From positions 496,001-560,000 of the forward strand of contig NZ_JBFCVL010000003.1 in NCBI RefSeq assembly GCF_040712075.1: a stretch of 64,000 nt of DNA, given 5' to 3'. A program made the translations under genes and the position numbers. The stretch comes from Fodinicurvata sp. EGI_FJ10296. GTDB taxonomy: Bacteria > Pseudomonadota > Alphaproteobacteria > DSM-16000 > Inquilinaceae. Under the pieces are notes generated by a model that did not search any database, had not been told where the DNA came from, and worked only from the letters and a program-made list of their open reading frames with translations. Of the stretch, positions 1 to 64,000 are shown piece after piece. The number at the start of each line of letters is the position of its first letter. Position 1 is the stretch's first letter.

Positions 1-669
1 GATATGGGAACGCGCATGCGCAATCTGGTGCATCTGGTTCCCGTGCTGATCCTGTTCGCCTTCATCGTCGGATCGATCTATGGCGGCTGGGCGACACCGA
101 CCGAGGCCGCCGCCGTCGGCACCATCGCCGCCATCGCCCTGGCCTGGAACGCCGGCGGCCTGTCCTGGCGCATGATGGGTGCCGCGCTGGAAGGCACGAT
201 GCGCACAACCGCCATGATCATGCTGATCCTGCTGGCCGCTAACTTCCTCAACTTCGTGCTCGCTTCGGTCGGCCTGACCGATCAGCTGCTGACCTATATC
301 GACTCGCTCGATCTGACCCGCCTTCAGACTCTGATGGCGATTATCCTGTTCTACATCGTGCTGGGATTCTTCGTGGAAACCCTGTCACTGATGATCGTGA
401 CCATACCCATCGTCGCGCCACTGATGGTCGAACTGGGATACGACCCGGTCTGGTTCGGGATTCTGCTGATCGTCCTGATCGAAATGGCGTTGATCACACC
501 CCCGATCGGCCTGAACCTGTATGTCGTTCAAAGCGTTCGCAAACGCGGAAGCCTGACCGACGTCATGGTCGGGGCGATTCCATTCGTCATCGCCATGTTC
601 GGCATGGTCATTCTTCTGGTGCTTTTCCCCCAGATCGCGCTGTTCATACCGCAACTGGCCAGCGGATAG
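1..669 (+). CDS. TRAP transporter large permease (DctM), C-terminal part
   Basis: The frame is open from the first base, so the gene starts upstream of the window; 222 codons remain before TAG. The product is almost wholly hydrophobic, with about six membrane segments. It carries the DctM-type pattern 'TPTEAAAVGT' near the start and 'ITPPIGLNLYVVQ' near residue 170, both typical of the C-terminal half of TRAP large permeases (usual length about 425 residues). The protein would form the Na+-driven channel for a carboxylate delivered by a periplasmic DctP protein. Its partners must lie to the left. The next genes are on the opposite strand, so it ends its transcription unit. Confidence 0.9.
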   Translation, partial: DMGTRMRNLVHLVPVLILFAFIVGSIYGGWATPTEAAAVGTIAAIALAWNAGGLSWRMMGAALEGTMRTTAMIMLILLAANFLNFVLASVGLTDQLLTYIDSLDLTRLQTLMAIILFYIVLGFFVETLSLMIVTIPIVAPLMVELGYDPVWFGILLIVLIEMALITPPIGLNLYVVQSVRKRGSLTDVMVGAIPFVIAMFGMVILLVLFPQIALFIPQLASG

Positions 670-720
670 CCGCGTTTTACATCTGCGGTCAAGCGGCGAC
701 GCTGCACCAGACTCACGGGA

Positions 721-1182
721 TCAGTAGAAACCCACCTCGCGCACGTCGATCTCGGCGTCATGGTCCCGGCCAAACGCGACGACAGCGACCGACCTCAGAC
801 TGCGGGCGCGCGGGATAGTGCGCAGCAGGGCGCCCGAGGCGACGAATGCGTCCAGGGGCAGGCGCACATCGCTCCACGTCCGTGTGACGTCAAATCCCGC
901 CTGATAATATTGCCAGGGCAGAATCGTGCCCGCCGTGCGCAGATGAACGAAATAGCGCTGATCATTGCCGCGGACGACAAGGCGAACACCGGTCGTGCTT
1001 TCTGGCGGTGGGCTGGCCAGATCCAGCCGAATCTGAATGAAACCACCCCTGTTGGCCGTGCTGACGCGGCCGGTCATGCGCGCATAGGGTTGGCCGTCTT
1101 CCTGCAGATAGACGACCTTTCCCGACGACACGCCGCCCATTACTGCATCCGAAAAGAACCGCCAGCGGGTTTCCGGCTGCAT
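721..1182 (-). CDS. CIA30-like (NADH:ubiquinone oxidoreductase intermediate-associated protein 30) domain protein
   Basis: This 153-residue protein fits the CIA30 fold. It has an N-terminal W-x-F-x-S-D-x-V-M-G-G-V-S-x-G pattern and a C-terminal run of strands ending in 'EIDVREVGFY', resembling a carbohydrate-binding jelly roll. In eukaryotes CIA30 helps assemble complex I; bacterial members are small proteins of unknown role. There is no signal peptide. I chose the ATG at 1182, because GAGG lies about 8 nt upstream, over the GTG at 1200. It is followed on the same strand by nothing obvious and preceded by the DUF2848 gene with a gap of about 120 nt. Confidence 0.75.
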   Translation of the reverse strand: MQPETRWRFFSDAVMGGVSSGKVVYLQEDGQPYARMTGRVSTANRGGFIQIRLDLASPPPESTTGVRLVVRGNDQRYFVHLRTAGTILPWQYYQAGFDVTRTWSDVRLPLDAFVASGALLRTIPRARSLRSVAVVAFGRDHDAEIDVREVGFY

Positions 1183-1304
1183 CGTGCAATCCTCGATCAC
1201 TGTTTCGCTGGTCGATACGGGCGCGCACAGTTCCGACCCGCGATTGCGACCCCGATGATCGCAACATCGATCATGCCAGCGTCATCACGGTGCTGATCCC
1301 CGGA

Positions 1305-1985
1305 TCAGAAATAGTTGTTCAGCACCCTGATCGTGTAATCGTGGCGAATCATACCCATGCCGTTCGGTGTCGGATCGTTCAGGCGCAGCGATACGGTGGC
1401 GCCTTCCTTCGGCGGTTCGGCCCGCGTCGGGACCGTCCCGCTCAGGATCATCATGCCTTCGCGGTCTTCGCCAGGTGCGGTGCGCGCGACGAAATCGAAG
1501 ATTTCCTGCCACGGAAGCAACTGGCCGAGCGTGCCATCCTGCAGCACCGTATCGCCGCAGGTCGAGGTGAGTTGCAGGTCGTCCCAACGGTCGCTGACGG
1601 CATCCAGCGGCCAGACGGTCCGGCCGACGATTTTCGGGCAGACATTCTTGGAAAGCTCGATTGACTGCGCTTCCAGTTTGCGGTCGGTCTGATCGCTCGC
1701 CACCGTGACATAGTCGCGGCCCTGATAGCGGATGAAGGCGCATTCGATCTCCGGCGTCGTGGCGTCCTTGTAGACCGATATCTGTTCGGCATTGGTGACG
1801 AGCGTCGGGATCACCGGGAACAGGATCGGCACGCTCGCTGGCGGACTGACGCCGATCGCGCGCATCTCCTCGATGTGGTGATCGATTGACGCGCGGTCGC
1901 GGCCCGTGAAACCGGCTGCCACGACCGTCTTGATCGGCATCGTAATCCGGTCCTCACCGCAGTCGAACGTGATACTCTGATGCAT
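1305..1985 (-). CDS. DUF2848 family protein
   Basis: The 226-residue soluble protein matches the DUF2848 family by overall pattern: an N-terminal 'HHIEEMRAIGVSPPASVP' segment, a central 'TDRKLEAQSIELSK' stretch, and a C-terminal 'NPTPNGMGMIRHDY' stretch. No signal peptide or membrane segment is visible. The family has no established reaction but is commonly found in catabolic clusters with amidases and transporters, as here. An ATG at 1985 preceded by GGAGG at ideal spacing fixes the start; an upstream in-frame start at 2021 has no comparable ribosome site. It is divergent from the DMT exporter at 2139. Confidence 0.8.
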   Translation of the reverse strand: MHQSITFDCGEDRITMPIKTVVAAGFTGRDRASIDHHIEEMRAIGVSPPASVPILFPVIPTLVTNAEQISVYKDATTPEIECAFIRYQGRDYVTVASDQTDRKLEAQSIELSKNVCPKIVGRTVWPLDAVSDRWDDLQLTSTCGDTVLQDGTLGQLLPWQEIFDFVARTAPGEDREGMMILSGTVPTRAEPPKEGATVSLRLNDPTPNGMGMIRHDYTIRVLNNYF

Positions 1986-2138
1986 TCTCCGGCTCCTCCA
2001 GGCGCAAAATTCATTAGACAACGTAGCTTACGCCATCGTTTCTTTAGACGAAAGCGCCGAACCCCTTTCACCAGACCGGCAAGCCGCGCTGGTCCGGGGG
2101 CAGGCATCGCCAGATAGTGGATGGGGACGGAGGATCGA

Positions 2139-3107
2139 TTGAGCCCGACAGCACTGGAGCGAAACCCGGAAAAAGCGGGACGGCAAAAGCTGGTCGGGCT
2201 TGTGTGTGGGGTGTCGGTAACGCTGATCTGGTCGGGCTGGATCGTGGTGTCCCGGTTCGGTGTCCAGCAGACGCTGACCATATACGACATCACGGCGCTG
2301 CGGTTCGGCGTCGCGGCGGTGATCGTCCTGCCCTTCGCGATCATGGACAGAAGCTGGCGCCGCCGCCCCGGCCTGATGGTGCTGATCGCGGTCTCCGCGG
2401 GCGCCCCCTATGCGCTGACCGCCGTCGCCGGAATGCAATACGCACCCGCGTCCCATGCCGGGGTTTTCATCAACGGACTGCTGCCGATATTCGCCGCCCT
2501 GATCGGCTGGCTCTGGCTGGGCGAGGGTGTGGGCATGGCCCGGCGGGTCGGCATGGCCCTGATCGTTGTTGGCGCCGGAGCCCTCGCCGTCGCCGCCACC
2601 GGCGGAACGGGTTTTCAAGAACTGGCGACCGCCCGGCGCGGGCATCTTTTCTTCCTCGCGGCCGGTGCGATGCTCGCCTTCTACATGGTCGCCGTCCGGG
2701 CGTGGCGGATCAGCCTGCGCGAGATCATCGTTGTCGTGCCGCTGTTCAGCGCGCTGGGATTCGTGCCGCTATGGCTGGCGGTTCTGCCCAGCACCCTGCT
2801 TGAGGCGCCGGTCGGCGAGATCGTTTTGCAGGGGGCCTATCAGGGGCTGCTGGTCAGCCTGGCCGCGCTGTTGCTGATGGCAAGGACCGTGCAAACCCTC
2901 GGCGCCACGACCACCGCCGTATTCATGGCCGGCGTGCCGCCATTGTCCGGCCTGTTGAGCATTCCGGTGCTGGGGGAAGTTCCCGGGCCACTCGAATGGG
3001 CGGGTATGGCCCTGACGGCAGTGGGAATTGCCCTGGCCTCCGGATCTATCGGGGGCGCTATGGGCTGGACTTTCGGCCCGGCGCTTCGCCGCATATCCAA
3101 TAGATGA
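2139..3107 (+). CDS. DMT (EamA/RhaT) family transporter
   Basis: A 322-residue protein with ten predicted hydrophobic segments in two homologous halves, the hallmark of drug/metabolite transporters with two EamA repeats. Each half begins with a tryptophan- or glycine-rich helix and ends with a 'GWLWLGEG' or 'PVLGEVPGPLEWAGMAL' type motif (last helix pair of each repeat). It would export a small metabolite across the inner membrane; the substrate cannot be read from sequence. A TTG at 2139 is preceded by GGAGG and is my preferred start; an ATG at 2121 is also in frame but lacks a ribosome site. Amidase follows after 30 nt on the same strand, so the two may be co-transcribed. Confidence 0.85.
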   Translation: MSPTALERNPEKAGRQKLVGLVCGVSVTLIWSGWIVVSRFGVQQTLTIYDITALRFGVAAVIVLPFAIMDRSWRRRPGLMVLIAVSAGAPYALTAVAGMQYAPASHAGVFINGLLPIFAALIGWLWLGEGVGMARRVGMALIVVGAGALAVAATGGTGFQELATARRGHLFFLAAGAMLAFYMVAVRAWRISLREIIVVVPLFSALGFVPLWLAVLPSTLLEAPVGEIVLQGAYQGLLVSLAALLLMARTVQTLGATTTAVFMAGVPPLSGLLSIPVLGEVPGPLEWAGMALTAVGIALASGSIGGAMGWTFGPALRRISNR

Positions 3108-3137
3108 TGTTAACGTTCCAGAATTGGAGAAGACGCC

Positions 3138-4583
3138 ATGATCGATTCCGCCACCACCGCCGCCTCTCATCCGGACGCGTATGGACCTTTCGCCCCGATC
3201 GAGGTCCTGTCGGGCCTGATCCAGACCGGCGCACTGAAGCCCAGCACACTGGTCGCCGATTGTCTGAAGCGGATCGATGCGCTGGATCGCCGGGTGCATG
3301 CATTCGTCGAGGTCTATGCCGACGAGGCCATGGCCGCCGCCGAGGCGCATGATCGGCTGATCGCCGCCGGTCACCGGATCGGGCCGCTGCACGGCATCCC
3401 GGTGGCGCTCAAGGATCTGGTGGAAATGAAAGGCAAGCACACCACGGGTGGGTCGGCCGAATGGCGCGGCCGGATTTCCGAAGAGACGGCGACGCTGGTG
3501 CGATTGCTGGAAGCCGCCGGCATGATCGTCATCGGCAAGACCCATATGGTGGAATTCGCCTACGGCGCCTGGGGCACCAACGCGCATATGGGCGCGCCAT
3601 GGAACCCGTGGGACATGAACACGCACCGCATCTGCGGCGGGTCCAGCAGCGGTTCGGCCGCAGCGGTGGCGGCCGGTATGGTGCCGGCGGCGATCGGCAC
3701 GGATTCCGGCGGCTCCGTCCGCATCCCGGCCTCGCTGTGCGGGATCGTCGGCCTGAAGACCACGGTCGGGCGGGTCAGCCGGGCGGGGACGCTGTACTTG
3801 AGCCCGACGGTCGACACCATCGGGCCCATGGTCCGGTCGGTTGCCGACGCTTCATTCATGCTCGATGCGCTTCAGGGGCAGGATCAGGGCGATCGGTCCA
3901 CCTTGGGCGTTGCGCCCTGCACGCCTGGCGCCAGCCTGAACACAGGCGTCGAAGGCCTGCGCCTGCTGGCCATGGAAGACAGCGATCGCGCCAAATGCTC
4001 CGGCCCCGTCAACGCCGCCTATGATGCCGCGCTCCAGACATTCCGAGATCTGGGCGCGCGCGTCGATACGGTGACACCGCCGGCATCCCTGATCGACGTC
4101 GCCGCTGAGGGCGGCCGGATCCTGTCCGCAGAAAGCTATGCCATCCACAAGGCCTGGATCGACGACGAGACGAAACAATTCGATCCGGCAGTGCGCCGCC
4201 GCATCCTGCTGGGCCGGGATATCGATGCCGCCGCCTATATCGACATTCTGGAAAGGCGCCGGCAGAACATCGCCGCCTTCGACGCCTTCATGGCCGATTT
4301 CGACGCCATGATCACGCCCACGACAATCTCGTCGGCGGTACCGCTCGACGCCGTCGATGAGACCCAGTCGCCGATGAGCCTGATCACCCGCGCCGGAAAC
4401 TATCTGGAGCAATGCGCCATCGCCGTTCCGGCCGGCATTGATGACCAGGCCGGGGCCGAGAACGGGTTGCCGCTGTCGATCCAGGTCGTCGGCCGCGCCT
4501 TTGACGAGACGCGGATTCTCAGGATCGCCCGCGCCTTCGAACAGGCCACCGACTGGAAGGACCGTCACCCGGTCGGTCTGTGA
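3138..4583 (+). CDS. Amidase signature family enzyme
   Basis: A 481-residue cytoplasmic amidase. The Ser-cisSer-Lys catalytic set is visible: Lys in '[10 protein letters not shown]' near residue 95, the amidase signature [14 protein letters not shown] near 170, and the nucleophile in '[13 protein letters not shown]' near 190. Length and order match GatA-like and aryl-amide hydrolases. There are no gatB/gatC neighbours, so it is more likely a catabolic amidase (amide or carbamoyl substrate to acid plus ammonia) than the tRNA amidotransferase subunit. GGAG precedes the ATG. It lies between a DMT exporter and a GST-like gene, in a cluster of organic-acid genes. Confidence 0.92.
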
Positions 4584-4641
4584 TGGCCCGCTTGAACGGC
4601 GAATTCCGCATACCCCTATTGAACGCCCAAGAGAGACCCTT

Positions 4642-5451
4642 ATGCCGGACACGACGCGCCCCCTTGTATGCCACATACCGGTCTGCCCTTTTTCCCAACG
4701 GCTGGAGATCCTCCTTTCGCTCAAGGGACTGACCGGCGCGGTCGATTTTCATGTGGTGGACATCACCCGCCCCCGGCCGGACTGGTTGCTGGAACGCACG
4801 CGCGGCACCACGGCGATGCCGATCCTGCTGACACCGAAAGGCGGGGTGATCAAGGAAAGCCTCGTGATCCTGCGTTATCTTGAGGAGATCTTCCCCATCC
4901 CGGCGATCGCGCGGCATGACCCCTTCGAGCGTGCGATCGAACGGATGCTGATCGCGCATGAGGGGGCCTTCACGACCTGCGGCTATCGGTTCGTGATGAA
5001 TCGCGACACTTCGGTGCGCGCGGAATTCGCCGCGCGGATGCTGGACGAATACGCCAGGCTCGACGCCTTCCTGCGCCGGCACAATCCGGGGGGCATATTC
5101 CTTTTCGAGGAATTCGGCCTCGCTGAAACAGTGTTCACGCCAATGTTCAAGCGGTTCCTGTTCCTCGAATACTATGAGAATTTCGACCTGCCGGAGTCCG
5201 CGGATTTCGCTCGCGTCCGCCAGTGGCGCGATACCTGCCTCGCTCATCCCTCGGCGCAACAGGTAAGCCGCGAACAGATCGTCAAGCTCTACTATGACTA
5301 CGCCCTTGGCGCCGGCAACGGTGCGCTTCCCGAAGGCCGCACGGTGTCGAGCTTCACCTTCGATCCGCATTGGACCGAACGCCCCTGGCCGCCCCGAGAG
5401 AAATACGGTCGCGCCGCGACAGACCGGGAGCTTGGCCTTCTGAACGACTGA
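4642..5451 (+). CDS. Glutathione S-transferase family protein
   Basis: The 269-residue protein begins with a thioredoxin-like N-terminal GST domain: 'CHIPVCPFSQRLEILL' holds a C-x-F/S-type redox site and 'TAMPILLTPKGGVIKES' supplies the cis-Pro and the glutathione gamma-Glu binding E-S pair near residue 70. An all-helical C-terminal domain follows. It probably conjugates or reduces with glutathione; the CPFS site suggests an Omega- or Beta-like thiol chemistry (inference). The start at 4642 was chosen because the GST fold begins right there, and a long in-frame upstream extension overlaps the amidase. It is the last gene of the amidase group. Confidence 0.82.
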   Translation: MPDTTRPLVCHIPVCPFSQRLEILLSLKGLTGAVDFHVVDITRPRPDWLLERTRGTTAMPILLTPKGGVIKESLVILRYLEEIFPIPAIARHDPFERAIERMLIAHEGAFTTCGYRFVMNRDTSVRAEFAARMLDEYARLDAFLRRHNPGGIFLFEEFGLAETVFTPMFKRFLFLEYYENFDLPESADFARVRQWRDTCLAHPSAQQVSREQIVKLYYDYALGAGNGALPEGRTVSSFTFDPHWTERPWPPREKYGRAATDRELGLLND

Positions 5452-5547
5452 CCTACCTTCAATCCGGTCCAGGAGGAATTCCCACGATCCGCAGATCCGG
5501 AACACCGAAGCCGCCATTCGCCAACCCTCTGCCAAGACACCGTGCTG

Positions 5548-6930
5548 CTAAGACACCGTGGCCGCGACCAGATCGGCAACGTCGGCCAGGTTCTCCAGAT
5601 CGTCCACCATGGCGATCAGCCGCGCCACCGGCTCTTCGGGCAGCGGATGACGGCCAAAGGAACAGCAGCGCCGGAACTTGTCGCGCTGCTGTTCCGGCGA
5701 AAGCGGCGCCTCCGGATGCCCGAACACCACCGGCAGCGTGATCGCGTGCTCCTGCCCGCCGGTCAGCCTCACGCGCACTGTCTGCGGGTTCAGCGCGTTC
5801 TCGTCGGCATTGGTGTCCTGCACCACGCTGACCATTCCGGCGAAATGGTGGACGCGGGGATCGCTCAGCATTTCCGGCCCCATGAAATCTGGAACGTCGA
5901 CGCGCCCCCGCGCCAGAAAGACGCCAGCGACAAAGGCCAGGCACAGCTTGGCATAGGTTGTTGAGGGCTGCGCTATGGCCGGCCGCCCGACCAGCCGACA
6001 GATCAGGGGCGGGGCCTCGACCGTGACGGCTTCCACGGCGTCGGCGTCAAACCCGTGCTCGGCCATCAGCCGGGCCAACCCGTCGACCACACCGTGGGTC
6101 AGGCGTCCGGTCGGATAAGGCTTCTGCGAAAGCCGCGTAATCTGCCAGCGTGTGCCCAGTTGCGAGATCGGTGCAAGATCGTAGAGACCCTGTTCATATA
6201 GTTCGAAGTAGCCATACCGCCCGATCAGGAAGTCGCGCGGCCCCTCGACCCCGGCTTTGGCCAGATCCACGGCTGTCAACGCTGCGCGGGCGTTGAATCC
6301 GATCTGCAATCCGACCAGCATCGACCCCTCCAGATGGGGTTGCAGCGTTCCCGATGTCTGGCCATAGGCATTGCCGAGCGCGCTGGCGACCCTATCTTCG
6401 TCCAGCCCTTCGATCCGGGCAACAGCGGCCGTGGCGCCGAACCCGCCCGCTGTTGCCGGGCGATAAAAGCGCACGGGTGCTTCGACGGCCATACCGATCA
6501 CCGTGGCGACATCCACCCCGACCGCCAGCGCGGCGATCAGGGTTCGGCCATCGACCGGCTTGCCGGCGGCGCTGAGTTCCTGGCAACGCGACAGCGTCGC
6601 CGCCGCGATCGACGCCATGGGATGAACCACGGCGTCCTCGTGCACGCAGTCGAATTCCTGACAGTGGATCAGATACGCATTCACGATCGCCGCCGACGGA
6701 GCCGGAAGCATGGTGCCAGTATGCCAGACCTGGGCCGCGCCGCCCTGCCCCCACACCGATGCCGCCTTGATGACGTCATCAACGCCCGCTGCGGATGTTC
6801 CGGCAATGCCGGCGCCCAGGGTATCGAGCAGGAAGGTTCTGGTTTTGGAAACGGCGTCGGCCGGAATCGATTCCGGATCGGTTCGGGCGACATGGCGGGC
6901 CAGGGCGTCGGCGGGGTTGGCAAGTGTCAT
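5548..6930 (-). CDS. MmgE/PrpD family protein
   Basis: A 460-residue soluble protein of the MmgE/PrpD family (2-methylcitrate dehydratase, aconitate decarboxylase and relatives). Family marks include the N-terminal 'TRTFLLDTLGAGIAG' helix, a mid-protein 'SALGNAYGQTSGTLQPHLEGSM' stretch and a C-terminal 'PYPTGRLTHGVVDGL' segment. It probably dehydrates or decarboxylates a tricarboxylate-like acid. It is transcribed away from the TctCBA operon, and a second MmgE/PrpD gene closes that operon at 10304, so the pair likely acts on substrates brought in by the TTT transporter. The stop region has the 11-mer AAGACACCGTG repeated twice with a 5-nt gap. Confidence 0.88.
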   Translation of the reverse strand: MTLANPADALARHVARTDPESIPADAVSKTRTFLLDTLGAGIAGTSAAGVDDVIKAASVWGQGGAAQVWHTGTMLPAPSAAIVNAYLIHCQEFDCVHEDAVVHPMASIAAATLSRCQELSAAGKPVDGRTLIAALAVGVDVATVIGMAVEAPVRFYRPATAGGFGATAAVARIEGLDEDRVASALGNAYGQTSGTLQPHLEGSMLVGLQIGFNARAALTAVDLAKAGVEGPRDFLIGRYGYFELYEQGLYDLAPISQLGTRWQITRLSQKPYPTGRLTHGVVDGLARLMAEHGFDADAVEAVTVEAPPLICRLVGRPAIAQPSTTYAKLCLAFVAGVFLARGRVDVPDFMGPEMLSDPRVHHFAGMVSVVQDTNADENALNPQTVRVRLTGGQEHAITLPVVFGHPEAPLSPEQQRDKFRRCCSFGRHPLPEEPVARLIAMVDDLENLADVADLVAATVS

Positions 6931-7202
6931 ATTCGATCGCCTCGCGTTTTCGTTTCGCCCGCTGAAGTCTCGCAGAATCGCCTGCGCCCGTCACACAAAA
7001 GAACGAAATTAAACGAAAAATTCAGTGCATCGTAAGGAGATATCTAAACCTGCGAAACCTGAATTGCCACTTCGCTCCATAGACGAACGAATATTATTCA
7101 CTTAACCTGAATCTTCCCAGTCATGAGACTCGGGCGAAAGATCCGTAGCGGGCAAAACAAGCTGAATACGAAACGCTGCGGATACTACCAAGGGAGGAAG
7201 AA

Positions 7203-8183
7203 ATGGTTCATTCGCTCGTCGGCGGCCGCTATGCGCACGCCGCCATCACCGCTGCCCTGATGCTCGGATCCAGCACGGTCGCCTATGCTGACGCAGGGAT
7301 CGACTATCCCCATGATCTCGTGACGCTGGTCACGCATTCGAGCGCCGGTGGCGGCGGCGACGTCTTCCTTCGCGACATGATCGGACCCCTTTCGGAAATC
7401 ATGGGCGTCGAGTTCGTGGTCGAGAACGTCGTCGGCGGCAGCGGCGGCGCCGCGATCGCCTATATGGCCGAGGCGCCCGCCGACGGTTCGGTCATCTATG
7501 CCAGCAACCCGACCTATATCTTCACATCATTTCTGAGCGACCTCGACCCCAACTATACCGACCTGGACCCGATTGTTAACGTCTTCTATGACCCTCAGGT
7601 CATTTTCGCCCGGGCCGATGCCCCGTACGAGACACTGGAAGACGCCGTCAGCGCCGCCCAGGAAGAGGACATGGTCTGGGCCGCTGGCGCCGCGGGCGCT
7701 CTGGGCCGGATGGCCATGGAGCAGCTGAAACAGGAGACCGGCGTCGATGCGGCCATATTGACGGGCGAAGGCGGCGGCGAAACCATCCTCAGCGTCCTGA
7801 ATGGCACGGCGGACATCGCCGTCGGCGAAGTTCTGGAACTGAGATCACAGCTGGAAGCCGAAGAGGTCAAGCTGCTGGCGGTCCTGACGCAGGAGCGGCT
7901 GGCGGAGAATCCCGATCTGCCAACGGCGCGCGAACTGGGCATCGATGTGGTGGTCGAAAAGTACCGCGGCCTCGCCGGTCCTGCCGGGCTGCCGGACGAC
8001 GTGATTGCCGCATGGGAATCGGCCATTCAACAATTGCTCGAACATCCGGAATATCGCGAGATGTATACTGCGGCAAGTCTTGAGCCGGCCTATCTCTCGA
8101 ACGAAGAGTTCAGGCCTTTCATCGATGATTTCGCGGCCAGCACGGAAGATTTCATGATATCGGTTGGAATAATCCAGGAATAA
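7203..8183 (+). CDS. tctC: Tripartite tricarboxylate transporter (TTT) substrate-binding protein, TctC/Bug family
   Basis: The 326-residue protein has a signal peptide of about 30 residues ending near 'VAYADA' and the Bug-type Venus-flytrap fold: 'HSSAGGGGDVFLRDM' near residue 45 and 'VVEKYRGLAGPAGLPDDV' near 240. It binds a carboxylate in the periplasm and hands it to TctB/TctA. GGGAGG sits just before the ATG. The gene heads an operon tctC-tctB-tctA-mmgE; the gap to tctB is about 50 nt. The 272-nt region upstream is shared with a divergent MmgE/PrpD gene and likely holds both promoters. Confidence 0.92.
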   Translation: MVHSLVGGRYAHAAITAALMLGSSTVAYADAGIDYPHDLVTLVTHSSAGGGGDVFLRDMIGPLSEIMGVEFVVENVVGGSGGAAIAYMAEAPADGSVIYASNPTYIFTSFLSDLDPNYTDLDPIVNVFYDPQVIFARADAPYETLEDAVSAAQEEDMVWAAGAAGALGRMAMEQLKQETGVDAAILTGEGGGETILSVLNGTADIAVGEVLELRSQLEAEEVKLLAVLTQERLAENPDLPTARELGIDVVVEKYRGLAGPAGLPDDVIAAWESAIQQLLEHPEYREMYTAASLEPAYLSNEEFRPFIDDFAASTEDFMISVGIIQE

Positions 8184-8231
8184 CCACCAAGGGAGCACAG
8201 ACGGCGGGCGATGGGAGCGACGGGGTATCAC

Positions 8232-8747
8232 ATGAACAGGAATTTCTTTCTGGGCGTAATGACCCTGGCGCTCTCAATCGCCTTTCTGATCGCCGCGCAG
8301 GACCTGCCCAGCAGCCGCCTCGACGGCCCTGTCGGGACGGCGGGGTTTCCCCGGCTGATCGGCTGGACCCTGTTCGGCGCCTCGATTCTGCTGATGGCGC
8401 AATCGGCCCTGTCCTTCATGTCGCGCCGCAGTTCGCCGACCCGAGCTATTGACGCGACTGCGCAGATCGAGGGCGAGGCGCCCGACATCTGGGCAACCCC
8501 GGGGCGGACCGCGGCACGAGCCGCGGGATTCCTGGCAATCGCTGTGGCTTTCCTGCTGCTGTTGCCCCATCTCGGCTACCTGATTTCGGTGTTCCTTCTG
8601 ATGACGGTCGCCATCCGGTACCAGGGCATGCGCCTCAGCGGGCGCGTATTTCTCGTCGCCGGCTTGGGCGCCTGCGCGTTCTGGGTCCTGTTCGTCTGGG
8701 CCATGGACGTGCCACTGCCGAGCGGCCTTCCCGGCCGGATCTTCTGA
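8232..8747 (+). CDS. tctB: TTT small membrane subunit TctB
   Basis: A 171-residue protein with four hydrophobic segments (about residues 5-22, 38-58, 95-125 and 138-160), matching TctB, the poorly conserved small membrane component of tripartite tricarboxylate transporters. Identification leans on its place between tctC and tctA and on the 'GPVGTAGFPRLIG' stretch common in TctB. An in-frame ATG at 8211 would add seven residues; I preferred 8232 because the first helix begins right after it. Confidence 0.85.
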   Translation: MNRNFFLGVMTLALSIAFLIAAQDLPSSRLDGPVGTAGFPRLIGWTLFGASILLMAQSALSFMSRRSSPTRAIDATAQIEGEAPDIWATPGRTAARAAGFLAIAVAFLLLLPHLGYLISVFLLMTVAIRYQGMRLSGRVFLVAGLGACAFWVLFVWAMDVPLPSGLPGRIF

Positions 8748-8807
8748 ACGAACGCCGCACGTCACGGGCGATCGACAAATCAATCACCCTCAGGAACGGG
8801 GCCCACT

Positions 8808-10307
8808 TTGGATGCAATTCTGGTCGCACTCGATGTCCTGACCACGCCGACGATCATCGTGGTCGTCATCATCGGTGTCACCTGGGGCATCTTCGGTGGC
8901 GCGATGCCCGGCATTTCTCCGCCGATCGCCATGGCGCTGCTTCTGCCATTCACCTATACCATGGATCCGGCTTCGGCGTTGATCCTGCTGACGGCCACCT
9001 ATATCGCCGCAGAGTACGGGGGCTCGATCCCGGCCATACTCATTCGCACGCCGGGCACGAGCGCAGCTGCGGCGACCCTGATCGAAGGGTACGAAATGCA
9101 GCGCCGCGGCAAAGGCGGAGAGGCGCTTGGAATTGCCCTGGTCGCGAGCGTGATCGGCGCGGTATTCGGTCTGCTGCTCGTCATCTTCCTGACCGAACCG
9201 CTGTCGCGAGTCGCACTGGCCTTCCGGCCTCCGGCCTATTTCGCGCTGGGCATACTGGGTTTGAGCGTCATCGCGTCACTTTCGGAAAAATCGCTGCTGA
9301 AAGGGATCATAGCGGCCCTGATCGGGCTGATGATCGCCACGATCGGCACCGACCCCGTTTCCGGCGTCGTCCGGTTCGCGTTCGGCTATCCGGAACTGCT
9401 GTCGGGCGTTCCTTTCGTACTCGTGATGGTCGGGCTGTTTGCGGTCAGCGAACTGTTCGAACAGCTCTCGATTCCGGTCTGGGAGAAGATTTCGGCGACC
9501 CGGACGAAACTCAAGCTGCCGACATGGGCGATCCAGAAGGGACTGTTCCGGGCCAACATGATCGGCGTCGGCATCGGCAGCTTCTGCGGCCTGATGCCGG
9601 GTGCGGGCGGAACGGTCTCGTCGTTCCTTGCCTATAACGAGTCCAAGCGGTTCGCCCGCGACAAGGCCTCGTTCGGCAACGGCGCGCCGGAGGGCGTCGC
9701 AGCGCCGGAAAGCGCGAACAATTGCGACGCAAGCGTCAGCATGATTCCGCTTCTCAGTTTCGGAATACCGGCATCGACATCGGCCGCCGTTCTGCTCGGC
9801 GGATTCCTCATCCACGGCCTCGCCCCCGGCCCGGCCCTGTTCGGACGAAACCCGGACCTTCTCTACAGCCTGTTCACCGGCATGTTGATGGCCTGCATCG
9901 CACTACCGTTTATTGCCTTTGCGACGCTCAAGCTTTGCGTACTGCTCGTCAATCAGCCCAAGCCATATCTGATCTCGTTCATCCTGGTTCTGGTCTTTTC
10001 CGGGTCGTATTCGATCAACAACAGCATTTTCGACATGTCCATCGTCCTCGGCGCCGGTGTGCTGGGGTTTGGCATGCGCTATTTCGGCGTTCCGGTATTG
10101 CCGACGGTTCTGGGCCTCGTGCTCGGCTATCTCATCGAAGCGAACTACCGCCGGTCGCTCGTCATATCGCGCGGCGACCACGCGATCTTCTTCACCGATC
10201 CGATTGCCGCGGCGTTTCTGACGATTGCCGCCGTGTTCATGGTGCTGTCGATCGTTCAGGCCGTTCGACAACACCGCAAAGCAAACAACAGGGGAATGCC
10301 GTCATGA
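8808..10307 (+). CDS. tctA: TTT large permease TctA
   Basis: The 499-residue protein has 10-12 membrane segments and classic TctA marks: 'GAMPGISPPIAMALLLPFTY' near residue 30 and 'CGLMPGAGGTVSSFLAYNESK' near 260 are the two related glycine/proline loops of the family. It is the translocation channel of the TTT transporter and acts in the inner membrane with TctB. The start codon is TTG at 8808, with AGGAA about 11 nt upstream. The last codons overlap the next gene's ATG (ATGA), which points to translational coupling with the MmgE/PrpD enzyme. Confidence 0.93.
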   Translation: MDAILVALDVLTTPTIIVVVIIGVTWGIFGGAMPGISPPIAMALLLPFTYTMDPASALILLTATYIAAEYGGSIPAILIRTPGTSAAAATLIEGYEMQRRGKGGEALGIALVASVIGAVFGLLLVIFLTEPLSRVALAFRPPAYFALGILGLSVIASLSEKSLLKGIIAALIGLMIATIGTDPVSGVVRFAFGYPELLSGVPFVLVMVGLFAVSELFEQLSIPVWEKISATRTKLKLPTWAIQKGLFRANMIGVGIGSFCGLMPGAGGTVSSFLAYNESKRFARDKASFGNGAPEGVAAPESANNCDASVSMIPLLSFGIPASTSAAVLLGGFLIHGLAPGPALFGRNPDLLYSLFTGMLMACIALPFIAFATLKLCVLLVNQPKPYLISFILVLVFSGSYSINNSIFDMSIVLGAGVLGFGMRYFGVPVLPTVLGLVLGYLIEANYRRSLVISRGDHAIFFTDPIAAAFLTIAAVFMVLSIVQAVRQHRKANNRGMPS

Positions 10308-11689
10308 CCAAGCACACCGACCAGATGGCGGCATCGATCAGCAGCCAGCTTGCCGATTGGACGGTGGCGGTCGACGTTGATCGCCTGCCCCCTCATGTTC
10401 TCAACTATGCCCGGATGATCCTGCTGGACGTCGCCGGGCTGTGCATATCGGCCCGGAACACGGAGTATGTTGCTGCCACGCTGGCCACGGCTGAGCCGGG
10501 TCCGTGCACCGTTCTCGGCCACGCCGGCGGCACCGATGCCTATGGTGCCGCGCTGACCAATGGAACGGCCGCCCATGGCGAGGATTTCGACGACACCTTC
10601 GAGGGCGGCCCCGTTCATTCAGGCTCTGTCGTCGCGCCAGCGGTGCTGGCGGCCGGCGAGCGATTTCAGCTCAGCGGCACCGACGTCACCGCCGGTCTGG
10701 TCGCCGGGATCGAGATACAATGCCGTCTCAGCCTCGTGGCACCAAAGGCGATCCACAAGGCCGGCTTCCATCCGACGGCCGTCCTTGGCGCATTGGCGGC
10801 TGCGGCCGGGGTCGGCCGGGCACTGCGTCTCGACAGCCGCCAGATCATGTGGGCGATGGGGATCGCCGGCAGCATGGCGTCCGGCATAATCGAGTATCTG
10901 GCGGACGGCAGCTGGACCAAACGCATGCATGTCGGCTGGTCCGCCCAATCCGGACTGCGCGCGGCGCTGATGGCGAAAGGCGGATTCGTCGGGCCGGCGA
11001 CGGTCCTTGAAGGCACCCATGGCCTTTACAACGCGTTCGCTCCCGGCATCGCGCCCAACTACCGGCCACTGCTCGACAGCCTGGGCGAGCACTGGCACCT
11101 CCCGACCATCGGCTTCAAGACCTATGCCTGCGGAACCATGACCCAGCCCTATATCGACTGCGCGATCGAACTGGGATCGAAAGGCATCGACCCGAGCAAC
11201 ATCGACTCCATCACATGCGGCGTCGGCGAAGGAACGGTTCACAGGCTTTGGGAACCGCTTGCGGAAAAGCAGAATCCCCCGTCGGCCTATTTTGCAAAAT
11301 TCAGCGCGCCCTATTGTATGGCCGTCGGCTTCTTCGACCGCGCCGCCGGACTGGCCCAGTTCACTGACCAGAAGGTCCAGAACGAGGATATCAGGGCGCT
11401 GATGCGGAAAATCTCCTATTTCATCGATCCCGGAAACCCCTATCCCCAGCGCTTTACCGGCCACCTTTGCGCCAGACTGAAGGGCGGCGGCGAAATCGAG
11501 ATCAGGCGCAACAATCTTCGCGGCGGCATGCACGACCCGATCAGCGAAGACGAACTCCAAGCCAAATTCTTCGCCAACACATCGTTCGGCGGCTGGACCG
11601 ACCACCAGTCCCGAAGTCTGCGCGATTTCTGCTATTCGATCGACCGCTTCTCCGATCTCTCGGGCCTGCAGCAGTATCGGGGCCGCTGA
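10304..11689 (+). CDS. MmgE/PrpD family protein, second copy
   Basis: A 461-residue MmgE/PrpD family protein that starts inside the last codon of tctA. Family stretches include 'ARMILLDVAGLCISARNTEY' near residue 40, 'TNGTAAHGEDFDDTFEGGP' near 90 (the conserved H-x-x-D-x-D region) and 'GFKTYACGTMTQPYIDC' near 270. Translational coupling to the transporter makes it the best candidate for the first catabolic step on the imported acid. It differs clearly from the copy at 5548, so this is not a recent duplication. It is the last gene of the tctCBA operon. Confidence 0.9.
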   Translation: MTKHTDQMAASISSQLADWTVAVDVDRLPPHVLNYARMILLDVAGLCISARNTEYVAATLATAEPGPCTVLGHAGGTDAYGAALTNGTAAHGEDFDDTFEGGPVHSGSVVAPAVLAAGERFQLSGTDVTAGLVAGIEIQCRLSLVAPKAIHKAGFHPTAVLGALAAAAGVGRALRLDSRQIMWAMGIAGSMASGIIEYLADGSWTKRMHVGWSAQSGLRAALMAKGGFVGPATVLEGTHGLYNAFAPGIAPNYRPLLDSLGEHWHLPTIGFKTYACGTMTQPYIDCAIELGSKGIDPSNIDSITCGVGEGTVHRLWEPLAEKQNPPSAYFAKFSAPYCMAVGFFDRAAGLAQFTDQKVQNEDIRALMRKISYFIDPGNPYPQRFTGHLCARLKGGGEIEIRRNNLRGGMHDPISEDELQAKFFANTSFGGWTDHQSRSLRDFCYSIDRFSDLSGLQQYRGR

Positions 11690-11783
11690 GGACCCGCGGA
11701 TTCCGTCCCCCAGGGAACATTCGCCGCCCCGCAAATCTTATCCCTGGACGCGACATTGATCCGCGCAATCCGGGAGACAGGAT

Positions 11784-12575
11784 ATGAAACACAAACTCGT
11801 GGTCACACTTTCGCTGGCCACCCTGCTGGTCGGCGGACCCGTATTTGCCCAGACGCCGGAAACCGGGGAGGATACCGAGGGTGGCATTTCCGGCATGATG
11901 CAGTCGCTGGAAGGCATGGCGCCCGACATGATGGGTGAGATGCGCGAAATGATCGAGGGGCTCGACCCCTCACAGATTCGCGACGTACACCGGCTGATGC
12001 GCGATATCGACGTCGAGCGGATGCGGGAAGTTCACCAAGCCATGCAGGAACTGGATATCGACCGGATTCGCCGCATGCAGGAGCAGATGGACCGGATCGA
12101 ACCGTTGCTTGGCAGGATCGAGGATGTCGACGTCGACAGGCTCCGGCGCATGACCGAACGTATGGCCGAGTCCGGGCGTGAACGGGGGCCGGAAAGCGGC
12201 GCCGGGCGCAATGGGGAACGCGACGGGGACCGGGATCGGGATCGGGATCGGAACTGGCGGCACGACAGTGACTGGATGATGGGTCAACACATGTCCGGCG
12301 GGGCAATGATGAGGCCGCCTGCCTTGACGCATTTTGCGCCGGGCCTTCTATACGGTCTCGGCGGGCCGGCCCTTCCCGAACCGCTGGAGGTGGAAGACGT
12401 GGAAGATATGCTGGAAAGCCTGATCGATCGGCACGGCAATCCCCGGCTCGCCCTTGGCGCGCTGGAGGAAACCGACACCGGCGAGATCATCGCCGACATC
12501 GAGACAGTGGACGGATCGCTCGTCCAGCGCCTTGGCATCGACCAGCATACCGGCACAATGCGCCAAGTGCGATGA
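11784..12575 (+). CDS. Secreted, charged helical protein of unknown function
   Basis: I do not recognise this 263-residue protein. A signal peptide ends near residue 23 ('VFAQ'). Residues about 45-135 form a long helical region with a period of about 11 residues, built from variations on D-x-x-x-x-R-x-M ('IRDVHRLMRDIDVERMREVH', 'DRIRRMQEQM', 'DRLRRMTERM'). An R/D/E low-complexity stretch with repeated D-R pairs follows at 140-165, then a more ordinary C-terminal domain ('LESLIDRHGNPRLALGALEE'). A periplasmic location is likely. GGAG precedes the ATG. It stands alone between the tct operon and the chemoreceptor. Confidence 0.7.
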   Translation: MKHKLVVTLSLATLLVGGPVFAQTPETGEDTEGGISGMMQSLEGMAPDMMGEMREMIEGLDPSQIRDVHRLMRDIDVERMREVHQAMQELDIDRIRRMQEQMDRIEPLLGRIEDVDVDRLRRMTERMAESGRERGPESGAGRNGERDGDRDRDRDRNWRHDSDWMMGQHMSGGAMMRPPALTHFAPGLLYGLGGPALPEPLEVEDVEDMLESLIDRHGNPRLALGALEETDTGEIIADIETVDGSLVQRLGIDQHTGTMRQVR

Positions 12576-12766
12576 CGTCAACAATCCGGCGACTTCCAGA
12601 AATCGCATGGCTGCAGCGACTAAATCTCCTGACTTCTTCTAATGACCGGGAATCGCCGGATTCCAGCCTTTCAAGAATAGCGGGGTCGGCCGGCAGGATT
12701 AACACCTAAGCAACGAATATACGTGAGTATGGCATAGTGTCCAACCTCCGGCCCAGGATCATTGCC

Positions 12767-14800
12767 ATGCCCGCCGACAGCCCACGCCGCGCGTCGCTTT
12801 TTGCCAACCTTAAAACGGGAACCAAGATCTTCAGTGGCTTCGCCATCGTCCTCGTCTTGCTAATCGGTCTTGCCGGTATGTCCTTGCTCAATAGCCGCGA
12901 AGCTCAGGACACTCTCTCGCAGTACGCCAATCAGTCGGCGCTACAAACCGATGTCGCCAGTGGTGAACGCGCGTTGCTGCGCGCCGGCATCGCTGCCAAC
13001 CACTTTCTGGCCTACGCCGAAGAAGACAGCAGGGCGGCGTTTCAAACGGCAATCGATCAGGCTGACGAACAGTTTCAGGCCGCGCGCGTAAGGTCCACAC
13101 TTGAAGAGAGTCAGCAGGCCATCGATGAAATTCTGGCGCTTGGGACTGACTATGCGGATCAATTTTCCCGCGTTTCCATGCTGATCGACGAGCGCAGCGA
13201 CCTTATCACCCGCATTGTCAACAATCTGGGCGCCGAACTGCGTCAAACAGCAACCGATGTGCAGAATGCGGAGGCCGAAGAATCGCTGGAAACGTACGTT
13301 CCCGCCGCCAAATTGAACTCCGAATTTCTGTTGATCCGGACCGTCGCCGCCCGATATCTGGCGGAACTTTCTCCGGCCGATCGCGACGAAGTCATTGAGG
13401 AACTCCCGCATATCGCCGATGACGTGGCGGCGATGCAGCAACTGCCGTTCAATGAGGCTCAACAGTCTCGCCTTGACCGATTCGCGGACGGCTTGCCCGT
13501 CTATGCGGCCGGCTTCGAAGAAATCGCCGGCATCAACGCTGAACTGGATCTGCTGCAAGACCAATTGTCGGAGACAAGTGCGGAAATGTTCCAACTATCC
13601 GCCGCCACACTTGATGGCGCCAGCACGCTGCAACAAGAAGTAGCCGCATCGGCCGAAGCCGGCGCCGTCGACGCCGAGCAGGCATCGCTGATTTTCGCTG
13701 CGATCGCGCTCGCCGCCGGAGCTGGCATCGCATGGCTCATAACCCGCGCCATCACGGGGCCGATCGGATCGATGACGGCCACCATGAAGCGTCTGGCCGG
13801 CGGCGATGCATCCGCCGAGGTGCCGGCGATCGGGCGGCGCGACGAAATCGGGTCGATGGCCGACGCCGTTCAGGTGTTCAAGGAAAACCTTATCCGCGCC
13901 CGCGAATTGGAGCAGGAAGCGGCCGAACTGAAAATGCGGGCCGAAAAGGAACAGAAGCGGGCGATGAACGAAATGGCCGACAGCTTCGAAGACTCCGTCG
14001 GCGAACTCGTTCAGATGATCGCTTCCGCGGTGCAGGAACTCGAAGCGGCCGCCCAGACCATGACCTCGTCCGCCGAGGAAACATCGTCCCAGGCAACGAC
14101 GGTCTCGGCCGCGGCCCTTCAGGCCTCGTCGAATGTGCAGACGGTGGCAAGCGCTACCGAGGAAATGGCGGCTTCCATCCGCGAGATCAGCCAGCAGGTC
14201 GCCAGTTCCGCCCGTTCCGCCGATAATGCTGTTTCCGGCGCCGAGGAAGCCGGTGTGACCGTTAAATCCCTGGCCGAAGCCGCCAATCGGATCGGGCAGG
14301 TCGTGCAACTGATCCAGGATATCGCTGCACAGACCAACCTTCTCGCCCTCAACGCCACGATCGAGGCGGCCCGCGCCGGCGAAGCGGGTAAGGGCTTTGC
14401 GGTCGTCGCGTCGGAAGTCAAGAATCTGGCCAATCAAACGGCCAAGGCGACGGAGAATATTTCCGAACAGATCAACGGCATGCAAGGCGTGACGCAGGAT
14501 ACCGTCAAGGTGATCGAACGGATCAACCAGATGATCACCGAAAGCCGCGAGATTTCGAACTCGATCGCGGCCGCGGTCGAGGAACAGGACTCCGCGACGG
14601 GCGAAATCACCCGCAACATCCAGGAGGCCGCCAACGGCACCGGTGAAGTGTCGAGCGCGATTACCGAGGTCAGTCAGGCCGCCGGCGAAGGCGGTGCCGC
14701 CGCCAATCAGGTTCTGGCCAGCGCGCGGGAGCTGGGCGAAACCGCAGGCCGGCTTCAGAAGGGCGTTGCGGAGTTTGTCGGACGCGTCCGCGCCGCCTGA
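12767..14800 (+). CDS. Methyl-accepting chemotaxis protein
   Basis: This 677-residue receptor has TM1 at about 20-42, a 250-residue periplasmic helical ligand domain, TM2 near 305-325, a HAMP linker ('TRAITGPIGSMTATMKRLAGGD') and a cytoplasmic coiled-coil signalling domain. The hairpin tip that binds CheA and CheW is clear ('ALNATIEAARAGEAGKGFAV' near 530). No C-terminal CheR pentapeptide is seen. AGGA precedes the ATG at 12767; a GTG at 12737 is possible. The last ~375 bp and 120 bp of downstream DNA recur as a direct repeat at 17190, leaving this as the only full copy. Confidence 0.93.
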   Translation: MPADSPRRASLFANLKTGTKIFSGFAIVLVLLIGLAGMSLLNSREAQDTLSQYANQSALQTDVASGERALLRAGIAANHFLAYAEEDSRAAFQTAIDQADEQFQAARVRSTLEESQQAIDEILALGTDYADQFSRVSMLIDERSDLITRIVNNLGAELRQTATDVQNAEAEESLETYVPAAKLNSEFLLIRTVAARYLAELSPADRDEVIEELPHIADDVAAMQQLPFNEAQQSRLDRFADGLPVYAAGFEEIAGINAELDLLQDQLSETSAEMFQLSAATLDGASTLQQEVAASAEAGAVDAEQASLIFAAIALAAGAGIAWLITRAITGPIGSMTATMKRLAGGDASAEVPAIGRRDEIGSMADAVQVFKENLIRARELEQEAAELKMRAEKEQKRAMNEMADSFEDSVGELVQMIASAVQELEAAAQTMTSSAEETSSQATTVSAAALQASSNVQTVASATEEMAASIREISQQVASSARSADNAVSGAEEAGVTVKSLAEAANRIGQVVQLIQDIAAQTNLLALNATIEAARAGEAGKGFAVVASEVKNLANQTAKATENISEQINGMQGVTQDTVKVIERINQMITESREISNSIAAAVEEQDSATGEITRNIQEAANGTGEVSSAITEVSQAAGEGGAAANQVLASARELGETAGRLQKGVAEFVGRVRAA

Positions 14801-14921
14801 TCGGCGGCACCGCATGAGCGCGATCACGCAAGGCTCATGACGGTCATGAGAACAAGGCTGGCGCCACGCGCCAGGTCCGCGTGGAGGCTCGGCCCCCTGA
14901 TAGCGTGCCGCGCCTCATCGT
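14427..14921. repeat. Direct repeat R1, left copy (3' end of the chemoreceptor gene)
   Basis: This ~495-bp segment covers the last 374 bp of the chemoreceptor gene and about 120 bp beyond it. The right copy is at 17190-17673, offset 2763 bp with no gap until a one-base indel near the end. By eye the first ~165 bp carry about 18 mismatches, the remaining ~325 bp only two plus the indel. The far end of this copy also contains the 3' end of the minus-strand membrane protein gene that is complete at 17587-17886, so the original junction was two convergent genes. Confidence 0.95.
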
Positions 14922-15232
14922 GGCAAGACCCCGCAAGACCGACGGACTGACGGGAGGCTGACACTGCGCGAGTCACAGATCGTAAGCGCAGCGCCTCCCT
15001 CCCTCTTCGTCGCCCCCTATCTCATCCCCGGAGTCGCGAAGCGTAATCCGGGGCCTACACGCTCCGCGAGAGCGTTGATAGTGTGGTCCCCGGCTCTGCA
15101 AAGCAGGATTTCATGCTGCTTTGCGTCCGGGGCAGGGGAATTCCTCCAAACAACCCAATCCATCGCACTGTATCGATATCGATGCGTGAATACCCCAGGA
15201 GGCTGACCGGGGAACTTTGGAGGAACCGGGGC
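14801..15232. other. Gene-free stretch between the chemoreceptor and a GST-gene tail
   Basis: Up to about 14921 this is the non-coding part of repeat R1, including the perfect 17-bp palindrome CTCATGACGGTCATGAG at 14834-14850 (repeated at 17597). From 14922 the DNA is unique to the insert. It contains short GC-rich imperfect inverted repeats around CCGG motifs (15025-15055 and 15090-15135) of the kind common in intergenic alphaproteobacterial DNA. I see no gene in it. Confidence 0.6.
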
Positions 15233-15280
15233 TCAGGACTGGCTTTCTGCCCCTATCCGCTCCGCCGTCGCCGCTTCGAT
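15233..15280 (-). pseudogene. 3' tail of a glutathione S-transferase gene
   Basis: Reading the minus strand, 15 codons plus a stop encode 'IEAATAERIGAESQS'. The intact GST gene at 18712 ends 'VEAATAERMGAAPDSS', and the DNA shares an exact 22-bp stretch. This is therefore the extreme 3' end of a GST paralogue, with nothing upstream of it preserved: the DJ-1/PfpI stop codon lies only 16 bp away. It is a deletion scar within the inserted cassette. Confidence 0.7.
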
Positions 15281-15295
15281 GGCCCGACAGTCACG

Positions 15296-15970
15296 TCAAA
15301 GCAGGCGCAGCAGTTCGCGCGCAGCATCTTCCGAGGACGCCGGGTTCTGGCCTGTGACCAGCTTGCCGTCAGTCACCACGAAAGACGCCCAATCGGTGCC
15401 CTTTTCGTAATTGCCGCCGTTTGCCTTCAACATGTCCTCGACCAGAAAAGGCACCACCTTGGTAAGGCTGACACCTTCCTCTTCGGAATTGGCAAACCCG
15501 GTTACGGTCTTGCCCGAAACCAGTGGTTTGCCGTCTGGGCCTTTGGGGTGCTTGAATGCCGCAGGTGCGTGGCAAACCGCGCCGATCGGGCGATCGTTGG
15601 CGGCGAAAGTTTGGATCAACTTGATGCTGTCGGCGTCTTCGGCCAGATCCCAAAGGGGGCCATGACCGCCAGGATAGAAGATCGCATCGAACCCATCCGC
15701 CGATATCGTGGAAAGAACTGCCGTATGTGCCAGATCGCTCTGGGCCGCCTTGTCGTCCTTGAAGCGTTTCGTAGCCTCGGTCTGGGCGTCGTCCGCGTCG
15801 CTGGTGGGGTCCAGCGGGGGCTGCCCGCCCTTGGGTGAGGCAAGAATGACCTCGGCGCCTGCGTCTTTGAAGACATAATAGGGCGCGGCAAACTCCTCCA
15901 GCCAGAAGCCGGTCTTCTTGCCCGTGTCACCGAGTTTGTCGTGCGACGTGAGAACCATGAGGATTTTCAT
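15296..15970 (-). CDS. DJ-1/PfpI family protein (Hsp31/glyoxalase III-like)
   Basis: The 224-residue protein has the DJ-1/PfpI (class I glutamine amidotransferase-like) fold. The nucleophile elbow is 'GAVCHAPAA' near residue 133 and the oxyanion/Glu region is 'YPGGHGPLWDL' near 97. The N-terminal 'TSHDKLGDTGKKTGFWLEE' segment with Glu near 25 is typical of the Hsp31/glyoxalase III subgroup, which converts methylglyoxal to lactate without cofactor and can act as a chaperone. It is the only complete gene in the cassette between repeats R1 and lies 30 nt after a reductase fragment. Confidence 0.88.
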   Translation of the reverse strand: MKILMVLTSHDKLGDTGKKTGFWLEEFAAPYYVFKDAGAEVILASPKGGQPPLDPTSDADDAQTEATKRFKDDKAAQSDLAHTAVLSTISADGFDAIFYPGGHGPLWDLAEDADSIKLIQTFAANDRPIGAVCHAPAAFKHPKGPDGKPLVSGKTVTGFANSEEEGVSLTKVVPFLVEDMLKANGGNYEKGTDWASFVVTDGKLVTGQNPASSEDAARELLRLL

Positions 15971-16000
15971 GAAGGTGCAGCCTTCCGATTTGTTTGTGTT

Positions 16001-16273
16001 TCAGACGCTCAGCTTGACGACACGTTTGCCGATAGCTTCGCCTTTCAGCAATCCAACGAATGCCGCCGGGGCAAGTTCCAGGCCCTCGATCATTGCCTCG
16101 CGGTACTGGACCTTACCTTCATTGACCCACGCGCCCATCTGCTTTGCAAACTCGGGGTACAGGTGGCCGAAGTCATCGAAGACGATGAAACCGCGCACGG
16201 TCATCCACTTGCGCAGGATCAGCCCCAGCAACAAGTTCATCCGGTCCGGGCCGTCCGGCACCGCTGCCTTCAC
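16001..16273 (-). pseudogene. CurA-type NADP-dependent oxidoreductase, C-terminal fragment
   Basis: About 90 codons match the C-terminus of the MDR-family NADPH-dependent reductases (curcumin/2-alkenal reductase group): 'MTVRGFIVFDDFGHLYPEF' and 'GLELAPAAFVGLLKGEAIGK', ending in 'RVVKLSV'. The full family length is about 335-345 residues, so roughly the first 250 codons, including the Rossmann nucleotide site, are missing. Upstream it abuts the 5' fragment of a DUF808 gene with a one-base frame change near 16270, which marks a deletion junction. It is unlikely to make an active enzyme. Confidence 0.85.
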
Positions 16274-16524
16274 CCGCGTGCAATCTTCCAGACCATCGGA
16301 AGTTCCCGCGCAGCGGGCAGGTTCTGGACGTATTTCGGCGAAACGGCAGCGTCATCGATGACGACGCCAAGCGATTTCGTTCCGGCCTTCGCGGCGTCAT
16401 CGATAACCGATCCGGTAATTTTGACGCCGGCCCGGGAGGCCTGCGACGCGACATCGTCGACGTGCACGGCCGCAAGCTTGGCGAGGGCCGCCACGTCGTC
16501 GAGCAATGAGAGCAGACCACTCAT
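16270..16524 (-). pseudogene. DUF808 (YedI-like) membrane protein, N-terminal fragment
   Basis: The first 84 codons read as the N-terminus of DUF808 proteins: 'MSGLLSLLDDVAALAKLAA', repeated 'VIDDAA' motifs, and 'SPKYVQNLPAARELPMVWKI'. The family is about 300 residues with several membrane helices; here the reading frame ends by TGA at 16270 before any helix, where a reductase fragment begins. A deletion joined the two genes. There is an ordinary ATG start but no product of known use. Confidence 0.85.
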
Positions 16525-16589
16525 TCACTGCGCTCCGACCCGCAGCATCTTCGCAACAATCGCGCGAGAGTCATGCCCACCCAAACATC

Positions 16590-17081
16590 TCAGACCCGTG
16601 TCGTGCGAAGATAAGGGCGAATTTCCGTCCAGCCCTGCGGGAATTGCACCTTGGCAGCGGCGGTGTCGATTGACGTTGGAATGATCACTTCGCCGCCCTT
16701 TTCCCAGTCGGCAGGGGTGGCTATCTTTTTCACGTCGGCCAGCTGCACTGCGTCGATCACCCGCAGGATTTCGTTGAAATTCCGGCCCACGTTCATCGGA
16801 TAGGTCAGCGTGGTATGCTGGGTATCGTCGACATCCTCGATCCACTTTAGGTGATCCTCGACACCGTCTGTCGACAGGCCCAGCGGCTTGACGTTGCGCT
16901 TTGCAAATTCATCGGCCAACTGCGCCGTCCGCCCGATCTCGGTTGTGCAAACGGGCGTGAAATCGCCGGGGTGGCTAAAGAAAAAGACCCAGGCCGAGCC
17001 GATCCAGTCGTGAAAGGTGATCCTGCCGGTCGATGTGTCGGTGGTGAAGTCCGGGGCGGTATCGCCAATGTGAAGTCCCAT
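16590..17081 (-). pseudogene. 1-Cys (Prx6-type) peroxiredoxin with in-frame internal deletion
   Basis: The 163-residue frame begins as a normal Prx6-type enzyme, with the peroxidatic site 'HPGDFTPVCTTE' near residue 37, and ends normally ('NEILRVIDAVQL', 'GWTEIRPYL'). The family is about 210-220 residues. Between 'KWIEDVDDTQHT' and 'TLTYPMNVGRNF' some 45-50 residues are absent, including the strands that carry the conserved active-site Arg. The frame is kept, so a protein may be made, but peroxidase activity is doubtful. The same cassette holds two other truncated genes. Confidence 0.75.
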
Positions 17082-17189
17082 TTAAAAAATCTGGTGTGCA
17101 TCTTCGAGCCCGCGCATGACATTCTCGCGCCCCGACACAAGTGAGTTCCCGGTGACCCGATTGGCGAACCGCGCCTAAAGGTAAGTTCG

Positions 17190-17563
17190 TGGCCAATCAG
17201 ACGGCCAAGGCGACGGAGAACATCTCCGAACAGATCCATGGCATGCAGGGCGTGACGCAGGAAACCGTCACGGTGATCGAGCGGATCAACCGGACGATCA
17301 CTGAAAGCCGCGAGATATCGAACTCGATTGCCGCCGCCGTCGAAGAGCAGGACTCCGCGACGGGCGAAATCACCCGCAACATCCAGGAGGCCGCCAACGG
17401 CACCGGTGAAGTGTCGAGCGCGATTACCGAGGTCAGTCAGGCCGCCGGCGAAGACGGTGCCGCTGCCAATCAGGTTCTGGCCAGCGCGCGGGAGCTGGGC
17501 GAAACCGCAGGCCGGCTTCAGAAGGGCGTTGCGGAGTTTGTCGGACGCGTCCGCGCCGCCTGA
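17190..17563 (+). pseudogene. Chemoreceptor gene, 3' fragment
   Basis: This 124-codon piece duplicates the C-terminal end of the chemoreceptor at 12767 (residues about 554-677): 'NQTAKATENISEQIHGMQGV' to 'GVAEFVGRVRAA'. It lacks the ligand domain, membrane helices, HAMP and hairpin tip, and any proper start: the GTG at 17189 is fortuitous and has no ribosome site. It cannot signal alone. Confidence 0.9.
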
Positions 17564-17673
17564 TCGGCGGCACCGCATGAGCGCGATCACGCAAGGCTCA
17601 TGACGGTCATGAGAACAAGGCTGGCGCCACGCGCCAGGTCCGCGTGGAGGCTCGGCCCCTGATAGCGTGCCGC
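17190..17673. repeat. Direct repeat R1, right copy
   Basis: Second copy of the segment at 14427-14921. It begins abruptly inside chemoreceptor sequence and runs into the intact minus-strand membrane-protein gene. The 5' third differs from the left copy by about 11 percent, with mostly third-base changes; the rest is nearly identical, including non-coding DNA. Confidence 0.95.
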
Positions 17674-17886
17674 CGAGCGCCAGACCCCGACGACAGCCAG
17701 GATGTTGTAAGGCACCGACAACACATAGCCGAGAAGCAGCGCCCCCCACGGCTGGTCGAGCATGATCATCGCCAGAAACAGCATTGTGGTGATGACGTTG
17801 ACGATCAGGCCGATGGCGATAGCCCACGTCCAGAAGGCTTCATTGAGAGGAAGGTCGCCCCGCCAAAGGGCACTGAGCTTTGCCAT
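17587..17886 (-). CDS. Small membrane protein of unknown function
   Basis: A 99-residue protein with two clear hydrophobic segments ('TWAIAIGLIVNVITTMLFLA' near 18-38 and 'LLLGYVLSVPYNILAVVGVW' near 46-66) and a third near the C-terminus. I do not recognise the family. The ATG at 17886 with AGG upstream was preferred to a longer in-frame start at 17988, because the charged upstream extension has no helix. Its 3' end is inside repeat R1, and a truncated copy of that end sits at 14824-14921. Confidence 0.6.
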   Translation of the reverse strand: MAKLSALWRGDLPLNEAFWTWAIAIGLIVNVITTMLFLAMIMLDQPWGALLLGYVLSVPYNILAVVGVWRSAARYQGPSLHADLARGASLVLMTVMSLA

Positions 17887-18117
17887 GAGACAAACCTGGT
17901 CGCTGGCGTGGATTTGTGCAAGCTCCCTGATCCGGCCAGAAAGCCCGGGAGGCTGGTCGAACCACTCAGAACGGCTTTTGCCTTTCACCGCCGGGGCACG
18001 GCGGCCCCCAACTCATGTTGCCGGAACGTTGAGGCGAACCGAAACTTTGCGTCTTGCATTCCGGTGCGAAAAGGGTGACCTTAAACATGTATTTATTTTC
18101 CATGTTTGGAGGGCGCC

Positions 18118-18561
18118 ATGTATGTCGATACGCATCTGGAACGGTCGATGGTCGTTTCGGCCCCCACCTGGGTCGCCGAACGGCAATTGGACACCGCGAG
18201 GAAACCGGCGGGGCTGAATGGGATGCATCCCGGCGTCTACGCTATCTCGGTGGCGGGGTGGGTCTGGCTGATCGCATCCTGTTGGGCGGTTTTCGGGACG
18301 GATTCCCAGGCCGCCTTTGTGGTCGCCGTCAGCACCTTGTTCATCATCGTATTCTATGGCCTTGCCGCGGCGCTGATGGGACTGAACCGGGTCGACAACG
18401 ACAACCGAGGCGGCAGTTTCGCCGACTTCATGCGGGCGGGGATCGACACGCTCACCGGGCACATGTCCGGTGTCGCCGCCTTGATACAGGTGGCGCTGAT
18501 CCCGATCTCGCTCGGCGCCGGCACCATGGTGATGGCCATCATCATTACATTGGCACGGTAA
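18118..18561 (+). CDS. Small inner-membrane protein of unknown function
   Basis: 147 residues with hydrophobic segments at about 45-62, 68-88 and 118-142 and a cytosolic N-terminus of about 40 residues. The C-terminal half is rich in Gly and Ala. I cannot assign a family. GGAGG lies just before the ATG at 18118, which decides the start over the ATG at 18106. It is a single gene facing the GST/WYL unit tail to tail. Confidence 0.65.
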   Translation: MYVDTHLERSMVVSAPTWVAERQLDTARKPAGLNGMHPGVYAISVAGWVWLIASCWAVFGTDSQAAFVVAVSTLFIIVFYGLAAALMGLNRVDNDNRGGSFADFMRAGIDTLTGHMSGVAALIQVALIPISLGAGTMVMAIIITLAR

Positions 18562-18711
18562 GCCGCCCCGCTCAGGCCCGGGGGACTGGGCCAGAGGAAC
18601 ACGGGCGGGTCCGCAACGCCAGATCGGCGGCGCCACTTCTCCGGATCGCCCCCGCCTTGAGCGGGGGCTGGCCGGGGACTGGCCGGGAACTCAAGCTCTC
18701 AGGACCGGCGC

Positions 18712-19353
18712 TTATGAGGAATCCGGAGCTGCGCCCATCCGCTCCGCCGTCGCCGCTTCAACGTGGCTCTCCATCCGGCGGTGGGCGGGGCGGTCCGCCA
18801 GCCCGGCCCAGTAACTCTCGAATTCCGGGCGCTTCTCAAGCGTGCCAAAGCGCATGCCCCAGCCGATCTGCGCGCCGACATAGACATCGGCCGCACTGAA
18901 ACTGTCGCCGGCAATGAAACGACGGCCTGAGACGGCCTGTGCCAGTGTGTTGACGACAGCGGGCACCGAGCCGTAGCCCACTCGCATTTCCTGTTCCTTC
19001 GTCGGCGTGACGCCGAGGCTCTGATCGCTCAGGGCCGCTTCCAGCGGCCCGGCGGCGAAAAACATCCAGCGGTAATAGGCGCCGCGCCGATCCAGTGGCG
19101 GGGCCAACCCGGCGTCAGGAAACGCGTCGGCGAGATAGGCGCAGATCGCCGCGGCTTCCGTCACCACGACGTCGCCGTGCTTGATGGCCGGCACCTTGCC
19201 CATCGGGTTGATCGCCAGATAGTCCGGCGCCTTCATGGTCGTGCCGTATTCCAGCACCTCGGTTCGATAGGGAGCGCCGACTTCCTCCAGCATCCAGTGG
19301 ACGATGCCGCCGCGCGACCATGGGTTGGTATAAAAAACGATCTCTGCGCCCAT
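18712..19353 (-). CDS. Glutathione S-transferase
   Basis: A 213-residue protein with the full GST layout: an N-terminal thioredoxin-like domain starting 'IVFYTNPWSRGGIVHWML', a cis-Pro loop 'INPMGKVPAI' near 55, the E-A glutathione contact ('VVTEAAAICAYLADAF' near 70), and a helical C-terminal domain with 'FSAADVYVGAQIGWG'. A strong GGGAGG precedes the ATG at 19353, so it can be translated on its own. The upstream WYL regulator gene is in the same frame with no stop in between, so this sequence is also the C-terminal half of a longer open frame. The gene's last codons are echoed at 15233. Confidence 0.85.
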   Translation of the reverse strand: MGAEIVFYTNPWSRGGIVHWMLEEVGAPYRTEVLEYGTTMKAPDYLAINPMGKVPAIKHGDVVVTEAAAICAYLADAFPDAGLAPPLDRRGAYYRWMFFAAGPLEAALSDQSLGVTPTKEQEMRVGYGSVPAVVNTLAQAVSGRRFIAGDSFSAADVYVGAQIGWGMRFGTLEKRPEFESYWAGLADRPAHRRMESHVEAATAERMGAAPDSS

Positions 19354-20088
19354 CGGGGCCTCCCTGTGGCTTGGTGCAACCACCGAACAATGCGCCGCCG
19401 CACTGTCAGATTCTGGCAGCATGGTGCATTGCCATTCCTTCAACAGCGTATGCCGGCGGCGCGGGTATCGTTCGGCCGAAACCACGGCGTCGCGAATACG
19501 ATCGGCGCGGAAATAGCGGAAATCCTGCCGCAATTCGCACCATCCAACGACCGTTCGCGCCGACTCGAAGAATGACAGCGCGAAAGGCCAGATCGTCCGC
19601 TTTGTTGTGCGGCCCCACTGGTCGCAATAGTCGATCCGCAACTTCCGCTCGTACCGCACGGCACGACGCAGCAGCCCAAGGTCGATGCCCGACGAGAGCG
19701 AATGGCCCGGCGGCACCAGCAACGCGGTCTCATCCAGCCGTTGGCGAAGATCGTCCGGCAGCACGGCGGCGATCTTGGTCATGGCGTCACGGGCGGCATC
19801 GGCCAGATCGGTGTCCGTTCGCCGGGACACCCATGCGGCGCCAAGCGCCAGCGCCTCGATCTCGTCCGGGGACAGCATCAGCGGCGGCAACATGAAGCCG
19901 GGTTTCAGCACATAGCCGACCCCCGGCTCGCCGCTGATCTCCGCACCGATCGCCTGCAACGCCGCGATGTCCCGATAGAGCGTTCGCAACGAGACGCCGG
20001 TTTCACGGGCCAGTTCGGCACCGCTGACCGGACGCCGGCGCCGTCGCAGCGCCTGCAGCAGATCGAAGAGACGGTTGGCGCGCGACAT
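18712..20088 (-). CDS. YafY-type HTH/WYL transcriptional regulator, in frame with the downstream GST
   Basis: Residues 1-60 form a winged HTH ('LQALRRRRRPVSGAELAREL'-like, 'SLRTLYRDIAALQAIGAEI') and residues 80-225 the WYL-type ligand domain ending 'ERYPRRRHTLLKEW'. Such regulators are about 230 residues, so the natural end is expected near 19410. Instead the frame continues through about 22 linker codons into the GST gene, giving 458 codons. The linker DNA contains the palindrome CTGTCAGATTCTGGCAG, which looks like an operator rather than coding sequence. Either a stop codon was lost or this is a true regulator-enzyme fusion. The start at 20088 fits the family N-terminus; 20154 is also open. 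Confidence 0.75.
   Translation of the reverse strand: MSRANRLFDLLQALRRRRRPVSGAELARETGVSLRTLYRDIAALQAIGAEISGEPGVGYVLKPGFMLPPLMLSPDEIEALALGAAWVSRRTDTDLADAARDAMTKIAAVLPDDLRQRLDETALLVPPGHSLSSGIDLGLLRRAVRYERKLRIDYCDQWGRTTKRTIWPFALSFFESARTVVGWCELRQDFRYFRADRIRDAVVSAERYPRRRHTLLKEWQCTMLPESDSAAAHCSVVAPSHREAPMGAEIVFYTNPWSRGGIVHWMLEEVGAPYRTEVLEYGTTMKAPDYLAINPMGKVPAIKHGDVVVTEAAAICAYLADAFPDAGLAPPLDRRGAYYRWMFFAAGPLEAALSDQSLGVTPTKEQEMRVGYGSVPAVVNTLAQAVSGRRFIAGDSFSAADVYVGAQIGWGMRFGTLEKRPEFESYWAGLADRPAHRRMESHVEAATAERMGAAPDSS
19403..19419. promoter_or_regulatory. Candidate operator between WYL regulator and GST
   Basis: CTGTCAGATTCTGGCAG is a 17-bp inverted repeat (CTG-N-CAGA-N-TCTG-N-CAG), about 50 bp upstream of the GST start codon and inside the continuous reading frame. 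Its position is where a promoter or operator for GST would sit. Binding by the adjacent WYL protein is an inference from proximity. Confidence 0.5.
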
Positions 20089-20393
20089 GCTCGGGAATTC
20101 CCATCGCTGCGGGTCGGGAAGCGTCGATATCGCTCCGATCTCAGTATCCGGCACCCGCCCGACATTGCAACCGCGAAGCGCATTCGCCGCAGCTCAGGAA
20201 AAGCTTTGACTCGAATGCTATTAATCATTTTTTAGCCTGTATGCGGGAAATTCGGGGCCTTGCGCCCAACCCAACCGCATCACTTTCTACTTTCTACTTT
20301 CTACCAGCGTACAAGTCATCGACGCCCAACGACCGGCGATGGGTCCATCGAGACAACGCCCTCACGCCATCCAGCAAACAAAGGAATTCAACA
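20089..20393. other. Divergent promoter region, WYL regulator and autotransporter
   Basis: This 305-bp region separates two divergent genes. It contains a TTGACT hexamer near 20206 followed by an AT-rich stretch, which could be a promoter for the autotransporter, and the heptamer array at 20284. No gene is seen. Confidence 0.45.
20284..20304. repeat. Three tandem heptamers TTTCTAC
   Basis: Three perfect head-to-tail copies of TTTCTAC, about 90 bp upstream of the autotransporter start codon and within the likely leader or promoter-proximal region. Short tandem repeats at such places can change copy number by slippage. Confidence 0.85.
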
Positions 20394-22385
20394 ATGAGTC
20401 AGGATCGTCCGTCGGCCGCGAAAGGTCATGTACCAGGGCGCGACCGTGGTTCGCTGGTCAAGCTGGGGCTCTTTGCCTCGGTCGCGCTAGTCGCCTTGAA
20501 CGGCACTCCGGCCCTTGCTCAGGAGACGACGAATTTCGAGCTGAATGCGGACAACAGCTCCATGAATGAATTCTCGACCAACTTTAGCAGCCTCAGCAAA
20601 AACAATTTCGGGCAATTTGATTCCGGGGACAAAGAATTTGAATCCGGAAGCAATACATTTAACTATGTCACAGAATTCTTCACACCTTCCGTTTCGGGAA
20701 ACTACATATTCGGACAAACCGAGGCGCCTGTCGACACTGTGCTTATCGTATACAAAGGAAGTTTCGACCCGGCCAATCCGGCCCAGAATTTTGTTGCATT
20801 CAATGACGATAATACAAGTCACGAGACCGCTGGTTCGACGTGGGATGGCGACGTTCCAGACGGAATAACGGTCGTAACTTGCAGCGAAGGTGATACCCCA
20901 CTGCCCCAGCGGTGCCCGATCGTCGGCGCCGATCTGGAAGAAGGCGAGCAATATCACGTCGTCATCTCCACCTTTAGCCGTGACAAGGACCTTCCCTTCC
21001 CGTTCGGCTTTTTTGTCTACGGCCCCGGCGGGGTGCTGGTCGGCGAACAGGAAGAAGTCGAAGAGGAAATCGAACAGATTTTGACCGGCCTGTTCGAGAA
21101 GCCTGTCACCGACCAGCCGCAGCAGCCGGGCGGTGCCTATTTCGACCAGATTGTCGAAATCACAGACCGCGACGGCGACATCTTTGCCGCGCTGGTGCCC
21201 TTTGCCGCGCTGAGCGAAGACGAACGCCGCGTCTTCGTGGAAAGCATGAGTTCGAACACCAGCCGGGCCGGGCTGCAGACGTCGAACCGCCAGATGACGC
21301 GTTCGACATTGGCAACGCTGGGCAGCCGCCTCAACCGCGCCGGCGGCGCCAGCACATCCACCGGCACCACCACCGCGACGCTGGCGGGCGAGCGCGTTCA
21401 GTTCGCGATGGCCGATATTGGCCGCAACGATGGATCGCCAAGCCTGGCAGACGCCCGCATCGGTGACGCCTCGGTCGGCTTCGACGGTCGCGATACGGGC
21501 GACCTAGCCGCGCTGGCATCCACCCTGTCGTTCCAGGACGGCTCGTCGGTCGGGCAGATCAGTTCCTGGGCCGAAGGCTATATCGGCCGGGGCGACGGCC
21601 CGTCCTTCGACTACGACCTGCACGGCGGTCTGGTCGGTGTCGACTACCGGGTCAGTGAGAACCTACTTGCCGGGGTCTTCTTCGGCATCGGCAGAAGCGT
21701 CGTGGAGGGCGGCGACGCAGCGGCCGCCGAAGTCGATACCGACACCACGTCTACTGGCCTGTATGCCGCCTGGTTCGAAGGTCCGGTCAGCCTGAACGCC
21801 AGCGTGATCGCCGGTTTCGGGCGCAACGAAAACAGCCGCACCATCGTTGGCGTAACCAACGAGATCGTCGAGGGCACCAACCAAAGCGAGGAGATTTCGA
21901 TTTCCGCCGGCGGCCGCTATCGCTTCGACGTGACCGAGCAATGGGAAATTGCCCCCACGGTGCAGGCCACCCATAGCTGGGCCCGGCAATCCAGCTATAC
22001 CGAGCGCGGCGACACACCGCTGGTCATGACCTATGGCAGCCAGAACCAGACCGTCTGGCAGACGAACCTCGGAATCGAAACAGCCTTCTCCGTGATCGAC
22101 GACGCAGAGACCGCGCTCTCCCTGTTCGGCGGCGCGGGCTGGGGCATGACGGCGCAATCGGGCGGTTCGACCCGGGCCGCGCTGGCCGGCGACACGTCGG
22201 GCAACGGTTTTACGCTTCGTCCCGACAACGACACCCGGCACAGCCTTGAACTGAACGCCGGGCTGTCCTGGGAGCAGGCCCTGAACGCCGGCAGCAGCGT
22301 GGCGCTGCGCGCCGCTTACGAGGGATCGTTCGGCGAGGACGAGACCGGCCACACCGGGCGGCTCGCCGTCGCCTATCGCTGGTAG
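20394..22385 (+). CDS. Autotransporter domain-containing surface protein
   Basis: A 663-residue type V secretion protein. An extended signal peptide (basic start, hydrophobic 'LGLFASVALVALNG', cleavage near 'ALAQE' at about 43) is followed by an N-terminal passenger of about 200 residues with Asp/Asn-rich beta strands ('FNDDNTSHETAGSTWDGDVP'). An Ala-rich linker leads to a C-terminal ~270-residue beta barrel of alternating aromatic strands ending 'GRLAVAYRW', the terminal aromatic signal for BAM. The ATG at 20394 was chosen because the signal peptide begins there. It converges on a secreted protein gene with a strong hairpin between them. Confidence 0.88.
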   Translation: MSQDRPSAAKGHVPGRDRGSLVKLGLFASVALVALNGTPALAQETTNFELNADNSSMNEFSTNFSSLSKNNFGQFDSGDKEFESGSNTFNYVTEFFTPSVSGNYIFGQTEAPVDTVLIVYKGSFDPANPAQNFVAFNDDNTSHETAGSTWDGDVPDGITVVTCSEGDTPLPQRCPIVGADLEEGEQYHVVISTFSRDKDLPFPFGFFVYGPGGVLVGEQEEVEEEIEQILTGLFEKPVTDQPQQPGGAYFDQIVEITDRDGDIFAALVPFAALSEDERRVFVESMSSNTSRAGLQTSNRQMTRSTLATLGSRLNRAGGASTSTGTTTATLAGERVQFAMADIGRNDGSPSLADARIGDASVGFDGRDTGDLAALASTLSFQDGSSVGQISSWAEGYIGRGDGPSFDYDLHGGLVGVDYRVSENLLAGVFFGIGRSVVEGGDAAAAEVDTDTTSTGLYAAWFEGPVSLNASVIAGFGRNENSRTIVGVTNEIVEGTNQSEEISISAGGRYRFDVTEQWEIAPTVQATHSWARQSSYTERGDTPLVMTYGSQNQTVWQTNLGIETAFSVIDDAETALSLFGGAGWGMTAQSGGSTRAALAGDTSGNGFTLRPDNDTRHSLELNAGLSWEQALNAGSSVALRAAYEGSFGEDETGHTGRLAVAYRW

Positions 22386-22396
22386 CAAATCACGTC

Positions 22397-22418
22397 CTCC
22401 CGGCCTTCGGGCCGGGAG
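22397..22418. terminator. Bidirectional hairpin with UUCG tetraloop
   Basis: A perfect 9-bp GC-rich stem (CTCCCGGCC / GGCCGGGAG) closes a TTCG loop, which is an unusually stable tetraloop. It lies between two convergent genes (stops at 22385 and 22455), so it can serve both. There is no long T tract on either side. Confidence 0.7.
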
Positions 22419-22454
22419 AACGGATACGCCGCCTGAAACCGTTTTCGGCCGACG

Positions 22455-23411
22455 TTAAAAGGGGCTGAACTCGGAAACGTGGAGCGTCGCCGGCGCGGAA
22501 CTGTTGTTGAATGTTCCGACCCAGATATCGTACCGGCCGGACATCGGCTGGTCGAATTGCACGGCCGGATCGACGCCGCGATAGTCGTCGTTGCAGTACC
22601 ACCGGCCGTTCGGGGCATTGACCAGCAACGTCGTATCGGTATTGGACGTGACATAGAAACTGAGCGGCATCATACCCGCACTGTAATCAACCTGAAAATC
22701 AGGTGCCGTCGCCACGTAGCCGATGCAACCGGGGCCATACCCCAGGCGACTTGCGTCGTTGCCGCCACCGGCCGTCAGCGACTGGCGCCGGGGATCGTTG
22801 GCAAAGCCCGAGCGCAGCGAAAGGCTGCCATAAATCGGCGCAGCGCTCAGATCGAGCCCGCCGGCCCCATATCCACCGGATCCGCCGCTGTTCCCGTATC
22901 CGCCGCCACTCGACTCCATGCCGAAGGGCTCAAGCTCGGTAATATGAAGTCTTGCCGACGCGGAGATCTGACCGAAGGTTCCGACCCAGATATCGTATTG
23001 GCCGGATTGCGGCTGATTGAATCGGACGGCCGGATCGACGCCGCGCGTGTCGTCATTGCAGTACCACCGACCGTCCGGCGCGTTGACCACGAGCGTCGTG
23101 TCGGTGTTGGACGTGGCGTAAAAGCTGAGAGGCAGACCACCAGCAGAATAGTAGACGCGATAATCCGGCGAATTGGCGACATAGCCGGTGCAGGATCCAC
23201 CGATCGTGTTGCGGACATTCACAGTACCGCCAGCCGTAAGATCGACGGTCCTTGGGTCGCCAGCAAAGGCAGCATTCAGGTTTGTTTGTCCGTAGATCGG
23301 CACCCCTGACACGTCCTGAGCGAAAGCCTGCGCCCCGGTCATGCCACCGGCGACGCCGGCCAATGCAACCCCGACGATCGCGCCCCAGAAACGCGAAACT
23401 GATTCGACCAT
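22455..23411 (-). CDS. Secreted protein with two tandem ~125-residue repeats
   Basis: 318 residues with a signal peptide ending near 'AQAFA' (about 31). The mature part is two copies of one domain (about 35-165 and 190-318). Each has a single Cys in 'G-x-C-x-G-Y-V-A', then 'SNTDTTL-x-V-N-A-P', then 'GRWYCNDD', 'RGVDPAV' and 'YDIWVGTF'. The two Cys per domain probably form a disulfide, and the fold resembles a PPC-like beta sandwich (inference). A Gly-rich hinge separates the copies. Function is unknown; an extracytoplasmic binding role is likely. GGAGA precedes the ATG at 23411. Confidence 0.75.
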   Translation of the reverse strand: MVESVSRFWGAIVGVALAGVAGGMTGAQAFAQDVSGVPIYGQTNLNAAFAGDPRTVDLTAGGTVNVRNTIGGSCTGYVANSPDYRVYYSAGGLPLSFYATSNTDTTLVVNAPDGRWYCNDDTRGVDPAVRFNQPQSGQYDIWVGTFGQISASARLHITELEPFGMESSGGGYGNSGGSGGYGAGGLDLSAAPIYGSLSLRSGFANDPRRQSLTAGGGNDASRLGYGPGCIGYVATAPDFQVDYSAGMMPLSFYVTSNTDTTLLVNAPNGRWYCNDDYRGVDPAVQFDQPMSGRYDIWVGTFNNSSAPATLHVSEFSPF

Positions 23412-23633
23412 TATTTTCTCCAGAAGATCATATGACGACATCCATGTGTTCGAAATTATTACGTCACAAAGTACAAACAGAATGCTAATTCGCCTTGCTG
23501 TCCGGCAAATTTGACGGACAGCAGTTGCGTCGTCTCCCGGGCCGGCGCACGGCCTGATGACGAAGCCGATTTCTGTCGATATGGTCGTCTGGACACGACA
23601 AATAGCCGGATCGATCACCGGGCGGAGCAGCAC

Positions 23634-24923
23634 ATGATATCACTGGAAGCCGACGTTCTGATTGTCGGCGGCGGAATGGCCGGCACCTGCGCCGCTATCG
23701 CGGCCGCCCGCAGCGGGTCGCAAACAATACTGGTCGAACGCAACGGCTTTCTGGGCGGGGCTGCGACCGCGGCGGCTGTCGGGCAGTTCGTCGGCTGGGA
23801 AACCGAAGCTGGACGGCGCGTCATCGCCGGGCTGGCCGAAGAGGTCGTTGCCCGACTGATCGACAATGACGGCGCTCACGGACACAGCCGTTTCGTCATG
23901 TCGACCGGCCATGTCATGGATCGCGTGCAGTACAATCCGGAAATTCTGAAATGCGTCCTGGATTCGCTGGTGGCCGAAGCCGGTGTCGACCTGCTTTTTC
24001 ATGCCTGGCAGGCCGGTGCAGAGACGCACGGAGCACGGGTTTACGGCGCACGCTTCCTGACCAAGAGCGGTGAAATCAGTATTCGCGCGCGGCAGTTCAT
24101 CGATGCCACCGGCGATCTCGACCTGCTGCAGGCCGTCAGCGCGCCGATGCTTCGGGCCGACCGGGACAGGCTGCAGCCGGGAACGTTGATGTTTGCCATT
24201 GGGCCAATCGACTTTGATCGGTTCGACGCGATCGAACTGGAAGAAAAGGGAGCACTTGCCCGGCGCGGTTTCGAGGAGGGTGCGCTCGCGCGGCCGGCAC
24301 TGCACTGCAGCCGCGTGCCGGGCAGCGATCATGGCTGGTTCAACGTCACGCGCGTGACCGTAGACGGCAGCGACGCCCGATCGCTGAGCCAAGCAGAGAT
24401 CGAAGGGCGGCGGCAGGCGCTGGCCGCCGCGCGCTATATCATCGATAAGGTTCCGGGCTGCGAAAATGCGCGCCTGTCGGCGTTCGCACCGCAACTGGGC
24501 ATTCGCGAAACCCGTCGTGCGCTCGCCGATCATACGATTACCGTCGAAGATCTCGCGTCGGCGCGCCGCTTCGACGACACCATCGCCTGCGGGGCCTATC
24601 CGATCGATCTGCACAAGGCCAACAGCGGCGCGCTGACGATCGAGGGGTTCGGCGCCGATCACGCCTATTGCGTCCCGTTGAGGGCGCTGATCGTTCGCGA
24701 TTTCGACAATCTGCAGGTGGCAGGGCGCGGCATTTCGGCCACCCAGGAAGCCCATGGCGCGTTGCGGGTCATGCCGCTGGCCATGGCGATGGGCCAGGCC
24801 GTCGGCACCGCCGCCGCCATGGCCGCAGGCGCGGGTAACGATCCGGCGGTGCGCGACATCGACATTTCCGCGCTGCGCGACCGGCTCTCCCGGGCCGGTG
24901 CGATCATCGATCCCGATGCCTAA
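23634..24923 (+). CDS. FAD-dependent oxidoreductase (FAD_oxidored type)
   Basis: 429 residues. It begins with a Rossmann FAD site 'DVLIVGGGMAGTCAAIAAAR' at 6-26, followed by 'ERNGFLGGAATAAAVGQFVG', which is typical of the fumarate-reductase-like FAD proteins often paired with TRAP operons. The C-terminal FAD contact is 'LQVAGRGISATQEAHGALR', near 360. Cytoplasmic; it probably oxidises an acid or alcohol taken up by the adjacent TRAP system. The start at 23634 leaves the nucleotide fold at the N-terminus; the upstream 41 open codons look non-coding. Its TAA overlaps the stop of the converging dctQ gene by two to three bases. Confidence 0.85.
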   Translation: MISLEADVLIVGGGMAGTCAAIAAARSGSQTILVERNGFLGGAATAAAVGQFVGWETEAGRRVIAGLAEEVVARLIDNDGAHGHSRFVMSTGHVMDRVQYNPEILKCVLDSLVAEAGVDLLFHAWQAGAETHGARVYGARFLTKSGEISIRARQFIDATGDLDLLQAVSAPMLRADRDRLQPGTLMFAIGPIDFDRFDAIELEEKGALARRGFEEGALARPALHCSRVPGSDHGWFNVTRVTVDGSDARSLSQAEIEGRRQALAAARYIIDKVPGCENARLSAFAPQLGIRETRRALADHTITVEDLASARRFDDTIACGAYPIDLHKANSGALTIEGFGADHAYCVPLRALIVRDFDNLQVAGRGISATQEAHGALRVMPLAMAMGQAVGTAAAMAAGAGNDPAVRDIDISALRDRLSRAGAIIDPDA

Positions 24924-25420
24924 CGACGATCGACCTGCCCCGGACCGAGCAATGACCGGCCCAGATTGACCAGTTCCTGCAGGGCGATCGTTATCAGGCC
25001 AACCGCGATCCCCAGCAGGAAGACACCCCGGCTGATGCCCAGAACCGGTGTCGTCAATCGCTCGACAAAGGGCCAGACCGTCCCGATCTGGGCACATATG
25101 ACAGCGACCAGCACAATCGTGCCCAGACTTACGAGGGATTCGGCAATTCTTCCGGCGATGCCTTCGAGCCGGTCGGAAAGGACGGATACGGTGATGTGGC
25201 GCCGGCGCCGGTGGAGAACCGCCGCCATGAGAAAGACCATCCAGATCATGGACAGCGTCGCCACCTCACCGGCCCAGACCATGGACAACGACGTCGCATA
25301 GCGAAGCACGGCCTGCGCCCCGATGACGACGACGAGCACGGCAAGCAGGCACTGCGCGCCCCAAAGATAGACACACGATACCCACCCCAACAGCCTGTCC
25401 GCCGACTCGATCAACGCCAC
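24920..25420 (-). CDS. TRAP transporter small permease (DctQ)
   Basis: 166 residues with four membrane helices and the DctQ pattern 'VVIGAQAVLRYATSLSMVWAGEVATL', including the conserved R-Y and W-x-x-E positions. It pairs with the large permease encoded at 26500. The start is uncertain: I used a GTG at 25420 with GGAG just upstream, which leaves 34 nt after dctP. A start at 25516 would run into dctP. It is the last gene of a dctM-dctP-dctQ operon, in an unusual order with the large permease first. Confidence 0.82.
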   Translation of the reverse strand: MALIESADRLLGWVSCVYLWGAQCLLAVLVVVIGAQAVLRYATSLSMVWAGEVATLSMIWMVFLMAAVLHRRRRHITVSVLSDRLEGIAGRIAESLVSLGTIVLVAVICAQIGTVWPFVERLTTPVLGISRGVFLLGIAVGLITIALQELVNLGRSLLGPGQVDRR

Positions 25421-25454
25421 AGCTCCATTCCCGATTGCACAGGCCTGACTGACC

Positions 25455-26441
25455 TCAGTTGCGAAGGTCGCGGATCTCCTGCAGCAGTCCGGGGCTCCAC
25501 AGCCCTTCCTCGGCAAGCTGCTCGCCGGTTTCAGCCAACCGGTCGGCGAAGGCCTCTGTGTTCAGGTGGATCACATAGGCGCCATCGGCGGTGATCGTGT
25601 CGATGGTCTCCTGATGCAGTTCCTGAACACGATCGGCGATGAAGGCGTTCGTCGATTCCACAGCCGCCTCGAACGCAGCCTGCTGGTCGGCATCAAGACC
25701 GTCATAGCGCCCCTTGTTCATCGCCAGCGACAGAACGCTCTGAACGTGGTTGGTCAGGCTGACATAGGGCGCCGCCTCGTGGAAACCCTGTCCTGCAATC
25801 GTGTCGAACGGTGATTCCATCGCGTCCACCGTTCCCTGGCGCAACGCCAGATAGGCCTCGCCCCACGGCACCGATTGCGGATTGGCGCCAAGATTTTCCC
25901 ATGTCGCGATGAAGGTCCGGATCTCCGGCACGCGGAACCGCAGACCGCCGAGATCCTCGACCGTAAAGATCGGTGTGCTGGAAACCACCGCGCGCGGCAG
26001 ACGCTGCCATTCATAGGCCAGCAATTCGATGTTCTGATCGGCCAGTTCCGCGCGCATTTCGGCGTGGATGTCCGAGGTCAGGAACTGTTCGAGATGGGCG
26101 CGGTCGACGAAGGCGAAGCCCCAACCCAGAATGCCGTAATCGGTCACGAAATCGGAATAGTTGACCAGTTCCTCGACGACGAGATCGATCGATCCGGTCT
26201 GCATGCCCACGATCGCGTCACGACCCGTGCCCAACTGACCGGCGGGATGGACGTTCACTGTTACGTCGCCATCGGTGCGGTTCTGCACCTCGTCGGCAAA
26301 ATGCTGCGCGGCCTGGCAGGTCGGCGTGTCGGCCGCACTGGGGCATGCCAGTCTCAGCGTCGTCTGGGCCGACGCGCCGGCACCGGCCATGGTCATCCCG
26401 GCCGTCAGCGCCATGCCGGCCATCAGTATCGCAATTCTCAT
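25455..26441 (-). CDS. TRAP transporter substrate-binding protein (DctP)
   Basis: A 328-residue periplasmic protein with a signal peptide ending near 'GASAQ' (about 25). DctP signatures are 'VNVHPAGQLGTGRDAIVGMQTGSIDL' near 55 and 'GLRFRVPEIRTFIATWENLGANPQSVPWGE' near 150, which includes the conserved substrate-carboxylate Arg. It binds a carboxylate and delivers it to DctQM. GGGAGG precedes the ATG. It lies 58 nt after dctM. Confidence 0.9.
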   Translation of the reverse strand: MRIAILMAGMALTAGMTMAGAGASAQTTLRLACPSAADTPTCQAAQHFADEVQNRTDGDVTVNVHPAGQLGTGRDAIVGMQTGSIDLVVEELVNYSDFVTDYGILGWGFAFVDRAHLEQFLTSDIHAEMRAELADQNIELLAYEWQRLPRAVVSSTPIFTVEDLGGLRFRVPEIRTFIATWENLGANPQSVPWGEAYLALRQGTVDAMESPFDTIAGQGFHEAAPYVSLTNHVQSVLSLAMNKGRYDGLDADQQAAFEAAVESTNAFIADRVQELHQETIDTITADGAYVIHLNTEAFADRLAETGEQLAEEGLWSPGLLQEIRDLRN

Positions 26442-26499
26442 TGTCGTTTCCTCCCGTAGTCGAAAATGGGGCCGCTCGTTGGCGCCCTTCAGGGTTCGG

Positions 26500-27777
26500 T
26501 CAATCAAAGAAGAAGTCCGCGAGGCCGGTCACCGTCCAGGGCACGTAGGTGATCAGGATCAGGACCGCGATCAGCGGAATCAGAAATGGCAGCACCGCCC
26601 GCACCGTTTCCTCGAAGCGGATCTCGGCGATCTCGGTGACGATGTAGAGGCACCAGCCCAGCGGCGGCGTCATCAATCCGATCGTCAGGTTAAGCACCAT
26701 GACCACACCGATGTGAACCGGATCGATGCCCAGTGTCCCCGTCATCTCGATCAGCATCGGCGTCACGATGATCAGGATCGAAGTCAGCGACATGAAGCAG
26801 CCGAGGACGAGCAATACGACATTCAACAGGGCCAGAAACGCGTATTGGCCGAGACCGGTTTCCAGAAAATAGACCCCCAGAAGTTCCGGGATCCGCTCGG
26901 TGGTGATAAGCCATCCAAAGACGACCGAAAGCGCAAGGATGAACAGAATCTGTCCGGTAACGACCAGTGTGTTTTCCAGAATCTCCGGAATCATGCGCAG
27001 CGTCAAGCCGCCGTAGAGGAACGAGATGCCGGCGGCATAAATGGCCGTGAAGACACCGGCCTCGGTCGGCGTCACCACGCCGGCAACCAGGGCCGTCATT
27101 ACCAGGACCGGCGTCAGCAGCGGTGGCAGATTGACGATTAGCGATCGCAGGATACCCCTTAGTGGTGTGCGGGGATCGACGGGAACACCCAGACCGCGGG
27201 CGACCACCGTCACGTAGATCATCATTGCCACCGCCAGCAGAAGGCCGGGCACCAATCCGCCGGCGAACAGCTTCCCGATCGAGACATCCGCCATGGTTCC
27301 ATAAAGGACCAGCATGATCGATGGCGGGATTATGGGGCCGACCGCGCTGGAGGCGGCCGTCACCGCCGCGGCGAACGGCGCGGGATACGAGGCCTCGCGC
27401 ATTGCCTTGATCTCGATCCGGCCCAGCCCGGCAGCGTCGGCGACGGCCGATCCCGAAATGCCGGCAAAGAACAGCGACGCCAGTATGTTCACATGCGCGA
27501 GCCCGCCGCGGACATGCCCCAGAAGCTTGCGCGCGAAATCGAAAATACGGTGCGTGATCCCGCCGGTGTTCATCAACTCGCCGGCCAGGACGAAAAACGG
27601 AATGGCGAGCAGCGGTACACTGTCAAGACTGGCGAGCAGCCGGAGCGCCAGAATTGAAAACTGGACCGAATCGGAGAACACGAGAAACCCGATGGCCCCC
27701 AGACCAAGGGCGACGGCAACCGGCGCACCGGCAAGCAGGAAAACGAAAAATACGGCGAACAGGGAAAGCAGTTCCAA
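26500..27777 (-). CDS. TRAP transporter large permease (DctM)
   Basis: 425 residues, about 12 membrane segments. Family marks are 'IPFFVLAGELMNTGGITHRI' near 60, 'FAGISGSAVADAAGLG' near 95, 'VGPIIPPSIMLVLYG' near 145 and 'TPTEAGVFTAIYAAG' near 245. First gene of the minus-strand TRAP operon, divergent from the GntR regulator at 27956, which probably controls it through the palindrome at 27926. Confidence 0.93.
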   Translation of the reverse strand: MELLSLFAVFFVFLLAGAPVAVALGLGAIGFLVFSDSVQFSILALRLLASLDSVPLLAIPFFVLAGELMNTGGITHRIFDFARKLLGHVRGGLAHVNILASLFFAGISGSAVADAAGLGRIEIKAMREASYPAPFAAAVTAASSAVGPIIPPSIMLVLYGTMADVSIGKLFAGGLVPGLLLAVAMMIYVTVVARGLGVPVDPRTPLRGILRSLIVNLPPLLTPVLVMTALVAGVVTPTEAGVFTAIYAAGISFLYGGLTLRMIPEILENTLVVTGQILFILALSVVFGWLITTERIPELLGVYFLETGLGQYAFLALLNVVLLVLGCFMSLTSILIIVTPMLIEMTGTLGIDPVHIGVVMVLNLTIGLMTPPLGWCLYIVTEIAEIRFEETVRAVLPFLIPLIAVLILITYVPWTVTGLADFFFD

Positions 27778-27925
27778 GGATCGGCCCTATCATGCAGCCG
27801 GACAGGATGCGTCGGCGCGGGAGCGCCGGTTCGGCATTGGGATTAGCCCGATTGTGGCAGAACGTCGCTCAAACTCAATAGCCGCAGCCCTTGCCTTTGA
27901 AATTGACGCATCCAATAGAATGTGA

Positions 27926-27938
27926 AATATCAGATATT
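27926..27938. promoter_or_regulatory. Candidate GntR operator (palindrome)
   Basis: AATATCAGATATT is a perfect 13-bp inverted repeat around a central A, 18 bp upstream of the GntR gene's start and in the divergent dctM/gntR promoter region. FCD-type GntR regulators commonly bind such short palindromes and autoregulate. I did not see a second copy before dctP at 28694. Confidence 0.5.
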
Positions 27939-27955
27939 AGAAAGAAAAGGATGCA

Positions 27956-28624
27956 ATGATTCTGGTCCGCGATTCACTTGCCGAACAAATCCGCATCGAA
28001 CTGCGGACACGCATCCTTTCGGGCCGATATGCTCTGGGAGAACGGATCAATGTGGACCTGGTGGCCAGCGATCTGAATGTCAGCCAATCCCCAGTGAAGG
28101 AGGCACTGAAACAGCTCGAACGCGAGGGGTTGGTGGAAATTCGGCCGCGCAGCGGCACCATCGTGCGGCGGTTCACCCGTCAGGAATTGACCGACATCTA
28201 TGGTACACGCCGGATCATCGAGCCGGCGGCGTCGGGCCTGGCCGTGACGCAAGGGGCGGTGACGCCCGACCTGCTGGCCCGGCTCGAACAGACGATGGAT
28301 GCCCTGGCCGACGCCTCCAGCGGGCCGCAATTCATGCACCCGCTCGAGGTCACGGAAGCCGACAGCACTTTTCACCGCTTGATCGTGGATTCCGTCGGCA
28401 ACGCGATCCTGACCGTCATGCACTCGTCCCTGATCGACCGCGCGCATCTCGTGCGCAACTTCGCCAGCCGGGGCCCCCGGGCTCGCGAAACCCTCGCCGA
28501 ACATCGCCGGATCATAGACGCCCTTCGTGCCGGCGACGCGCAGGAGGCGCATGACGCTACGCTGGACCATCTGAAATCCGCCGAATTCGACATCAACCGG
28601 TCGATGGAGGCGCCGCCGCCCTGA
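27956..28624 (+). CDS. GntR family transcriptional regulator, FCD domain
   Basis: 222 residues: a winged HTH at 8-75 ('LRTRILSGRYALGERINVDL', 'VSQSPVKEALKQLEREGLV') and an FCD all-helical effector domain at about 90-215 with metal/carboxylate ligands expected in 'ADSTFHRLIVD' and 'EHRRIIDAL'. It sits between two TRAP systems, divergent from one and upstream of the other in the same direction, with a 69-nt gap to dctP. It probably represses one or both and is induced by the imported acid or a product. Confidence 0.9.
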   Translation: MILVRDSLAEQIRIELRTRILSGRYALGERINVDLVASDLNVSQSPVKEALKQLEREGLVEIRPRSGTIVRRFTRQELTDIYGTRRIIEPAASGLAVTQGAVTPDLLARLEQTMDALADASSGPQFMHPLEVTEADSTFHRLIVDSVGNAILTVMHSSLIDRAHLVRNFASRGPRARETLAEHRRIIDALRAGDAQEAHDATLDHLKSAEFDINRSMEAPPP

Positions 28625-28693
28625 TGTGACGGGACGGCACGGAAACGACGACGATCACCAACGTACGAAATCACCAAAACCGGGAGGAACGAC

Positions 28694-29674
28694 ATGAATT
28701 ACCTGAAAAGAACGGCGACTGCGGGTTGTGCCCTGGCGGCAATGCTGAGCGGCATGGCAGCGGCGTCCGCCGCAGACTGGCAGTTGGGCCACATTCTGCC
28801 ACCGGATCACCCCGCCAACCGGGCCATGGAAGCCGCGGCGGAGGAAATTGCCGAGCGGACCGAGGGGCGGATCAACATCCAGGTATTCCCGGCCGGCCAG
28901 ATCGGCAGCGCGCATGAGATCCTGACCGGCATGCAACTGGGAACGACCCAGATGGCGCTGGATGGGGCCGGCATCCTCAGTCAGTGGCTGGAGGCCATGT
29001 CGGTGCTGGAAGCGCCCTATCTTGCACGGGACTATGACCATCTGGTCCGGCTGGTCGAAAGCGACGCCGGCGCCGCACTGGTCGAGGAACTGCGCGAGAC
29101 CGCCGGCCTGCGTCTGCTTGACGTCTGGTACTATGGCACCCGGCAGATGACCAACAATGTCCGTCCGATCGAGTCGGTCGAGGATGTTGCCGGTCTCAGG
29201 CTGCGCGTTCCGGAAGTCGATCTCAGTCTGCGCTTTGCCGAGGCGCTGGGCATGACCCCGACGCCGATGGCGTTCCCTGAACTCTATCTGGGGCTTCAGA
29301 CAGGGGTCGTGGACGGTCAGGAAAACCCGCTGCCGACCATTGATTCCGCCAGCTTCTACGAGGTGCAGGATCATCTCACGCTGACCAACCATCTCGTGCA
29401 ATTCGTCGGGCCGATCGTCTCGGAAACGGCATGGGCCGAAGCGTCGGCCGAAGATCAGGACATCGTCATCGAGGTCCTTCAGTCGCACGGAGCCGCTTAC
29501 AGCGAGGCGGTGATCGAGTCCGAAGAAGCTCTGGTCGCGGAACTGGAGGACAAGGGCATGCAAGTGACCCGTCCCGATCTGGCGCCCTTCCGCGAAGCCA
29601 TGACGCCGGTCTATGAAGCCTTCGAGGATATCTGGGGCGAAGGCGTCTACGCGGATCTGGCCGCCGTGGAATAA
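28694..29674 (+). CDS. TRAP transporter substrate-binding protein (DctP), second system
   Basis: 326 residues with a signal peptide ending near 'AAASAADW' (about 25). DctP marks are 'GRINIQVFPAGQIGSAHEIL' near 60 and 'GLRLRVPEVDLSLRFAEALGM' near 165 with the carboxylate-binding Arg, then 'LYLGLQTGVVDGQENPL' near 200. GGGAGG precedes the ATG. First gene of a long catabolic operon; the genes that follow point to a hydroxylated sugar acid or similar ligand. Confidence 0.92.
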   Translation: MNYLKRTATAGCALAAMLSGMAAASAADWQLGHILPPDHPANRAMEAAAEEIAERTEGRINIQVFPAGQIGSAHEILTGMQLGTTQMALDGAGILSQWLEAMSVLEAPYLARDYDHLVRLVESDAGAALVEELRETAGLRLLDVWYYGTRQMTNNVRPIESVEDVAGLRLRVPEVDLSLRFAEALGMTPTPMAFPELYLGLQTGVVDGQENPLPTIDSASFYEVQDHLTLTNHLVQFVGPIVSETAWAEASAEDQDIVIEVLQSHGAAYSEAVIESEEALVAELEDKGMQVTRPDLAPFREAMTPVYEAFEDIWGEGVYADLAAVE

Positions 29675-29776
29675 CAGCGCCGGGCGAGCGTGCAGGTGTG
29701 TTCAAACGCCTGCACGCGGCCCCGCGACGGCCGCCCCCCCCTTAACCAGAGTGGCTGTGATGACCGAGTGGCTGCG

Positions 29777-30274
29777 ATGACGATACAACGGACGATCGAC
29801 CGGCTGGAGCGGGTCGAAGAGGCGCTCGTGGCCATACTGCTCACGGTCATGCTGGCGACCATCATTCTTCAGGTTCTGGCGCGCTACGTCTTCAATCTTC
29901 CGTTGGCGTGGACCGAGGAACTGGCGCGCTATCTGTTCATCTGGCTGATCTTTCTGGGATCGTCCCAGGCCATGCGCTGGGGCAACCATATCGCCATCGG
30001 CATGGTCGCGGACCGGCTTCCGGATATCCTGGCGCGAATTTCCGCATTGATCGTGCATCTGCTGATCGCGGCATTCCTGGTCGTCCTCATATTCATGGGC
30101 TGGCGCATCGCCATGACCGTCGCGCCCGTCATGTCAGTGGCAATGAAAATGCCCCTGATGATCGTCTATCTGCCCCTGCCGATAGCCGGCGCGGTCATGC
30201 TGGTGCGCACCTTGTGCACGATCGTCCGGATCATTCGCCACGGCGCGCCCGAAGTGGGCGTCAAGACCCTTTAA
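29777..30274 (+). CDS. TRAP transporter small permease (DctQ), second system
   Basis: 165 residues with four membrane helices. 'LQVLARYVFNLPLAWTEELARYLFIWLIFLG' near 40 holds the conserved Arg-Tyr and W-x-E-E of DctQ. The ATG at 29777 was chosen over 29690 because the upstream codons overlap the intergenic run and the family N-terminus is short. dctM follows after 11 nt. Confidence 0.9.
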   Translation: MTIQRTIDRLERVEEALVAILLTVMLATIILQVLARYVFNLPLAWTEELARYLFIWLIFLGSSQAMRWGNHIAIGMVADRLPDILARISALIVHLLIAAFLVVLIFMGWRIAMTVAPVMSVAMKMPLMIVYLPLPIAGAVMLVRTLCTIVRIIRHGAPEVGVKTL

Positions 30275-30285
30275 GAGGTTCCCCT

Positions 30286-31566
30286 ATGGGTTGGCTTACC
30301 GGTATCTGGTTGACGATCATGCTGCTCGGCATGCCGATTGCCTTTACGCTCGGCGTCGCCGTCATGGTCTATATCGCCGCGAACGGCATGCCGATGGTCA
30401 TCATACCGCAACGGATGATCGGCGGTGTGGACAGTTTCCCCTTGCTGGCCGTGCCGTTCTTCATCCTGGCGGCCAATCTGATGAACGCCGCCGGGATTAC
30501 CGACCGGCTGTTCCATTTCGCCCGCGTTCTGGTCGGCCGGGTCCGCGGCGGACTGGCTCATGTGAACGTCCTCGCCAGCCTGATCTTTTCCGGCATGTCC
30601 GGATCGGCCGTCGCCGATGCCGGCGGTCTGGGATCGATGGAAATCAAGGCGATGCGCGAGGCCGGATACACGCCCGCCTATGCCGCCGCGATCACGGCGG
30701 CATCCTGCGTGATCGGGCCGATGGTGCCTCCGTCGATCCCGATGGTCATCTACGGCGTGCTGGCCGAAGCCTCGATCGGACGCCTGTTCCTGGGTGGCGT
30801 CGTGCCCGGACTGATGGCCGCCGGCTCGCTGATGATCATGATCGCGCTCACCGCCCGGCGCCGGGGCATGCCCGTGGCCGCCGAGATCCAGCCCCGGGAA
30901 ACCATGCTCGCGACGCGCGGAGCCGTGCTGCCCCTGCTGACGCCGGTTATCATCATCGGCGGCATCCTCTTTGGCGTGTTCTCGCCGACGGAAGCATCCG
31001 CCATAGCCTGTCTCTATGCCCTCTTGCTTGGCGGACTGATCTATCGACGGTTTACGGTAAAGGGGCTGTGGAGCGTTCTGCAGGAGACCGGCCGCACCAC
31101 GGCGAGCATCTGCCTGATCGTCGCCACGGCAACGGTCTTTGCCTGGCTGCTGACGACCCTGCGCGTGCCCCAGCATGCCGCCGGCTTTCTGGTCGGCTTG
31201 ACGACCGATCCACTGCTGTTGTTGCTGATCATTTCTCTGGCAATCTTCGCGATCGGGTTCTTCATGGAAGGGCTGGCCGTGATGATCCTTGTGGTGCCGG
31301 TCATGCAGCCGACACTGCAGGCTGTGGGCATCGACCCGATCCATTTCGGGGTCGTGCTCGTGTTCAATCTCATGATCGGGCTCATGACGCCGCCGCTCGG
31401 CGTCGGGCTGTTCGTCGTGTCCAGCGTCTCCAACGTCAAACTGGAACCGATTATCCGCGAGGTGATTCCGATGCTTATCCCGCTGCTGATCGTTCTGCTG
31501 CTTATGATCATCTTCCCGTCCCTCGTCACGGCCCTGCCGAATTATGCCATGGGCGCCGCTCAATGA
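30286..31566 (+). CDS. TRAP transporter large permease (DctM), second system
   Basis: 426 residues with the usual dozen hydrophobic segments: 'LLAVPFFILAANLMNAAGIT' near 50, 'FSGMSGSAVADAGGLG' near 95, 'GPMVPPSIPMVIYGVLAEASI' near 145 and 'SPTEASAIACLYALLLGG' near 235. A longer in-frame start at 29908 exists but overlaps dctQ and is not hydrophobic. RraA follows 16 nt downstream. Confidence 0.93.
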   Translation: MGWLTGIWLTIMLLGMPIAFTLGVAVMVYIAANGMPMVIIPQRMIGGVDSFPLLAVPFFILAANLMNAAGITDRLFHFARVLVGRVRGGLAHVNVLASLIFSGMSGSAVADAGGLGSMEIKAMREAGYTPAYAAAITAASCVIGPMVPPSIPMVIYGVLAEASIGRLFLGGVVPGLMAAGSLMIMIALTARRRGMPVAAEIQPRETMLATRGAVLPLLTPVIIIGGILFGVFSPTEASAIACLYALLLGGLIYRRFTVKGLWSVLQETGRTTASICLIVATATVFAWLLTTLRVPQHAAGFLVGLTTDPLLLLLIISLAIFAIGFFMEGLAVMILVVPVMQPTLQAVGIDPIHFGVVLVFNLMIGLMTPPLGVGLFVVSSVSNVKLEPIIREVIPMLIPLLIVLLLMIIFPSLVTALPNYAMGAAQ

Positions 31567-31582
31567 TTAAACGGAGCTTGCT

Positions 31583-32254
31583 ATGACCGCGACTGCTTCC
31601 ACGCCCACCGATCAACTGTCCGATCGTCTTGAGAAATGCTATACCGGGGTTGTCCATGACGTGATGCGGGCCATGGGGATTCGCGATTTCACGCTGCCGG
31701 TGGAACTTCGCCCGCTTCTGCCGGAACGGGCCATGGCGGGGCCGGCATTTACGGTCGAAGGAAAAGCTGACACCAGCGCCGACGCCCACGAGACCCTGCT
31801 TGCCTGGACGGGCCTGTTGTCCAAAGCCAAGCCGGGCCACATATGGGTATCGCAACCCAACGACCGGATCGTGGCGCATATGGGCGAATTGTCCGCCGAG
31901 ACCCTGAAGAACAAGGGGCTGCGCGGCTGCGTTGCCGATGGCTATATCCGCGACGTCAATTTCCTGATCGACATCGGGTTCCAGTCCTGGTCCCGGGGCT
32001 ACACGCCGCGCGATATCGTCGGTCACTGGCTGCCGACGGGCAGCGACATCGATATCCGGATCGGCGATGTCGTCATCGAGCCCGGCGACTATCTGATCGG
32101 AGATCGTGACGGCCTGATCCGCGTGCCGCGCTCGCTGCTCGAAGACGTCATCGAGCAATCCGAGGCGGCGATGGCCACCGAAAGCAAGGTCCGGAAAGCC
32201 ATTCTCGAAGGTGTCGATCCCCAGCAGGCGTATCTGCAGTTCGGGAAGTTCTGA
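31583..32254 (+). CDS. RraA-like aldolase/decarboxylase family protein
   Basis: 223 residues of the RraA / HMG-CHA aldolase superfamily. The substrate loop is 'LRGCVADGYIRDVNFLIDIG' near 115, with the Gly-x-x-x-Asp-Gly-x-x-Arg-Asp pattern, which binds a divalent metal and a pyruvate-like moiety; 'GDVVIEPGDYLIGDRDGLIRVP' closes the fold. Family members cleave 4-hydroxy-4-methyl-2-oxoglutarate or decarboxylate oxaloacetate; in this operon it may cleave a 2-oxo acid made by the dehydratases. It is not necessarily an RNase E regulator. Confidence 0.85.
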   Translation: MTATASTPTDQLSDRLEKCYTGVVHDVMRAMGIRDFTLPVELRPLLPERAMAGPAFTVEGKADTSADAHETLLAWTGLLSKAKPGHIWVSQPNDRIVAHMGELSAETLKNKGLRGCVADGYIRDVNFLIDIGFQSWSRGYTPRDIVGHWLPTGSDIDIRIGDVVIEPGDYLIGDRDGLIRVPRSLLEDVIEQSEAAMATESKVRKAILEGVDPQQAYLQFGKF

Positions 32255-32265
32255 AAGTCGGGCAC

Positions 32266-33375
32266 ATGAAGATCAGTTCCATTGAAGTCCGGGCCTGCCG
32301 GCGGGCGCCCGACGGGCTCACCGCAACGAGCCTGCGCAGCGACGATTTCCAGGGCTTCCAGTATACGGTCGTGACGATGAAGACCGACGATGGCCTGTCC
32401 GCGTCGATGCTGGGTTTCGCCGGTCGTTCGGCCCGGGGCGCCGCCATGCTTGCCGCCGACAGCCTCGCCGGCTTTTTTCTCGGGCGCAATCCACTCGACC
32501 GCGAACGGGCATGGCATGACTTCCGGATGGCGGACCGGTGGTGGGGGCACCTGCCAATCTATACCTACGGGCCGTTCGATGTCTGCCTTTGGCTCCTGTC
32601 CGCCCAGGCGGCCGACCAGCCATTGTTCCGCTATCTGGGCGCCTATCGCGATCGCATCCCGACCTATGGCAGTTCGATGATCCTGGATTCGATCGAGGAT
32701 TACGGCCGGGAAGCGTCCCGCGCGAAGGCCGAGGGGCTGAAGGCCTACAAGCTTCACACGCCCGGGCGTGACTGGCGCGACGATCTGGCCGTTCACGCTC
32801 ATGTGCGCGATGTCGTGGGCCCGGATTTCACCCTGATGTCGGACCCGGTTTCCTCCATGAACCTGGAAGAAGCGATCCGGTTCGGGCGGGCCCTGGAAAA
32901 TCTGGACTATCACTGGCTGGAGGAACCGATCTTCGACGAGGATATGCACGCGCTGAAGGAACTGACGCGCATCCTCGACATTCCCGTCGTGGGCACCGAA
33001 TACCTGGCCAAGCACCCTTACAGCGTCGCCGAAGTCATCTCGCGCCGCGTTGTCGACCGGGTCAGAGCCGACGTATCCTGGACCGGCGGCGTGACCGGCG
33101 TGATGAAAACCGCACGACTGGCGGAAAGTTTCGGCGTCAACTGCGAAGTTCACACCTCGATCTTCGCCCCGCTCGATCTGGTCAACATGCATTGCGCGGC
33201 GGCAATGCGAAATTGCGAGTTCTTCGAACTTCTGTACCCGCTGGAGAGTTTCAGTTTTGCACTGGCTGCCCCCCTGCCGATCACCGATGGCATGGCGCAT
33301 CTGCCCGAAGCCCCGGGCCTGGGCATGGACCTCGACTGGGACGAAATCGACCGATCGACCATCGCCGTATTCTGA
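32266..33375 (+). CDS. Mandelate racemase/muconate lactonizing enzyme (enolase superfamily) protein
   Basis: 369 residues with an enolase-superfamily capping domain and TIM barrel. Visible catalytic set: 'LKAYKLHTPG' near 160 (base on strand 2), metal ligands Asp in 'LMSDPVSS' near 192, Glu in 'HWLEEPIF' near 219 and Glu in 'VVGTEYL' near 244, then Asp in 'VRADVSW' and His in 'NCEVHTSIF' as the His-Asp dyad. It probably dehydrates or epimerises a sugar acid in the cytoplasm. It lies 11 nt after rraA and before the uxaA pair. Confidence 0.88.
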   Translation: MKISSIEVRACRRAPDGLTATSLRSDDFQGFQYTVVTMKTDDGLSASMLGFAGRSARGAAMLAADSLAGFFLGRNPLDRERAWHDFRMADRWWGHLPIYTYGPFDVCLWLLSAQAADQPLFRYLGAYRDRIPTYGSSMILDSIEDYGREASRAKAEGLKAYKLHTPGRDWRDDLAVHAHVRDVVGPDFTLMSDPVSSMNLEEAIRFGRALENLDYHWLEEPIFDEDMHALKELTRILDIPVVGTEYLAKHPYSVAEVISRRVVDRVRADVSWTGGVTGVMKTARLAESFGVNCEVHTSIFAPLDLVNMHCAAAMRNCEFFELLYPLESFSFALAAPLPITDGMAHLPEAPGLGMDLDWDEIDRSTIAVF

Positions 33376-33410
33376 GCGCATCATCGCCAGACGAACTTGT
33401 GGAAACCATC

Positions 33411-33734
33411 ATGACCGACTCCGATCCCCGGCTCCTGCTCCTGTCGCAGTGCGACAATGTCCTGGTCGCGCGAGAGCCGCTGGAAGCGGGGCTGACACTC
33501 ACCATCGAAGGCCAGGACTGCACGCTCGACCGCTCGATCGGTATGGGCCACAAGATTGCACGGCAGCCCATCGAACCGGGCGAGAAGGTCGTCAAATACG
33601 GCGTGTCCATCGGCACCGCCACGGCCCGCATTCCGCAGGGGATGCACGCCCATGTTCACAACCTCAAAAGCGATTATACCGCCTCCCAGACGCTTGACGC
33701 GGCCCGGATCGCCAGTGGAGAAAACTCATCATGA
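33411..33734 (+). CDS. UxaA-type hydro-lyase small subunit (SAF domain)
   Basis: 107 residues forming a SAF domain, equivalent to the N-terminal ~100 residues of altronate dehydratase UxaA or the SuyA subunit: 'NVLVAREPLEAGLTLTI', 'GHKIARQPIEPGEKVVKYG' and 'IGTATARIPQGMHAHVHNLKS' with the His pair. It overlaps the next gene by 4 nt (ATGA), so the two are co-translated and likely form one two-subunit lyase. The long in-frame extension to 33192 is out of keeping with the family. Confidence 0.9.
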   Translation: MTDSDPRLLLLSQCDNVLVAREPLEAGLTLTIEGQDCTLDRSIGMGHKIARQPIEPGEKVVKYGVSIGTATARIPQGMHAHVHNLKSDYTASQTLDAARIASGENSS

Positions 33735-34936
33735 CAGCCCCCATCCAAGGCTATCTGCGCAGCGACGGGCGCATCGGCATCCGCAACGTGATGGTCGTCG
33801 TCTATCTGGTCGAATGCGCCCACCATGTCGCCCGAAAGATCGCCGCCCCGTTCGAGGATGACGGCGTTCACGTTCTGGGATTCCCGGGCTGCTATCCCAA
33901 CGACTACGCCAACACGATCATGGAGAAACTGTGCACCCATCCCAATGTCGGCGGGGTCCTTCTGGTCTCGCTGGGCTGTGAAAGCTTCGATCGCTATACG
34001 CTGGCGCGCCATGTCCGCGACAGCGGCCGGCCGGTCAAGACCATCACCATCCAGCAGACCGGCGGCACCCGGACGTCGGTCGAAGAAGGCCGGCAATGGG
34101 TGCGCGAGACACTTCCGGCCCTGGCATCGGTGCCCCGCGCGCCGATGGACGTTTCGGATCTGATCGTCGGCACGATCTGCGGCGGGTCGGACGGCACCAG
34201 CGGCATCACGGCCAATCCGGCCATGGGACGGGCGTTCGATTTCCTGATCGAGAACGGCGCGCGGTGCATTTTCGAAGAAACCGGCGAGTTGATCGGCTGC
34301 GAGACGATCATGGCCGAACGGGCGGCGACGCCCGAACTGGGACATCTGCTGCGGGAGACGGTCGAAAAGGCGGCCCGGTACTACGCGACGCTCGGTTACG
34401 GCAGCTTCGCCGCCGGCAATGCCGATGGCGGGCTGACCACGATCGAGGAAAAATCGATGGGGGCTTATGCGAAATCGGGATCGAGCCCGATCGCCGGTAT
34501 CATCAAGCCGGGCGACGTACCGCCGCGTGGAGGGCTCTATCTGCTCGACGTGGTACCGGACGGCGAGGTCCGCTTCGGCTTTCCCAATATCAACGACACG
34601 GCGGAAATCGTCGAAATGATCGCCTGCGGCTGTCACGTCATCCTGTTTTCCACGGGGCGCGGGTCGGTCGTGGGGTCGGCTATCTCGCCCGTGATAAAGG
34701 TCTGCGCCAACCCCGAAACCTTCCGCCGGATGAGCGGCGACATGGATGTCGATGCCGGCCGGATACTGGAGGGACGCGCGGATCTGGACGATGTCGGCCA
34801 CGAGATCGAAGACCTCGTCCTTGCGGTCGCACGCGGCGGCCGCACAAAGTCCGAGGATCTGGGCCATCACGAGTTCGTGCTGACCTACAAGAGCTTCGAG
34901 CCGATCGGCCCGGGCTGCCTGCCGTCGCCAACCTGA
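33731..34936 (+). CDS. UxaA-type altronate dehydratase family, large subunit
   Basis: 401 residues matching the catalytic part of UxaA/GarD/SuyB: 'GYLRSDGRIGIRNVMVVVYLVECA' at the start, 'GFPGCYPNDYANTIMEKL', 'TICGGSDGTSGITANPAMG' near 155 and 'ACGCHVILFSTGRGSVVGSA' near 300. Three conserved Cys suggest an iron or iron-sulfur site. It removes water (or sulfite) from a 2-hydroxy acid. The last gene of the TRAP operon. Its final 498 bp are repeated at 48390, bounding a 13.5-kb island; this copy is complete. Confidence 0.9.
   Translation: MTAPIQGYLRSDGRIGIRNVMVVVYLVECAHHVARKIAAPFEDDGVHVLGFPGCYPNDYANTIMEKLCTHPNVGGVLLVSLGCESFDRYTLARHVRDSGRPVKTITIQQTGGTRTSVEEGRQWVRETLPALASVPRAPMDVSDLIVGTICGGSDGTSGITANPAMGRAFDFLIENGARCIFEETGELIGCETIMAERAATPELGHLLRETVEKAARYYATLGYGSFAAGNADGGLTTIEEKSMGAYAKSGSSPIAGIIKPGDVPPRGGLYLLDVVPDGEVRFGFPNINDTAEIVEMIACGCHVILFSTGRGSVVGSAISPVIKVCANPETFRRMSGDMDVDAGRILEGRADLDDVGHEIEDLVLAVARGGRTKSEDLGHHEFVLTYKSFEPIGPGCLPSPT
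34439..34936. repeat. Direct repeat R2, left copy (3' end of the uxaA large-subunit gene)
   Basis: 498 bp that recur at 48390-48887 with a constant offset of 13951 bp and no indel. By eye there are about 20 mismatches: roughly 17 in the first 285 bp, mostly silent, and almost none in the last 210 bp. The repeat ends at the stop codon; sequences diverge immediately after it. Confidence 0.95.
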
Positions 34937-35058
34937 TCCTGGGGACTACAGTCGCATTTATTCGTTCGGTCCGATTCTGTGTTCGGGTTTCGAGGGAGGA
35001 TCAGACAGGGACATCGATTGAATGAGCGTCGGCATTGGATGGGTTTGAGGCGGCGCAA

Positions 35059-35135
35059 ATCGGAATCCCGGCCGGAATGAAATCGGAATAGGTGGCCGGT
35101 GATTGATTGGAATCAGCGGCCGCTTTGATTGTAAT
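35059..35135. repeat. Four spaced copies of ATYGGAAT-like octamers (probable IS21-family end)
   Basis: ATCGGAAT at 35059 and 35082, ATTGGAAT at 35106 and ATTGTAAT at 35128, spaced 22-24 bp. Multiple ~20-bp terminal repeats are typical of IS21-family ends. No istA/istB coding sequence is left nearby. The array lies just inside the left boundary of the island. The rest of the gene-free stretch 34937-35411 shows no further feature I can name. Confidence 0.5.
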
Positions 35136-35411
35136 ACGCAATACAGAATGACCCATAGTGTATCAAAACCGGCAGCAGCTGGCTTTACAGCACGGGGTTG
35201 AAGCCGATGCCAACGCCTCCGACAAACTCGTTGCGGTTCAGAATATGGCCGCACCGGCTGCTCGGAAGATCGCTTTGATGAAAACGAAATGCGCCCTCCG
35301 GGAGTTTGCTGTCGAGCCTTTGGCGTGTCGATGACGCAGGCGACGAGCGAGCTGATCCACGCCTGATAATGGGGACTGCGATCGCGATCGGAAGCATGAG
35401 AAGGGAAGTGC

Positions 35412-37898
35412 ATGGTTGAGGATACGAACGCGTGGGTGGTGGTATACGAGGGCTTCGATGCCGGCAAGGAAGGCCTGCGGGAAGCCTTGTGCACGCTCGG
35501 CAACGGCTACTTCGCGACGCGGGGAGCCGCTGCCGATGCCTGCGACGACGAGGTGCATTATCCCGGCACCTACCTCGCCAGCGGCTACAACCGCCTCGAA
35601 AGCGAGGTATCCGGACGCACGATCCGGAACGAAGACCTCGTGAACATGCCGAACTGGCTTCCTCTGACCTTCCGCATCGAGGACGGACCGTGGTTCAGGC
35701 TCAATCAGGTCGAGCTTCTCCATTATCGGCAGGAACTCGATCTGCGTCACGGCCAATTGCGGCGTGACATCCGCTTTCGCGACGGCGAGGGTCGGATCAC
35801 GCGCTGGGAGGAGCGGCGCATCGTCGGCATGTCGAACCCGCACCTCGCGGGGCTCGAAGTCTCGATTACGCCCGAGAACTGGTCGGGCGTCGTGACCTTC
35901 CGCTCCGAAATCGACGGCAGCGTGATCAACAACGGGGTCGCGCGCTATCGCCAGCTCGCGTCCCGCCACATCGACATCCTCGAATTGGATTATCCGGGCA
36001 GCCAGAGCATGTTCCTCCAATGTCGGACGAACCAGTCTCGCATTCAGGTGGCGATGGCGGCGCGCACGCGCCTTCTCGGTCGCGACGGCGTGACCGACGC
36101 GAGATGCGAAAACGGCAAATCCGAGACCAAGGTCTGGCAGGATCTGACCTGCACGGCAGACCAGGGCGTACGCATCACCGCCGAGAAGATCCTCGCGCTG
36201 CACGATTCGCGCAACTGTGCCATCGCCGAGGCCGGACTGGAGGCGAAGCGAACGCTCAGCCATGCGCGGGATTTCGAGAGCCTGCGAGAAGCGCACGAGA
36301 TCGCCTGGTGTCATCTGTGGGACGACTGCGATATCGAACTGGCAGACGGCGTGGCTGCGGATACCGAGTTGAAGCTGCGGCTGCACATCTTCCACATCCT
36401 CCAGACGGCATCGCCGCATTCGATCGATCTCGACGCCGGGATCCCGGCGCGCGGCTGGCACGGAGAAGCCTATCGCGGACACATTTTCTGGGACGAGATC
36501 TTCGTCTTCCCGTTCCTCAGCCTGCGCCTGCCCACCCTGGCCCGCGCGCTGCTGCGCTACCGCTACCGGCGGCTGCCGGAGGCGCGGCGAGCGGCGAAGG
36601 TCGAGGGCTATGAGGGGGCCATGTTCCCCTGGCAGAGCGGCAGCAACGGAGAGGAGGAGACGCAGCACTTGCACCTCAATCCTCAATCCGGACGTTGGCT
36701 CCCCGACGATACGCATCGCCAGCGCCACATCAACGCGGCTATCGCCTTCAACATATGGCAGTACCACCAGGCCACCGACGACCATGAATTCCTCTACACC
36801 TTCGGGGCAGAAATGTTCTTCGAGATCGCGCGGTTCTGGGTCAGCATGACGACATACAACCCCGAGATCGACCGCTATGAGATCAAGGGCGTCATGGGGC
36901 CGGACGAATACCACACCGCCTATCCCGACGCGGACCACGAAGAGGGCGGCGGGCTCGACAACAACGCCTACACCAACGTCATGGTCTCGTGGATCCTGAC
37001 GCGGGTGGAGGACATCATCGCGGTGCTGCCCAGAAGCCAGGCGGAGCGCATCTGCGAGCGCATCGGATTGCATCGCGACGATATGGACAAGTGGCACGAG
37101 ATCAGCCGCAAGCTGCGGGTGCCGTTTCACGCCGACGGTGTCATCAGCCAGTTCGAAGGCTACGAGAAGCTGAAGGAGTTCGACTGGGACGGGTATCGCG
37201 AAAAGTACGACGACATCCACCGGCTCGATCGTCTCCTCGAAGCGGAGGGCGACGACGTTAACCGCTACAAGGCGTCGAAGCAGGCCGACGTGCTGATGCT
37301 GTTCTACCTGTTCTCGGCGGACGAACTCTACCTCATCTTCGAGCGTCTCGGATACCGCTTCCCGCCGTCCAACATCCGCAAGACGATCGACTATTATCTC
37401 GCCCGCACCTCACACGGCTCGACCTTGAGCGGGGTCGCGCATTCCTGGGTGCTGGCCCGCTCCGACCGTTCGCATTCCTGGCGGCTTTTCCAGTGGGCGC
37501 TCGACAGCGACTACTCCGACCTACAGGGCGGCACCACCCCCGAGGGCATCCATGTCGGCGCGATGGCGGGGACGATCGATCTCGTGCAGCGCTGCTATGT
37601 GGGGCTCGAAATGCGCGGGAACACGCTGCATTTCGATCCGGCGCTGCCGGAGGACCTGCACCGGATCAAGGTGCGCCTGCGTTATCGGCGGCAGGTGCTG
37701 GAGGTCGATGTCGATCACGACAAGCTGCACATCGCCAGCCGCTCCTTCAGCTCGACAGCCATCAGGATCGCCTATCGCGGCCACTACCGCGATCTCGCCG
37801 CCGGCGAAACCTGCGATTTCCGCCTGATCAAGCCGGAGGAGCGCAATCGCGACGAGAACTGCGCCGATGGGGATTGCAGCGACGCCCCAGTGCAATGA
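35412..37898 (+). CDS. Glycoside hydrolase family 65 phosphorylase (kojibiose/trehalose/maltose type)
   Basis: 828 residues with GH65 layout: an N-terminal beta-sandwich (about 1-270), a linker, an (alpha/alpha)6 barrel (about 320-690) and a small C-terminal beta domain. The catalytic acid is the Glu of 'KGVMGPDEYHTAYPDADHEE' near 500; 'PARGWHGEAYRGHIFWDEI' near 350 and 'FPWQSGSNGEEE' near 415 line the sugar site; 'HGSTLSGVAHSWVLA' near 670 is the phosphate loop. The reaction is likely disaccharide plus phosphate to beta-glucose-1-phosphate plus glucose, which the beta-PGM domain encoded at 42742 could use. Exact substrate not deducible. Confidence 0.9.
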   Translation: MVEDTNAWVVVYEGFDAGKEGLREALCTLGNGYFATRGAAADACDDEVHYPGTYLASGYNRLESEVSGRTIRNEDLVNMPNWLPLTFRIEDGPWFRLNQVELLHYRQELDLRHGQLRRDIRFRDGEGRITRWEERRIVGMSNPHLAGLEVSITPENWSGVVTFRSEIDGSVINNGVARYRQLASRHIDILELDYPGSQSMFLQCRTNQSRIQVAMAARTRLLGRDGVTDARCENGKSETKVWQDLTCTADQGVRITAEKILALHDSRNCAIAEAGLEAKRTLSHARDFESLREAHEIAWCHLWDDCDIELADGVAADTELKLRLHIFHILQTASPHSIDLDAGIPARGWHGEAYRGHIFWDEIFVFPFLSLRLPTLARALLRYRYRRLPEARRAAKVEGYEGAMFPWQSGSNGEEETQHLHLNPQSGRWLPDDTHRQRHINAAIAFNIWQYHQATDDHEFLYTFGAEMFFEIARFWVSMTTYNPEIDRYEIKGVMGPDEYHTAYPDADHEEGGGLDNNAYTNVMVSWILTRVEDIIAVLPRSQAERICERIGLHRDDMDKWHEISRKLRVPFHADGVISQFEGYEKLKEFDWDGYREKYDDIHRLDRLLEAEGDDVNRYKASKQADVLMLFYLFSADELYLIFERLGYRFPPSNIRKTIDYYLARTSHGSTLSGVAHSWVLARSDRSHSWRLFQWALDSDYSDLQGGTTPEGIHVGAMAGTIDLVQRCYVGLEMRGNTLHFDPALPEDLHRIKVRLRYRRQVLEVDVDHDKLHIASRSFSSTAIRIAYRGHYRDLAAGETCDFRLIKPEERNRDENCADGDCSDAPVQ

Positions 37899-38029
37899 GG
37901 AGGATACCGGGCATGTGGGAACCGCTCTTGGACCAGGCATGGTGTGGCGGCCATAGCGTCAACCACGGGCGGAAGCATCGTCCCGGTGAGAGAGCAAATC
38001 TGAAACAGCAGCCTCAGGCTCGTCGGCTG

Positions 38030-38211
38030 GAAACGTGGTCCAGCCGGTTCGGCGTGCTCTTGCCGGCCAGCGACGCACAGCGTGCCCGGCGCGCCTCCAG
38101 CCGCTCAAGCACCGTGCGGATCACCGGGGCGCGGCGCAACTCGTCATGATCGTTCAGGTCCTCGTAGCCCAGCGCGATGCCGCACACGCGCTGGCCGATA
38201 GCCGACTGCGG
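38030..38211 (-). pseudogene. IS1380-family transposase fragment
   Basis: About 60 minus-strand codons read 'QRVCGIALGYEDLNDHDELR' followed by 'RAPVIRTVLERLEARRARCA' and 'SLAGKSTPNRLDHVS', the conserved N-terminal part of IS1380-type transposases. Both ends are cut and the catalytic domain is missing. It lies within an otherwise gene-free stretch, 37899-38353, downstream of the GH65 gene. Confidence 0.8.
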
Positions 38212-38353
38212 ACCGCTGCTCCGGCGCCGCGGTTATCCAGGCATGTCCTGGCCGGGGTAGGTTCCAGTAGGGGGCAGAATGATTCCTACCGGAACCCACC
38301 CAGACTGGGCTCCGAAACGATCTTGGCATAGCAACAAAATAAATGGCAGTCAC

Positions 38354-38614
38354 CTATATATCTTTTTTTCCACTAATGATCTCCACCTGAGGTCGGGCTG
38401 CATCTTTGACCTTCCCAATGACTATGGCCGGTTCTGCGATAGCCCGCGCATGCTTTTTAATAGACCGATGAATAGAGTCCATATCCTCGAATATCTTACC
38501 GTCAAGGTCAACAAACTCGGCGCGTGTGGTGAAAAACATCATTTTGCGATCGATACTGACAGCGTCGCCAGCCACACCGTTATCGAGATAAACACGTTGG
38601 ACAATCACTGACAT
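38354..38614 (-). CDS. Hypothetical small protein
   Basis: I do not recognise this 86-residue protein. It has no signal peptide or membrane helix, a mixed alpha/beta pattern ('VIVQRVYLDNGVAGDAVSID') and lower GC than its neighbours. A strong ribosome site (GGAGGTGAGG) directly precedes the ATG, which supports real expression. It stands alone, divergent from the Crp/Fnr gene. Confidence 0.55.
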   Translation of the reverse strand: MSVIVQRVYLDNGVAGDAVSIDRKMMFFTTRAEFVDLDGKIFEDMDSIHRSIKKHARAIAEPAIVIGKVKDAARPQVEIISGKKDI

Positions 38615-39050
38615 ACCTCACCTCCGTACAGCGCAAGCCTTCCATCAATTAAGAGTCTGCATCAAAGTTCTGGCAAGAACTCTATTATTTGTTCTACGCC
38701 ATTCATCCCCTTCTCGTGCAACTGTGAAATTGGCACGTAAAGGCTACTGCGGCCGGGCTCACACTGCATTAACCGCGATCAATCGCTGAAGGTGAGAATA
38801 CGAAAGATCAGTGGTCCGCGTGACCCATCGCCAGACGGCCTAGCGCCTCATACCATCTTGTGTTCTGTGTGCGCCTGCAGCATGCTGATTGCACCCGGGA
38901 TGGCAGAGATCAATGCACGCAACTCAGGTGTCACGTATGCACGACCCAGACCACCCGATTCGCTCGCACCCGGGACAAGGTCGCGCAGACCGTTCGCAAG
39001 GCGCAAGAGGCAGCCGGGCCGGTGCCCGGACAAAGCCCGACAAGGAGGCC
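38615..39050. other. Leader region between the 86-residue gene and the Crp/Fnr gene
   Basis: 436 bp with promoter-like AT-rich DNA in 38640-38720 and GC-rich DNA afterwards. Open frames run through 38889-39050 in continuity with the regulator but lack family similarity and a ribosome site. I see no other gene. Confidence 0.45.
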
Positions 39051-39782
39051 ATGGACAGCCCGCCGCGAGGGCCGAGGAGCGCCGCTGCGACCGTAGAGCA
39101 TTTGCGCAGCCAATCCCGCTCGCGGATCGGACCTTCCCTCGCTTCGCTTCTCGTGAAATTGGCCCGGCGCACGCGGCCCGGCTTGCTCTCTTTCGAAGGT
39201 GATGGTGTGCTTTTCCCGCTTGCCGGCTGGATCTCGCTTTTCAAGATGATGGAAAATGGCAACACGCAGATCATCGACTTCGCCCTACCAGGCGACATCG
39301 TACACTTGGCCACGGGCGACGGGATCACCATCGAAGTGCTGGAGGAAGGGTTCGTCGCTGTCATACCGTCCGCCCAATGGGAACAGTTGATGCAAGATGA
39401 GCCAGACGTTCTGCGCCTTGTATTGCGAGAGTCTGCCGCCGCCAGGTCTCGCATCGCAGAACGGATGCTGCGCCTCGGCAAGGGAAGCGCCGAGATGCGG
39501 CTGGCCTATGTTCTTCTGGAGCTATGCCTGCGCGTAACGGGCGGCAACCGAGCCACGTCAGCGCCTTTCCACGTGCCCCTGACACAGCAGCGAATTGGCG
39601 ACTTCATCGGACTTACCTCGGTGCACATCTCGCGCACCACAAGGCGGCTGACGCGTTTGGGCGCGATCAGGATGACCGATCACCTGACCTTCGAGCTGAC
39701 GGATGTCGATGCCCTGTGCGAAATTGCGGGCTTCGACATGGACACGCTGCGGCACAAGATCCTGTTGCCGATGGGCACCTGA
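39051..39782 (+). CDS. Crp/Fnr family transcriptional regulator
   Basis: 243 residues with a cyclic-nucleotide-binding-like sensor domain at about 20-130 ('DGVLFPLAGWISLFKMMENG', 'IIDFALPGDIVHLA') and a winged HTH near 165-215 ('LTQQRIGDFIGLTSVHISRTTRRL'). There are no N-terminal Cys clusters, so it is not an FNR [4Fe-4S] sensor; the signal is unknown. AAGGAGG just before the ATG decides the start; an in-frame opening at 38889 is not used. It is probably the regulator of the island's stress genes. Confidence 0.88.
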   Translation: MDSPPRGPRSAAATVEHLRSQSRSRIGPSLASLLVKLARRTRPGLLSFEGDGVLFPLAGWISLFKMMENGNTQIIDFALPGDIVHLATGDGITIEVLEEGFVAVIPSAQWEQLMQDEPDVLRLVLRESAAARSRIAERMLRLGKGSAEMRLAYVLLELCLRVTGGNRATSAPFHVPLTQQRIGDFIGLTSVHISRTTRRLTRLGAIRMTDHLTFELTDVDALCEIAGFDMDTLRHKILLPMGT

Positions 39783-40081
39783 GCACGCCTCAATTTCACC
39801 TGCATCGTGGTAACGGGACGGTTCATCCTGTGGATGCAGCCACCGCCGAAACGGATCTTAGCCAATCATCGCTGCAATAGCGCAGTGCACGTCGGACGCG
39901 ATTGCTGTCAGCCGGCATCCGGCCAGTCCGGATATTGCTTAGTCCCGGATCGTGCTTAGTCAGTGTCCCGGCGGGGTATTGCCTTCCATGCCCTCGCGCA
40001 TACAAACCTTCCTGCCTACGCGGGTGACCGGGGTGACCGGGGGTGAGTGTCTGCTGCGTCCTGTCTGCCTGCTCCGGGCGG
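39783..40081. other. Gene-free stretch after the Crp/Fnr gene
   Basis: About 300 bp with short C/G-rich tandem imperfect repeats near 40015-40045 (GGGTGACCGGGGTGACCGGGGG). No gene is seen. The following CBS fragment is on the other strand. Confidence 0.4.
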
Positions 40082-40216
40082 CTACCGGAACTCGACGATC
40101 TCTCCCAACGTTTCGCCGGCCAAATGTTCGGAGTAATGCTCTGCAATATCGCCGACAGAGACTATGCCGGCCAGCCGTCCCGCGTCGTCGCATATTACCA
40201 GCCGGCGGGCCGAATT
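40082..40216 (-). pseudogene. CBS-domain protein, C-terminal fragment
   Basis: 44 codons end a CBS domain: 'ARRLVICDDAGRLAGIVSVG' then 'DIAEHYSEHLAGETLGEIVEF' and TAG. An in-frame TAG stands immediately upstream, so no start exists. A second open stretch upstream ('RGLQSLIERIAEGIARGKS') is not recognisably CBS. CBS-domain proteins are common members of the stress islands that this region resembles. Confidence 0.75.
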
Positions 40217-40482
40217 CTAGCTTTTGCCTCGCGCGATACCCTCCGCTATTCGTTCTATCAAGGATTGCAATCCCCTCAACAGGCAGTCTGCGCTTATCTG
40301 CACGATCCTGCCTTTACCTGCGTTGCCGCGCGCATATCAATTTGCATTTTCTGCGCCGGGATCCCCGCGGCAGGTTAATCGCTGTTAATGCGCTGTGCCC
40401 GCGAGCCGTGCGAAGAGTGGATCATCAAAATTCTGGCGCGGCCACCGGGAATAGGCCGCTCCCGAAACAGGGGGGTGCAGCA

Positions 40483-41463
40483 ATGACCGAACGATGCACG
40501 ACGGGCCGCTTTGCCAGCATTCCGCTCCTGGGTTCGGGCCGGGCCGGGAGACGGCACAGCATAACCCGCAAGCTGGGCAACATGCCGAATGTCGCGCTTC
40601 GTGCCATGCAAGACTACGGCCTCTCTGACCTGGACATCGCCCGCTACTACGGCCTGACGCTCGCTTCCGTCCGGCGTCTGTCTCAACTCTTTTCAGTCGC
40701 TCCGGGCAGGCCCGATTCCGGTTGTTGGATCGGTCGGCACAAGGTGGCAAGGCAAGCCCCTTCGGCGGCTGAGCAGGATCGAACCTACGAAGCGGACACC
40801 AATACGAGAAATGATCCATGCAAACCCGCGAGCATCGGCGAGATCGCGTCCGCAACCGAGATGAATACGGCCTTTCGCAGGATCCCGCAGCAGCGTCATC
40901 CATTTATCATTCCGGATGATCCCACAGCCAGTGAGCGCGTCGGAGATGTTTTTGCCGATAACGGCTTTCTGACCGAGCCGCGCAAGCGCGAATGCCACAA
41001 CTGTGGCGACGCCTCCGAAGCCCTCGCGGCTTTCTTGCAGAGGCAATCTGGTCCCGGGACCGTACATGCCTTCGATGAGCGTGACTGCCACGATCACTAT
41101 ACGCTGGAAATGCCTTTCCTGACGGCGGCGAAGGGCCGCAGGATGCGCAAACCTGATACTAGGGGCGGACAGCAACGAAACGGCTGTCGACATGCAGATT
41201 TCCGACCAATGCGAAGGCACAAGGCGTCGCCCACCGAAATCATGCTGCTTCTGCCCAAGCTGCGGTTTGCCGCGCGGGTTATGACCGGAAGCGCGGAGAG
41301 GGGCGACCATTTGGTCGCGCAGACCCTCAAACGTGCCATCGCCGAGGCGGCGCGCAAGCCGTGGGAGGTTCCGCTGCTGGATTGGTTGAACGGGATAATG
41401 GACGAATACCTTGCTTCACGCATTTATCCGGATGACATTCGATGGATCCGCAGACTGCACTGA
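40483..41463 (+). CDS. Chimeric-looking hypothetical protein with an HTH-like start and a sigma-region-2-like end
   Basis: 326 codons. Residues about 45-70 look like a helix-turn-helix ('DYGLSDLDIARYYGLTLASV'). The last ~65 residues ('LPKLRFAARVMTGSAERGDH', then 'LVAQTLKRAIAEA') resemble region 2 of ECF sigma factors. The middle has no recognisable pattern. GGGGGGTG before the ATG at 40483 supports that start. Surrounded by IS remnants and gene stumps, this may be three pieces joined by deletion rather than a working gene. Confidence 0.4.
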   Translation: MTERCTTGRFASIPLLGSGRAGRRHSITRKLGNMPNVALRAMQDYGLSDLDIARYYGLTLASVRRLSQLFSVAPGRPDSGCWIGRHKVARQAPSAAEQDRTYEADTNTRNDPCKPASIGEIASATEMNTAFRRIPQQRHPFIIPDDPTASERVGDVFADNGFLTEPRKRECHNCGDASEALAAFLQRQSGPGTVHAFDERDCHDHYTLEMPFLTAAKGRRMRKPDTRGGQQRNGCRHADFRPMRRHKASPTEIMLLLPKLRFAARVMTGSAERGDHLVAQTLKRAIAEAARKPWEVPLLDWLNGIMDEYLASRIYPDDIRWIRRLH

Positions 41464-41645
41464 CAGGCGGTTTCACCGACCGCAGGATGCGTGCGATTCC
41501 CCGAGGCACACCTGTCAGGGGCTCTGTCCAAGTGAACTGATGTCCGCTCTGGGTCGACCTCATGCCTAACTCACAAGCACCAAGCGTCAGGCGTCGCCCA
41601 ATAACTGGCAATTTTCGCCTGACGTGCACGCTCAGAGCCGGGTGC

Positions 41646-41792
41646 TCACGTGATCGCGATTTTCTTTGAGCCGTCTGGGTCTTTCTTGGGCAAATTCAGC
41701 GTCAGAATCCCATTTTCGTATTTCGCCTTGACCTTGGTTTCGGACGCAGCGGCCGGGAGCGCAAAACTACGCTGAATCGATCTGAACCGCGC
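41646..41792 (-). pseudogene. Hsp20/alpha-crystallin, C-terminal fragment
   Basis: 48 codons give the end of a small heat-shock protein: 'RSFALPAAASETKVKAKYEN' and 'GILTLNLPKKDPDGSKKIAI', with the conserved G-x-L strand (normally 'NGVLTLTLPK'). The family is about 150-165 residues; the first two thirds are missing and replaced upstream by IS3 sequence, which shows that the IS arrival or a later deletion cut the gene. Confidence 0.85.
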
Positions 41793-41975
41793 CGAGTTTG
41801 TCGGAGGCGGTTTTGTTGGAGTTACGCCGCCATGTCTGGCTGTTCCAGCTTGGCATCGTAGCGTGCCTCAGCTTCAGGAATCGCCCACACTGCCGACCGA
41901 CGACTCTTTGCCGGCCCAGTCGTTCGGTGTATTTGATCGACAAATATTGGGCGGTCTCAACCGGTCGTCGCAACA
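41793..41975 (-). pseudogene. IS3-family transposase (OrfB) C-terminal remnant
   Basis: Minus-strand codons include 'PVETAQYLSIKYTERLG', which matches the conserved 'QYxSIxYTERL' stretch of the IS3 integrase core before its catalytic Glu, then degenerate frames to 'SQTWRRNSNKTASDKLGAVQ', typical of the 3' end of such elements. It has frameshifts and is cut on its upstream side by IS30 sequence. Confidence 0.65.
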
Positions 41976-42328
41976 TGGTCAGTTCGGCATGACGGGCCAT
42001 CTCGGCCCCCTGATTGCATGACAGGGACCGACGAAGATGCCATGGCAGATGGACGATGCTGCGCAGAATGGCATCTCGCACAGCTTCGGCCCCCATGACC
42101 TGCAAGAGGCGGCCCGTTCTTGAGGCGGGGCCCCGCGCCGTGCCCGGGCATCCGTGGAAGGTGAAGCAGCAGTGTGAAGCGCGTCTGGCGCTCGACAAGG
42201 GTGCCGATGGCGGAACGATTGAGCCCGATGATCAAGTCGGCTTCCCGGTGGCCGGGAACGGCGCGATTATCGGCTTCGGCAGCGCGCTCGCCGATCATGA
42301 TTTCGGTCGGCGGTCGAGCTCCGCCCAA
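41976..42328 (-). pseudogene. IS30-family transposase fragment with frameshift
   Basis: Two overlapping frames cover the DDE core: 'DNRAVPGHREADLIIGLNRS' with 'AIGTLVERQTRFTLLLHLPR' in one, then 'VRDAILRSIVHLPWHLRRSL' and 'NQGAEMARHAELTM' in the next. The first catalytic Asp (normally 'WEGDLI') is changed to 'READLI' context but kept as Asp; the second, normally in 'WDQG', has become 'CNQG'. Both ends are missing. It sits inside IS3 sequence. Confidence 0.8.
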
Positions 42329-42329
42329 G

Positions 42330-42680
42330 CAAAATACGCCTGGCTTTCGGCAGGATCTCGTTGGCCTGCATAAGCTCCCGGTTCTCCCGCTCCAGCGCCT
42401 TCAACAGTTGGCCCCATCTCGCTCGTGACGCCGGTCTGTTCGCCGCTATCGACCTCAGACTTGCTGATCCACTTGTGCCGCGCGTTCGTCGAGCAACCGA
42501 TCTTCTAGGAAACCGGTCGAATTGCCGCCCAACGGCTCTCGTGCTCTTCTTGATTGTCCAGAACCATGCGAACCGCACGCTCGCGGAATCAGCTTGCGGA
42601 TCGTCTCGCCGAGCGATGCGTTCTTGCCCACGACGCGAGTGTTGTCATTGCGACTGAGTCGGCGAACCAGCATACGAGGG
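42330..42680 (-). pseudogene. IS3-family OrfA remnant
   Basis: The minus strand carries 'LLKALERENRELMQANEILPKA', split here as LLKALERENREL and MQANEILPKA, the leucine-zipper end of IS3 OrfA; upstream frames contain 'RERAVRMVLD'-like codons out of phase. Several frameshifts make it inactive. Together with the OrfB tail at 41793 it suggests one IS3 element split by an IS30 piece. Confidence 0.65.
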
Positions 42681-42741
42681 GGTCGCCGTCTTGGACCTTG
42701 TCCATCATTGCAATCACCTTCAGGAAAATATCAGTCGGTCG

Positions 42742-44324
42742 TCAGTTCCCGGAGGAGCCGTGCGTCGCAAGCCATTCCAGGAACCGTTCCACGTCTGCGG
42801 TATCGGCCAGCGCGTAACGGGCGGCCGTCGGCCGATCCTTTTCGTCGCGCACGACGAGGCCGATGCCGCGCCGGCTTATCGCGCGGAAGGCGTCCTCGTC
42901 GGTGGTGTCGTCGCCGAGATAGACCGGGACCACGTCCGGCTTGTCGAGCCCGCGCCTTTCGAGCAGCGCGGTCAGCGCCCGACCCTTGTGCCAGTCGGTT
43001 CTCGGCTTGACGTCGAAGATCTTCTTTCCCGCTGAGTGGCGCAGGCGCTCGAAGCGGGCCATGACCGCGTCGACAGCGTCCTCGACATCTGGCATGTCCG
43101 CCTTGTTCACCTTCCGGAAGTGCACGGCGAGGGAGAACGACTTGCGCTCCACGGATGCGCCTTCGATGTCCCGCAGCGCATCGCTCAACGCGCTCTCGGC
43201 GCGGTCGAGATCGGGCAGAAACGCCTTGCCCTGCTCGACATCTTCGCGCCAGCCGCCCGGACCCGCCATGGCGAAACCGTGACTGCCGGCGTAGAAGAGT
43301 CCGTCGAGCCCGACGAACGCGCGGACGTCGTCCAGATCGCGCCCGCTGACGATCGCCGTGGGAAGGCTCAATGCCAGGCGCTTGACGGCCTGCTTCATTC
43401 CGTCCGACAGGATCGCCTGCTTCGGATCCTCGACGATGGGCGTCAAGGTGCCGTCGTAATCGAGAAACACCACAGGCCGTTTGCCGGCGAGCCTTTCGCG
43501 CAGCTCGTCCTCGCGATCCCGGGCCAAGGGCAGATTGTGCAGCGTCTTGACGAACAGGCTCATTGTCGTCGGGTCGAAATCGAGTTCGCCGAGATCCGCC
43601 AGGACGATATCCGCGCCGGCATCCGCAAGCTCCGCCCGATGCCCTTCGCGGGCGACCCCGATTACCGGTGAGAAGCCGCCGCGCACGCCCGCCTCGACCC
43701 CCGACGACGCATCCTCAACGACGGCCGCCCCTTCGACCCGCGCGCCGAGGCGTTCAAGCGATTGCACCAGGATGGCGGGATCGGGCTTGCCGGGCAGGTC
43801 GAGTTCGGCCATGTCCTCGCCATCGACCTTGGCGTCGAACAGTTCGAGCACTCCGGCGGAGCGCAGCACCGCCGCTGCGTTCCTGCTCGACGAAAAGACG
43901 GCGAGCTTTACGCCGGCTGCTTTCAGCTTATCCATCAAGGCAAGTGTGCCGGGAAAAGCTTCGGTGCGGTTCTCTTCGAGCCAGGCGTTGAAGTAGCGGT
44001 TCTTGCGGTTCCCGAGCCCGCAGATCGTCTCGCGCCCCGGAGCATCGTCTTCGTCGCCACGGGGCAGCAAGATGCCGCGGGATTCGAGGAAGCTTCTCAC
44101 ACCGTCGTAGCGCAGCTTGCCATCAACGTATATACGATAATCGATCTCGGTGAACGGCTCGAATGCATCGCCCTCGGTCCGGCTGCGCAGATAGGCGTCG
44201 AAGAGCTGCTTCCAGGCCGCGAAGTGCGCCGTCGCGGTATCGGTGACGACGCCATCCATGTCGAACAGCACGGCCGAGATCCGGGTGCCCGGGGCCGCGT
44301 CGGCTCCGCTCGTCGCTGGCCGGC

Positions 44325-44328
<4 letters not shown>
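42742..44328 (-). CDS. Fusion of beta-phosphoglucomutase (HAD) and trehalose-6-phosphate phosphatase
   Basis: 528 residues. Domain 1 (about 15-255) is a beta-PGM-type HAD enzyme: nucleophile loop 'VLFDMDGVVTDTA', 'SSSRNAA', 'LPGKPDPAILVQSL' and 'VVEDASSGVEAG'. Domain 2 (about 285-520) is an OtsB phosphatase: 'VVFLDYDGTLTPIVEDP', 'AIVSGRDLDDV' and 'VYLGDDTTDEDAF'. It would turn beta-glucose-1-phosphate into glucose-6-phosphate and trehalose-6-phosphate into trehalose. The start overlaps the end of the P-type ATPase gene by 4 nt, so the two are co-translated. With the GH65 gene at 35412 it rebuilds the three-domain OtsB1 known from mycobacteria. Confidence 0.9.
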
Positions 44329-47261
<2,933 letters not shown>

Positions 47262-47318
47262 TCTTCTTCCGCCTCCAGCCACTCTCTTTAGTCGTCGACC
47301 TTTTCGCCACCCCGTGTT

Positions 47319-47511
47319 TTAGCGGATATTGTCCAGCCGGGCATTGAATCCGCCTTGCCTTGGCCGGCGATAAGGAACGCGGCGGCGCCACTTCGTGGCC
47401 ATGGTCTTCGCCTGGCGCACCATCTGCGCCGCATAGGCCCATTCGTTGTCGTACCAGGTCCGGATCTTGACGAGACCGCCATCGACCACGATCGTGCTGT
47501 CGAGATCGACG
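47319..47511 (-). pseudogene. Glyceraldehyde-3-phosphate dehydrogenase, C-terminal fragment
   Basis: The minus strand encodes 'DLDSTIVVDGGLVKIRTWYD' and 'NEWAYAAQMVRQAKTMA', the last strand and helix of GAPDH with the conserved W-Y-D-N-E-W. The catalytic Cys domain and Rossmann fold are absent. It is fused by a deletion to the start of a phosphoglycerate kinase gene in a different frame. The upstream (left) neighbour on this strand is the P-type ATPase. Confidence 0.8.
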
Positions 47512-47718
47512 GGTCCCGCTCGCGCTTCGGTTTGCCGCGATGTGACATCACGACGGGCGTCCCGTCGCGCTCCACGATTTCCCTGATGGTCGGTGCCGCA
47601 GCTCGGATACACTGGTCTTCCGTCGCCTTCCCGTCCTTGACCGGAACGTTCAGATCGGCCCGCACCAGCGCACGCCGATCCATTGTCTGGAGATCGTCCG
47701 GGGTCCGCAGCACGTGAT
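47512..47718 (-). pseudogene. Phosphoglycerate kinase, N-terminal fragment
   Basis: About 65 codons match the PGK N-terminus: 'LQTMDRRALVRADLNVPVKD' with the substrate-binding Arg and Asn, then 'IRAAAPTIREIVERDGTPVV' and 'MSHRGKPK'. The match ends at about 47512, where GAPDH sequence takes over. In normal glycolytic operons gap precedes pgk, so this order (pgk start, gap end) implies a deletion spanning a tandem or rearranged copy. Confidence 0.8.
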
Positions 47719-48052
47719 CCTCGCGCTCTCGATCGGCGGGTAGAATGCCCGCACGCCGACTGCCGCCAGCGATGATGTTGACTGTTTTTGAACTCGACGG
47801 CAAAGCGAATGTTTCCGACGCAAACGGATGAACCGAGATGCGGGCCGATGAAGAACTTCGACGTGATTTGCGCCTAACCGTTAACCGTGTGGGACGCTGC
47901 GATTCGCGCGGTCCACGTGCACACTGCGCCGAGGCGGAGGCCGGAACCGCCTCGGACGAGCCACTGGGCGGTGGTCGAACGATAGCCGAACCCGCCCGAT
48001 CGAGTGGCGGCATTGCGCCGAACCTCTCGCGAAATGGTCAAGGCCCCCCGGC
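47719..48052. other. Gene-free stretch between the PGK fragment and a small minus-strand gene
   Basis: 334 bp with no start codon in good context and no recognisable protein. Presumably the old promoter region of the lost glycolytic genes. Confidence 0.4.
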
Positions 48053-48292
48053 CTAGCAGATTGCTGAAAAGCTCTCCCGGACAGCGGTGAGTATGGCTTC
48101 GTCACCCTGGTCGAAGGTAAATTCGATCTCCAGGGCGCCATCGTCAAGCAGTTCGGCCGAGCCAGTGCCGGCGACCTCGTCCATCTCGTCGAGACCGCGC
48201 CAGGTTAAATGGATGATTGCCTGGCTGTAGCCGAGATCGAAGCCGGCTTGAAGCGCCCCGAAGGCGATCTCACTGCGTCCGTTCGCGGCCAC
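48053..48292 (-). CDS. Small acidic hypothetical protein
   Basis: 79 residues, one domain, with alternating strands ('EIAFGALQAGFDLGYSQAII') and an acidic C-terminal half ('LLDDGALEIEFTFDQGDEAI'). Similar small acidic proteins occur beside stress genes, but I cannot name the family. The start codon is not ATG and the ribosome site is weak. It lies near the right border of the island and may be a remnant. Confidence 0.45.
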   Translation of the reverse strand: MAANGRSEIAFGALQAGFDLGYSQAIIHLTWRGLDEMDEVAGTGSAELLDDGALEIEFTFDQGDEAILTAVRESFSAIC

Positions 48293-48389
48293 GATAAAGG
48301 CCGCGGGTGATCTGCGAAGGTTACCGGATGGGCCACAGAGCTGGCTTTCGAGCCAATGCCACGTTCGACCTTGTTAAATCCGATAGAGT

Positions 48390-48887
48390 ACGATCGAGGA
48401 AAAATCGATGGGAGCCTATGCGAAATCGGGATCGAGCCCGATCGCCGGTATCATCAAGCCGGGCGACGTGCCGCCGCGTGGAGGGCTCTATCTGCTCGAC
48501 GTGGTACCGGACGGCGAGGTCCGCTACGGCTTTCCGAACATCAACGACACCGCGGAAATCGTCGAGATGATCGCCTGCGGCTGTCATGTCATCCTGTTCT
48601 CCACGGGGCGCGGATCCGTCGTCGGATCGGCCATCTCACCCGTGATAAAGGTCTGCGCCAATCCCGAAACCTTCCGCCGGATGAGCGGCGACATGGATGT
48701 CGATGCCGGCCGGATACTGGACGGACGCGCGGATCTGGACGATGTCGGCCACGAGATCGAAGACCTCGTCCTTGCGGTCGCACGCGGCGGCCGCACAAAG
48801 TCCGAGGATCTGGGCCATCACGAGTTCGTGCTGACCTACAAGAGCTTCGAGCCGATCGGCCCGGGCTGCCTGCCGTCGCCCACTTGA
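48390..48887. repeat. Direct repeat R2, right copy
   Basis: Second copy of the 498-bp 3' end of the uxaA large-subunit gene (left copy 34439-34936). Upstream of 48390 the sequence is unrelated to uxaA. The coding frame is preserved to its TGA. Confidence 0.95.
48390..48887 (+). pseudogene. UxaA-type dehydratase large subunit, 3' fragment
   Basis: About 165 codons duplicate residues about 237-401 of the intact gene at 33731, with two amino-acid changes easily seen (Phe to Tyr in 'VRYGFPN', Glu to Asp in 'ILDGRADL'). The N-terminal catalytic part is absent. An ATG at 48408 opens a 159-codon frame, but without the first domain it should be inactive. Confidence 0.9.
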
Positions 48888-48995
48888 ATGGGCGGCGCGC
48901 GGCAGCGTCGGTCGACCGGCGGTTAACCGGTTCTTAGGAAATGTCGGCAACAGAATCAGTGCTGATATTGATGCAGGCACCGTATGGAGGTTGAC

Positions 48996-49451
48996 GTGAC
49001 TATCTTCGCCCAACGCTGGTTTTCCGCCGTCGCCGTGTTTTTCGCGACGGCGCTGATCGCGGCATCGGCCACCGCCGACGAGCGGATCGCCGTTGTCGAA
49101 TCGGTCTACGCTCATGACGGCAGCCGGGACACGCCGCCCGGCGGATACGAGATCTGGGCTGATGAGATCTCGGTCATCTGGGAAGATATGCTGGCGAGGG
49201 CTGCCGCCGCAGATGCCGAAACGCCGACTGTCTTTCCCCCCACCACAGGCGGCGACCTGTCGGTGGAGCTGATTACGGCAGCGGACTCCGAAGCCGCGGT
49301 CTCCGCCGTCTTCGACGACGGCAAGAGCAGTGCGGAAGTCACCTTCGGCCTGATCGAGGAAGATGGCGCGTGGAAGATCCGCGATGTATGGCGAGAAGGG
49401 CGCGACGGCAATCGCCAGTACATATCCGAGATGCTTCAGCAGATCCCATAA
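48996..49451 (+). CDS. Secreted hypothetical protein
   Basis: 151 residues with a signal peptide ending near 'ASATADE' (about 30). The mature domain alternates helices and strands and ends 'VTFGLIEEDGAWKIRDVWRE', a pattern seen in small NTF2-like/DUF3828-type periplasmic proteins; I cannot confirm the family. The GTG at 48996 has AGG about 7 nt upstream; the ATG at 48984 would put the SD inside the gene. A hairpin at 49496 may end transcription. Confidence 0.65.
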   Translation: MTIFAQRWFSAVAVFFATALIAASATADERIAVVESVYAHDGSRDTPPGGYEIWADEISVIWEDMLARAAAADAETPTVFPPTTGGDLSVELITAADSEAAVSAVFDDGKSSAEVTFGLIEEDGAWKIRDVWREGRDGNRQYISEMLQQIP

Positions 49452-49800
49452 GGAACTGCTTTGCTGCCTCTGACATGGCAATCATTGAGCGGCTTGGCTG
49501 AAAGAGGAAAAGTCCAGACTTTCAGCCAACCGCCCTGATTGCGAGCGGATCGCGCTGGCTGTCGTAATCCCAAAGCGCTCACCGTGACTGCCGATCACGT
49601 CGATCTCAACGCTGGCGTTATCTTGTCCGAGAGAATGAAGGATCGACGAGGCAGCATCCACCGGGGCATCCCCGTGCGCCTTACAGTTGGTTCAGCTCCG
49701 AACTTAACCACGCCGGCCTTATCGGCGGCTGTTTGGCTCAAGCCAGCCGGCCATGGTCTGCTCCTGGAAGGGGTTGGTTCCTGGAAAGTCAGTTCTGGAC
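49452..49800. other. Gene-free stretch before the histidine kinase 3' end
   Basis: 349 bp between a plus-strand secreted protein and a minus-strand kinase, both ending here. It holds the hairpin at 49496-49527; otherwise nothing I can support. Confidence 0.45.
49496..49527. terminator. Hairpin, possible terminator
   Basis: GGCTGAAAG (49496-49504) and CTTTCAGCC (49519-49527) form a 9-bp stem with a 14-nt loop 45 bp after the stop of the secreted-protein gene. There is no T run, so factor-independent termination is uncertain. Confidence 0.45.
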
Positions 49801-51258
49801 TCATGACACAGTTGGCAATGTGACAGTGACCGTTGTTCCCTCACCAAGTTCGCTTTCAATTGATAGAGCGCCGCCATGAAGCCTCACCAGTCGGTCGGCA
49901 ATCGGGAGTCCCAGGCCGACCCCTTCAAAACGCCGGCTCAAATCCGCATCCACCTGATAGAAAGGCTTCAGCACCTGGGAAACATGTTCAGCTGACATCC
50001 CGACACCCTGATCCCGAATTTCCACGGCAAAGCCGCCCGGCACGTGATGGCCCGAAATCTCTATCGATTGACCATAAGGCGAGAATTTTATAGCGTTGGC
50101 AATTATTTGACCAAAGATTTGACGCAGGCGCTGCTCATCGGCGCGCAACTGCACCCCTGCGTTAGCAAGGCTGTTTTGGATGGAGCCCATGGATTTTGGG
50201 CACCCCGTTTTCGGAGCATACGCGGTCGCCAAGTCGGCCGCGGCGTCCACGACGTTGCCAAGATCGACGATCTCGGACGATAGGGAGATGTGGTCCGCAT
50301 CGATGCGCGAAAACTCAAGAATCTCGTTGATAATTCCCAAAAGATGTTCGCCACTTATCTTTATGTCCTGTGCATAGTCGGCGTATTTGGCATCTAGGGA
50401 ACCAAGACGGCGCTGGGCAATAATCTCAGAAAAGCCAATGATTGCATTGAGCGGCGTCCTGAGTTCATGCCCCATAGTGGCCAAGAATTGTGATTTTGCC
50501 TTGTCAGCCTCTTCGGCACGCTGCTTGGCAACCATCAACTCACGCGCCAGGCGGGCATTGATCTGTGCGGTTTCGATCTGATGGGCCAGCAGATGCCGGG
50601 CTCGTGAGGCCGCCAAGGCGAGCACAAACGTCACGGCCAGTATGGCGATCACTTTCGCGATATCGACACCAAGCAATATGCTGTTCGACGTGAGGTACGT
50701 CACATAATTGTCCGTGCGCCCTGCTTCGGACGGCGCGGTCATCATGGCGAAAACAACGAGCAAGCTCCATCCTGCTGCGCTGAGCACGCCGCAGATTACC
50801 AGAAAACGTGGATCGAAATTTAAGACTCGCAACGATATGAATAAGAAAATAAATATAAATTCTGGTGATTTAAGATAAAATGACGCAGGTTGGCCGTATT
50901 GTAGGTGAAACGACCAAATCATGCCGAATAACAATACGATGTCTATGATGATAGATGAAAATAGATATGACTTCGGCAGGCTGTACCGGTGAGCTAAAAA
51001 AAGCCTGCCGGCAGTCAAAAAGAAGTATACAATGAGAAACCAAGGCACAGGCTCAGTAGACACGTCTTCCGGAAAAGCTTTTGGTCCGATGAAATATGCG
51101 AACGAAAAAACCGCAAGCAACGCCATCTGGACCCAGCCGACAAGCACCTCGCTACGATGCTGCTCTTTGTCGATCGCAGTTTGAACCGCTTCCGAAACTG
51201 ACGGTTGCCGGATGATTCTCTCTTGGATCGCGTCGAAATATGCCAATTGACGCCTCAA
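49801..51258 (-). CDS. Membrane-bound sensor histidine kinase
   Basis: 485 residues: a sensor of about six membrane helices (40-225), a short coiled coil ('LARELMVAKQRAEEADKAKSQ'), HisKA with the phosphorylated His in 'FLATMGHELRTPLNAIIGFSE' (split: FLATMGHELRTPLN, AIIGFSE) near 265, and an HATPase domain with N ('IIANAIKFSPYG'), G1 ('IRDQGVGMS') and G2 ('EGVGLGLPIADRLV') boxes. No receiver domain, and no response regulator nearby. The start is TTG at 51258 without a good ribosome site, so it is uncertain. The part encoding the membrane helices is markedly AT-rich (50800-51060), unlike the neighbours. Confidence 0.88.
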   Translation of the reverse strand: MRRQLAYFDAIQERIIRQPSVSEAVQTAIDKEQHRSEVLVGWVQMALLAVFSFAYFIGPKAFPEDVSTEPVPWFLIVYFFLTAGRLFLAHRYSLPKSYLFSSIIIDIVLLFGMIWSFHLQYGQPASFYLKSPEFIFIFLFISLRVLNFDPRFLVICGVLSAAGWSLLVVFAMMTAPSEAGRTDNYVTYLTSNSILLGVDIAKVIAILAVTFVLALAASRARHLLAHQIETAQINARLARELMVAKQRAEEADKAKSQFLATMGHELRTPLNAIIGFSEIIAQRRLGSLDAKYADYAQDIKISGEHLLGIINEILEFSRIDADHISLSSEIVDLGNVVDAAADLATAYAPKTGCPKSMGSIQNSLANAGVQLRADEQRLRQIFGQIIANAIKFSPYGQSIEISGHHVPGGFAVEIRDQGVGMSAEHVSQVLKPFYQVDADLSRRFEGVGLGLPIADRLVRLHGGALSIESELGEGTTVTVTLPTVS

Positions 51259-51610
51259 TGAATTCTGTAACCGTAGGGGGTTTTTCGTCGCGGACGTCTA
51301 CAACCGGACGCCCACAAACGATACAGAGCTGAAAATAAAATTTAAATGCGCGTTACCCCTTAGCTCCGCTGTTTTATGACGCCATAGTCCATCGATGGGC
51401 CGTGGCCCTTTTCTCCGTACACCGTCTTCGCCGTGCAAGACGGCTCGAATGGGCGAGAGCATAGCTCAGTCGGTATGCCGACCCCGTTCTCGGCAACCGC
51501 AATCATTACCGCAACAACGGGCCACAATGGGTTTCGCGGGGCGTGCCGGGAATTTTCCGGCTCTTCTTGAATGAACGTTCCATACTAGCCACATATTGAG
51601 CTTGGAGACG
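51259..51610. other. Promoter region between histidine kinase and TetR gene
   Basis: 352 bp shared by divergent genes. It contains an AT-rich block near 51330, a CGTCTT/AAGACG hairpin near 51423-51442, and the half-operator TGAACGTTCC at 51572-51581. A tRNA-like string near 51460 does not fold into a tRNA. Confidence 0.45.
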
Positions 51611-52198
51611 ATGAAAATGCCTTGGACGAAGAACTTTGACGTGACTGAGACGCTCGAAAAAGCCATGCAGGCATTCTGGGCGCATGGCTACGAAGCCACG
51701 TCGATGCAGGATCTGGTAGACTGCACGGGCGTCAACCGGGGTAGTCTTTATGCAACCTACGGCGACAAACGCGCCCTGTTCCTGGCGGCATTGCGCATGT
51801 ACGACAGCAAAATGCGCCACAGTCTACTCGCTGATCTTGAAACTCGAAACTCACCACGCGACGCCATTCGTGGACTCTTTCAGGCCTTTATGACCGACAT
51901 TGCAGATGGGGGCAGCAATCGCGGCTGCCTCCTGACAAATACGGCGCTGGAACTGTCCGCCCACGATCCGGAGGTTGCACAGATCGTCGCTCATGCGCAG
52001 GAGCAGATTGAAGCATTCTTCGCCCGCTTGATAACCGAAGGCAAGAAGCGGGGCGAGATTGGTGATCATATCAATGCCGGAGATGGTGCGCGTGGGCTCC
52101 TGGCCAGCTTGATCGGTCTTGTCGTGCTGGTGCGCAGCCGTCCCGATGGGACGCTTCTTCGGAGCATCGTTGACGATGCAATGCGGCGCCTCGACTGA
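51611..52198 (+). CDS. TetR/AcrR family transcriptional regulator
   Basis: 195 residues: an N-terminal HTH ('VTETLEKAMQAFWAHGYEAT', 'SMQDLVDCTGVNRGSLYATYGDK') and a C-terminal helical ligand domain of the TetR_C type with 'GSNRGCLLTNTALELSAHD'. It likely represses itself and the CMD gene 74 nt downstream, from the inverted repeat at 52220. GGAG before the ATG at 51611 sets the start; a TTG at 51596 is also open. Confidence 0.9.
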   Translation: MKMPWTKNFDVTETLEKAMQAFWAHGYEATSMQDLVDCTGVNRGSLYATYGDKRALFLAALRMYDSKMRHSLLADLETRNSPRDAIRGLFQAFMTDIADGGSNRGCLLTNTALELSAHDPEVAQIVAHAQEQIEAFFARLITEGKKRGEIGDHINAGDGARGLLASLIGLVVLVRSRPDGTLLRSIVDDAMRRLD

Positions 52199-52219
52199 AA
52201 TTTCTTTTTGACTTTGTTT

Positions 52220-52233
52220 GGAACGTTCGTTCC
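52220..52233. promoter_or_regulatory. Candidate TetR operator
   Basis: GGAACGTTCGTTCC is a near-perfect 14-bp palindrome between the TetR gene and the AhpD-like gene. The string TGAACGTTCC recurs 40 bp upstream of the TetR start (51572). Two related sites around a TetR gene fit autoregulation plus control of the downstream enzyme. Confidence 0.65.
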
Positions 52234-52272
52234 AGACTGAACCGACGACAACTCACCCGAAAGGAGACGACC

Positions 52273-52848
52273 ATGACTGCAGAATACCAGCTGACACTGC
52301 CGTTTCAGACCCTCGAAGACGCCGAACCGCAGACCAGAGAAGTATTGGAAAAAGCCAAGGCGCAGGTCGGATTCATCCCGAACATGTATGCCGGAATGGC
52401 AAATTCCGCCAGCCTACTGGAAACCTACCTCGACGGCTACGAACGGTTCCGGCAGCAATCGGGTTTCACGCCCGCAGAACAGGAGGTGGTGTTCCTGACC
52501 ATCAGTCGTGGCAACGGATGCGACTACTGCATGGCGGCCCACAGCATGATCGCCGAAAAGATGTCCAATGTACCCGCCGAGGTGACAGCGGCGATCCGCG
52601 ATGGACAACCGATCCCGGACATCAGATTGGCAGCGCTCGCCACATTGACCGAGACGCTCCGTGAAACCCGGGGACTGCCGTCAAAAACCGCAGTTCAGGC
52701 GTTCCTGGACGCAGGCTTCGAAGAACGCCATGTGCTGGAAATTATCCTGGCGCTTGCCGTCAAGACACTGAGCAATTACGCCAATCACCTTTTGCATACG
52801 CCGCTTGACGAAGCATTCGCCGGCCACGCGTGGGAAAAAGCGGCCTGA
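52273..52848 (+). CDS. Carboxymuconolactone decarboxylase/AhpD-like peroxidase-related protein
   Basis: 191 residues. The redox site is 'GNGCDYCMAAHSMIAEKM' near 80 (C-x-x-C with downstream His), the mark of AhpD-like CMD proteins. It is longer than AhpD's minimal domain and matches the peroxidase-related subgroup that starts with 'FPNMYAGMA'-type sequence. It probably reduces peroxides or relays thiol electrons in the cytoplasm; the TetR regulator upstream suggests induction by an electrophile. AGGAGA precedes the ATG. Confidence 0.88.
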   Translation: MTAEYQLTLPFQTLEDAEPQTREVLEKAKAQVGFIPNMYAGMANSASLLETYLDGYERFRQQSGFTPAEQEVVFLTISRGNGCDYCMAAHSMIAEKMSNVPAEVTAAIRDGQPIPDIRLAALATLTETLRETRGLPSKTAVQAFLDAGFEERHVLEIILALAVKTLSNYANHLLHTPLDEAFAGHAWEKAA

Positions 52849-53236
52849 CCGGTCCGCTGCGGCATCAAAAAACACGCCAACCTCTCCCGGGCAAGAGACC
52901 CTTGTCCGGGAAGAGATGCGCAGGTGAACAATATCAAATTTGGCGCTTGCTCAATTACCTGTTCCATCTGCCGGGCACCGCGCGAAATCAGCCCTCCTCA
53001 GGCCGGACGGAAACGGTCAACATGTCACTTTGAAAATTGATTCCAGTTTCCAGCCCGCAGCAGCGCGACGGTTGGCACCTTCTCGGTAATCCCGTATTTT
53101 CTCATTTACTGACTCAAATTATAATGCTCTTGCCAAGCACTTTCGACTGATTCGAATGAGTGCGTATTATTGGGCACTTGTCCCTTTTCCGCAATTCGTA
53201 TTCGGTTTTTACTAATGAGCGATAAGGGAGGCCGCT
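52849..53236. other. Gene-free stretch with a hairpin
   Basis: 388 bp. An imperfect 14-bp inverted repeat at 52882-52895 / 52901-52915 (CTCTCCCGGGCAAG, CTTGTCCGGGAAGAG) 34 bp after the AhpD-like gene may end its transcript. The rest is AT-richer and likely holds the promoter of the lipoprotein gene. Confidence 0.5.
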
Positions 53237-54310
53237 ATGAATATCATGGAAATGAATCGTCGGTCGGTATTGCGCGTTGGCGCCAGTGGGGTTGGCCTTT
53301 TGGCGCTCGGCGCGGCTGGCTGCCGTCCGACTGGGCAGATGCAGGTCGCTGAGGCGAGGTCGGCGATGGGGACCGTGATCGTTGACGACGTGATCGATCA
53401 CGTCCTGACCACCGACTCGTGGCCTGGCGCCTTTGGATTCGTGACATTCCGGACTCATGACGCGCTGCATAACGGAAATCCGGTACGCTATATCCGCACC
53501 GACACTTCCGATTCGGGTTTCGCCGAACGCGAAGGGCTGGTTCACGTGCCACTTCTGAATTCGGCCCGCGGTCGTGGCATCAACAACGATTTCTTCGTTT
53601 TCGACAACGGCAGCCCGTCGGTCATACGTTATGCTCCCGGCAGCGAGCGCTTTACACCGCTTTTCGAAATCAAGCGCATCTCAGGCCAGGCCGCATTCGA
53701 TTCGGCTGATGCGATTGATCGGGCACGCGATAACGGGCAGATCGAGGTCGAAGACACCGGCATCCTTGTCAATTATCCTTTGGTGCAATGGCCGGGTGGC
53801 GCGCTCACCGTCGACGCCGCCAAGGAAGACTATCTCGGCGGCGGCCAGCTTATCGAAGACATAAATACCAATCGTGATCGGGTCGCGCTGAAGCTGCATG
53901 AAGCCTTCCCTGGCAGCTATTACATCCTGACCGATGCGTCTCTGGCGGGGCCGGCGGGCAACATGAACGTCCCCGTCTCACCATCGACGTGGCAACTTAA
54001 CGACTATCGCGCCACTGACCGTATCTGGGTATTCGCCAACGGCATCGAGGGGTCGGGGGCTATGGGGTTTCAGCCCGGCATATTCGGAAATCAGGCCGGG
54101 CACCCGGCGTGGAGCCCGTTCTGGGACCACTACACGCTGGAATGGCGGGACGAGAGCGAGGCCCGGCTTCTGACATCGGCTGAAGAGGCGCGCGAACTGC
54201 GCGATGCCGACGTCCTTCGCGAGTACAACGGGGTCCCGCCGACGCATCCCCAGGGCTTCGTCGTCAACTGCCCCGTGCCGGTCATCGGCGAGAACATGAC
54301 CTCGGCCTAG
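53237..54310 (+). CDS. Tat-type lipoprotein of unknown function
   Basis: 357 residues. The N-terminus 'NRRSVLRVGASGVGLLALGA' carries twin Arg and is followed by the lipobox 'LGAAGC' (Cys about 29), so the protein is probably exported folded and lipid-anchored. The mature part is rich in Gly, Asp and aromatic residues ('YPLVQWPGGALTVDAAKEDY', 'SPFWDHYTLEW') and suggests a beta-rich fold, but I cannot name a family with confidence. It lies upstream of a HiPIP gene, also Tat-type, which hints at a shared redox or periplasmic role. Confidence 0.75.
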   Translation: MNIMEMNRRSVLRVGASGVGLLALGAAGCRPTGQMQVAEARSAMGTVIVDDVIDHVLTTDSWPGAFGFVTFRTHDALHNGNPVRYIRTDTSDSGFAEREGLVHVPLLNSARGRGINNDFFVFDNGSPSVIRYAPGSERFTPLFEIKRISGQAAFDSADAIDRARDNGQIEVEDTGILVNYPLVQWPGGALTVDAAKEDYLGGGQLIEDINTNRDRVALKLHEAFPGSYYILTDASLAGPAGNMNVPVSPSTWQLNDYRATDRIWVFANGIEGSGAMGFQPGIFGNQAGHPAWSPFWDHYTLEWRDESEARLLTSAEEARELRDADVLREYNGVPPTHPQGFVVNCPVPVIGENMTSA

Positions 54311-54423
54311 GCTTCAATGGCAGGACCGTCCCACCCGACGACGGCGTATCGCGTCTTCGCCGCCGGTCGGGCTTGTGTCACCACGGTCAGCCCCGCTCCT
54401 TCTCACCTTGGGAGAGAAATCCA

Positions 54424-54756
54424 ATGCACGATTTGAACAGCGATCGACGCCGGTTTTTGAAAACCTCTGCGACCGCGGTCGCGGCGATTTCTTTGGTGGC
54501 ATTGTCGCGCACCGGAGGCCGCTCGGCCGAAGCCGCCGAAGATCTGCCGCGAGCAGAGCGCGGCCATGCCCTCGACTATGTGAACAATTCCGCCGAAGCC
54601 GCCAATCACGACCGCTATCAGCCCGGTGCGCGTTGCCAGGACTGCGCTTTCTGGGGTGGTCATGTCGATGCGCCGTGGGGGCGATGCAATCATCCGGATT
54701 TGAATGATGTTCTGATAAACGAGATTGGATGGTGCGAAGCCTTCGCGTCGGCGTGA
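54424..54756 (+). CDS. High-potential iron-sulfur protein (HiPIP)
   Basis: 110 residues with a Tat signal ('DRRRFLKTSATAVAAISLVA', cleavage near 'SAEAAEDL') and a small mature domain holding four Cys in the HiPIP spacing: 'RCQDCAFWGGHVDAPWGRC' and 'IGWCEAF'. These bind one [4Fe-4S] cluster that cycles 3+/2+ at high potential; HiPIPs carry electrons in the periplasm. The ATG at 54424 begins the Tat signal. It sits 113 nt after the lipoprotein gene. Confidence 0.92.
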   Translation: MHDLNSDRRRFLKTSATAVAAISLVALSRTGGRSAEAAEDLPRAERGHALDYVNNSAEAANHDRYQPGARCQDCAFWGGHVDAPWGRCNHPDLNDVLINEIGWCEAFASA

Positions 54757-54862
54757 TCCTTCCGGCTTTTCCATGTTTTGGGTGTACCGCGCCATCCGTT
54801 TTCGATCCTTTTGACGATCGGCATCAGGGCAAGTTTTCAACCGACAAGGGCCGTTCAGGAAC

Positions 54863-56791
54863 ATGGATTACGCACCAATTCGCGACTATGCAGCCGTCGG
54901 CGATTGTCACGGCAGCGCCCTGGTTTCCCGTACGGGTTCGGTAGACTGGTGCAGCCTGGAGCGCTTTGACGCCGATCCAATTTTCTGCCGGCTCCTGGAT
55001 AGCGACCAAGGCGGTTTTCTAGAGGTCGTGCCCTCGGAGATTCGGGCGGTCGCACGCGAATATGAAGCCGGCACCAACGTGCTAAACACTACGATATTCG
55101 CGGAAGACGGCGCCTTTACGCTCATCGATTTTATGCCGGTCGGCCGACAGCCGAGGGTGGGTGCCCATAACTATGTCGATCTCGATGCCCCGCATGTCTT
55201 CGCGCGCATTATCATCCAGGTCGAGGGCCGGCCGACAGTGACCATCCGGTACCGGCCAAGCGCTGCTTTCGGGCGCGTGCCGACACACCTGACCCTTACC
55301 ACCGGTGCGGTCACCAGCGCCGACGGCCCCGTGCTCTATCATGACCTGAACGGCGTCAAAGGCAGCGGCGATAAGATCGTTGCCCGCATCCGACTCGCCC
55401 CTGGCGAGCGGCGCAATCTCATGGTCGCAGCACGGCCGCTTAACCAGACCAGGCCGCTTACCGCTCTTGATCAATTACTTTCCATCACCAGAGCATTCTG
55501 GCGGGAGTGGCTGGACTACAACCGCTATGACGGTCGGTATAAACACGCCGTCGACCGTAGCCTGCTAACCCTCAAACTCCTGACCTACGCTCCCACGGGT
55601 GCGATCGTGGCCGCCGCCACCTCGTCATTGCCCGAGGAAATCGGCGGTACGCGCAATTGGGATTATCGATACTGCTGGCTGAGAGACTCGGCCTTCACAT
55701 TGGCGGCCCTGGCGACTGCCGGTTATGGCGGTGAAGCGGCGCGCTTCAGCGGCTTCCTCCAGCGTGCCTGCGCCGCCAGCTATCCGACACTCAACATCAT
55801 GTATGGCATCGACGTCGAAACCGACCTGACGGAGTCCATCATCGACCATCTTGATGGCTACCAAGGCAGCCGGCCGGTGCGCAAAGGAAACGGTGCGCAT
55901 GACCAGCGCCAAATGGATGTCTTCGGGGAAGTCATGGACTGGGCGCTGGTCTTCCAGCGCCTTGGCGGTACCGTTAACGCTAAGCAAAAGACAATGCTGC
56001 GCGGCATCGCAGACTATGTGGTCGCGGTCTGGGATCAGCCCGATCAGGGGTTGTGGGAAATGCGCGGCGAGCCCCGGCATCATGTCCATGGTAAAATCAT
56101 GTGTTGGGTGGCACTGGATCGTGCGGCTCGGCTGCTGGGCGACCAGCCGACATGGGCGCGGGCGCGTGACGCCGCGCTTGCCGAAATCAAACAACGGGGT
56201 GTCGACACCGACCGCGATCATTTGATCCAGGCATACGACCATACAGGCGTCGATGCGGCGCTGCTGACTGTGCCGCTGCTTGGTTTTCCGGTTTCGGCCC
56301 GCTGTCTGGAACAAACAGTGCAAGCGGTCGAACGCGAATTGCGGTCCGGCGATTTCGTCTACCGCTATATTGGATCCGACGGTCTGGAAGGTGGGGAAGG
56401 CTGTTTCCTGATCTGCAGTTTCTGGCTGGTCGAGGCGTTGCTTGCGGTTGGTCGTATCGACGAGGGCCGGACGCTCTTCGAGCGTTTGATCGATCAGGCC
56501 AACGATGTCGGTCTTTATGCCGAGGAAATCGACCCGAACAGCGGCGCCTTTCTCGGCAACATGCCGCAGGCCTTCACCCACCTGTCTCTGGTGTCGGCCG
56601 CCTTCCATTTGGCCATGGCCGAAGAGGCGGGCGCCAGGGCTCTGGCCGGAAGTCATGCCGACCGAACCGGGCGCAGCGTCGGGGCGACATTCGGGATTCG
56701 CGGTTTGTTGTCGGCCTTCAGCACCACCCGTCGGGTTGGTCGACTGCTGCCATCCAGGAAGTCCGTGATGCCGCGCGCCCTGGCGCAATAG
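54863..56791 (+). CDS. Glycoside hydrolase family 15 (glucoamylase/trehalase-like) protein
   Basis: 642 residues: an N-terminal trehalase-like beta domain ('IRDYAAVGDCHGSALVSRTG', 'SVDWCSLERFD') and a C-terminal (alpha/alpha)6 barrel. Catalytic-site motifs are 'GTRNWDYRYCWLRDSAFTLA' near 265 and 'GLYAEEIDPNSGAFLGNMPQ' near 555, whose Glu is the usual second catalytic residue. No signal peptide, so it acts in the cytoplasm on alpha-glucosides or trehalose. It is transcribed alone. Confidence 0.92.
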   Translation: MDYAPIRDYAAVGDCHGSALVSRTGSVDWCSLERFDADPIFCRLLDSDQGGFLEVVPSEIRAVAREYEAGTNVLNTTIFAEDGAFTLIDFMPVGRQPRVGAHNYVDLDAPHVFARIIIQVEGRPTVTIRYRPSAAFGRVPTHLTLTTGAVTSADGPVLYHDLNGVKGSGDKIVARIRLAPGERRNLMVAARPLNQTRPLTALDQLLSITRAFWREWLDYNRYDGRYKHAVDRSLLTLKLLTYAPTGAIVAAATSSLPEEIGGTRNWDYRYCWLRDSAFTLAALATAGYGGEAARFSGFLQRACAASYPTLNIMYGIDVETDLTESIIDHLDGYQGSRPVRKGNGAHDQRQMDVFGEVMDWALVFQRLGGTVNAKQKTMLRGIADYVVAVWDQPDQGLWEMRGEPRHHVHGKIMCWVALDRAARLLGDQPTWARARDAALAEIKQRGVDTDRDHLIQAYDHTGVDAALLTVPLLGFPVSARCLEQTVQAVERELRSGDFVYRYIGSDGLEGGEGCFLICSFWLVEALLAVGRIDEGRTLFERLIDQANDVGLYAEEIDPNSGAFLGNMPQAFTHLSLVSAAFHLAMAEEAGARALAGSHADRTGRSVGATFGIRGLLSAFSTTRRVGRLLPSRKSVMPRALAQ

Positions 56792-56858
56792 CCAACACAC
56801 CCCTATACGCGGCCGGCGCGCGCGTGAAGCAATGCCGGTAATTCGTTCGAAAAAGAGC

Positions 56859-58289
56859 CTACCCCGCACAGCAGGAAAGCGTCGCCACGTTCTTGTCGAA
56901 GGCCAGTGCGGCAAGCTTCAGCCCTTCAACGGTCGTCAGATACGGGAATAGCATCTCGCCGAGCGCCTTCGCCGTCATGCCGGTCTTAAGGGCAACCGCC
57001 AGCGTCTGAACGCTATCGGCAGCTTCGGGTGCAAGGATCTGGCCGCCGAGCAGACGGTCGGTTCCGGCGTCCGCCACCAGTTTGATCAACCCGCGCGCAT
57101 CACGCGCTGCAAGCGCCCGTGGCACTTGATCGAGCGGCAGGACCGAGGTCTTGACGTCGTAGCCCGCGTTTCTGGCCGTGGCCGCGCTCAGGCCGACGCC
57201 GGCCACCTGAGGATCGTTGAACACCACCCAGGGCATGGCGCTATTGTCATAGACAAGGCTGTCACCATTCAGAGCGTTGAGCGCGGCAACCTTGCCGCCG
57301 TAAGCGGCCATATACACAAACTGGTCGCGGCCAGTCACGTCACCGGCTGCATAGATGATCGGATTGGAGGTGCGCATCATCGCGTCGACCGAGATAGCGC
57401 CGCTGTCGGCGCGTTGCACACCGTTCTTATGAAGATCGAGCCCGCGCGTGTTGGGCGTTCGCCCCGTTGCAGCCAAAACCTGCTCCGCCCGAAGAGTTTC
57501 TTCGCGGCCATCGATCTCCACGATCAGGCCAACGCCGCGTTCATCCCGCGTGACCTGCCGATAGGCAAGGCCAACATGCACCATCAAGCCTTCGTCGCGC
57601 AGATACCCGGTCAGGGCTTCCGACACTTCCGGCTCTGCCTCTGGGAGAAGACGCGAACGGGCGACGATGGTCACACGCGTACCCATACGCGCAAACATCT
57701 GAGCGAGTTCGCAGCCGACATAGCCGCCGCCGATCACAATCAGCGAACGCGGCAGGTCGGTCAGCTCCAGCGCTGTGGTGCTGGTCAGCCACGGTACATC
57801 ATCAAAGCCGGGAATGTCCGGTTGGCCCGGTGCCGCCCCGGTGGTAATGATCGTCTTTCCCGCCCGTACGATCCGTCCGCCAACGGCGACGCCCCCGGTC
57901 GTCAGGCATGCGGCCCCGTCGAAATAGGATATGCCGGGATAGGCCGACAGCAGATCGATGTATTTGCGCTGACGAAGCGTCGTCACCAGATCATCCTTCG
58001 CCGCAACGAGCGCGCCCCAATCCATTATATGGGCTTCGCCGGAGAGCCCGGGAAAGCGGCTGGCGGCGCGCGCACCATGCAGGACTTCGGCGGCGCGGAT
58101 CATTGTCTTCGACGGCACGCAGCCGACATTGACGCAAGTGCCACCGATCGTGCCGTGCCCGACGAGGGCGACTTCGGCACCCTGTTCGGCGGCAGTTATG
58201 GCGGCAGAGAACCCGGCGGAACCGGCACCAACGACGGCGAGGTCGTAGGCGCCGTGGCTCTTTGGCTCCGGCATATAGCAATCCGTCAT
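56859..58289 (-). CDS. merA: Mercuric reductase
   Basis: 476 residues, the core form without the N-terminal metal-binding domain. The FAD site is 'DLAVVGAGSAGFSAAITAAE', the redox-active pair lies in 'GGTCVNVGCVPSKTMIRAAE' near 45, the NADPH site in 'LIVIGGGYVGCELAQMFARM', and the C-terminal mercury-relay Cys pair in 'VATLSCCAG'. It reduces Hg(II) to volatile Hg(0) in the cytoplasm using NADPH. It starts one base after the merF stop and is divergent from merR. The longer frame to 58505 overlaps merF and is a shadow. Confidence 0.94.
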   Translation of the reverse strand: MTDCYMPEPKSHGAYDLAVVGAGSAGFSAAITAAEQGAEVALVGHGTIGGTCVNVGCVPSKTMIRAAEVLHGARAASRFPGLSGEAHIMDWGALVAAKDDLVTTLRQRKYIDLLSAYPGISYFDGAACLTTGGVAVGGRIVRAGKTIITTGAAPGQPDIPGFDDVPWLTSTTALELTDLPRSLIVIGGGYVGCELAQMFARMGTRVTIVARSRLLPEAEPEVSEALTGYLRDEGLMVHVGLAYRQVTRDERGVGLIVEIDGREETLRAEQVLAATGRTPNTRGLDLHKNGVQRADSGAISVDAMMRTSNPIIYAAGDVTGRDQFVYMAAYGGKVAALNALNGDSLVYDNSAMPWVVFNDPQVAGVGLSAATARNAGYDVKTSVLPLDQVPRALAARDARGLIKLVADAGTDRLLGGQILAPEAADSVQTLAVALKTGMTAKALGEMLFPYLTTVEGLKLAALAFDKNVATLSCCAG

Positions 58290-58290
58290 A

Positions 58291-58539
58291 TCAGGTGTTT
58301 TCCTTTGTCGCTTTAGTGTCGGTTTCGCAGCAGGCGGCAACCCGCTGCCGCCGCCAAAGACCGAAGACCGCGATCCCGGCGAAAACCGCCAACGCCGGAA
58401 GAAGAACGTAATCGAGCCAGCCGAGCCATGCCGCGAGACCGGCGATGCCGAACAATATGACCAGAACCGGCGTGAAGCAGCAGATGGCGGCGATGACCGT
58501 GCCAATAGCGCCGGTCTTGATGATCGTGGCGTCTTTCAT
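58291..58539 (-). CDS. merF: Mercury transport protein MerF
   Basis: 82 residues, two membrane helices. A vicinal Cys pair in the first ('VIAAICCFTPVLVILFGIAG', near 20) and another near the C-terminus ('VAACCETD', near 70) are the MerF signature for taking up Hg(II) and passing it to MerA. GGAGG precedes the ATG. There is no MerT, MerP or MerC in the unit, so MerF is the only importer. Confidence 0.92.
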   Translation of the reverse strand: MKDATIIKTGAIGTVIAAICCFTPVLVILFGIAGLAAWLGWLDYVLLPALAVFAGIAVFGLWRRQRVAACCETDTKATKENT

Positions 58540-58664
58540 CCTCCCACCCTCACATTGATTTCAGCCGAGCGGGATCGCGCGCATTGGCTGGCGCGGTCGC
58601 GACAGCAGCGGGGCCGGTTGGCGCGTCACTCATGTCATTTCATCCTCGATCCCGCTAAGGGTTC

Positions 58665-58695
58665 AATGTAAGGTCTGTAGTCACTACAGGCTCAA
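58665..58695 (-). promoter_or_regulatory. MerR-type operator/promoter for merFA
   Basis: Read on the minus strand: TTGAGC (-35), the palindrome CTGTAGTGACTACAG, and TACATT (-10), with a 19-bp spacer. An over-long 19-20 bp spacer with a dyad between the boxes is the hallmark of MerR-activated promoters, which MerR untwists on binding metal. The merR start is 17 bp away on the other strand, so MerR likely represses itself too. Confidence 0.75.
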
Positions 58696-58711
58696 GGAGT
58701 TTCTGCGGAGA

Positions 58712-59125
58712 ATGAAACACGACACGCCGGAGAAGGGTTTGCACCGGGCAGCGCTTGCCCGCCGCACCGGCTGCAATCTGGAAACGATCCGCTATTACGA
58801 GAAAATCGGCATGATGCCCGAGCCGCCGCGCACGGATGCCGGGTATCGTCTATACGGCAGCGTCCATGTGGAACGGCTCCGCTTCATCCTGCGGGCACGC
58901 GAGTTGGGCTTTTCACTCGGCGATATCCGGGAGTTGCTCGCCCTCGTCGATCGCGGCGCACAGACCTGCGCCGAGGTAAAGGATCTTACCGAACGGCATC
59001 TTGCCGACGTGCGCGAGAAGATCGCCGATCTCATGCGCATCGAGCGGGTTCTGGCCGAAACGGCAGCGCAATGTTCCGGTGACCAGGTTCCAGAATGCCC
59101 GGTGCTCGATACGATCGGATCGTAA
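58712..59125 (+). CDS. merR: Mercury-responsive regulator MerR
   Basis: 137 residues. The N-terminal winged HTH is 'RTGCNLETIRYYEKIGMMPE', then a dimerisation helix. The three Hg(II)-binding Cys are present in the right places: 'GAQTCAEVKDL' near 82 and 'QCSGDQVPECPVLD' near 117 and 124. It activates the divergent merFA operon when mercury binds across the dimer. The start fits known MerR N-termini. Confidence 0.94.
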   Translation: MKHDTPEKGLHRAALARRTGCNLETIRYYEKIGMMPEPPRTDAGYRLYGSVHVERLRFILRARELGFSLGDIRELLALVDRGAQTCAEVKDLTERHLADVREKIADLMRIERVLAETAAQCSGDQVPECPVLDTIGS

Positions 59126-59417
59126 GGTCTTTACGGCCATCGATGTCACGTGCGCATCGTCGAGCAAAGCCTTTTTGCATTCCGAGCCAAACCGCGAAGT
59201 CGCAACGACGACGTAACAACGGCGAAGCATTCCCTCACGGTTTTCACGGATTGTTGAACGCGGCTTGCATCGGCAATGTCCGCGATTACGGATTTCGCTA
59301 TGGACACGACCCCATTCCGAAATGGGGAATCTCCCATGCAGCATCGTCGTTGGCAACAGTATTGCGAGTTTGCAATACAGTCGGCCAGCGGCTGTTGAGC
59401 AGACGAAAGGATTATTG
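59126..59417. other. Gene-free stretch after merR
   Basis: 292 bp. The DNA is less GC-rich around 59160-59220 and near 59345-59400, where the promoter of the next membrane-protein gene may lie. No gene or clear hairpin is seen. Confidence 0.4.
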
Positions 59418-59888
59418 ATGTCCAGCCTGGATCGCGTCGCGCCTACACCGCTAGGCGAGACCATTATCCATATTCTGGCGGCGGGCATCGCCGCGCAGAT
59501 CGTATTTGAAATTCTCGCCCTGTTGATTGCGCCGTTGGTCCTTGGTTTGCCGATGCTGCCGGCGAATTTTGTTGTCGCGCTCACGGCCCTGGCGGGTCTG
59601 TCGCTGCCGATTTCCGCCGGATGGGCAGGCCATCTGCTGGCCGGGATCGTGGTATTCCCCGTTGGCTATATGCTGATGCGGCGTTTCCTGAACAACTGGG
59701 GCTGGGCACTTGCCGGTGCGCTATACGGTATCGTGTTATGGTTCATCGCCCAGGGCTTTCTGGCGCCACTCGTCGGGCGGCCGTTCATGCTGGGGTTTGT
59801 GAGCTATACATGGGTCTCGCTGGTCGCGCATCTGATATACGCCCTGACGATCGCCTATGTGATTGACCGGTTGCAGCGCCGGTTATGA
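59418..59888 (+). CDS. Small membrane protein of unknown function
   Basis: 156 residues with four or five membrane helices: 'HILAAGIAAQIVFEILALLI', 'GLSLPISAGWAGHLLAGIVV', 'NWGWALAGALYGIVLWFIAQ', and 'FVSYTWVSLVAHLIYALTIA'. I do not recognise the family. Conserved His/Trp positions near helix ends could bind haem or a quinone, but this is a guess. The ATG at 59418 follows AAAGGA. It stands between merR and a thioredoxin-like gene. Confidence 0.65.
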   Translation: MSSLDRVAPTPLGETIIHILAAGIAAQIVFEILALLIAPLVLGLPMLPANFVVALTALAGLSLPISAGWAGHLLAGIVVFPVGYMLMRRFLNNWGWALAGALYGIVLWFIAQGFLAPLVGRPFMLGFVSYTWVSLVAHLIYALTIAYVIDRLQRRL

Positions 59889-60229
59889 CCGTCCTGATGC
59901 CCGCCATGTTCGACCCGGCACTCAGCAAAGGAAACGGCCTGCTGCGCAGCGGTTCCTTGCCTGAGGCATGAAATACTCCGCAGGGAAGCAAGTGGTCCGA
60001 TCTGCTCCAGTCGGTGGAACCTTTCGCGCCGCAGAACCTTCATCATGAACAACAGGTGGCTGCTGGGCCCGTCGGGCGCACGCGAACTGACTGCAACACC
60101 GGCCCGATAGCGATCCAGTGGCACGTTTTACCGTCGTTGGATGGCCCGGCAATCCGGCAATAACCACAACCGATCCCGCAGGCAATCTGCATGTGGCCAA
60201 ACTCAAACAAGTGGAAATTGGAGACGGCG
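59889..60229. other. Gene-free stretch before the peroxiredoxin-like gene
   Basis: 341 bp with no supportable gene; open frames on both strands lack ribosome sites and family patterns. The distal part contains AT-rich DNA suitable for a promoter. Confidence 0.4.
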
Positions 60230-60757
60230 ATGGCAAACAAACTCAAACCCGGAGACCACCTTCCCGATATCACCGTGCCGCAGATTGGTGGCGGTGAGTT
60301 GCGTCTCGGCATCCCTGTTGACGATCACGACTGGCAAATGGTCGTGATCTATCGCGGCAAGCATTGCCCGATCTGCAAGGCCTATCTGACTGAGCTTGAG
60401 CGTACCCTGCCCGATTTCGCTGCGGCCGGGGTCGATGTCATCGCCGTTTCCGGCGATCCCGAAGATCGTGCGCGCAGCTTCGCCGAAGAGATCGGCGTTA
60501 CCTTCCCGGTTGGGCATGGCCTCACGGTGGATCAAATGAAGGCGCTCGGGCTTTATGTTTCAGAGCCGCGCTCGGAACAGGAAACCGACCGTCCCTTCCC
60601 GGAACCTGGCGTGTTCGTGATCAACGCCGACGGGCTGATACAGGTTGTGGACATCTCGAACGCGCCGTTCGCCCGGCCGGATCTTGCGAGCCTCGCCAAG
60701 GGGCTGAAGTTTATTCGTGACAACAACTATCCGATCCGCGGTCGTCTCGCGGCCTGA
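60230..60757 (+). CDS. Peroxiredoxin-like (AhpC/TSA) family protein
   Basis: 175 residues of the redoxin type: 'LKPGDHLPDITVPQIGGGEL' at the start, the active site 'IYRGKHCPICKAYLTELERT' near 50 with a C-x-x-C in place of the usual single peroxidatic Cys, 'VIAVSGDPEDRARSFAEEIG' and 'PGVFVINADGLIQVVDISNA'. Probably a thiol peroxidase or disulfide reductase in the cytoplasm. GGAG sets the ATG at 60230. An SDR remnant follows. Confidence 0.88.
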   Translation: MANKLKPGDHLPDITVPQIGGGELRLGIPVDDHDWQMVVIYRGKHCPICKAYLTELERTLPDFAAAGVDVIAVSGDPEDRARSFAEEIGVTFPVGHGLTVDQMKALGLYVSEPRSEQETDRPFPEPGVFVINADGLIQVVDISNAPFARPDLASLAKGLKFIRDNNYPIRGRLAA

Positions 60758-60912
60758 GACAGCCCCGCCGTCAGGAAGAGACGCGCTGGATCGGCAACAA
60801 CTTCCTGGCGCGGCCTCGATCTGAAGCGAGTGGAATCGAACCTTCCCTGCCTTTCGAATGCCCCCTGTGAATGACAATTCATTGTTTCTCGTTCAAACAG
60901 GCAACACGGCCA

Positions 60913-61098
60913 ATGAAACTCGACCGCAAGATCTGCGTCATAACAGGTGGTGCCGGCGGCATCGGCCTTGAAATCCCGAAATACCTTGCCGCTGCAGGCG
61001 CCAAGGTGGTGATCGTGTCGGATCGCTCGGTGGGCGAGCTCGCTGTCGGTCTCGATGCGCAGGTCTTGCCGCCGACCATTTATGCAATGCAGGATTAA
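60913..61098 (+). pseudogene. Short-chain dehydrogenase, N-terminal fragment
   Basis: 61 codons carry the first Rossmann unit of an SDR: 'KICVITGGAGGIGLEIPKYL' and 'AAAGAKVVIVSDRS', then diverge and stop at TAA. The family is about 250 residues, so the catalytic Ser-Tyr-Lys part is gone. No continuation is found downstream; the flavodoxin-like gene begins 90 bp later. Confidence 0.75.
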
Positions 61099-61188
61099 TA
61101 TGATGGGGCAGCCAATCTACGCGGGGTTTCGCGGAAATGACAGAGAAGCGAAGCGATGACATCCTGAAGCTTTATAGGGAAACTGCTC

Positions 61189-61935
61189 ATGACTTTAAGC
61201 GAAAAACAGGCATCACTTTGCGAGAAGAATGAAACTGACTTTTCCGATCTGCGTGCCGTATATTTCAATTGCACACTAAAGCATCCCGACCAAACGTCGC
61301 ACACATCGCTGCTGTTGGGCACATCGGCCGAGATCATGCGCAAAAGTGGCGTCGTCGTGGAAGACATCCGGATGACCGCCCATACCGTCGCTTTCGGCGT
61401 ACAGCCGGACATGCGTGAGCATGGCTGGGACCATGACGACTGGCCCGATCTATGGCGCAAGGTCGAGGCGGCGGACATACTCGTCATCGGCACGCCGATA
61501 TGGCTGGGCGAACAATCCTCTGTCTGCCGGATTCTCATCGAACGTCTCTACGCCATGTCCGGGCTTCTGAATGACAAGGGGCAATCCATCTTCTATGGCA
61601 AGACCGGCGGCGTCGTGGTCACCGGTAACGAGGATGGGATCAAGCATGTGGCGATGAACGTTCTCTATTCTATGTCGCATCTTGGCTACACGATCCCGCC
61701 GCAGGCCGATTGCGGCTGGATCGGCGAGGCCGGGCCGGGTCCGAGCTACGGCGATGATGACGCGGGGTTCGACAACGAATTCACGCAGCGCAACACCACG
61801 ATCATGACTTGGAACCTGATGCACATGGCGCGGATGCTGAAGGATGCCGGCGGTCTCCCCAACCATGGTAACGACCGCAAGGCGTGGTCGGCCGGATGCC
61901 GTTTCGATTTTGAAAACCCCGAACACAGAAGCTGA
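61189..61935 (+). CDS. Flavodoxin family NAD(P)H-dependent oxidoreductase
   Basis: 248 residues with a flavodoxin-like fold: 'RAVYFNCTLKHPDQTSHTSL' (FMN phosphate loop), 'EAADILVIGTPIWLGEQSSV' near 103 and 'KTGGVVVTGNEDGIKHVAMN' near 140 are the FMN-binding loops of the NADPH-dependent FMN reductase superfamily. It is cytoplasmic and probably reduces quinones, nitro compounds or flavins. It lies after a broken SDR and before an antiporter. Confidence 0.85.
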   Translation: MTLSEKQASLCEKNETDFSDLRAVYFNCTLKHPDQTSHTSLLLGTSAEIMRKSGVVVEDIRMTAHTVAFGVQPDMREHGWDHDDWPDLWRKVEAADILVIGTPIWLGEQSSVCRILIERLYAMSGLLNDKGQSIFYGKTGGVVVTGNEDGIKHVAMNVLYSMSHLGYTIPPQADCGWIGEAGPGPSYGDDDAGFDNEFTQRNTTIMTWNLMHMARMLKDAGGLPNHGNDRKAWSAGCRFDFENPEHRS

Positions 61936-62091
61936 AAAAGGTATCAAGTCGGCAGGCTTTGACGTGCATCCCGATTTTCGGAGCATTCTGAGCTGGAACT
62001 TTCCAATAATTATCCCGATGAGAGGACAACATCTACGATGAACTTAAATTAATTTCCGCCCTTTACAATGCAATAAGACCAAAACATCGTC

Positions 62092-63300
62092 ATGACTGAA
62101 ACGCATGAAAGCTACGGGCAACTAATGCTCGTGTTCGGCGCGGTCGCGCTACTCGCCATTCCGCTCAGGAGTGCGCTGAGAAAGGTCGCCCTGCCCGCAT
62201 TGATCGCCTTTATCGCTCTCGGTCTCGCCCTGTCCGCCGCCGACGAAAGTCTGGAGTTTATGACGCGCGACCTTCGCGACCAGACCGGGGTGTTGGCGCA
62301 GTTGGGCCTCGTGGCCCTGCTCTTCCGCGTGGGGCTGGAAAGCGATCCGGATCGACTTGCCGGACAACTTCGGCGCGCAGTCGTGATCTGGCTTCCAAAC
62401 ATGGCGGTTCCCGCGGCCCTCGCCTTCGCGCTGATCTGGGCATGGCCCGGCCTAGGGCCCATCCCGGCACTGCTCACAGCCATCGCAGCAAGCGCCACGA
62501 GCATCGGCATCTCCACCGCGCCCTGGGAAGAAGCCGGCGCATTGCAGAGCGATGACGGCGCGCTGATGCTCGACGTGGCTGAGCTTGACGATCTGTCGGC
62601 GGCGATCCTGCTCGGGATCGTTTTCGCCGTTGTGCCAAACCTGCATGAAGGCAACGGGACGATGGGCCAGGCGGCGTGGGCCGGTGCCGTGCAGATCGCC
62701 AAGATCACCCTTTTCTCTGCTGCTTGCTACGCATTCTCTCGTCTGGTTGAACCGAGGCTGTCGGCGATCTTTGCCGACCTTGATCCGCGCACTGGCCCGT
62801 TCGTCTTCGCGGCCGGGACCGTCTTTCTAATCGCCGCCACGGCCGACGCGCTTGGCTTTTCCATGGCGATCGGGGCAATCTTCGCCGGCCTTGCCTTCAG
62901 CCGCGATCCTGCAGAGCGTCAGATCGACGACGCCTTCGCCTCCATTCTGGCGCTCTTCAGCCCATTCTTCTTTCTATCCATAGGGCTGTCGGTCGAATTC
63001 GACCGTTTCGGGGCCACTCTCTCGCTTGCCGCGGCACTCTTTGTCGCGCTTGTTGCAGGCAAGGCGCTAGGCGCCGGCCTTCCGGCCTGGGCTGTTTCCG
63101 GACGCAGAACCGGCCAGATTATCGGCGCGAGCATGGTGCCCCGGGCCGAGATATTCCTGATCGTCATGGCACACGGCCTGTCGATGGGGGCCTGGGCGGT
63201 GCCGTCTGAACTCTACACGGCCTCCGTTCTTGCGGCGGTGGCGACCTGTATTGCCGGCCCCTTAGTGGTGGCGCAGCTTTTGGGGCGCACGAGACCGTAG
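62092..63300 (+). CDS. Cation:proton antiporter (CPA2-type)
   Basis: 402 residues with 11-12 membrane helices and no cytosolic TrkA domain. 'ALIAFIALGLALSAADESLE' and 'LGLVALLFRVGLESDP' cover the first helices; 'MLDVAELDDLSAAILLGIVF' near 160 holds the Asp-Asp pair expected for Na+(K+)/H+ exchange. It works in the inner membrane for pH and ion homeostasis. Ends about 260 bp before the last gene. Confidence 0.9.
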   Translation: MTETHESYGQLMLVFGAVALLAIPLRSALRKVALPALIAFIALGLALSAADESLEFMTRDLRDQTGVLAQLGLVALLFRVGLESDPDRLAGQLRRAVVIWLPNMAVPAALAFALIWAWPGLGPIPALLTAIAASATSIGISTAPWEEAGALQSDDGALMLDVAELDDLSAAILLGIVFAVVPNLHEGNGTMGQAAWAGAVQIAKITLFSAACYAFSRLVEPRLSAIFADLDPRTGPFVFAAGTVFLIAATADALGFSMAIGAIFAGLAFSRDPAERQIDDAFASILALFSPFFFLSIGLSVEFDRFGATLSLAAALFVALVAGKALGAGLPAWAVSGRRTGQIIGASMVPRAEIFLIVMAHGLSMGAWAVPSELYTASVLAAVATCIAGPLVVAQLLGRTRP

Positions 63301-63564
63301 GCGGAATGGCTGACATGACCGCCAGGCTCTTCACACTGACTGTTGTCGCCTCGGTGTGATTTATCTCCGGCTGCTTGCGCATCCCAATGAAGCCGGCGAC
63401 CTGTGGGCGTCACCTGGGGAAAAGTTGATGTTTTTTCTGTATGCCGTTCGCGTCCAGTTTTGGTTGTTTCCGACCAGGCGACAAGACAAAACTTTGATAC
63501 CATTGGTTCGACGTCAGCGGATACATCACATTTGAATTGAACCACCACCTTTTTTATCAAGCTA
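63301..63564. other. Intergenic region between convergent genes
   Basis: 264 bp, noticeably AT-rich after 63420 and with no gene. No strong hairpin was seen. Confidence 0.4.
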
Positions 63565-64000
63565 CTAGCCTGTTTTTCGGCTCCGACCCGCGACAACCAT
63601 TACGAAGCCAAAGATGAAGGTAACGGCCAGCCCGCCAACGATGCGAAAATTCCATACTGCGCTATTGGCCGTCAGCGTGACAGTAGCCGACTCAATATCG
63701 ATCCCGTTGGATGCCGCAATGTTGGCGCGCACCAAATAACCAGCATCCAAAGGAACCTCGAAGGTACCCAGATTGATGTTGTGACCACGAACACGAATGG
63801 AGCGGCCGGACTCATCGCTCGAATCATTAGCAATACCGCTGTGGGTGAAGATGTCCTTAATTTCTGCCTCTTCATCGCCCCCGATCGCGACATCATAACG
63901 GGCAATACGTCTGCCGATCCGGCCTGAATATTCTAGACCCAGAACTGCACGCACCGGATTCATTGTGGGGTCCAGTGCGACAGGCAACTCCTCACTGCGA
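63565..64000 (-). CDS. Membrane-anchored protein, C-terminal part (runs off the window)
   Basis: The minus-strand frame is open to the window edge, so the start is probably outside; about 145 codons are visible. They encode an extracytoplasmic beta-rich segment ('DVAIGGDEEAEIKDIFTHSG', 'VRGHNINLGTFEVPLDAGYL') and a single C-terminal membrane helix ('IVGGLAVTFIFGFVMVVAGR') with a short basic cytosolic tail. The family is not recognised. Confidence 0.55.
   Translation of the reverse strand, partial: RSEELPVALDPTMNPVRAVLGLEYSGRIGRRIARYDVAIGGDEEAEIKDIFTHSGIANDSSDESGRSIRVRGHNINLGTFEVPLDAGYLVRANIAASNGIDIESATVTLTANSAVWNFRIVGGLAVTFIFGFVMVVAGRSRKTG

What the first reader, a model, noticed from the sequence alone, without database searches (positions are those of the whole stretch)
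34439..48887. A 13.5-kb island bounded by a 498-bp direct repeat of the uxaA 3' end
The intact uxaA large-subunit gene ends at 34936; the same 498 bp recur at 48390-48887 with no indel, ending at the stop codon. Between them lie sugar-phosphorylase, ATPase and regulator genes and IS debris unrelated to the flanking catabolic operon. This is what integration by a single crossover of a circle carrying the gene's 3' end would leave, or a large duplication followed by replacement.
Basis: partly seen in the sequence, partly recalled or inferred. Interest (0 to 1): 0.72.

Follow-up and report, generated by a model that had tools for sequence, protein, structure and literature searches.

The report
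Old DNA insertion flanked by gene fragment
A scarred 13.5-kb block of unrelated genes sits between an intact sugar-acid gene and a slightly different broken copy of that gene's end, most likely the ordinary trace of foreign DNA that joined the chromosome by one homologous and one accidental join.

Summary
The repeat is real: 34439-34936 and 48390-48887 align over 498 bp without a gap at 96.0% (20 mismatches), the only two matches found in the genome. (1) Not a fresh duplication: 18 of 20 differences are synonymous (dS 0.16, dN 0.005), so the copies diverged while both belonged to working genes. (2) The left edge is an accidental join: copy 2 is fused, at 7 shared bases, to an internal piece of an IS110-family element. 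(3) The right edge is the stop codon, beyond which the flanks differ. (4) The 13,453 bp between are a scrambled, decaying block: relics of five IS kinds, a probable inversion that split a GH65/phosphatase operon, and deletions relative to a paralogous contig. No integrase, relaxase or replication gene was recognised. Best reading: single-crossover integration of a donor molecule closed by an accidental join, as gives 109-950-bp partial duplications in E. coli experiments. An older paralogue trimmed later, or an assembly ambiguity at the 158-bp identical tract, remain possible. The empty site could not be tested: no genus mate was listed and the next gene (48984) has no clear homologue. Ordinary kind; low interest.

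The parts
33731..34936 (+). intact uxaA-type large subunit (altronate/galactarate dehydratase family), last gene of a TRAP transporter / RraA-like / enolase-superfamily / SAF / UxaA gene string
   Evidence: Pfam PF20629 and PF04295; upstream genes
34439..34936 (+). direct repeat, copy 1 (3' 498 bp of intact uxaA)
35056..35141 (+). relic of an IS21-family end
   Evidence: 71 of 87 columns identical to a Sinorhizobium sojae plasmid stretch downstream of istB
35214..35242 (-). 29-bp end of an IS3-type element, inverted relative to 41781-41809 (93%); probable left inversion boundary
   Evidence: IS3 label from annotations listed
35412..37898 (+). GH65-family protein
   Evidence: PF03636, PF03632, PF03633; 48-53% aa to five family loci
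38889..39782 (+). Crp/FNR-type regulator (open frame; true start not determined)
   Evidence: PF13545 above cut-off, PF00027 just below it
39676..41484 (+). block paralogous to contig C17 (Crp 3' end, most of a CBS gene missing, PhyR-sigma2-like stretch)
   Evidence: pieces at 85, 97 and 89%; about 296 and 551 bp of C17 absent; CBS gene on C17
41781..42587 (.). nested IS3-type and IS30-type relics
42742..44328 (-). HAD/beta-phosphoglucomutase-like domain fused to trehalose-phosphatase domain
   Evidence: PF00702, PF13419, PF02358; match directly upstream of GH65 on the same strand in 5 of 5 family loci fetched
44325..47282 (-). P-type cation-transporting ATPase
   Evidence: PF00122, PF00689, PF00690
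47288..48013 (-). phosphoglycerate kinase relic (N-terminal 67 profile positions only)
   Evidence: PF00162 positions 2-68 of 379
48053..48308 (-). relic of a DDE_Tnp_1-type IS (tail with its downstream small ORF)
   Evidence: 91% to C17:1783-2038; transposase on C17; inverted ends on C17 read by eye
48308..48396 (+). internal noncoding piece of an IS110-family element
   Evidence: 77 of 89 columns identical to L134; aligned with 10 relatives, 8 of which share sequence beyond the join
48390..48396 (+). 7-bp microhomology (ACGATCG) at the IS110 relic / uxaA join
   Evidence: 7 or more shared bases at a random join in 0.06% of trials
48390..48887 (+). direct repeat, copy 2 (truncated uxaA, frame still open)
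48984..49451 (+). orphan small ORF, first gene right of the repeat
   Evidence: no Pfam hit; no homologue in the 16 other family genomes; two marginal ones among 385 class genomes, own included

Best explanation
The structure is an insertion-duplication left by foreign DNA. A donor molecule from a related lineage carried a uxaA ortholog about 4% different, with its own downstream sequence, beside an accessory gene block. Its uxaA end had been joined at 7 shared bases to an IS110 relic, either by end-joining of a linear fragment into a circle or by a microhomology deletion. One RecA-type crossover in the shared uxaA stretch put it into the chromosome, so the resident gene was rebuilt whole on the left and a truncated 3' copy was left on the right. 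The block was then (or already) scarred by IS insertions, an inversion of about 6.5 kb between inverted IS3 ends, and deletions. Shown: repeat, divergence pattern, microhomology join, IS relics, family gene order, deletions relative to C17. Inferred: donor, crossover, inversion, order of events.
For: Divergence under selection: 18 synonymous and 2 nonsynonymous changes (F/Y, E/D), dS 0.16, dN 0.005; P(2 or fewer nonsynonymous of 20) is 1.7e-9 if all changes were neutral and 0.007 if half were. Left edge of copy 2 is a 7-bp microhomology join inside an IS110-family element that in 8 of 10 aligned relatives continues past that point with common sequence; random joins reach 7 bp or more in 0.06% of trials. 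Right edge is the stop codon with unrelated flanks. A 158-bp mismatch-free tract (P 0.006) at sites hardly more conserved among 81 orthologs than the rest (third-base agreement 0.569 against 0.525 and 0.558) looks like a conversion or crossover footprint. No second copy of the rest of the operon found (40 of 195 first-look candidates scored). No recombinase, relaxase or replication gene recognised in 34 of the 58 open frames of 80 aa or more in the block; the other 24 overlap the GH65, phosphatase or ATPase genes and were not scanned. Precedent: 56 of 60 E. coli clones gave a PCR product diagnostic of partial lacZ duplication; 14 sequenced had 109-950 bp, attributed to single crossover of a circular molecule lacking part of the homology (PMC3240628, passages and section 12 seen).
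Against: No donor, empty site or close relative was found, so a donor lineage is not shown. The microhomology join could be a later deletion rather than the integration step, since the block shows other deletions relative to C17. Only 3 of 10 aligned IS110 relatives carry ACGATCG exactly, so the state of the element before the join is itself inferred. In the precedent's own four HFIR clones three joins had no shared base and one had a single base, so microhomology is not a required mark. The block's base composition does not stand out (62.0% G+C against 62.3% in the 20 kb to the left). The mosaic test is one test on 20 sites.
Confidence: 0.55

Rival explanations
1. Two full uxaA genes (an old paralogue or an earlier tandem arrangement) lay on either side of accessory DNA for a long time; a microhomology deletion with an IS110 relic later removed the 5' part of the second gene and its surroundings.
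For: dS 0.16 with dN 0.005 needs two functional genes, not necessarily two organisms. Other deletions are seen in the block relative to C17. IS relics are fused to each other at 48308.
Against: In the rest of the operon (25001-34438) the only other matches in the genome are at 64-84% and fall in the transporter-gene stretches; none falls in 31583-34438. Flanks right of both copies differ from the stop codon onward.
Confidence: 0.25
2. Assembly ambiguity: the block is a separate 13,951-bp circle, or lies elsewhere, and was threaded into the contig through the 158-bp identical tract shared by the two copies.
For: Draft genome of 32 contigs; longest mismatch-free tract 158 bp near the right edge. 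A chromosome and a circle sharing that tract could assemble into this order (inference).
Against: Copies differ at 20 sites, so read pairs should resolve the repeat (inference; no reads were seen); no replication gene recognised in 34 of 58 block open frames, the rest overlapping known genes.
Confidence: 0.08
3. A site-specific integrative element that targets the uxaA 3' end and regenerates it.
For: The gene stays intact on one side and a 3' copy lies on the other, as with elements that integrate in gene 3' ends (recalled).
Against: No integrase recognised in 34 of 58 block open frames, the rest overlapping known genes; repeat edges are a microhomology join to IS debris and a stop codon; 4% divergence with a synonymous bias over 498 bp.
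Confidence: 0.03
4. IS-mediated assembly in place: successive transpositions and IS-IS recombination brought a uxaA fragment, carried along with neighbouring IS, next to the block.
For: Relics of IS21, IS3, IS30, IS110 and a DDE_Tnp_1-type IS, some close to the edges.
Against: No IS terminus was seen at either edge of the repeat: the IS110 piece is internal and the IS21 relic starts 120 bp beyond copy 1.
Confidence: 0.09

Closest known systems
Single-crossover (Campbell-type) insertion-duplication by a recircularised, partly truncated molecule (E. coli conjugation experiments, PMC3240628)
   Same: Foreign DNA beside a direct duplication of part of one gene (109-950 bp in 14 sequenced clones there, 498 bp here); one edge set by where homology was lost
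   Different: There the homologous segment is a cloned piece of E. coli lacZ; here the copies differ by 4% and the insert is old and scarred
Homology-facilitated illegitimate recombination (HFIR)
   Same: One homologous and one illegitimate join; the paper's introduction gives a 3-10 bp microhomology in most cases, 7 bp here
   Different: HFIR generally deletes recipient DNA, here recipient sequence is duplicated; and that paper's own four HFIR joins had 0 or 1 shared base
Displaced downstream genes in Vibrio cholerae type VI clusters, proposed to arise by an HFIR-like step (PMC5361080)
   Same: New DNA anchored by homology shifts an older segment downstream
   Different: Those arrays are effector/immunity modules; no such genes recognised here, and there the mechanism is a proposal
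Integrative elements that insert in gene 3' ends by an integrase (recalled)
   Same: Gene left intact, displaced 3' copy at the other end
   Different: No integrase recognised; much longer and diverged repeat

Membership tests
Single-crossover insertion-duplication | direct repeat of one homologous segment flanking the inserted DNA, one copy completing the gene | tested here: met
Single-crossover insertion-duplication | empty site in a close relative | not testable with these tools
   no genus mate listed; uxaA matched along its length at DNA level only in G006 among 16 other family genomes; orphan 48984 ORF
Single-crossover insertion-duplication | inserted DNA foreign to the locus | tested here: inconclusive
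   no hit (tblastn, E 1e-8) to GH65, phosphatase, Crp, PGK relic or 48984 ORF within up to 10 kb of uxaA in 80 named loci; one P-type ATPase hit (33%, L054); base composition not distinct
HFIR | homology at one join, microhomology usual at the other | tested here: met
   7 bp at 48390-48396; 498 bp of uxaA
HFIR | deletion of recipient DNA | tested here: inconclusive
   a duplication is seen instead; no ancestral site to compare
Integrase-borne island | integrase gene in the element | tested here: not met
   none recognised with Pfam in 34 of 58 block open frames of 80 aa or more; the other 24 overlap GH65, phosphatase or ATPase
Composite transposon | IS termini at both edges | tested here: not met

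The most novel reading that the evidence does not exclude
The block is a mobile unit without an integrase that still moves in and out through RecA recombination between the two uxaA stretches, carrying a trehalose-type sugar metabolism operon among related strains and reshuffling the uxaA 3' end each time.
Probability: 0.05. Interest if true: 0.4.

Novelty: new member of a known kind. Interest (0 to 1): 0.2.

Why it matters
It is a readable fossil of gene transfer in which each join can be seen: one by homology, one by seven shared bases. It also warns against reading every gene-end repeat as an integrase attachment site. It changes no general picture.

Tried and rejected
IS110 insertion end: I first took 48390 for the right end of an IS110-family element inserted in uxaA. 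Aligning 10 relatives showed shared sequence beyond that point in 8 of 10, so the piece is internal and the join a microhomology.

Second copy of the operon elsewhere: searched 25001-34438 in the own genome; 50 matches besides itself at 64-84%, all before query base 6416 (window 31416), that is in the transporter stretches; none in 31583-34438 (40 of 195 first-look candidates scored).

Organism by 16S: no match in the own genome; not pursued.

Assigning the 20 differences to native or donor by comparing with 81 orthologs gave no clear split.

Full report
Observation. The two copies at 34439-34936 and 48390-48887 align over 498 bp with no indel and 20 mismatches (96.0%). In the same register the next 400 bp on either side match in 2-10 of every 20 bases. 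A search of the 4.83-Mb, 32-contig genome finds only these two at E <= 0.001 (40 of 93 first-look candidates scored). The left copy is the 3' end of an intact uxaA-type gene (33731-34936); the right copy keeps an open frame but only the end of the C-terminal domain.

The copies are old relatives, not a fresh duplication. Of 20 differences, 18 are synonymous; the two amino-acid changes are F/Y and E/D. Nei-Gojobori estimates are dS 0.16 and dN 0.005. If all changes were neutral, two or fewer nonsynonymous would have probability 1.7e-9; if half were neutral, 0.007. So most of the divergence arose while both sequences were parts of working genes. Mismatches are uneven: 18 lie in 34462-34771, none in the next 158 bp, two in the last two codons. 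With mismatches dealt over third positions, a gap that long has probability 0.006. Third-base agreement with 81 orthologs (80 named loci and G006), counted where the amino acid is the same, is 0.569 there, 0.525 in 34439-34771 and 0.558 before the repeat, so constraint hardly explains it. A conversion or crossover tract is a fair inference, from one test.

Edges. Upstream of copy 2, 48053-48308 is a relic of a DDE_Tnp_1-type IS, whose longer relative lies on contig C17 of the same genome. 48308-48396 matches noncoding sequence behind IS110-family transposase genes (annotated as IS110 family in L167 and L168, as 'transposase' in L134). I aligned 10 such pieces, from 10 of the 23 plasmid records matched (L134, nine). 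By eye, 8 of 10 share sequence beyond the join, and L167 and L168 align with each other to about 85 bp past it, so the window's piece is internal to the element. ACGATCG is present exactly in 3 of 10, including the two with the highest identity to the window (L134, L161). The uxaA gene has the same seven bases at 34439-34445, so the join shows 7-bp microhomology; random joins between L134 and uxaA reach 7 or more in 0.06% of trials. After copy 1, 119 bp without a match lead to a relic of an IS21-family end at 35056-35141. The stretches after the two stop codons share only matches of 6-8 bp, none better than E 0.24.

Inside. Genes: GH65-family enzyme (35412-37898, +), Crp-type regulator, HAD/trehalose-phosphatase fusion (42742-44328, -), P-type ATPase (44325-47282, -), phosphoglycerate kinase relic. 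In the family, 9 of 17 genomes (own included) have a GH65 match. I fetched the five with long matches at 49-54%; a sixth (G001, 57% but partial), the weaker hits of G006 and G007 and the second hit of G012 were not examined for neighbours. In all five the phosphatase match ends 48-115 bp upstream of the GH65 match on the same strand (one of them, L141, is cut by its contig end). In the window the two genes lie on opposite strands, separated by 4.8 kb. Inverted 29-bp IS3-type ends (93%) at 35214-35242 and 41781-41809 bracket GH65 and the regulator. Turning that interval round would put GH65 back on the phosphatase strand, downstream of it, with the IS3/IS30 relics between. This is an inference. 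The block 39676-41484 has a paralogue on contig C17 (pieces at 85, 97 and 89%); about 296 bp of C17, including most of a CBS-domain gene, and 551 bp are absent from the window.

Mechanism. No integrase, relaxase or replication gene was recognised with Pfam in 34 of the 58 open frames of 80 aa or more that lie wholly in the block; the other 24 overlap the GH65, phosphatase or ATPase genes and were not scanned. One homologous crossover and one accidental join account for the outline. In E. coli conjugation experiments (PMC3240628; passages and section 12 seen), 56 of 60 Lac- clones gave a PCR product diagnostic of a partial lacZ duplication, and 14 sequenced ones had 109-950 bp; the authors attribute them to single crossing-over of circles that lacked part of the homologous segment. 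The other 4 of 60 were HFIR with deletions; their joins had no shared base in three and one base in the fourth, although the introduction gives 3-10 bp as usual for HFIR elsewhere. A displacement of older genes downstream by an HFIR-like step is proposed for V. cholerae type VI clusters (PMC5361080, passages seen). Of PMC3784515 (merodiploids in pneumococcus) I saw passages; it is background only. The join at 48390 may instead be a later deletion; the two histories give the same sequence.

What could not be tested. No member of the same genus appears among the 61 genomes. Only G006 of 16 other family genomes matches uxaA along its length at DNA level (72%); the best of the named genome scan is 76% aa. 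The first gene to the right, 48984-49451, has no homologue in the 16 other family genomes and two marginal ones among 385 class genomes, own included (E 7e-4 and 9e-4). In 80 named uxaA loci with up to 10 kb of flank there was no hit at E 1e-8 to GH65, phosphatase, Crp regulator, PGK relic or the 48984 ORF; one locus (L054) has a 33% P-type ATPase hit. So neither the empty site nor the native downstream flank is known, and assembly ambiguity around the 158-bp identical tract cannot be excluded. The block's G+C (62.0%) equals that of the 20 kb to the left (62.3%), so composition gives no sign of foreign origin.

Verdict. A real, explainable relic of a known kind of recombination; the anatomy is clear, the history inferred.

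Noticed in passing
L124 (contig C17) about 502-2038: A DDE_Tnp_1-type IS seems to carry a second small ORF whose start overlaps the transposase stop; DNA relatives of that ORF on rhizobial plasmids are mostly annotated as hypothetical proteins in the rows listed. A possible passenger gene.
   Followed up: no
L124:1-102 and contig C9:260-361: Contig C17's first 102 bases match bases near the start of contig C9 at 99%, so the two contigs may adjoin or share a repeat.
   Followed up: no
42742-44328: HAD/phosphoglucomutase-like and trehalose-phosphatase domains are fused in one frame here; in the four family loci that cover both, tblastn gives two stretches whose starts are not in the same frame.
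   Followed up: partly
41781-42587: IS30-type relic between IS3-type pieces; a Roseomonas plasmid (L136) has an IS30 between similar pieces but in the other relative orientation.
   Followed up: no
50000-54000: G+C falls to 51-57% right of the repeat, against 61.5% for the window.
   Followed up: no
whole genome G000: No 16S rRNA match in the own genome although completeness is given as 99.4%; missing from the draft or withheld.
   Followed up: no
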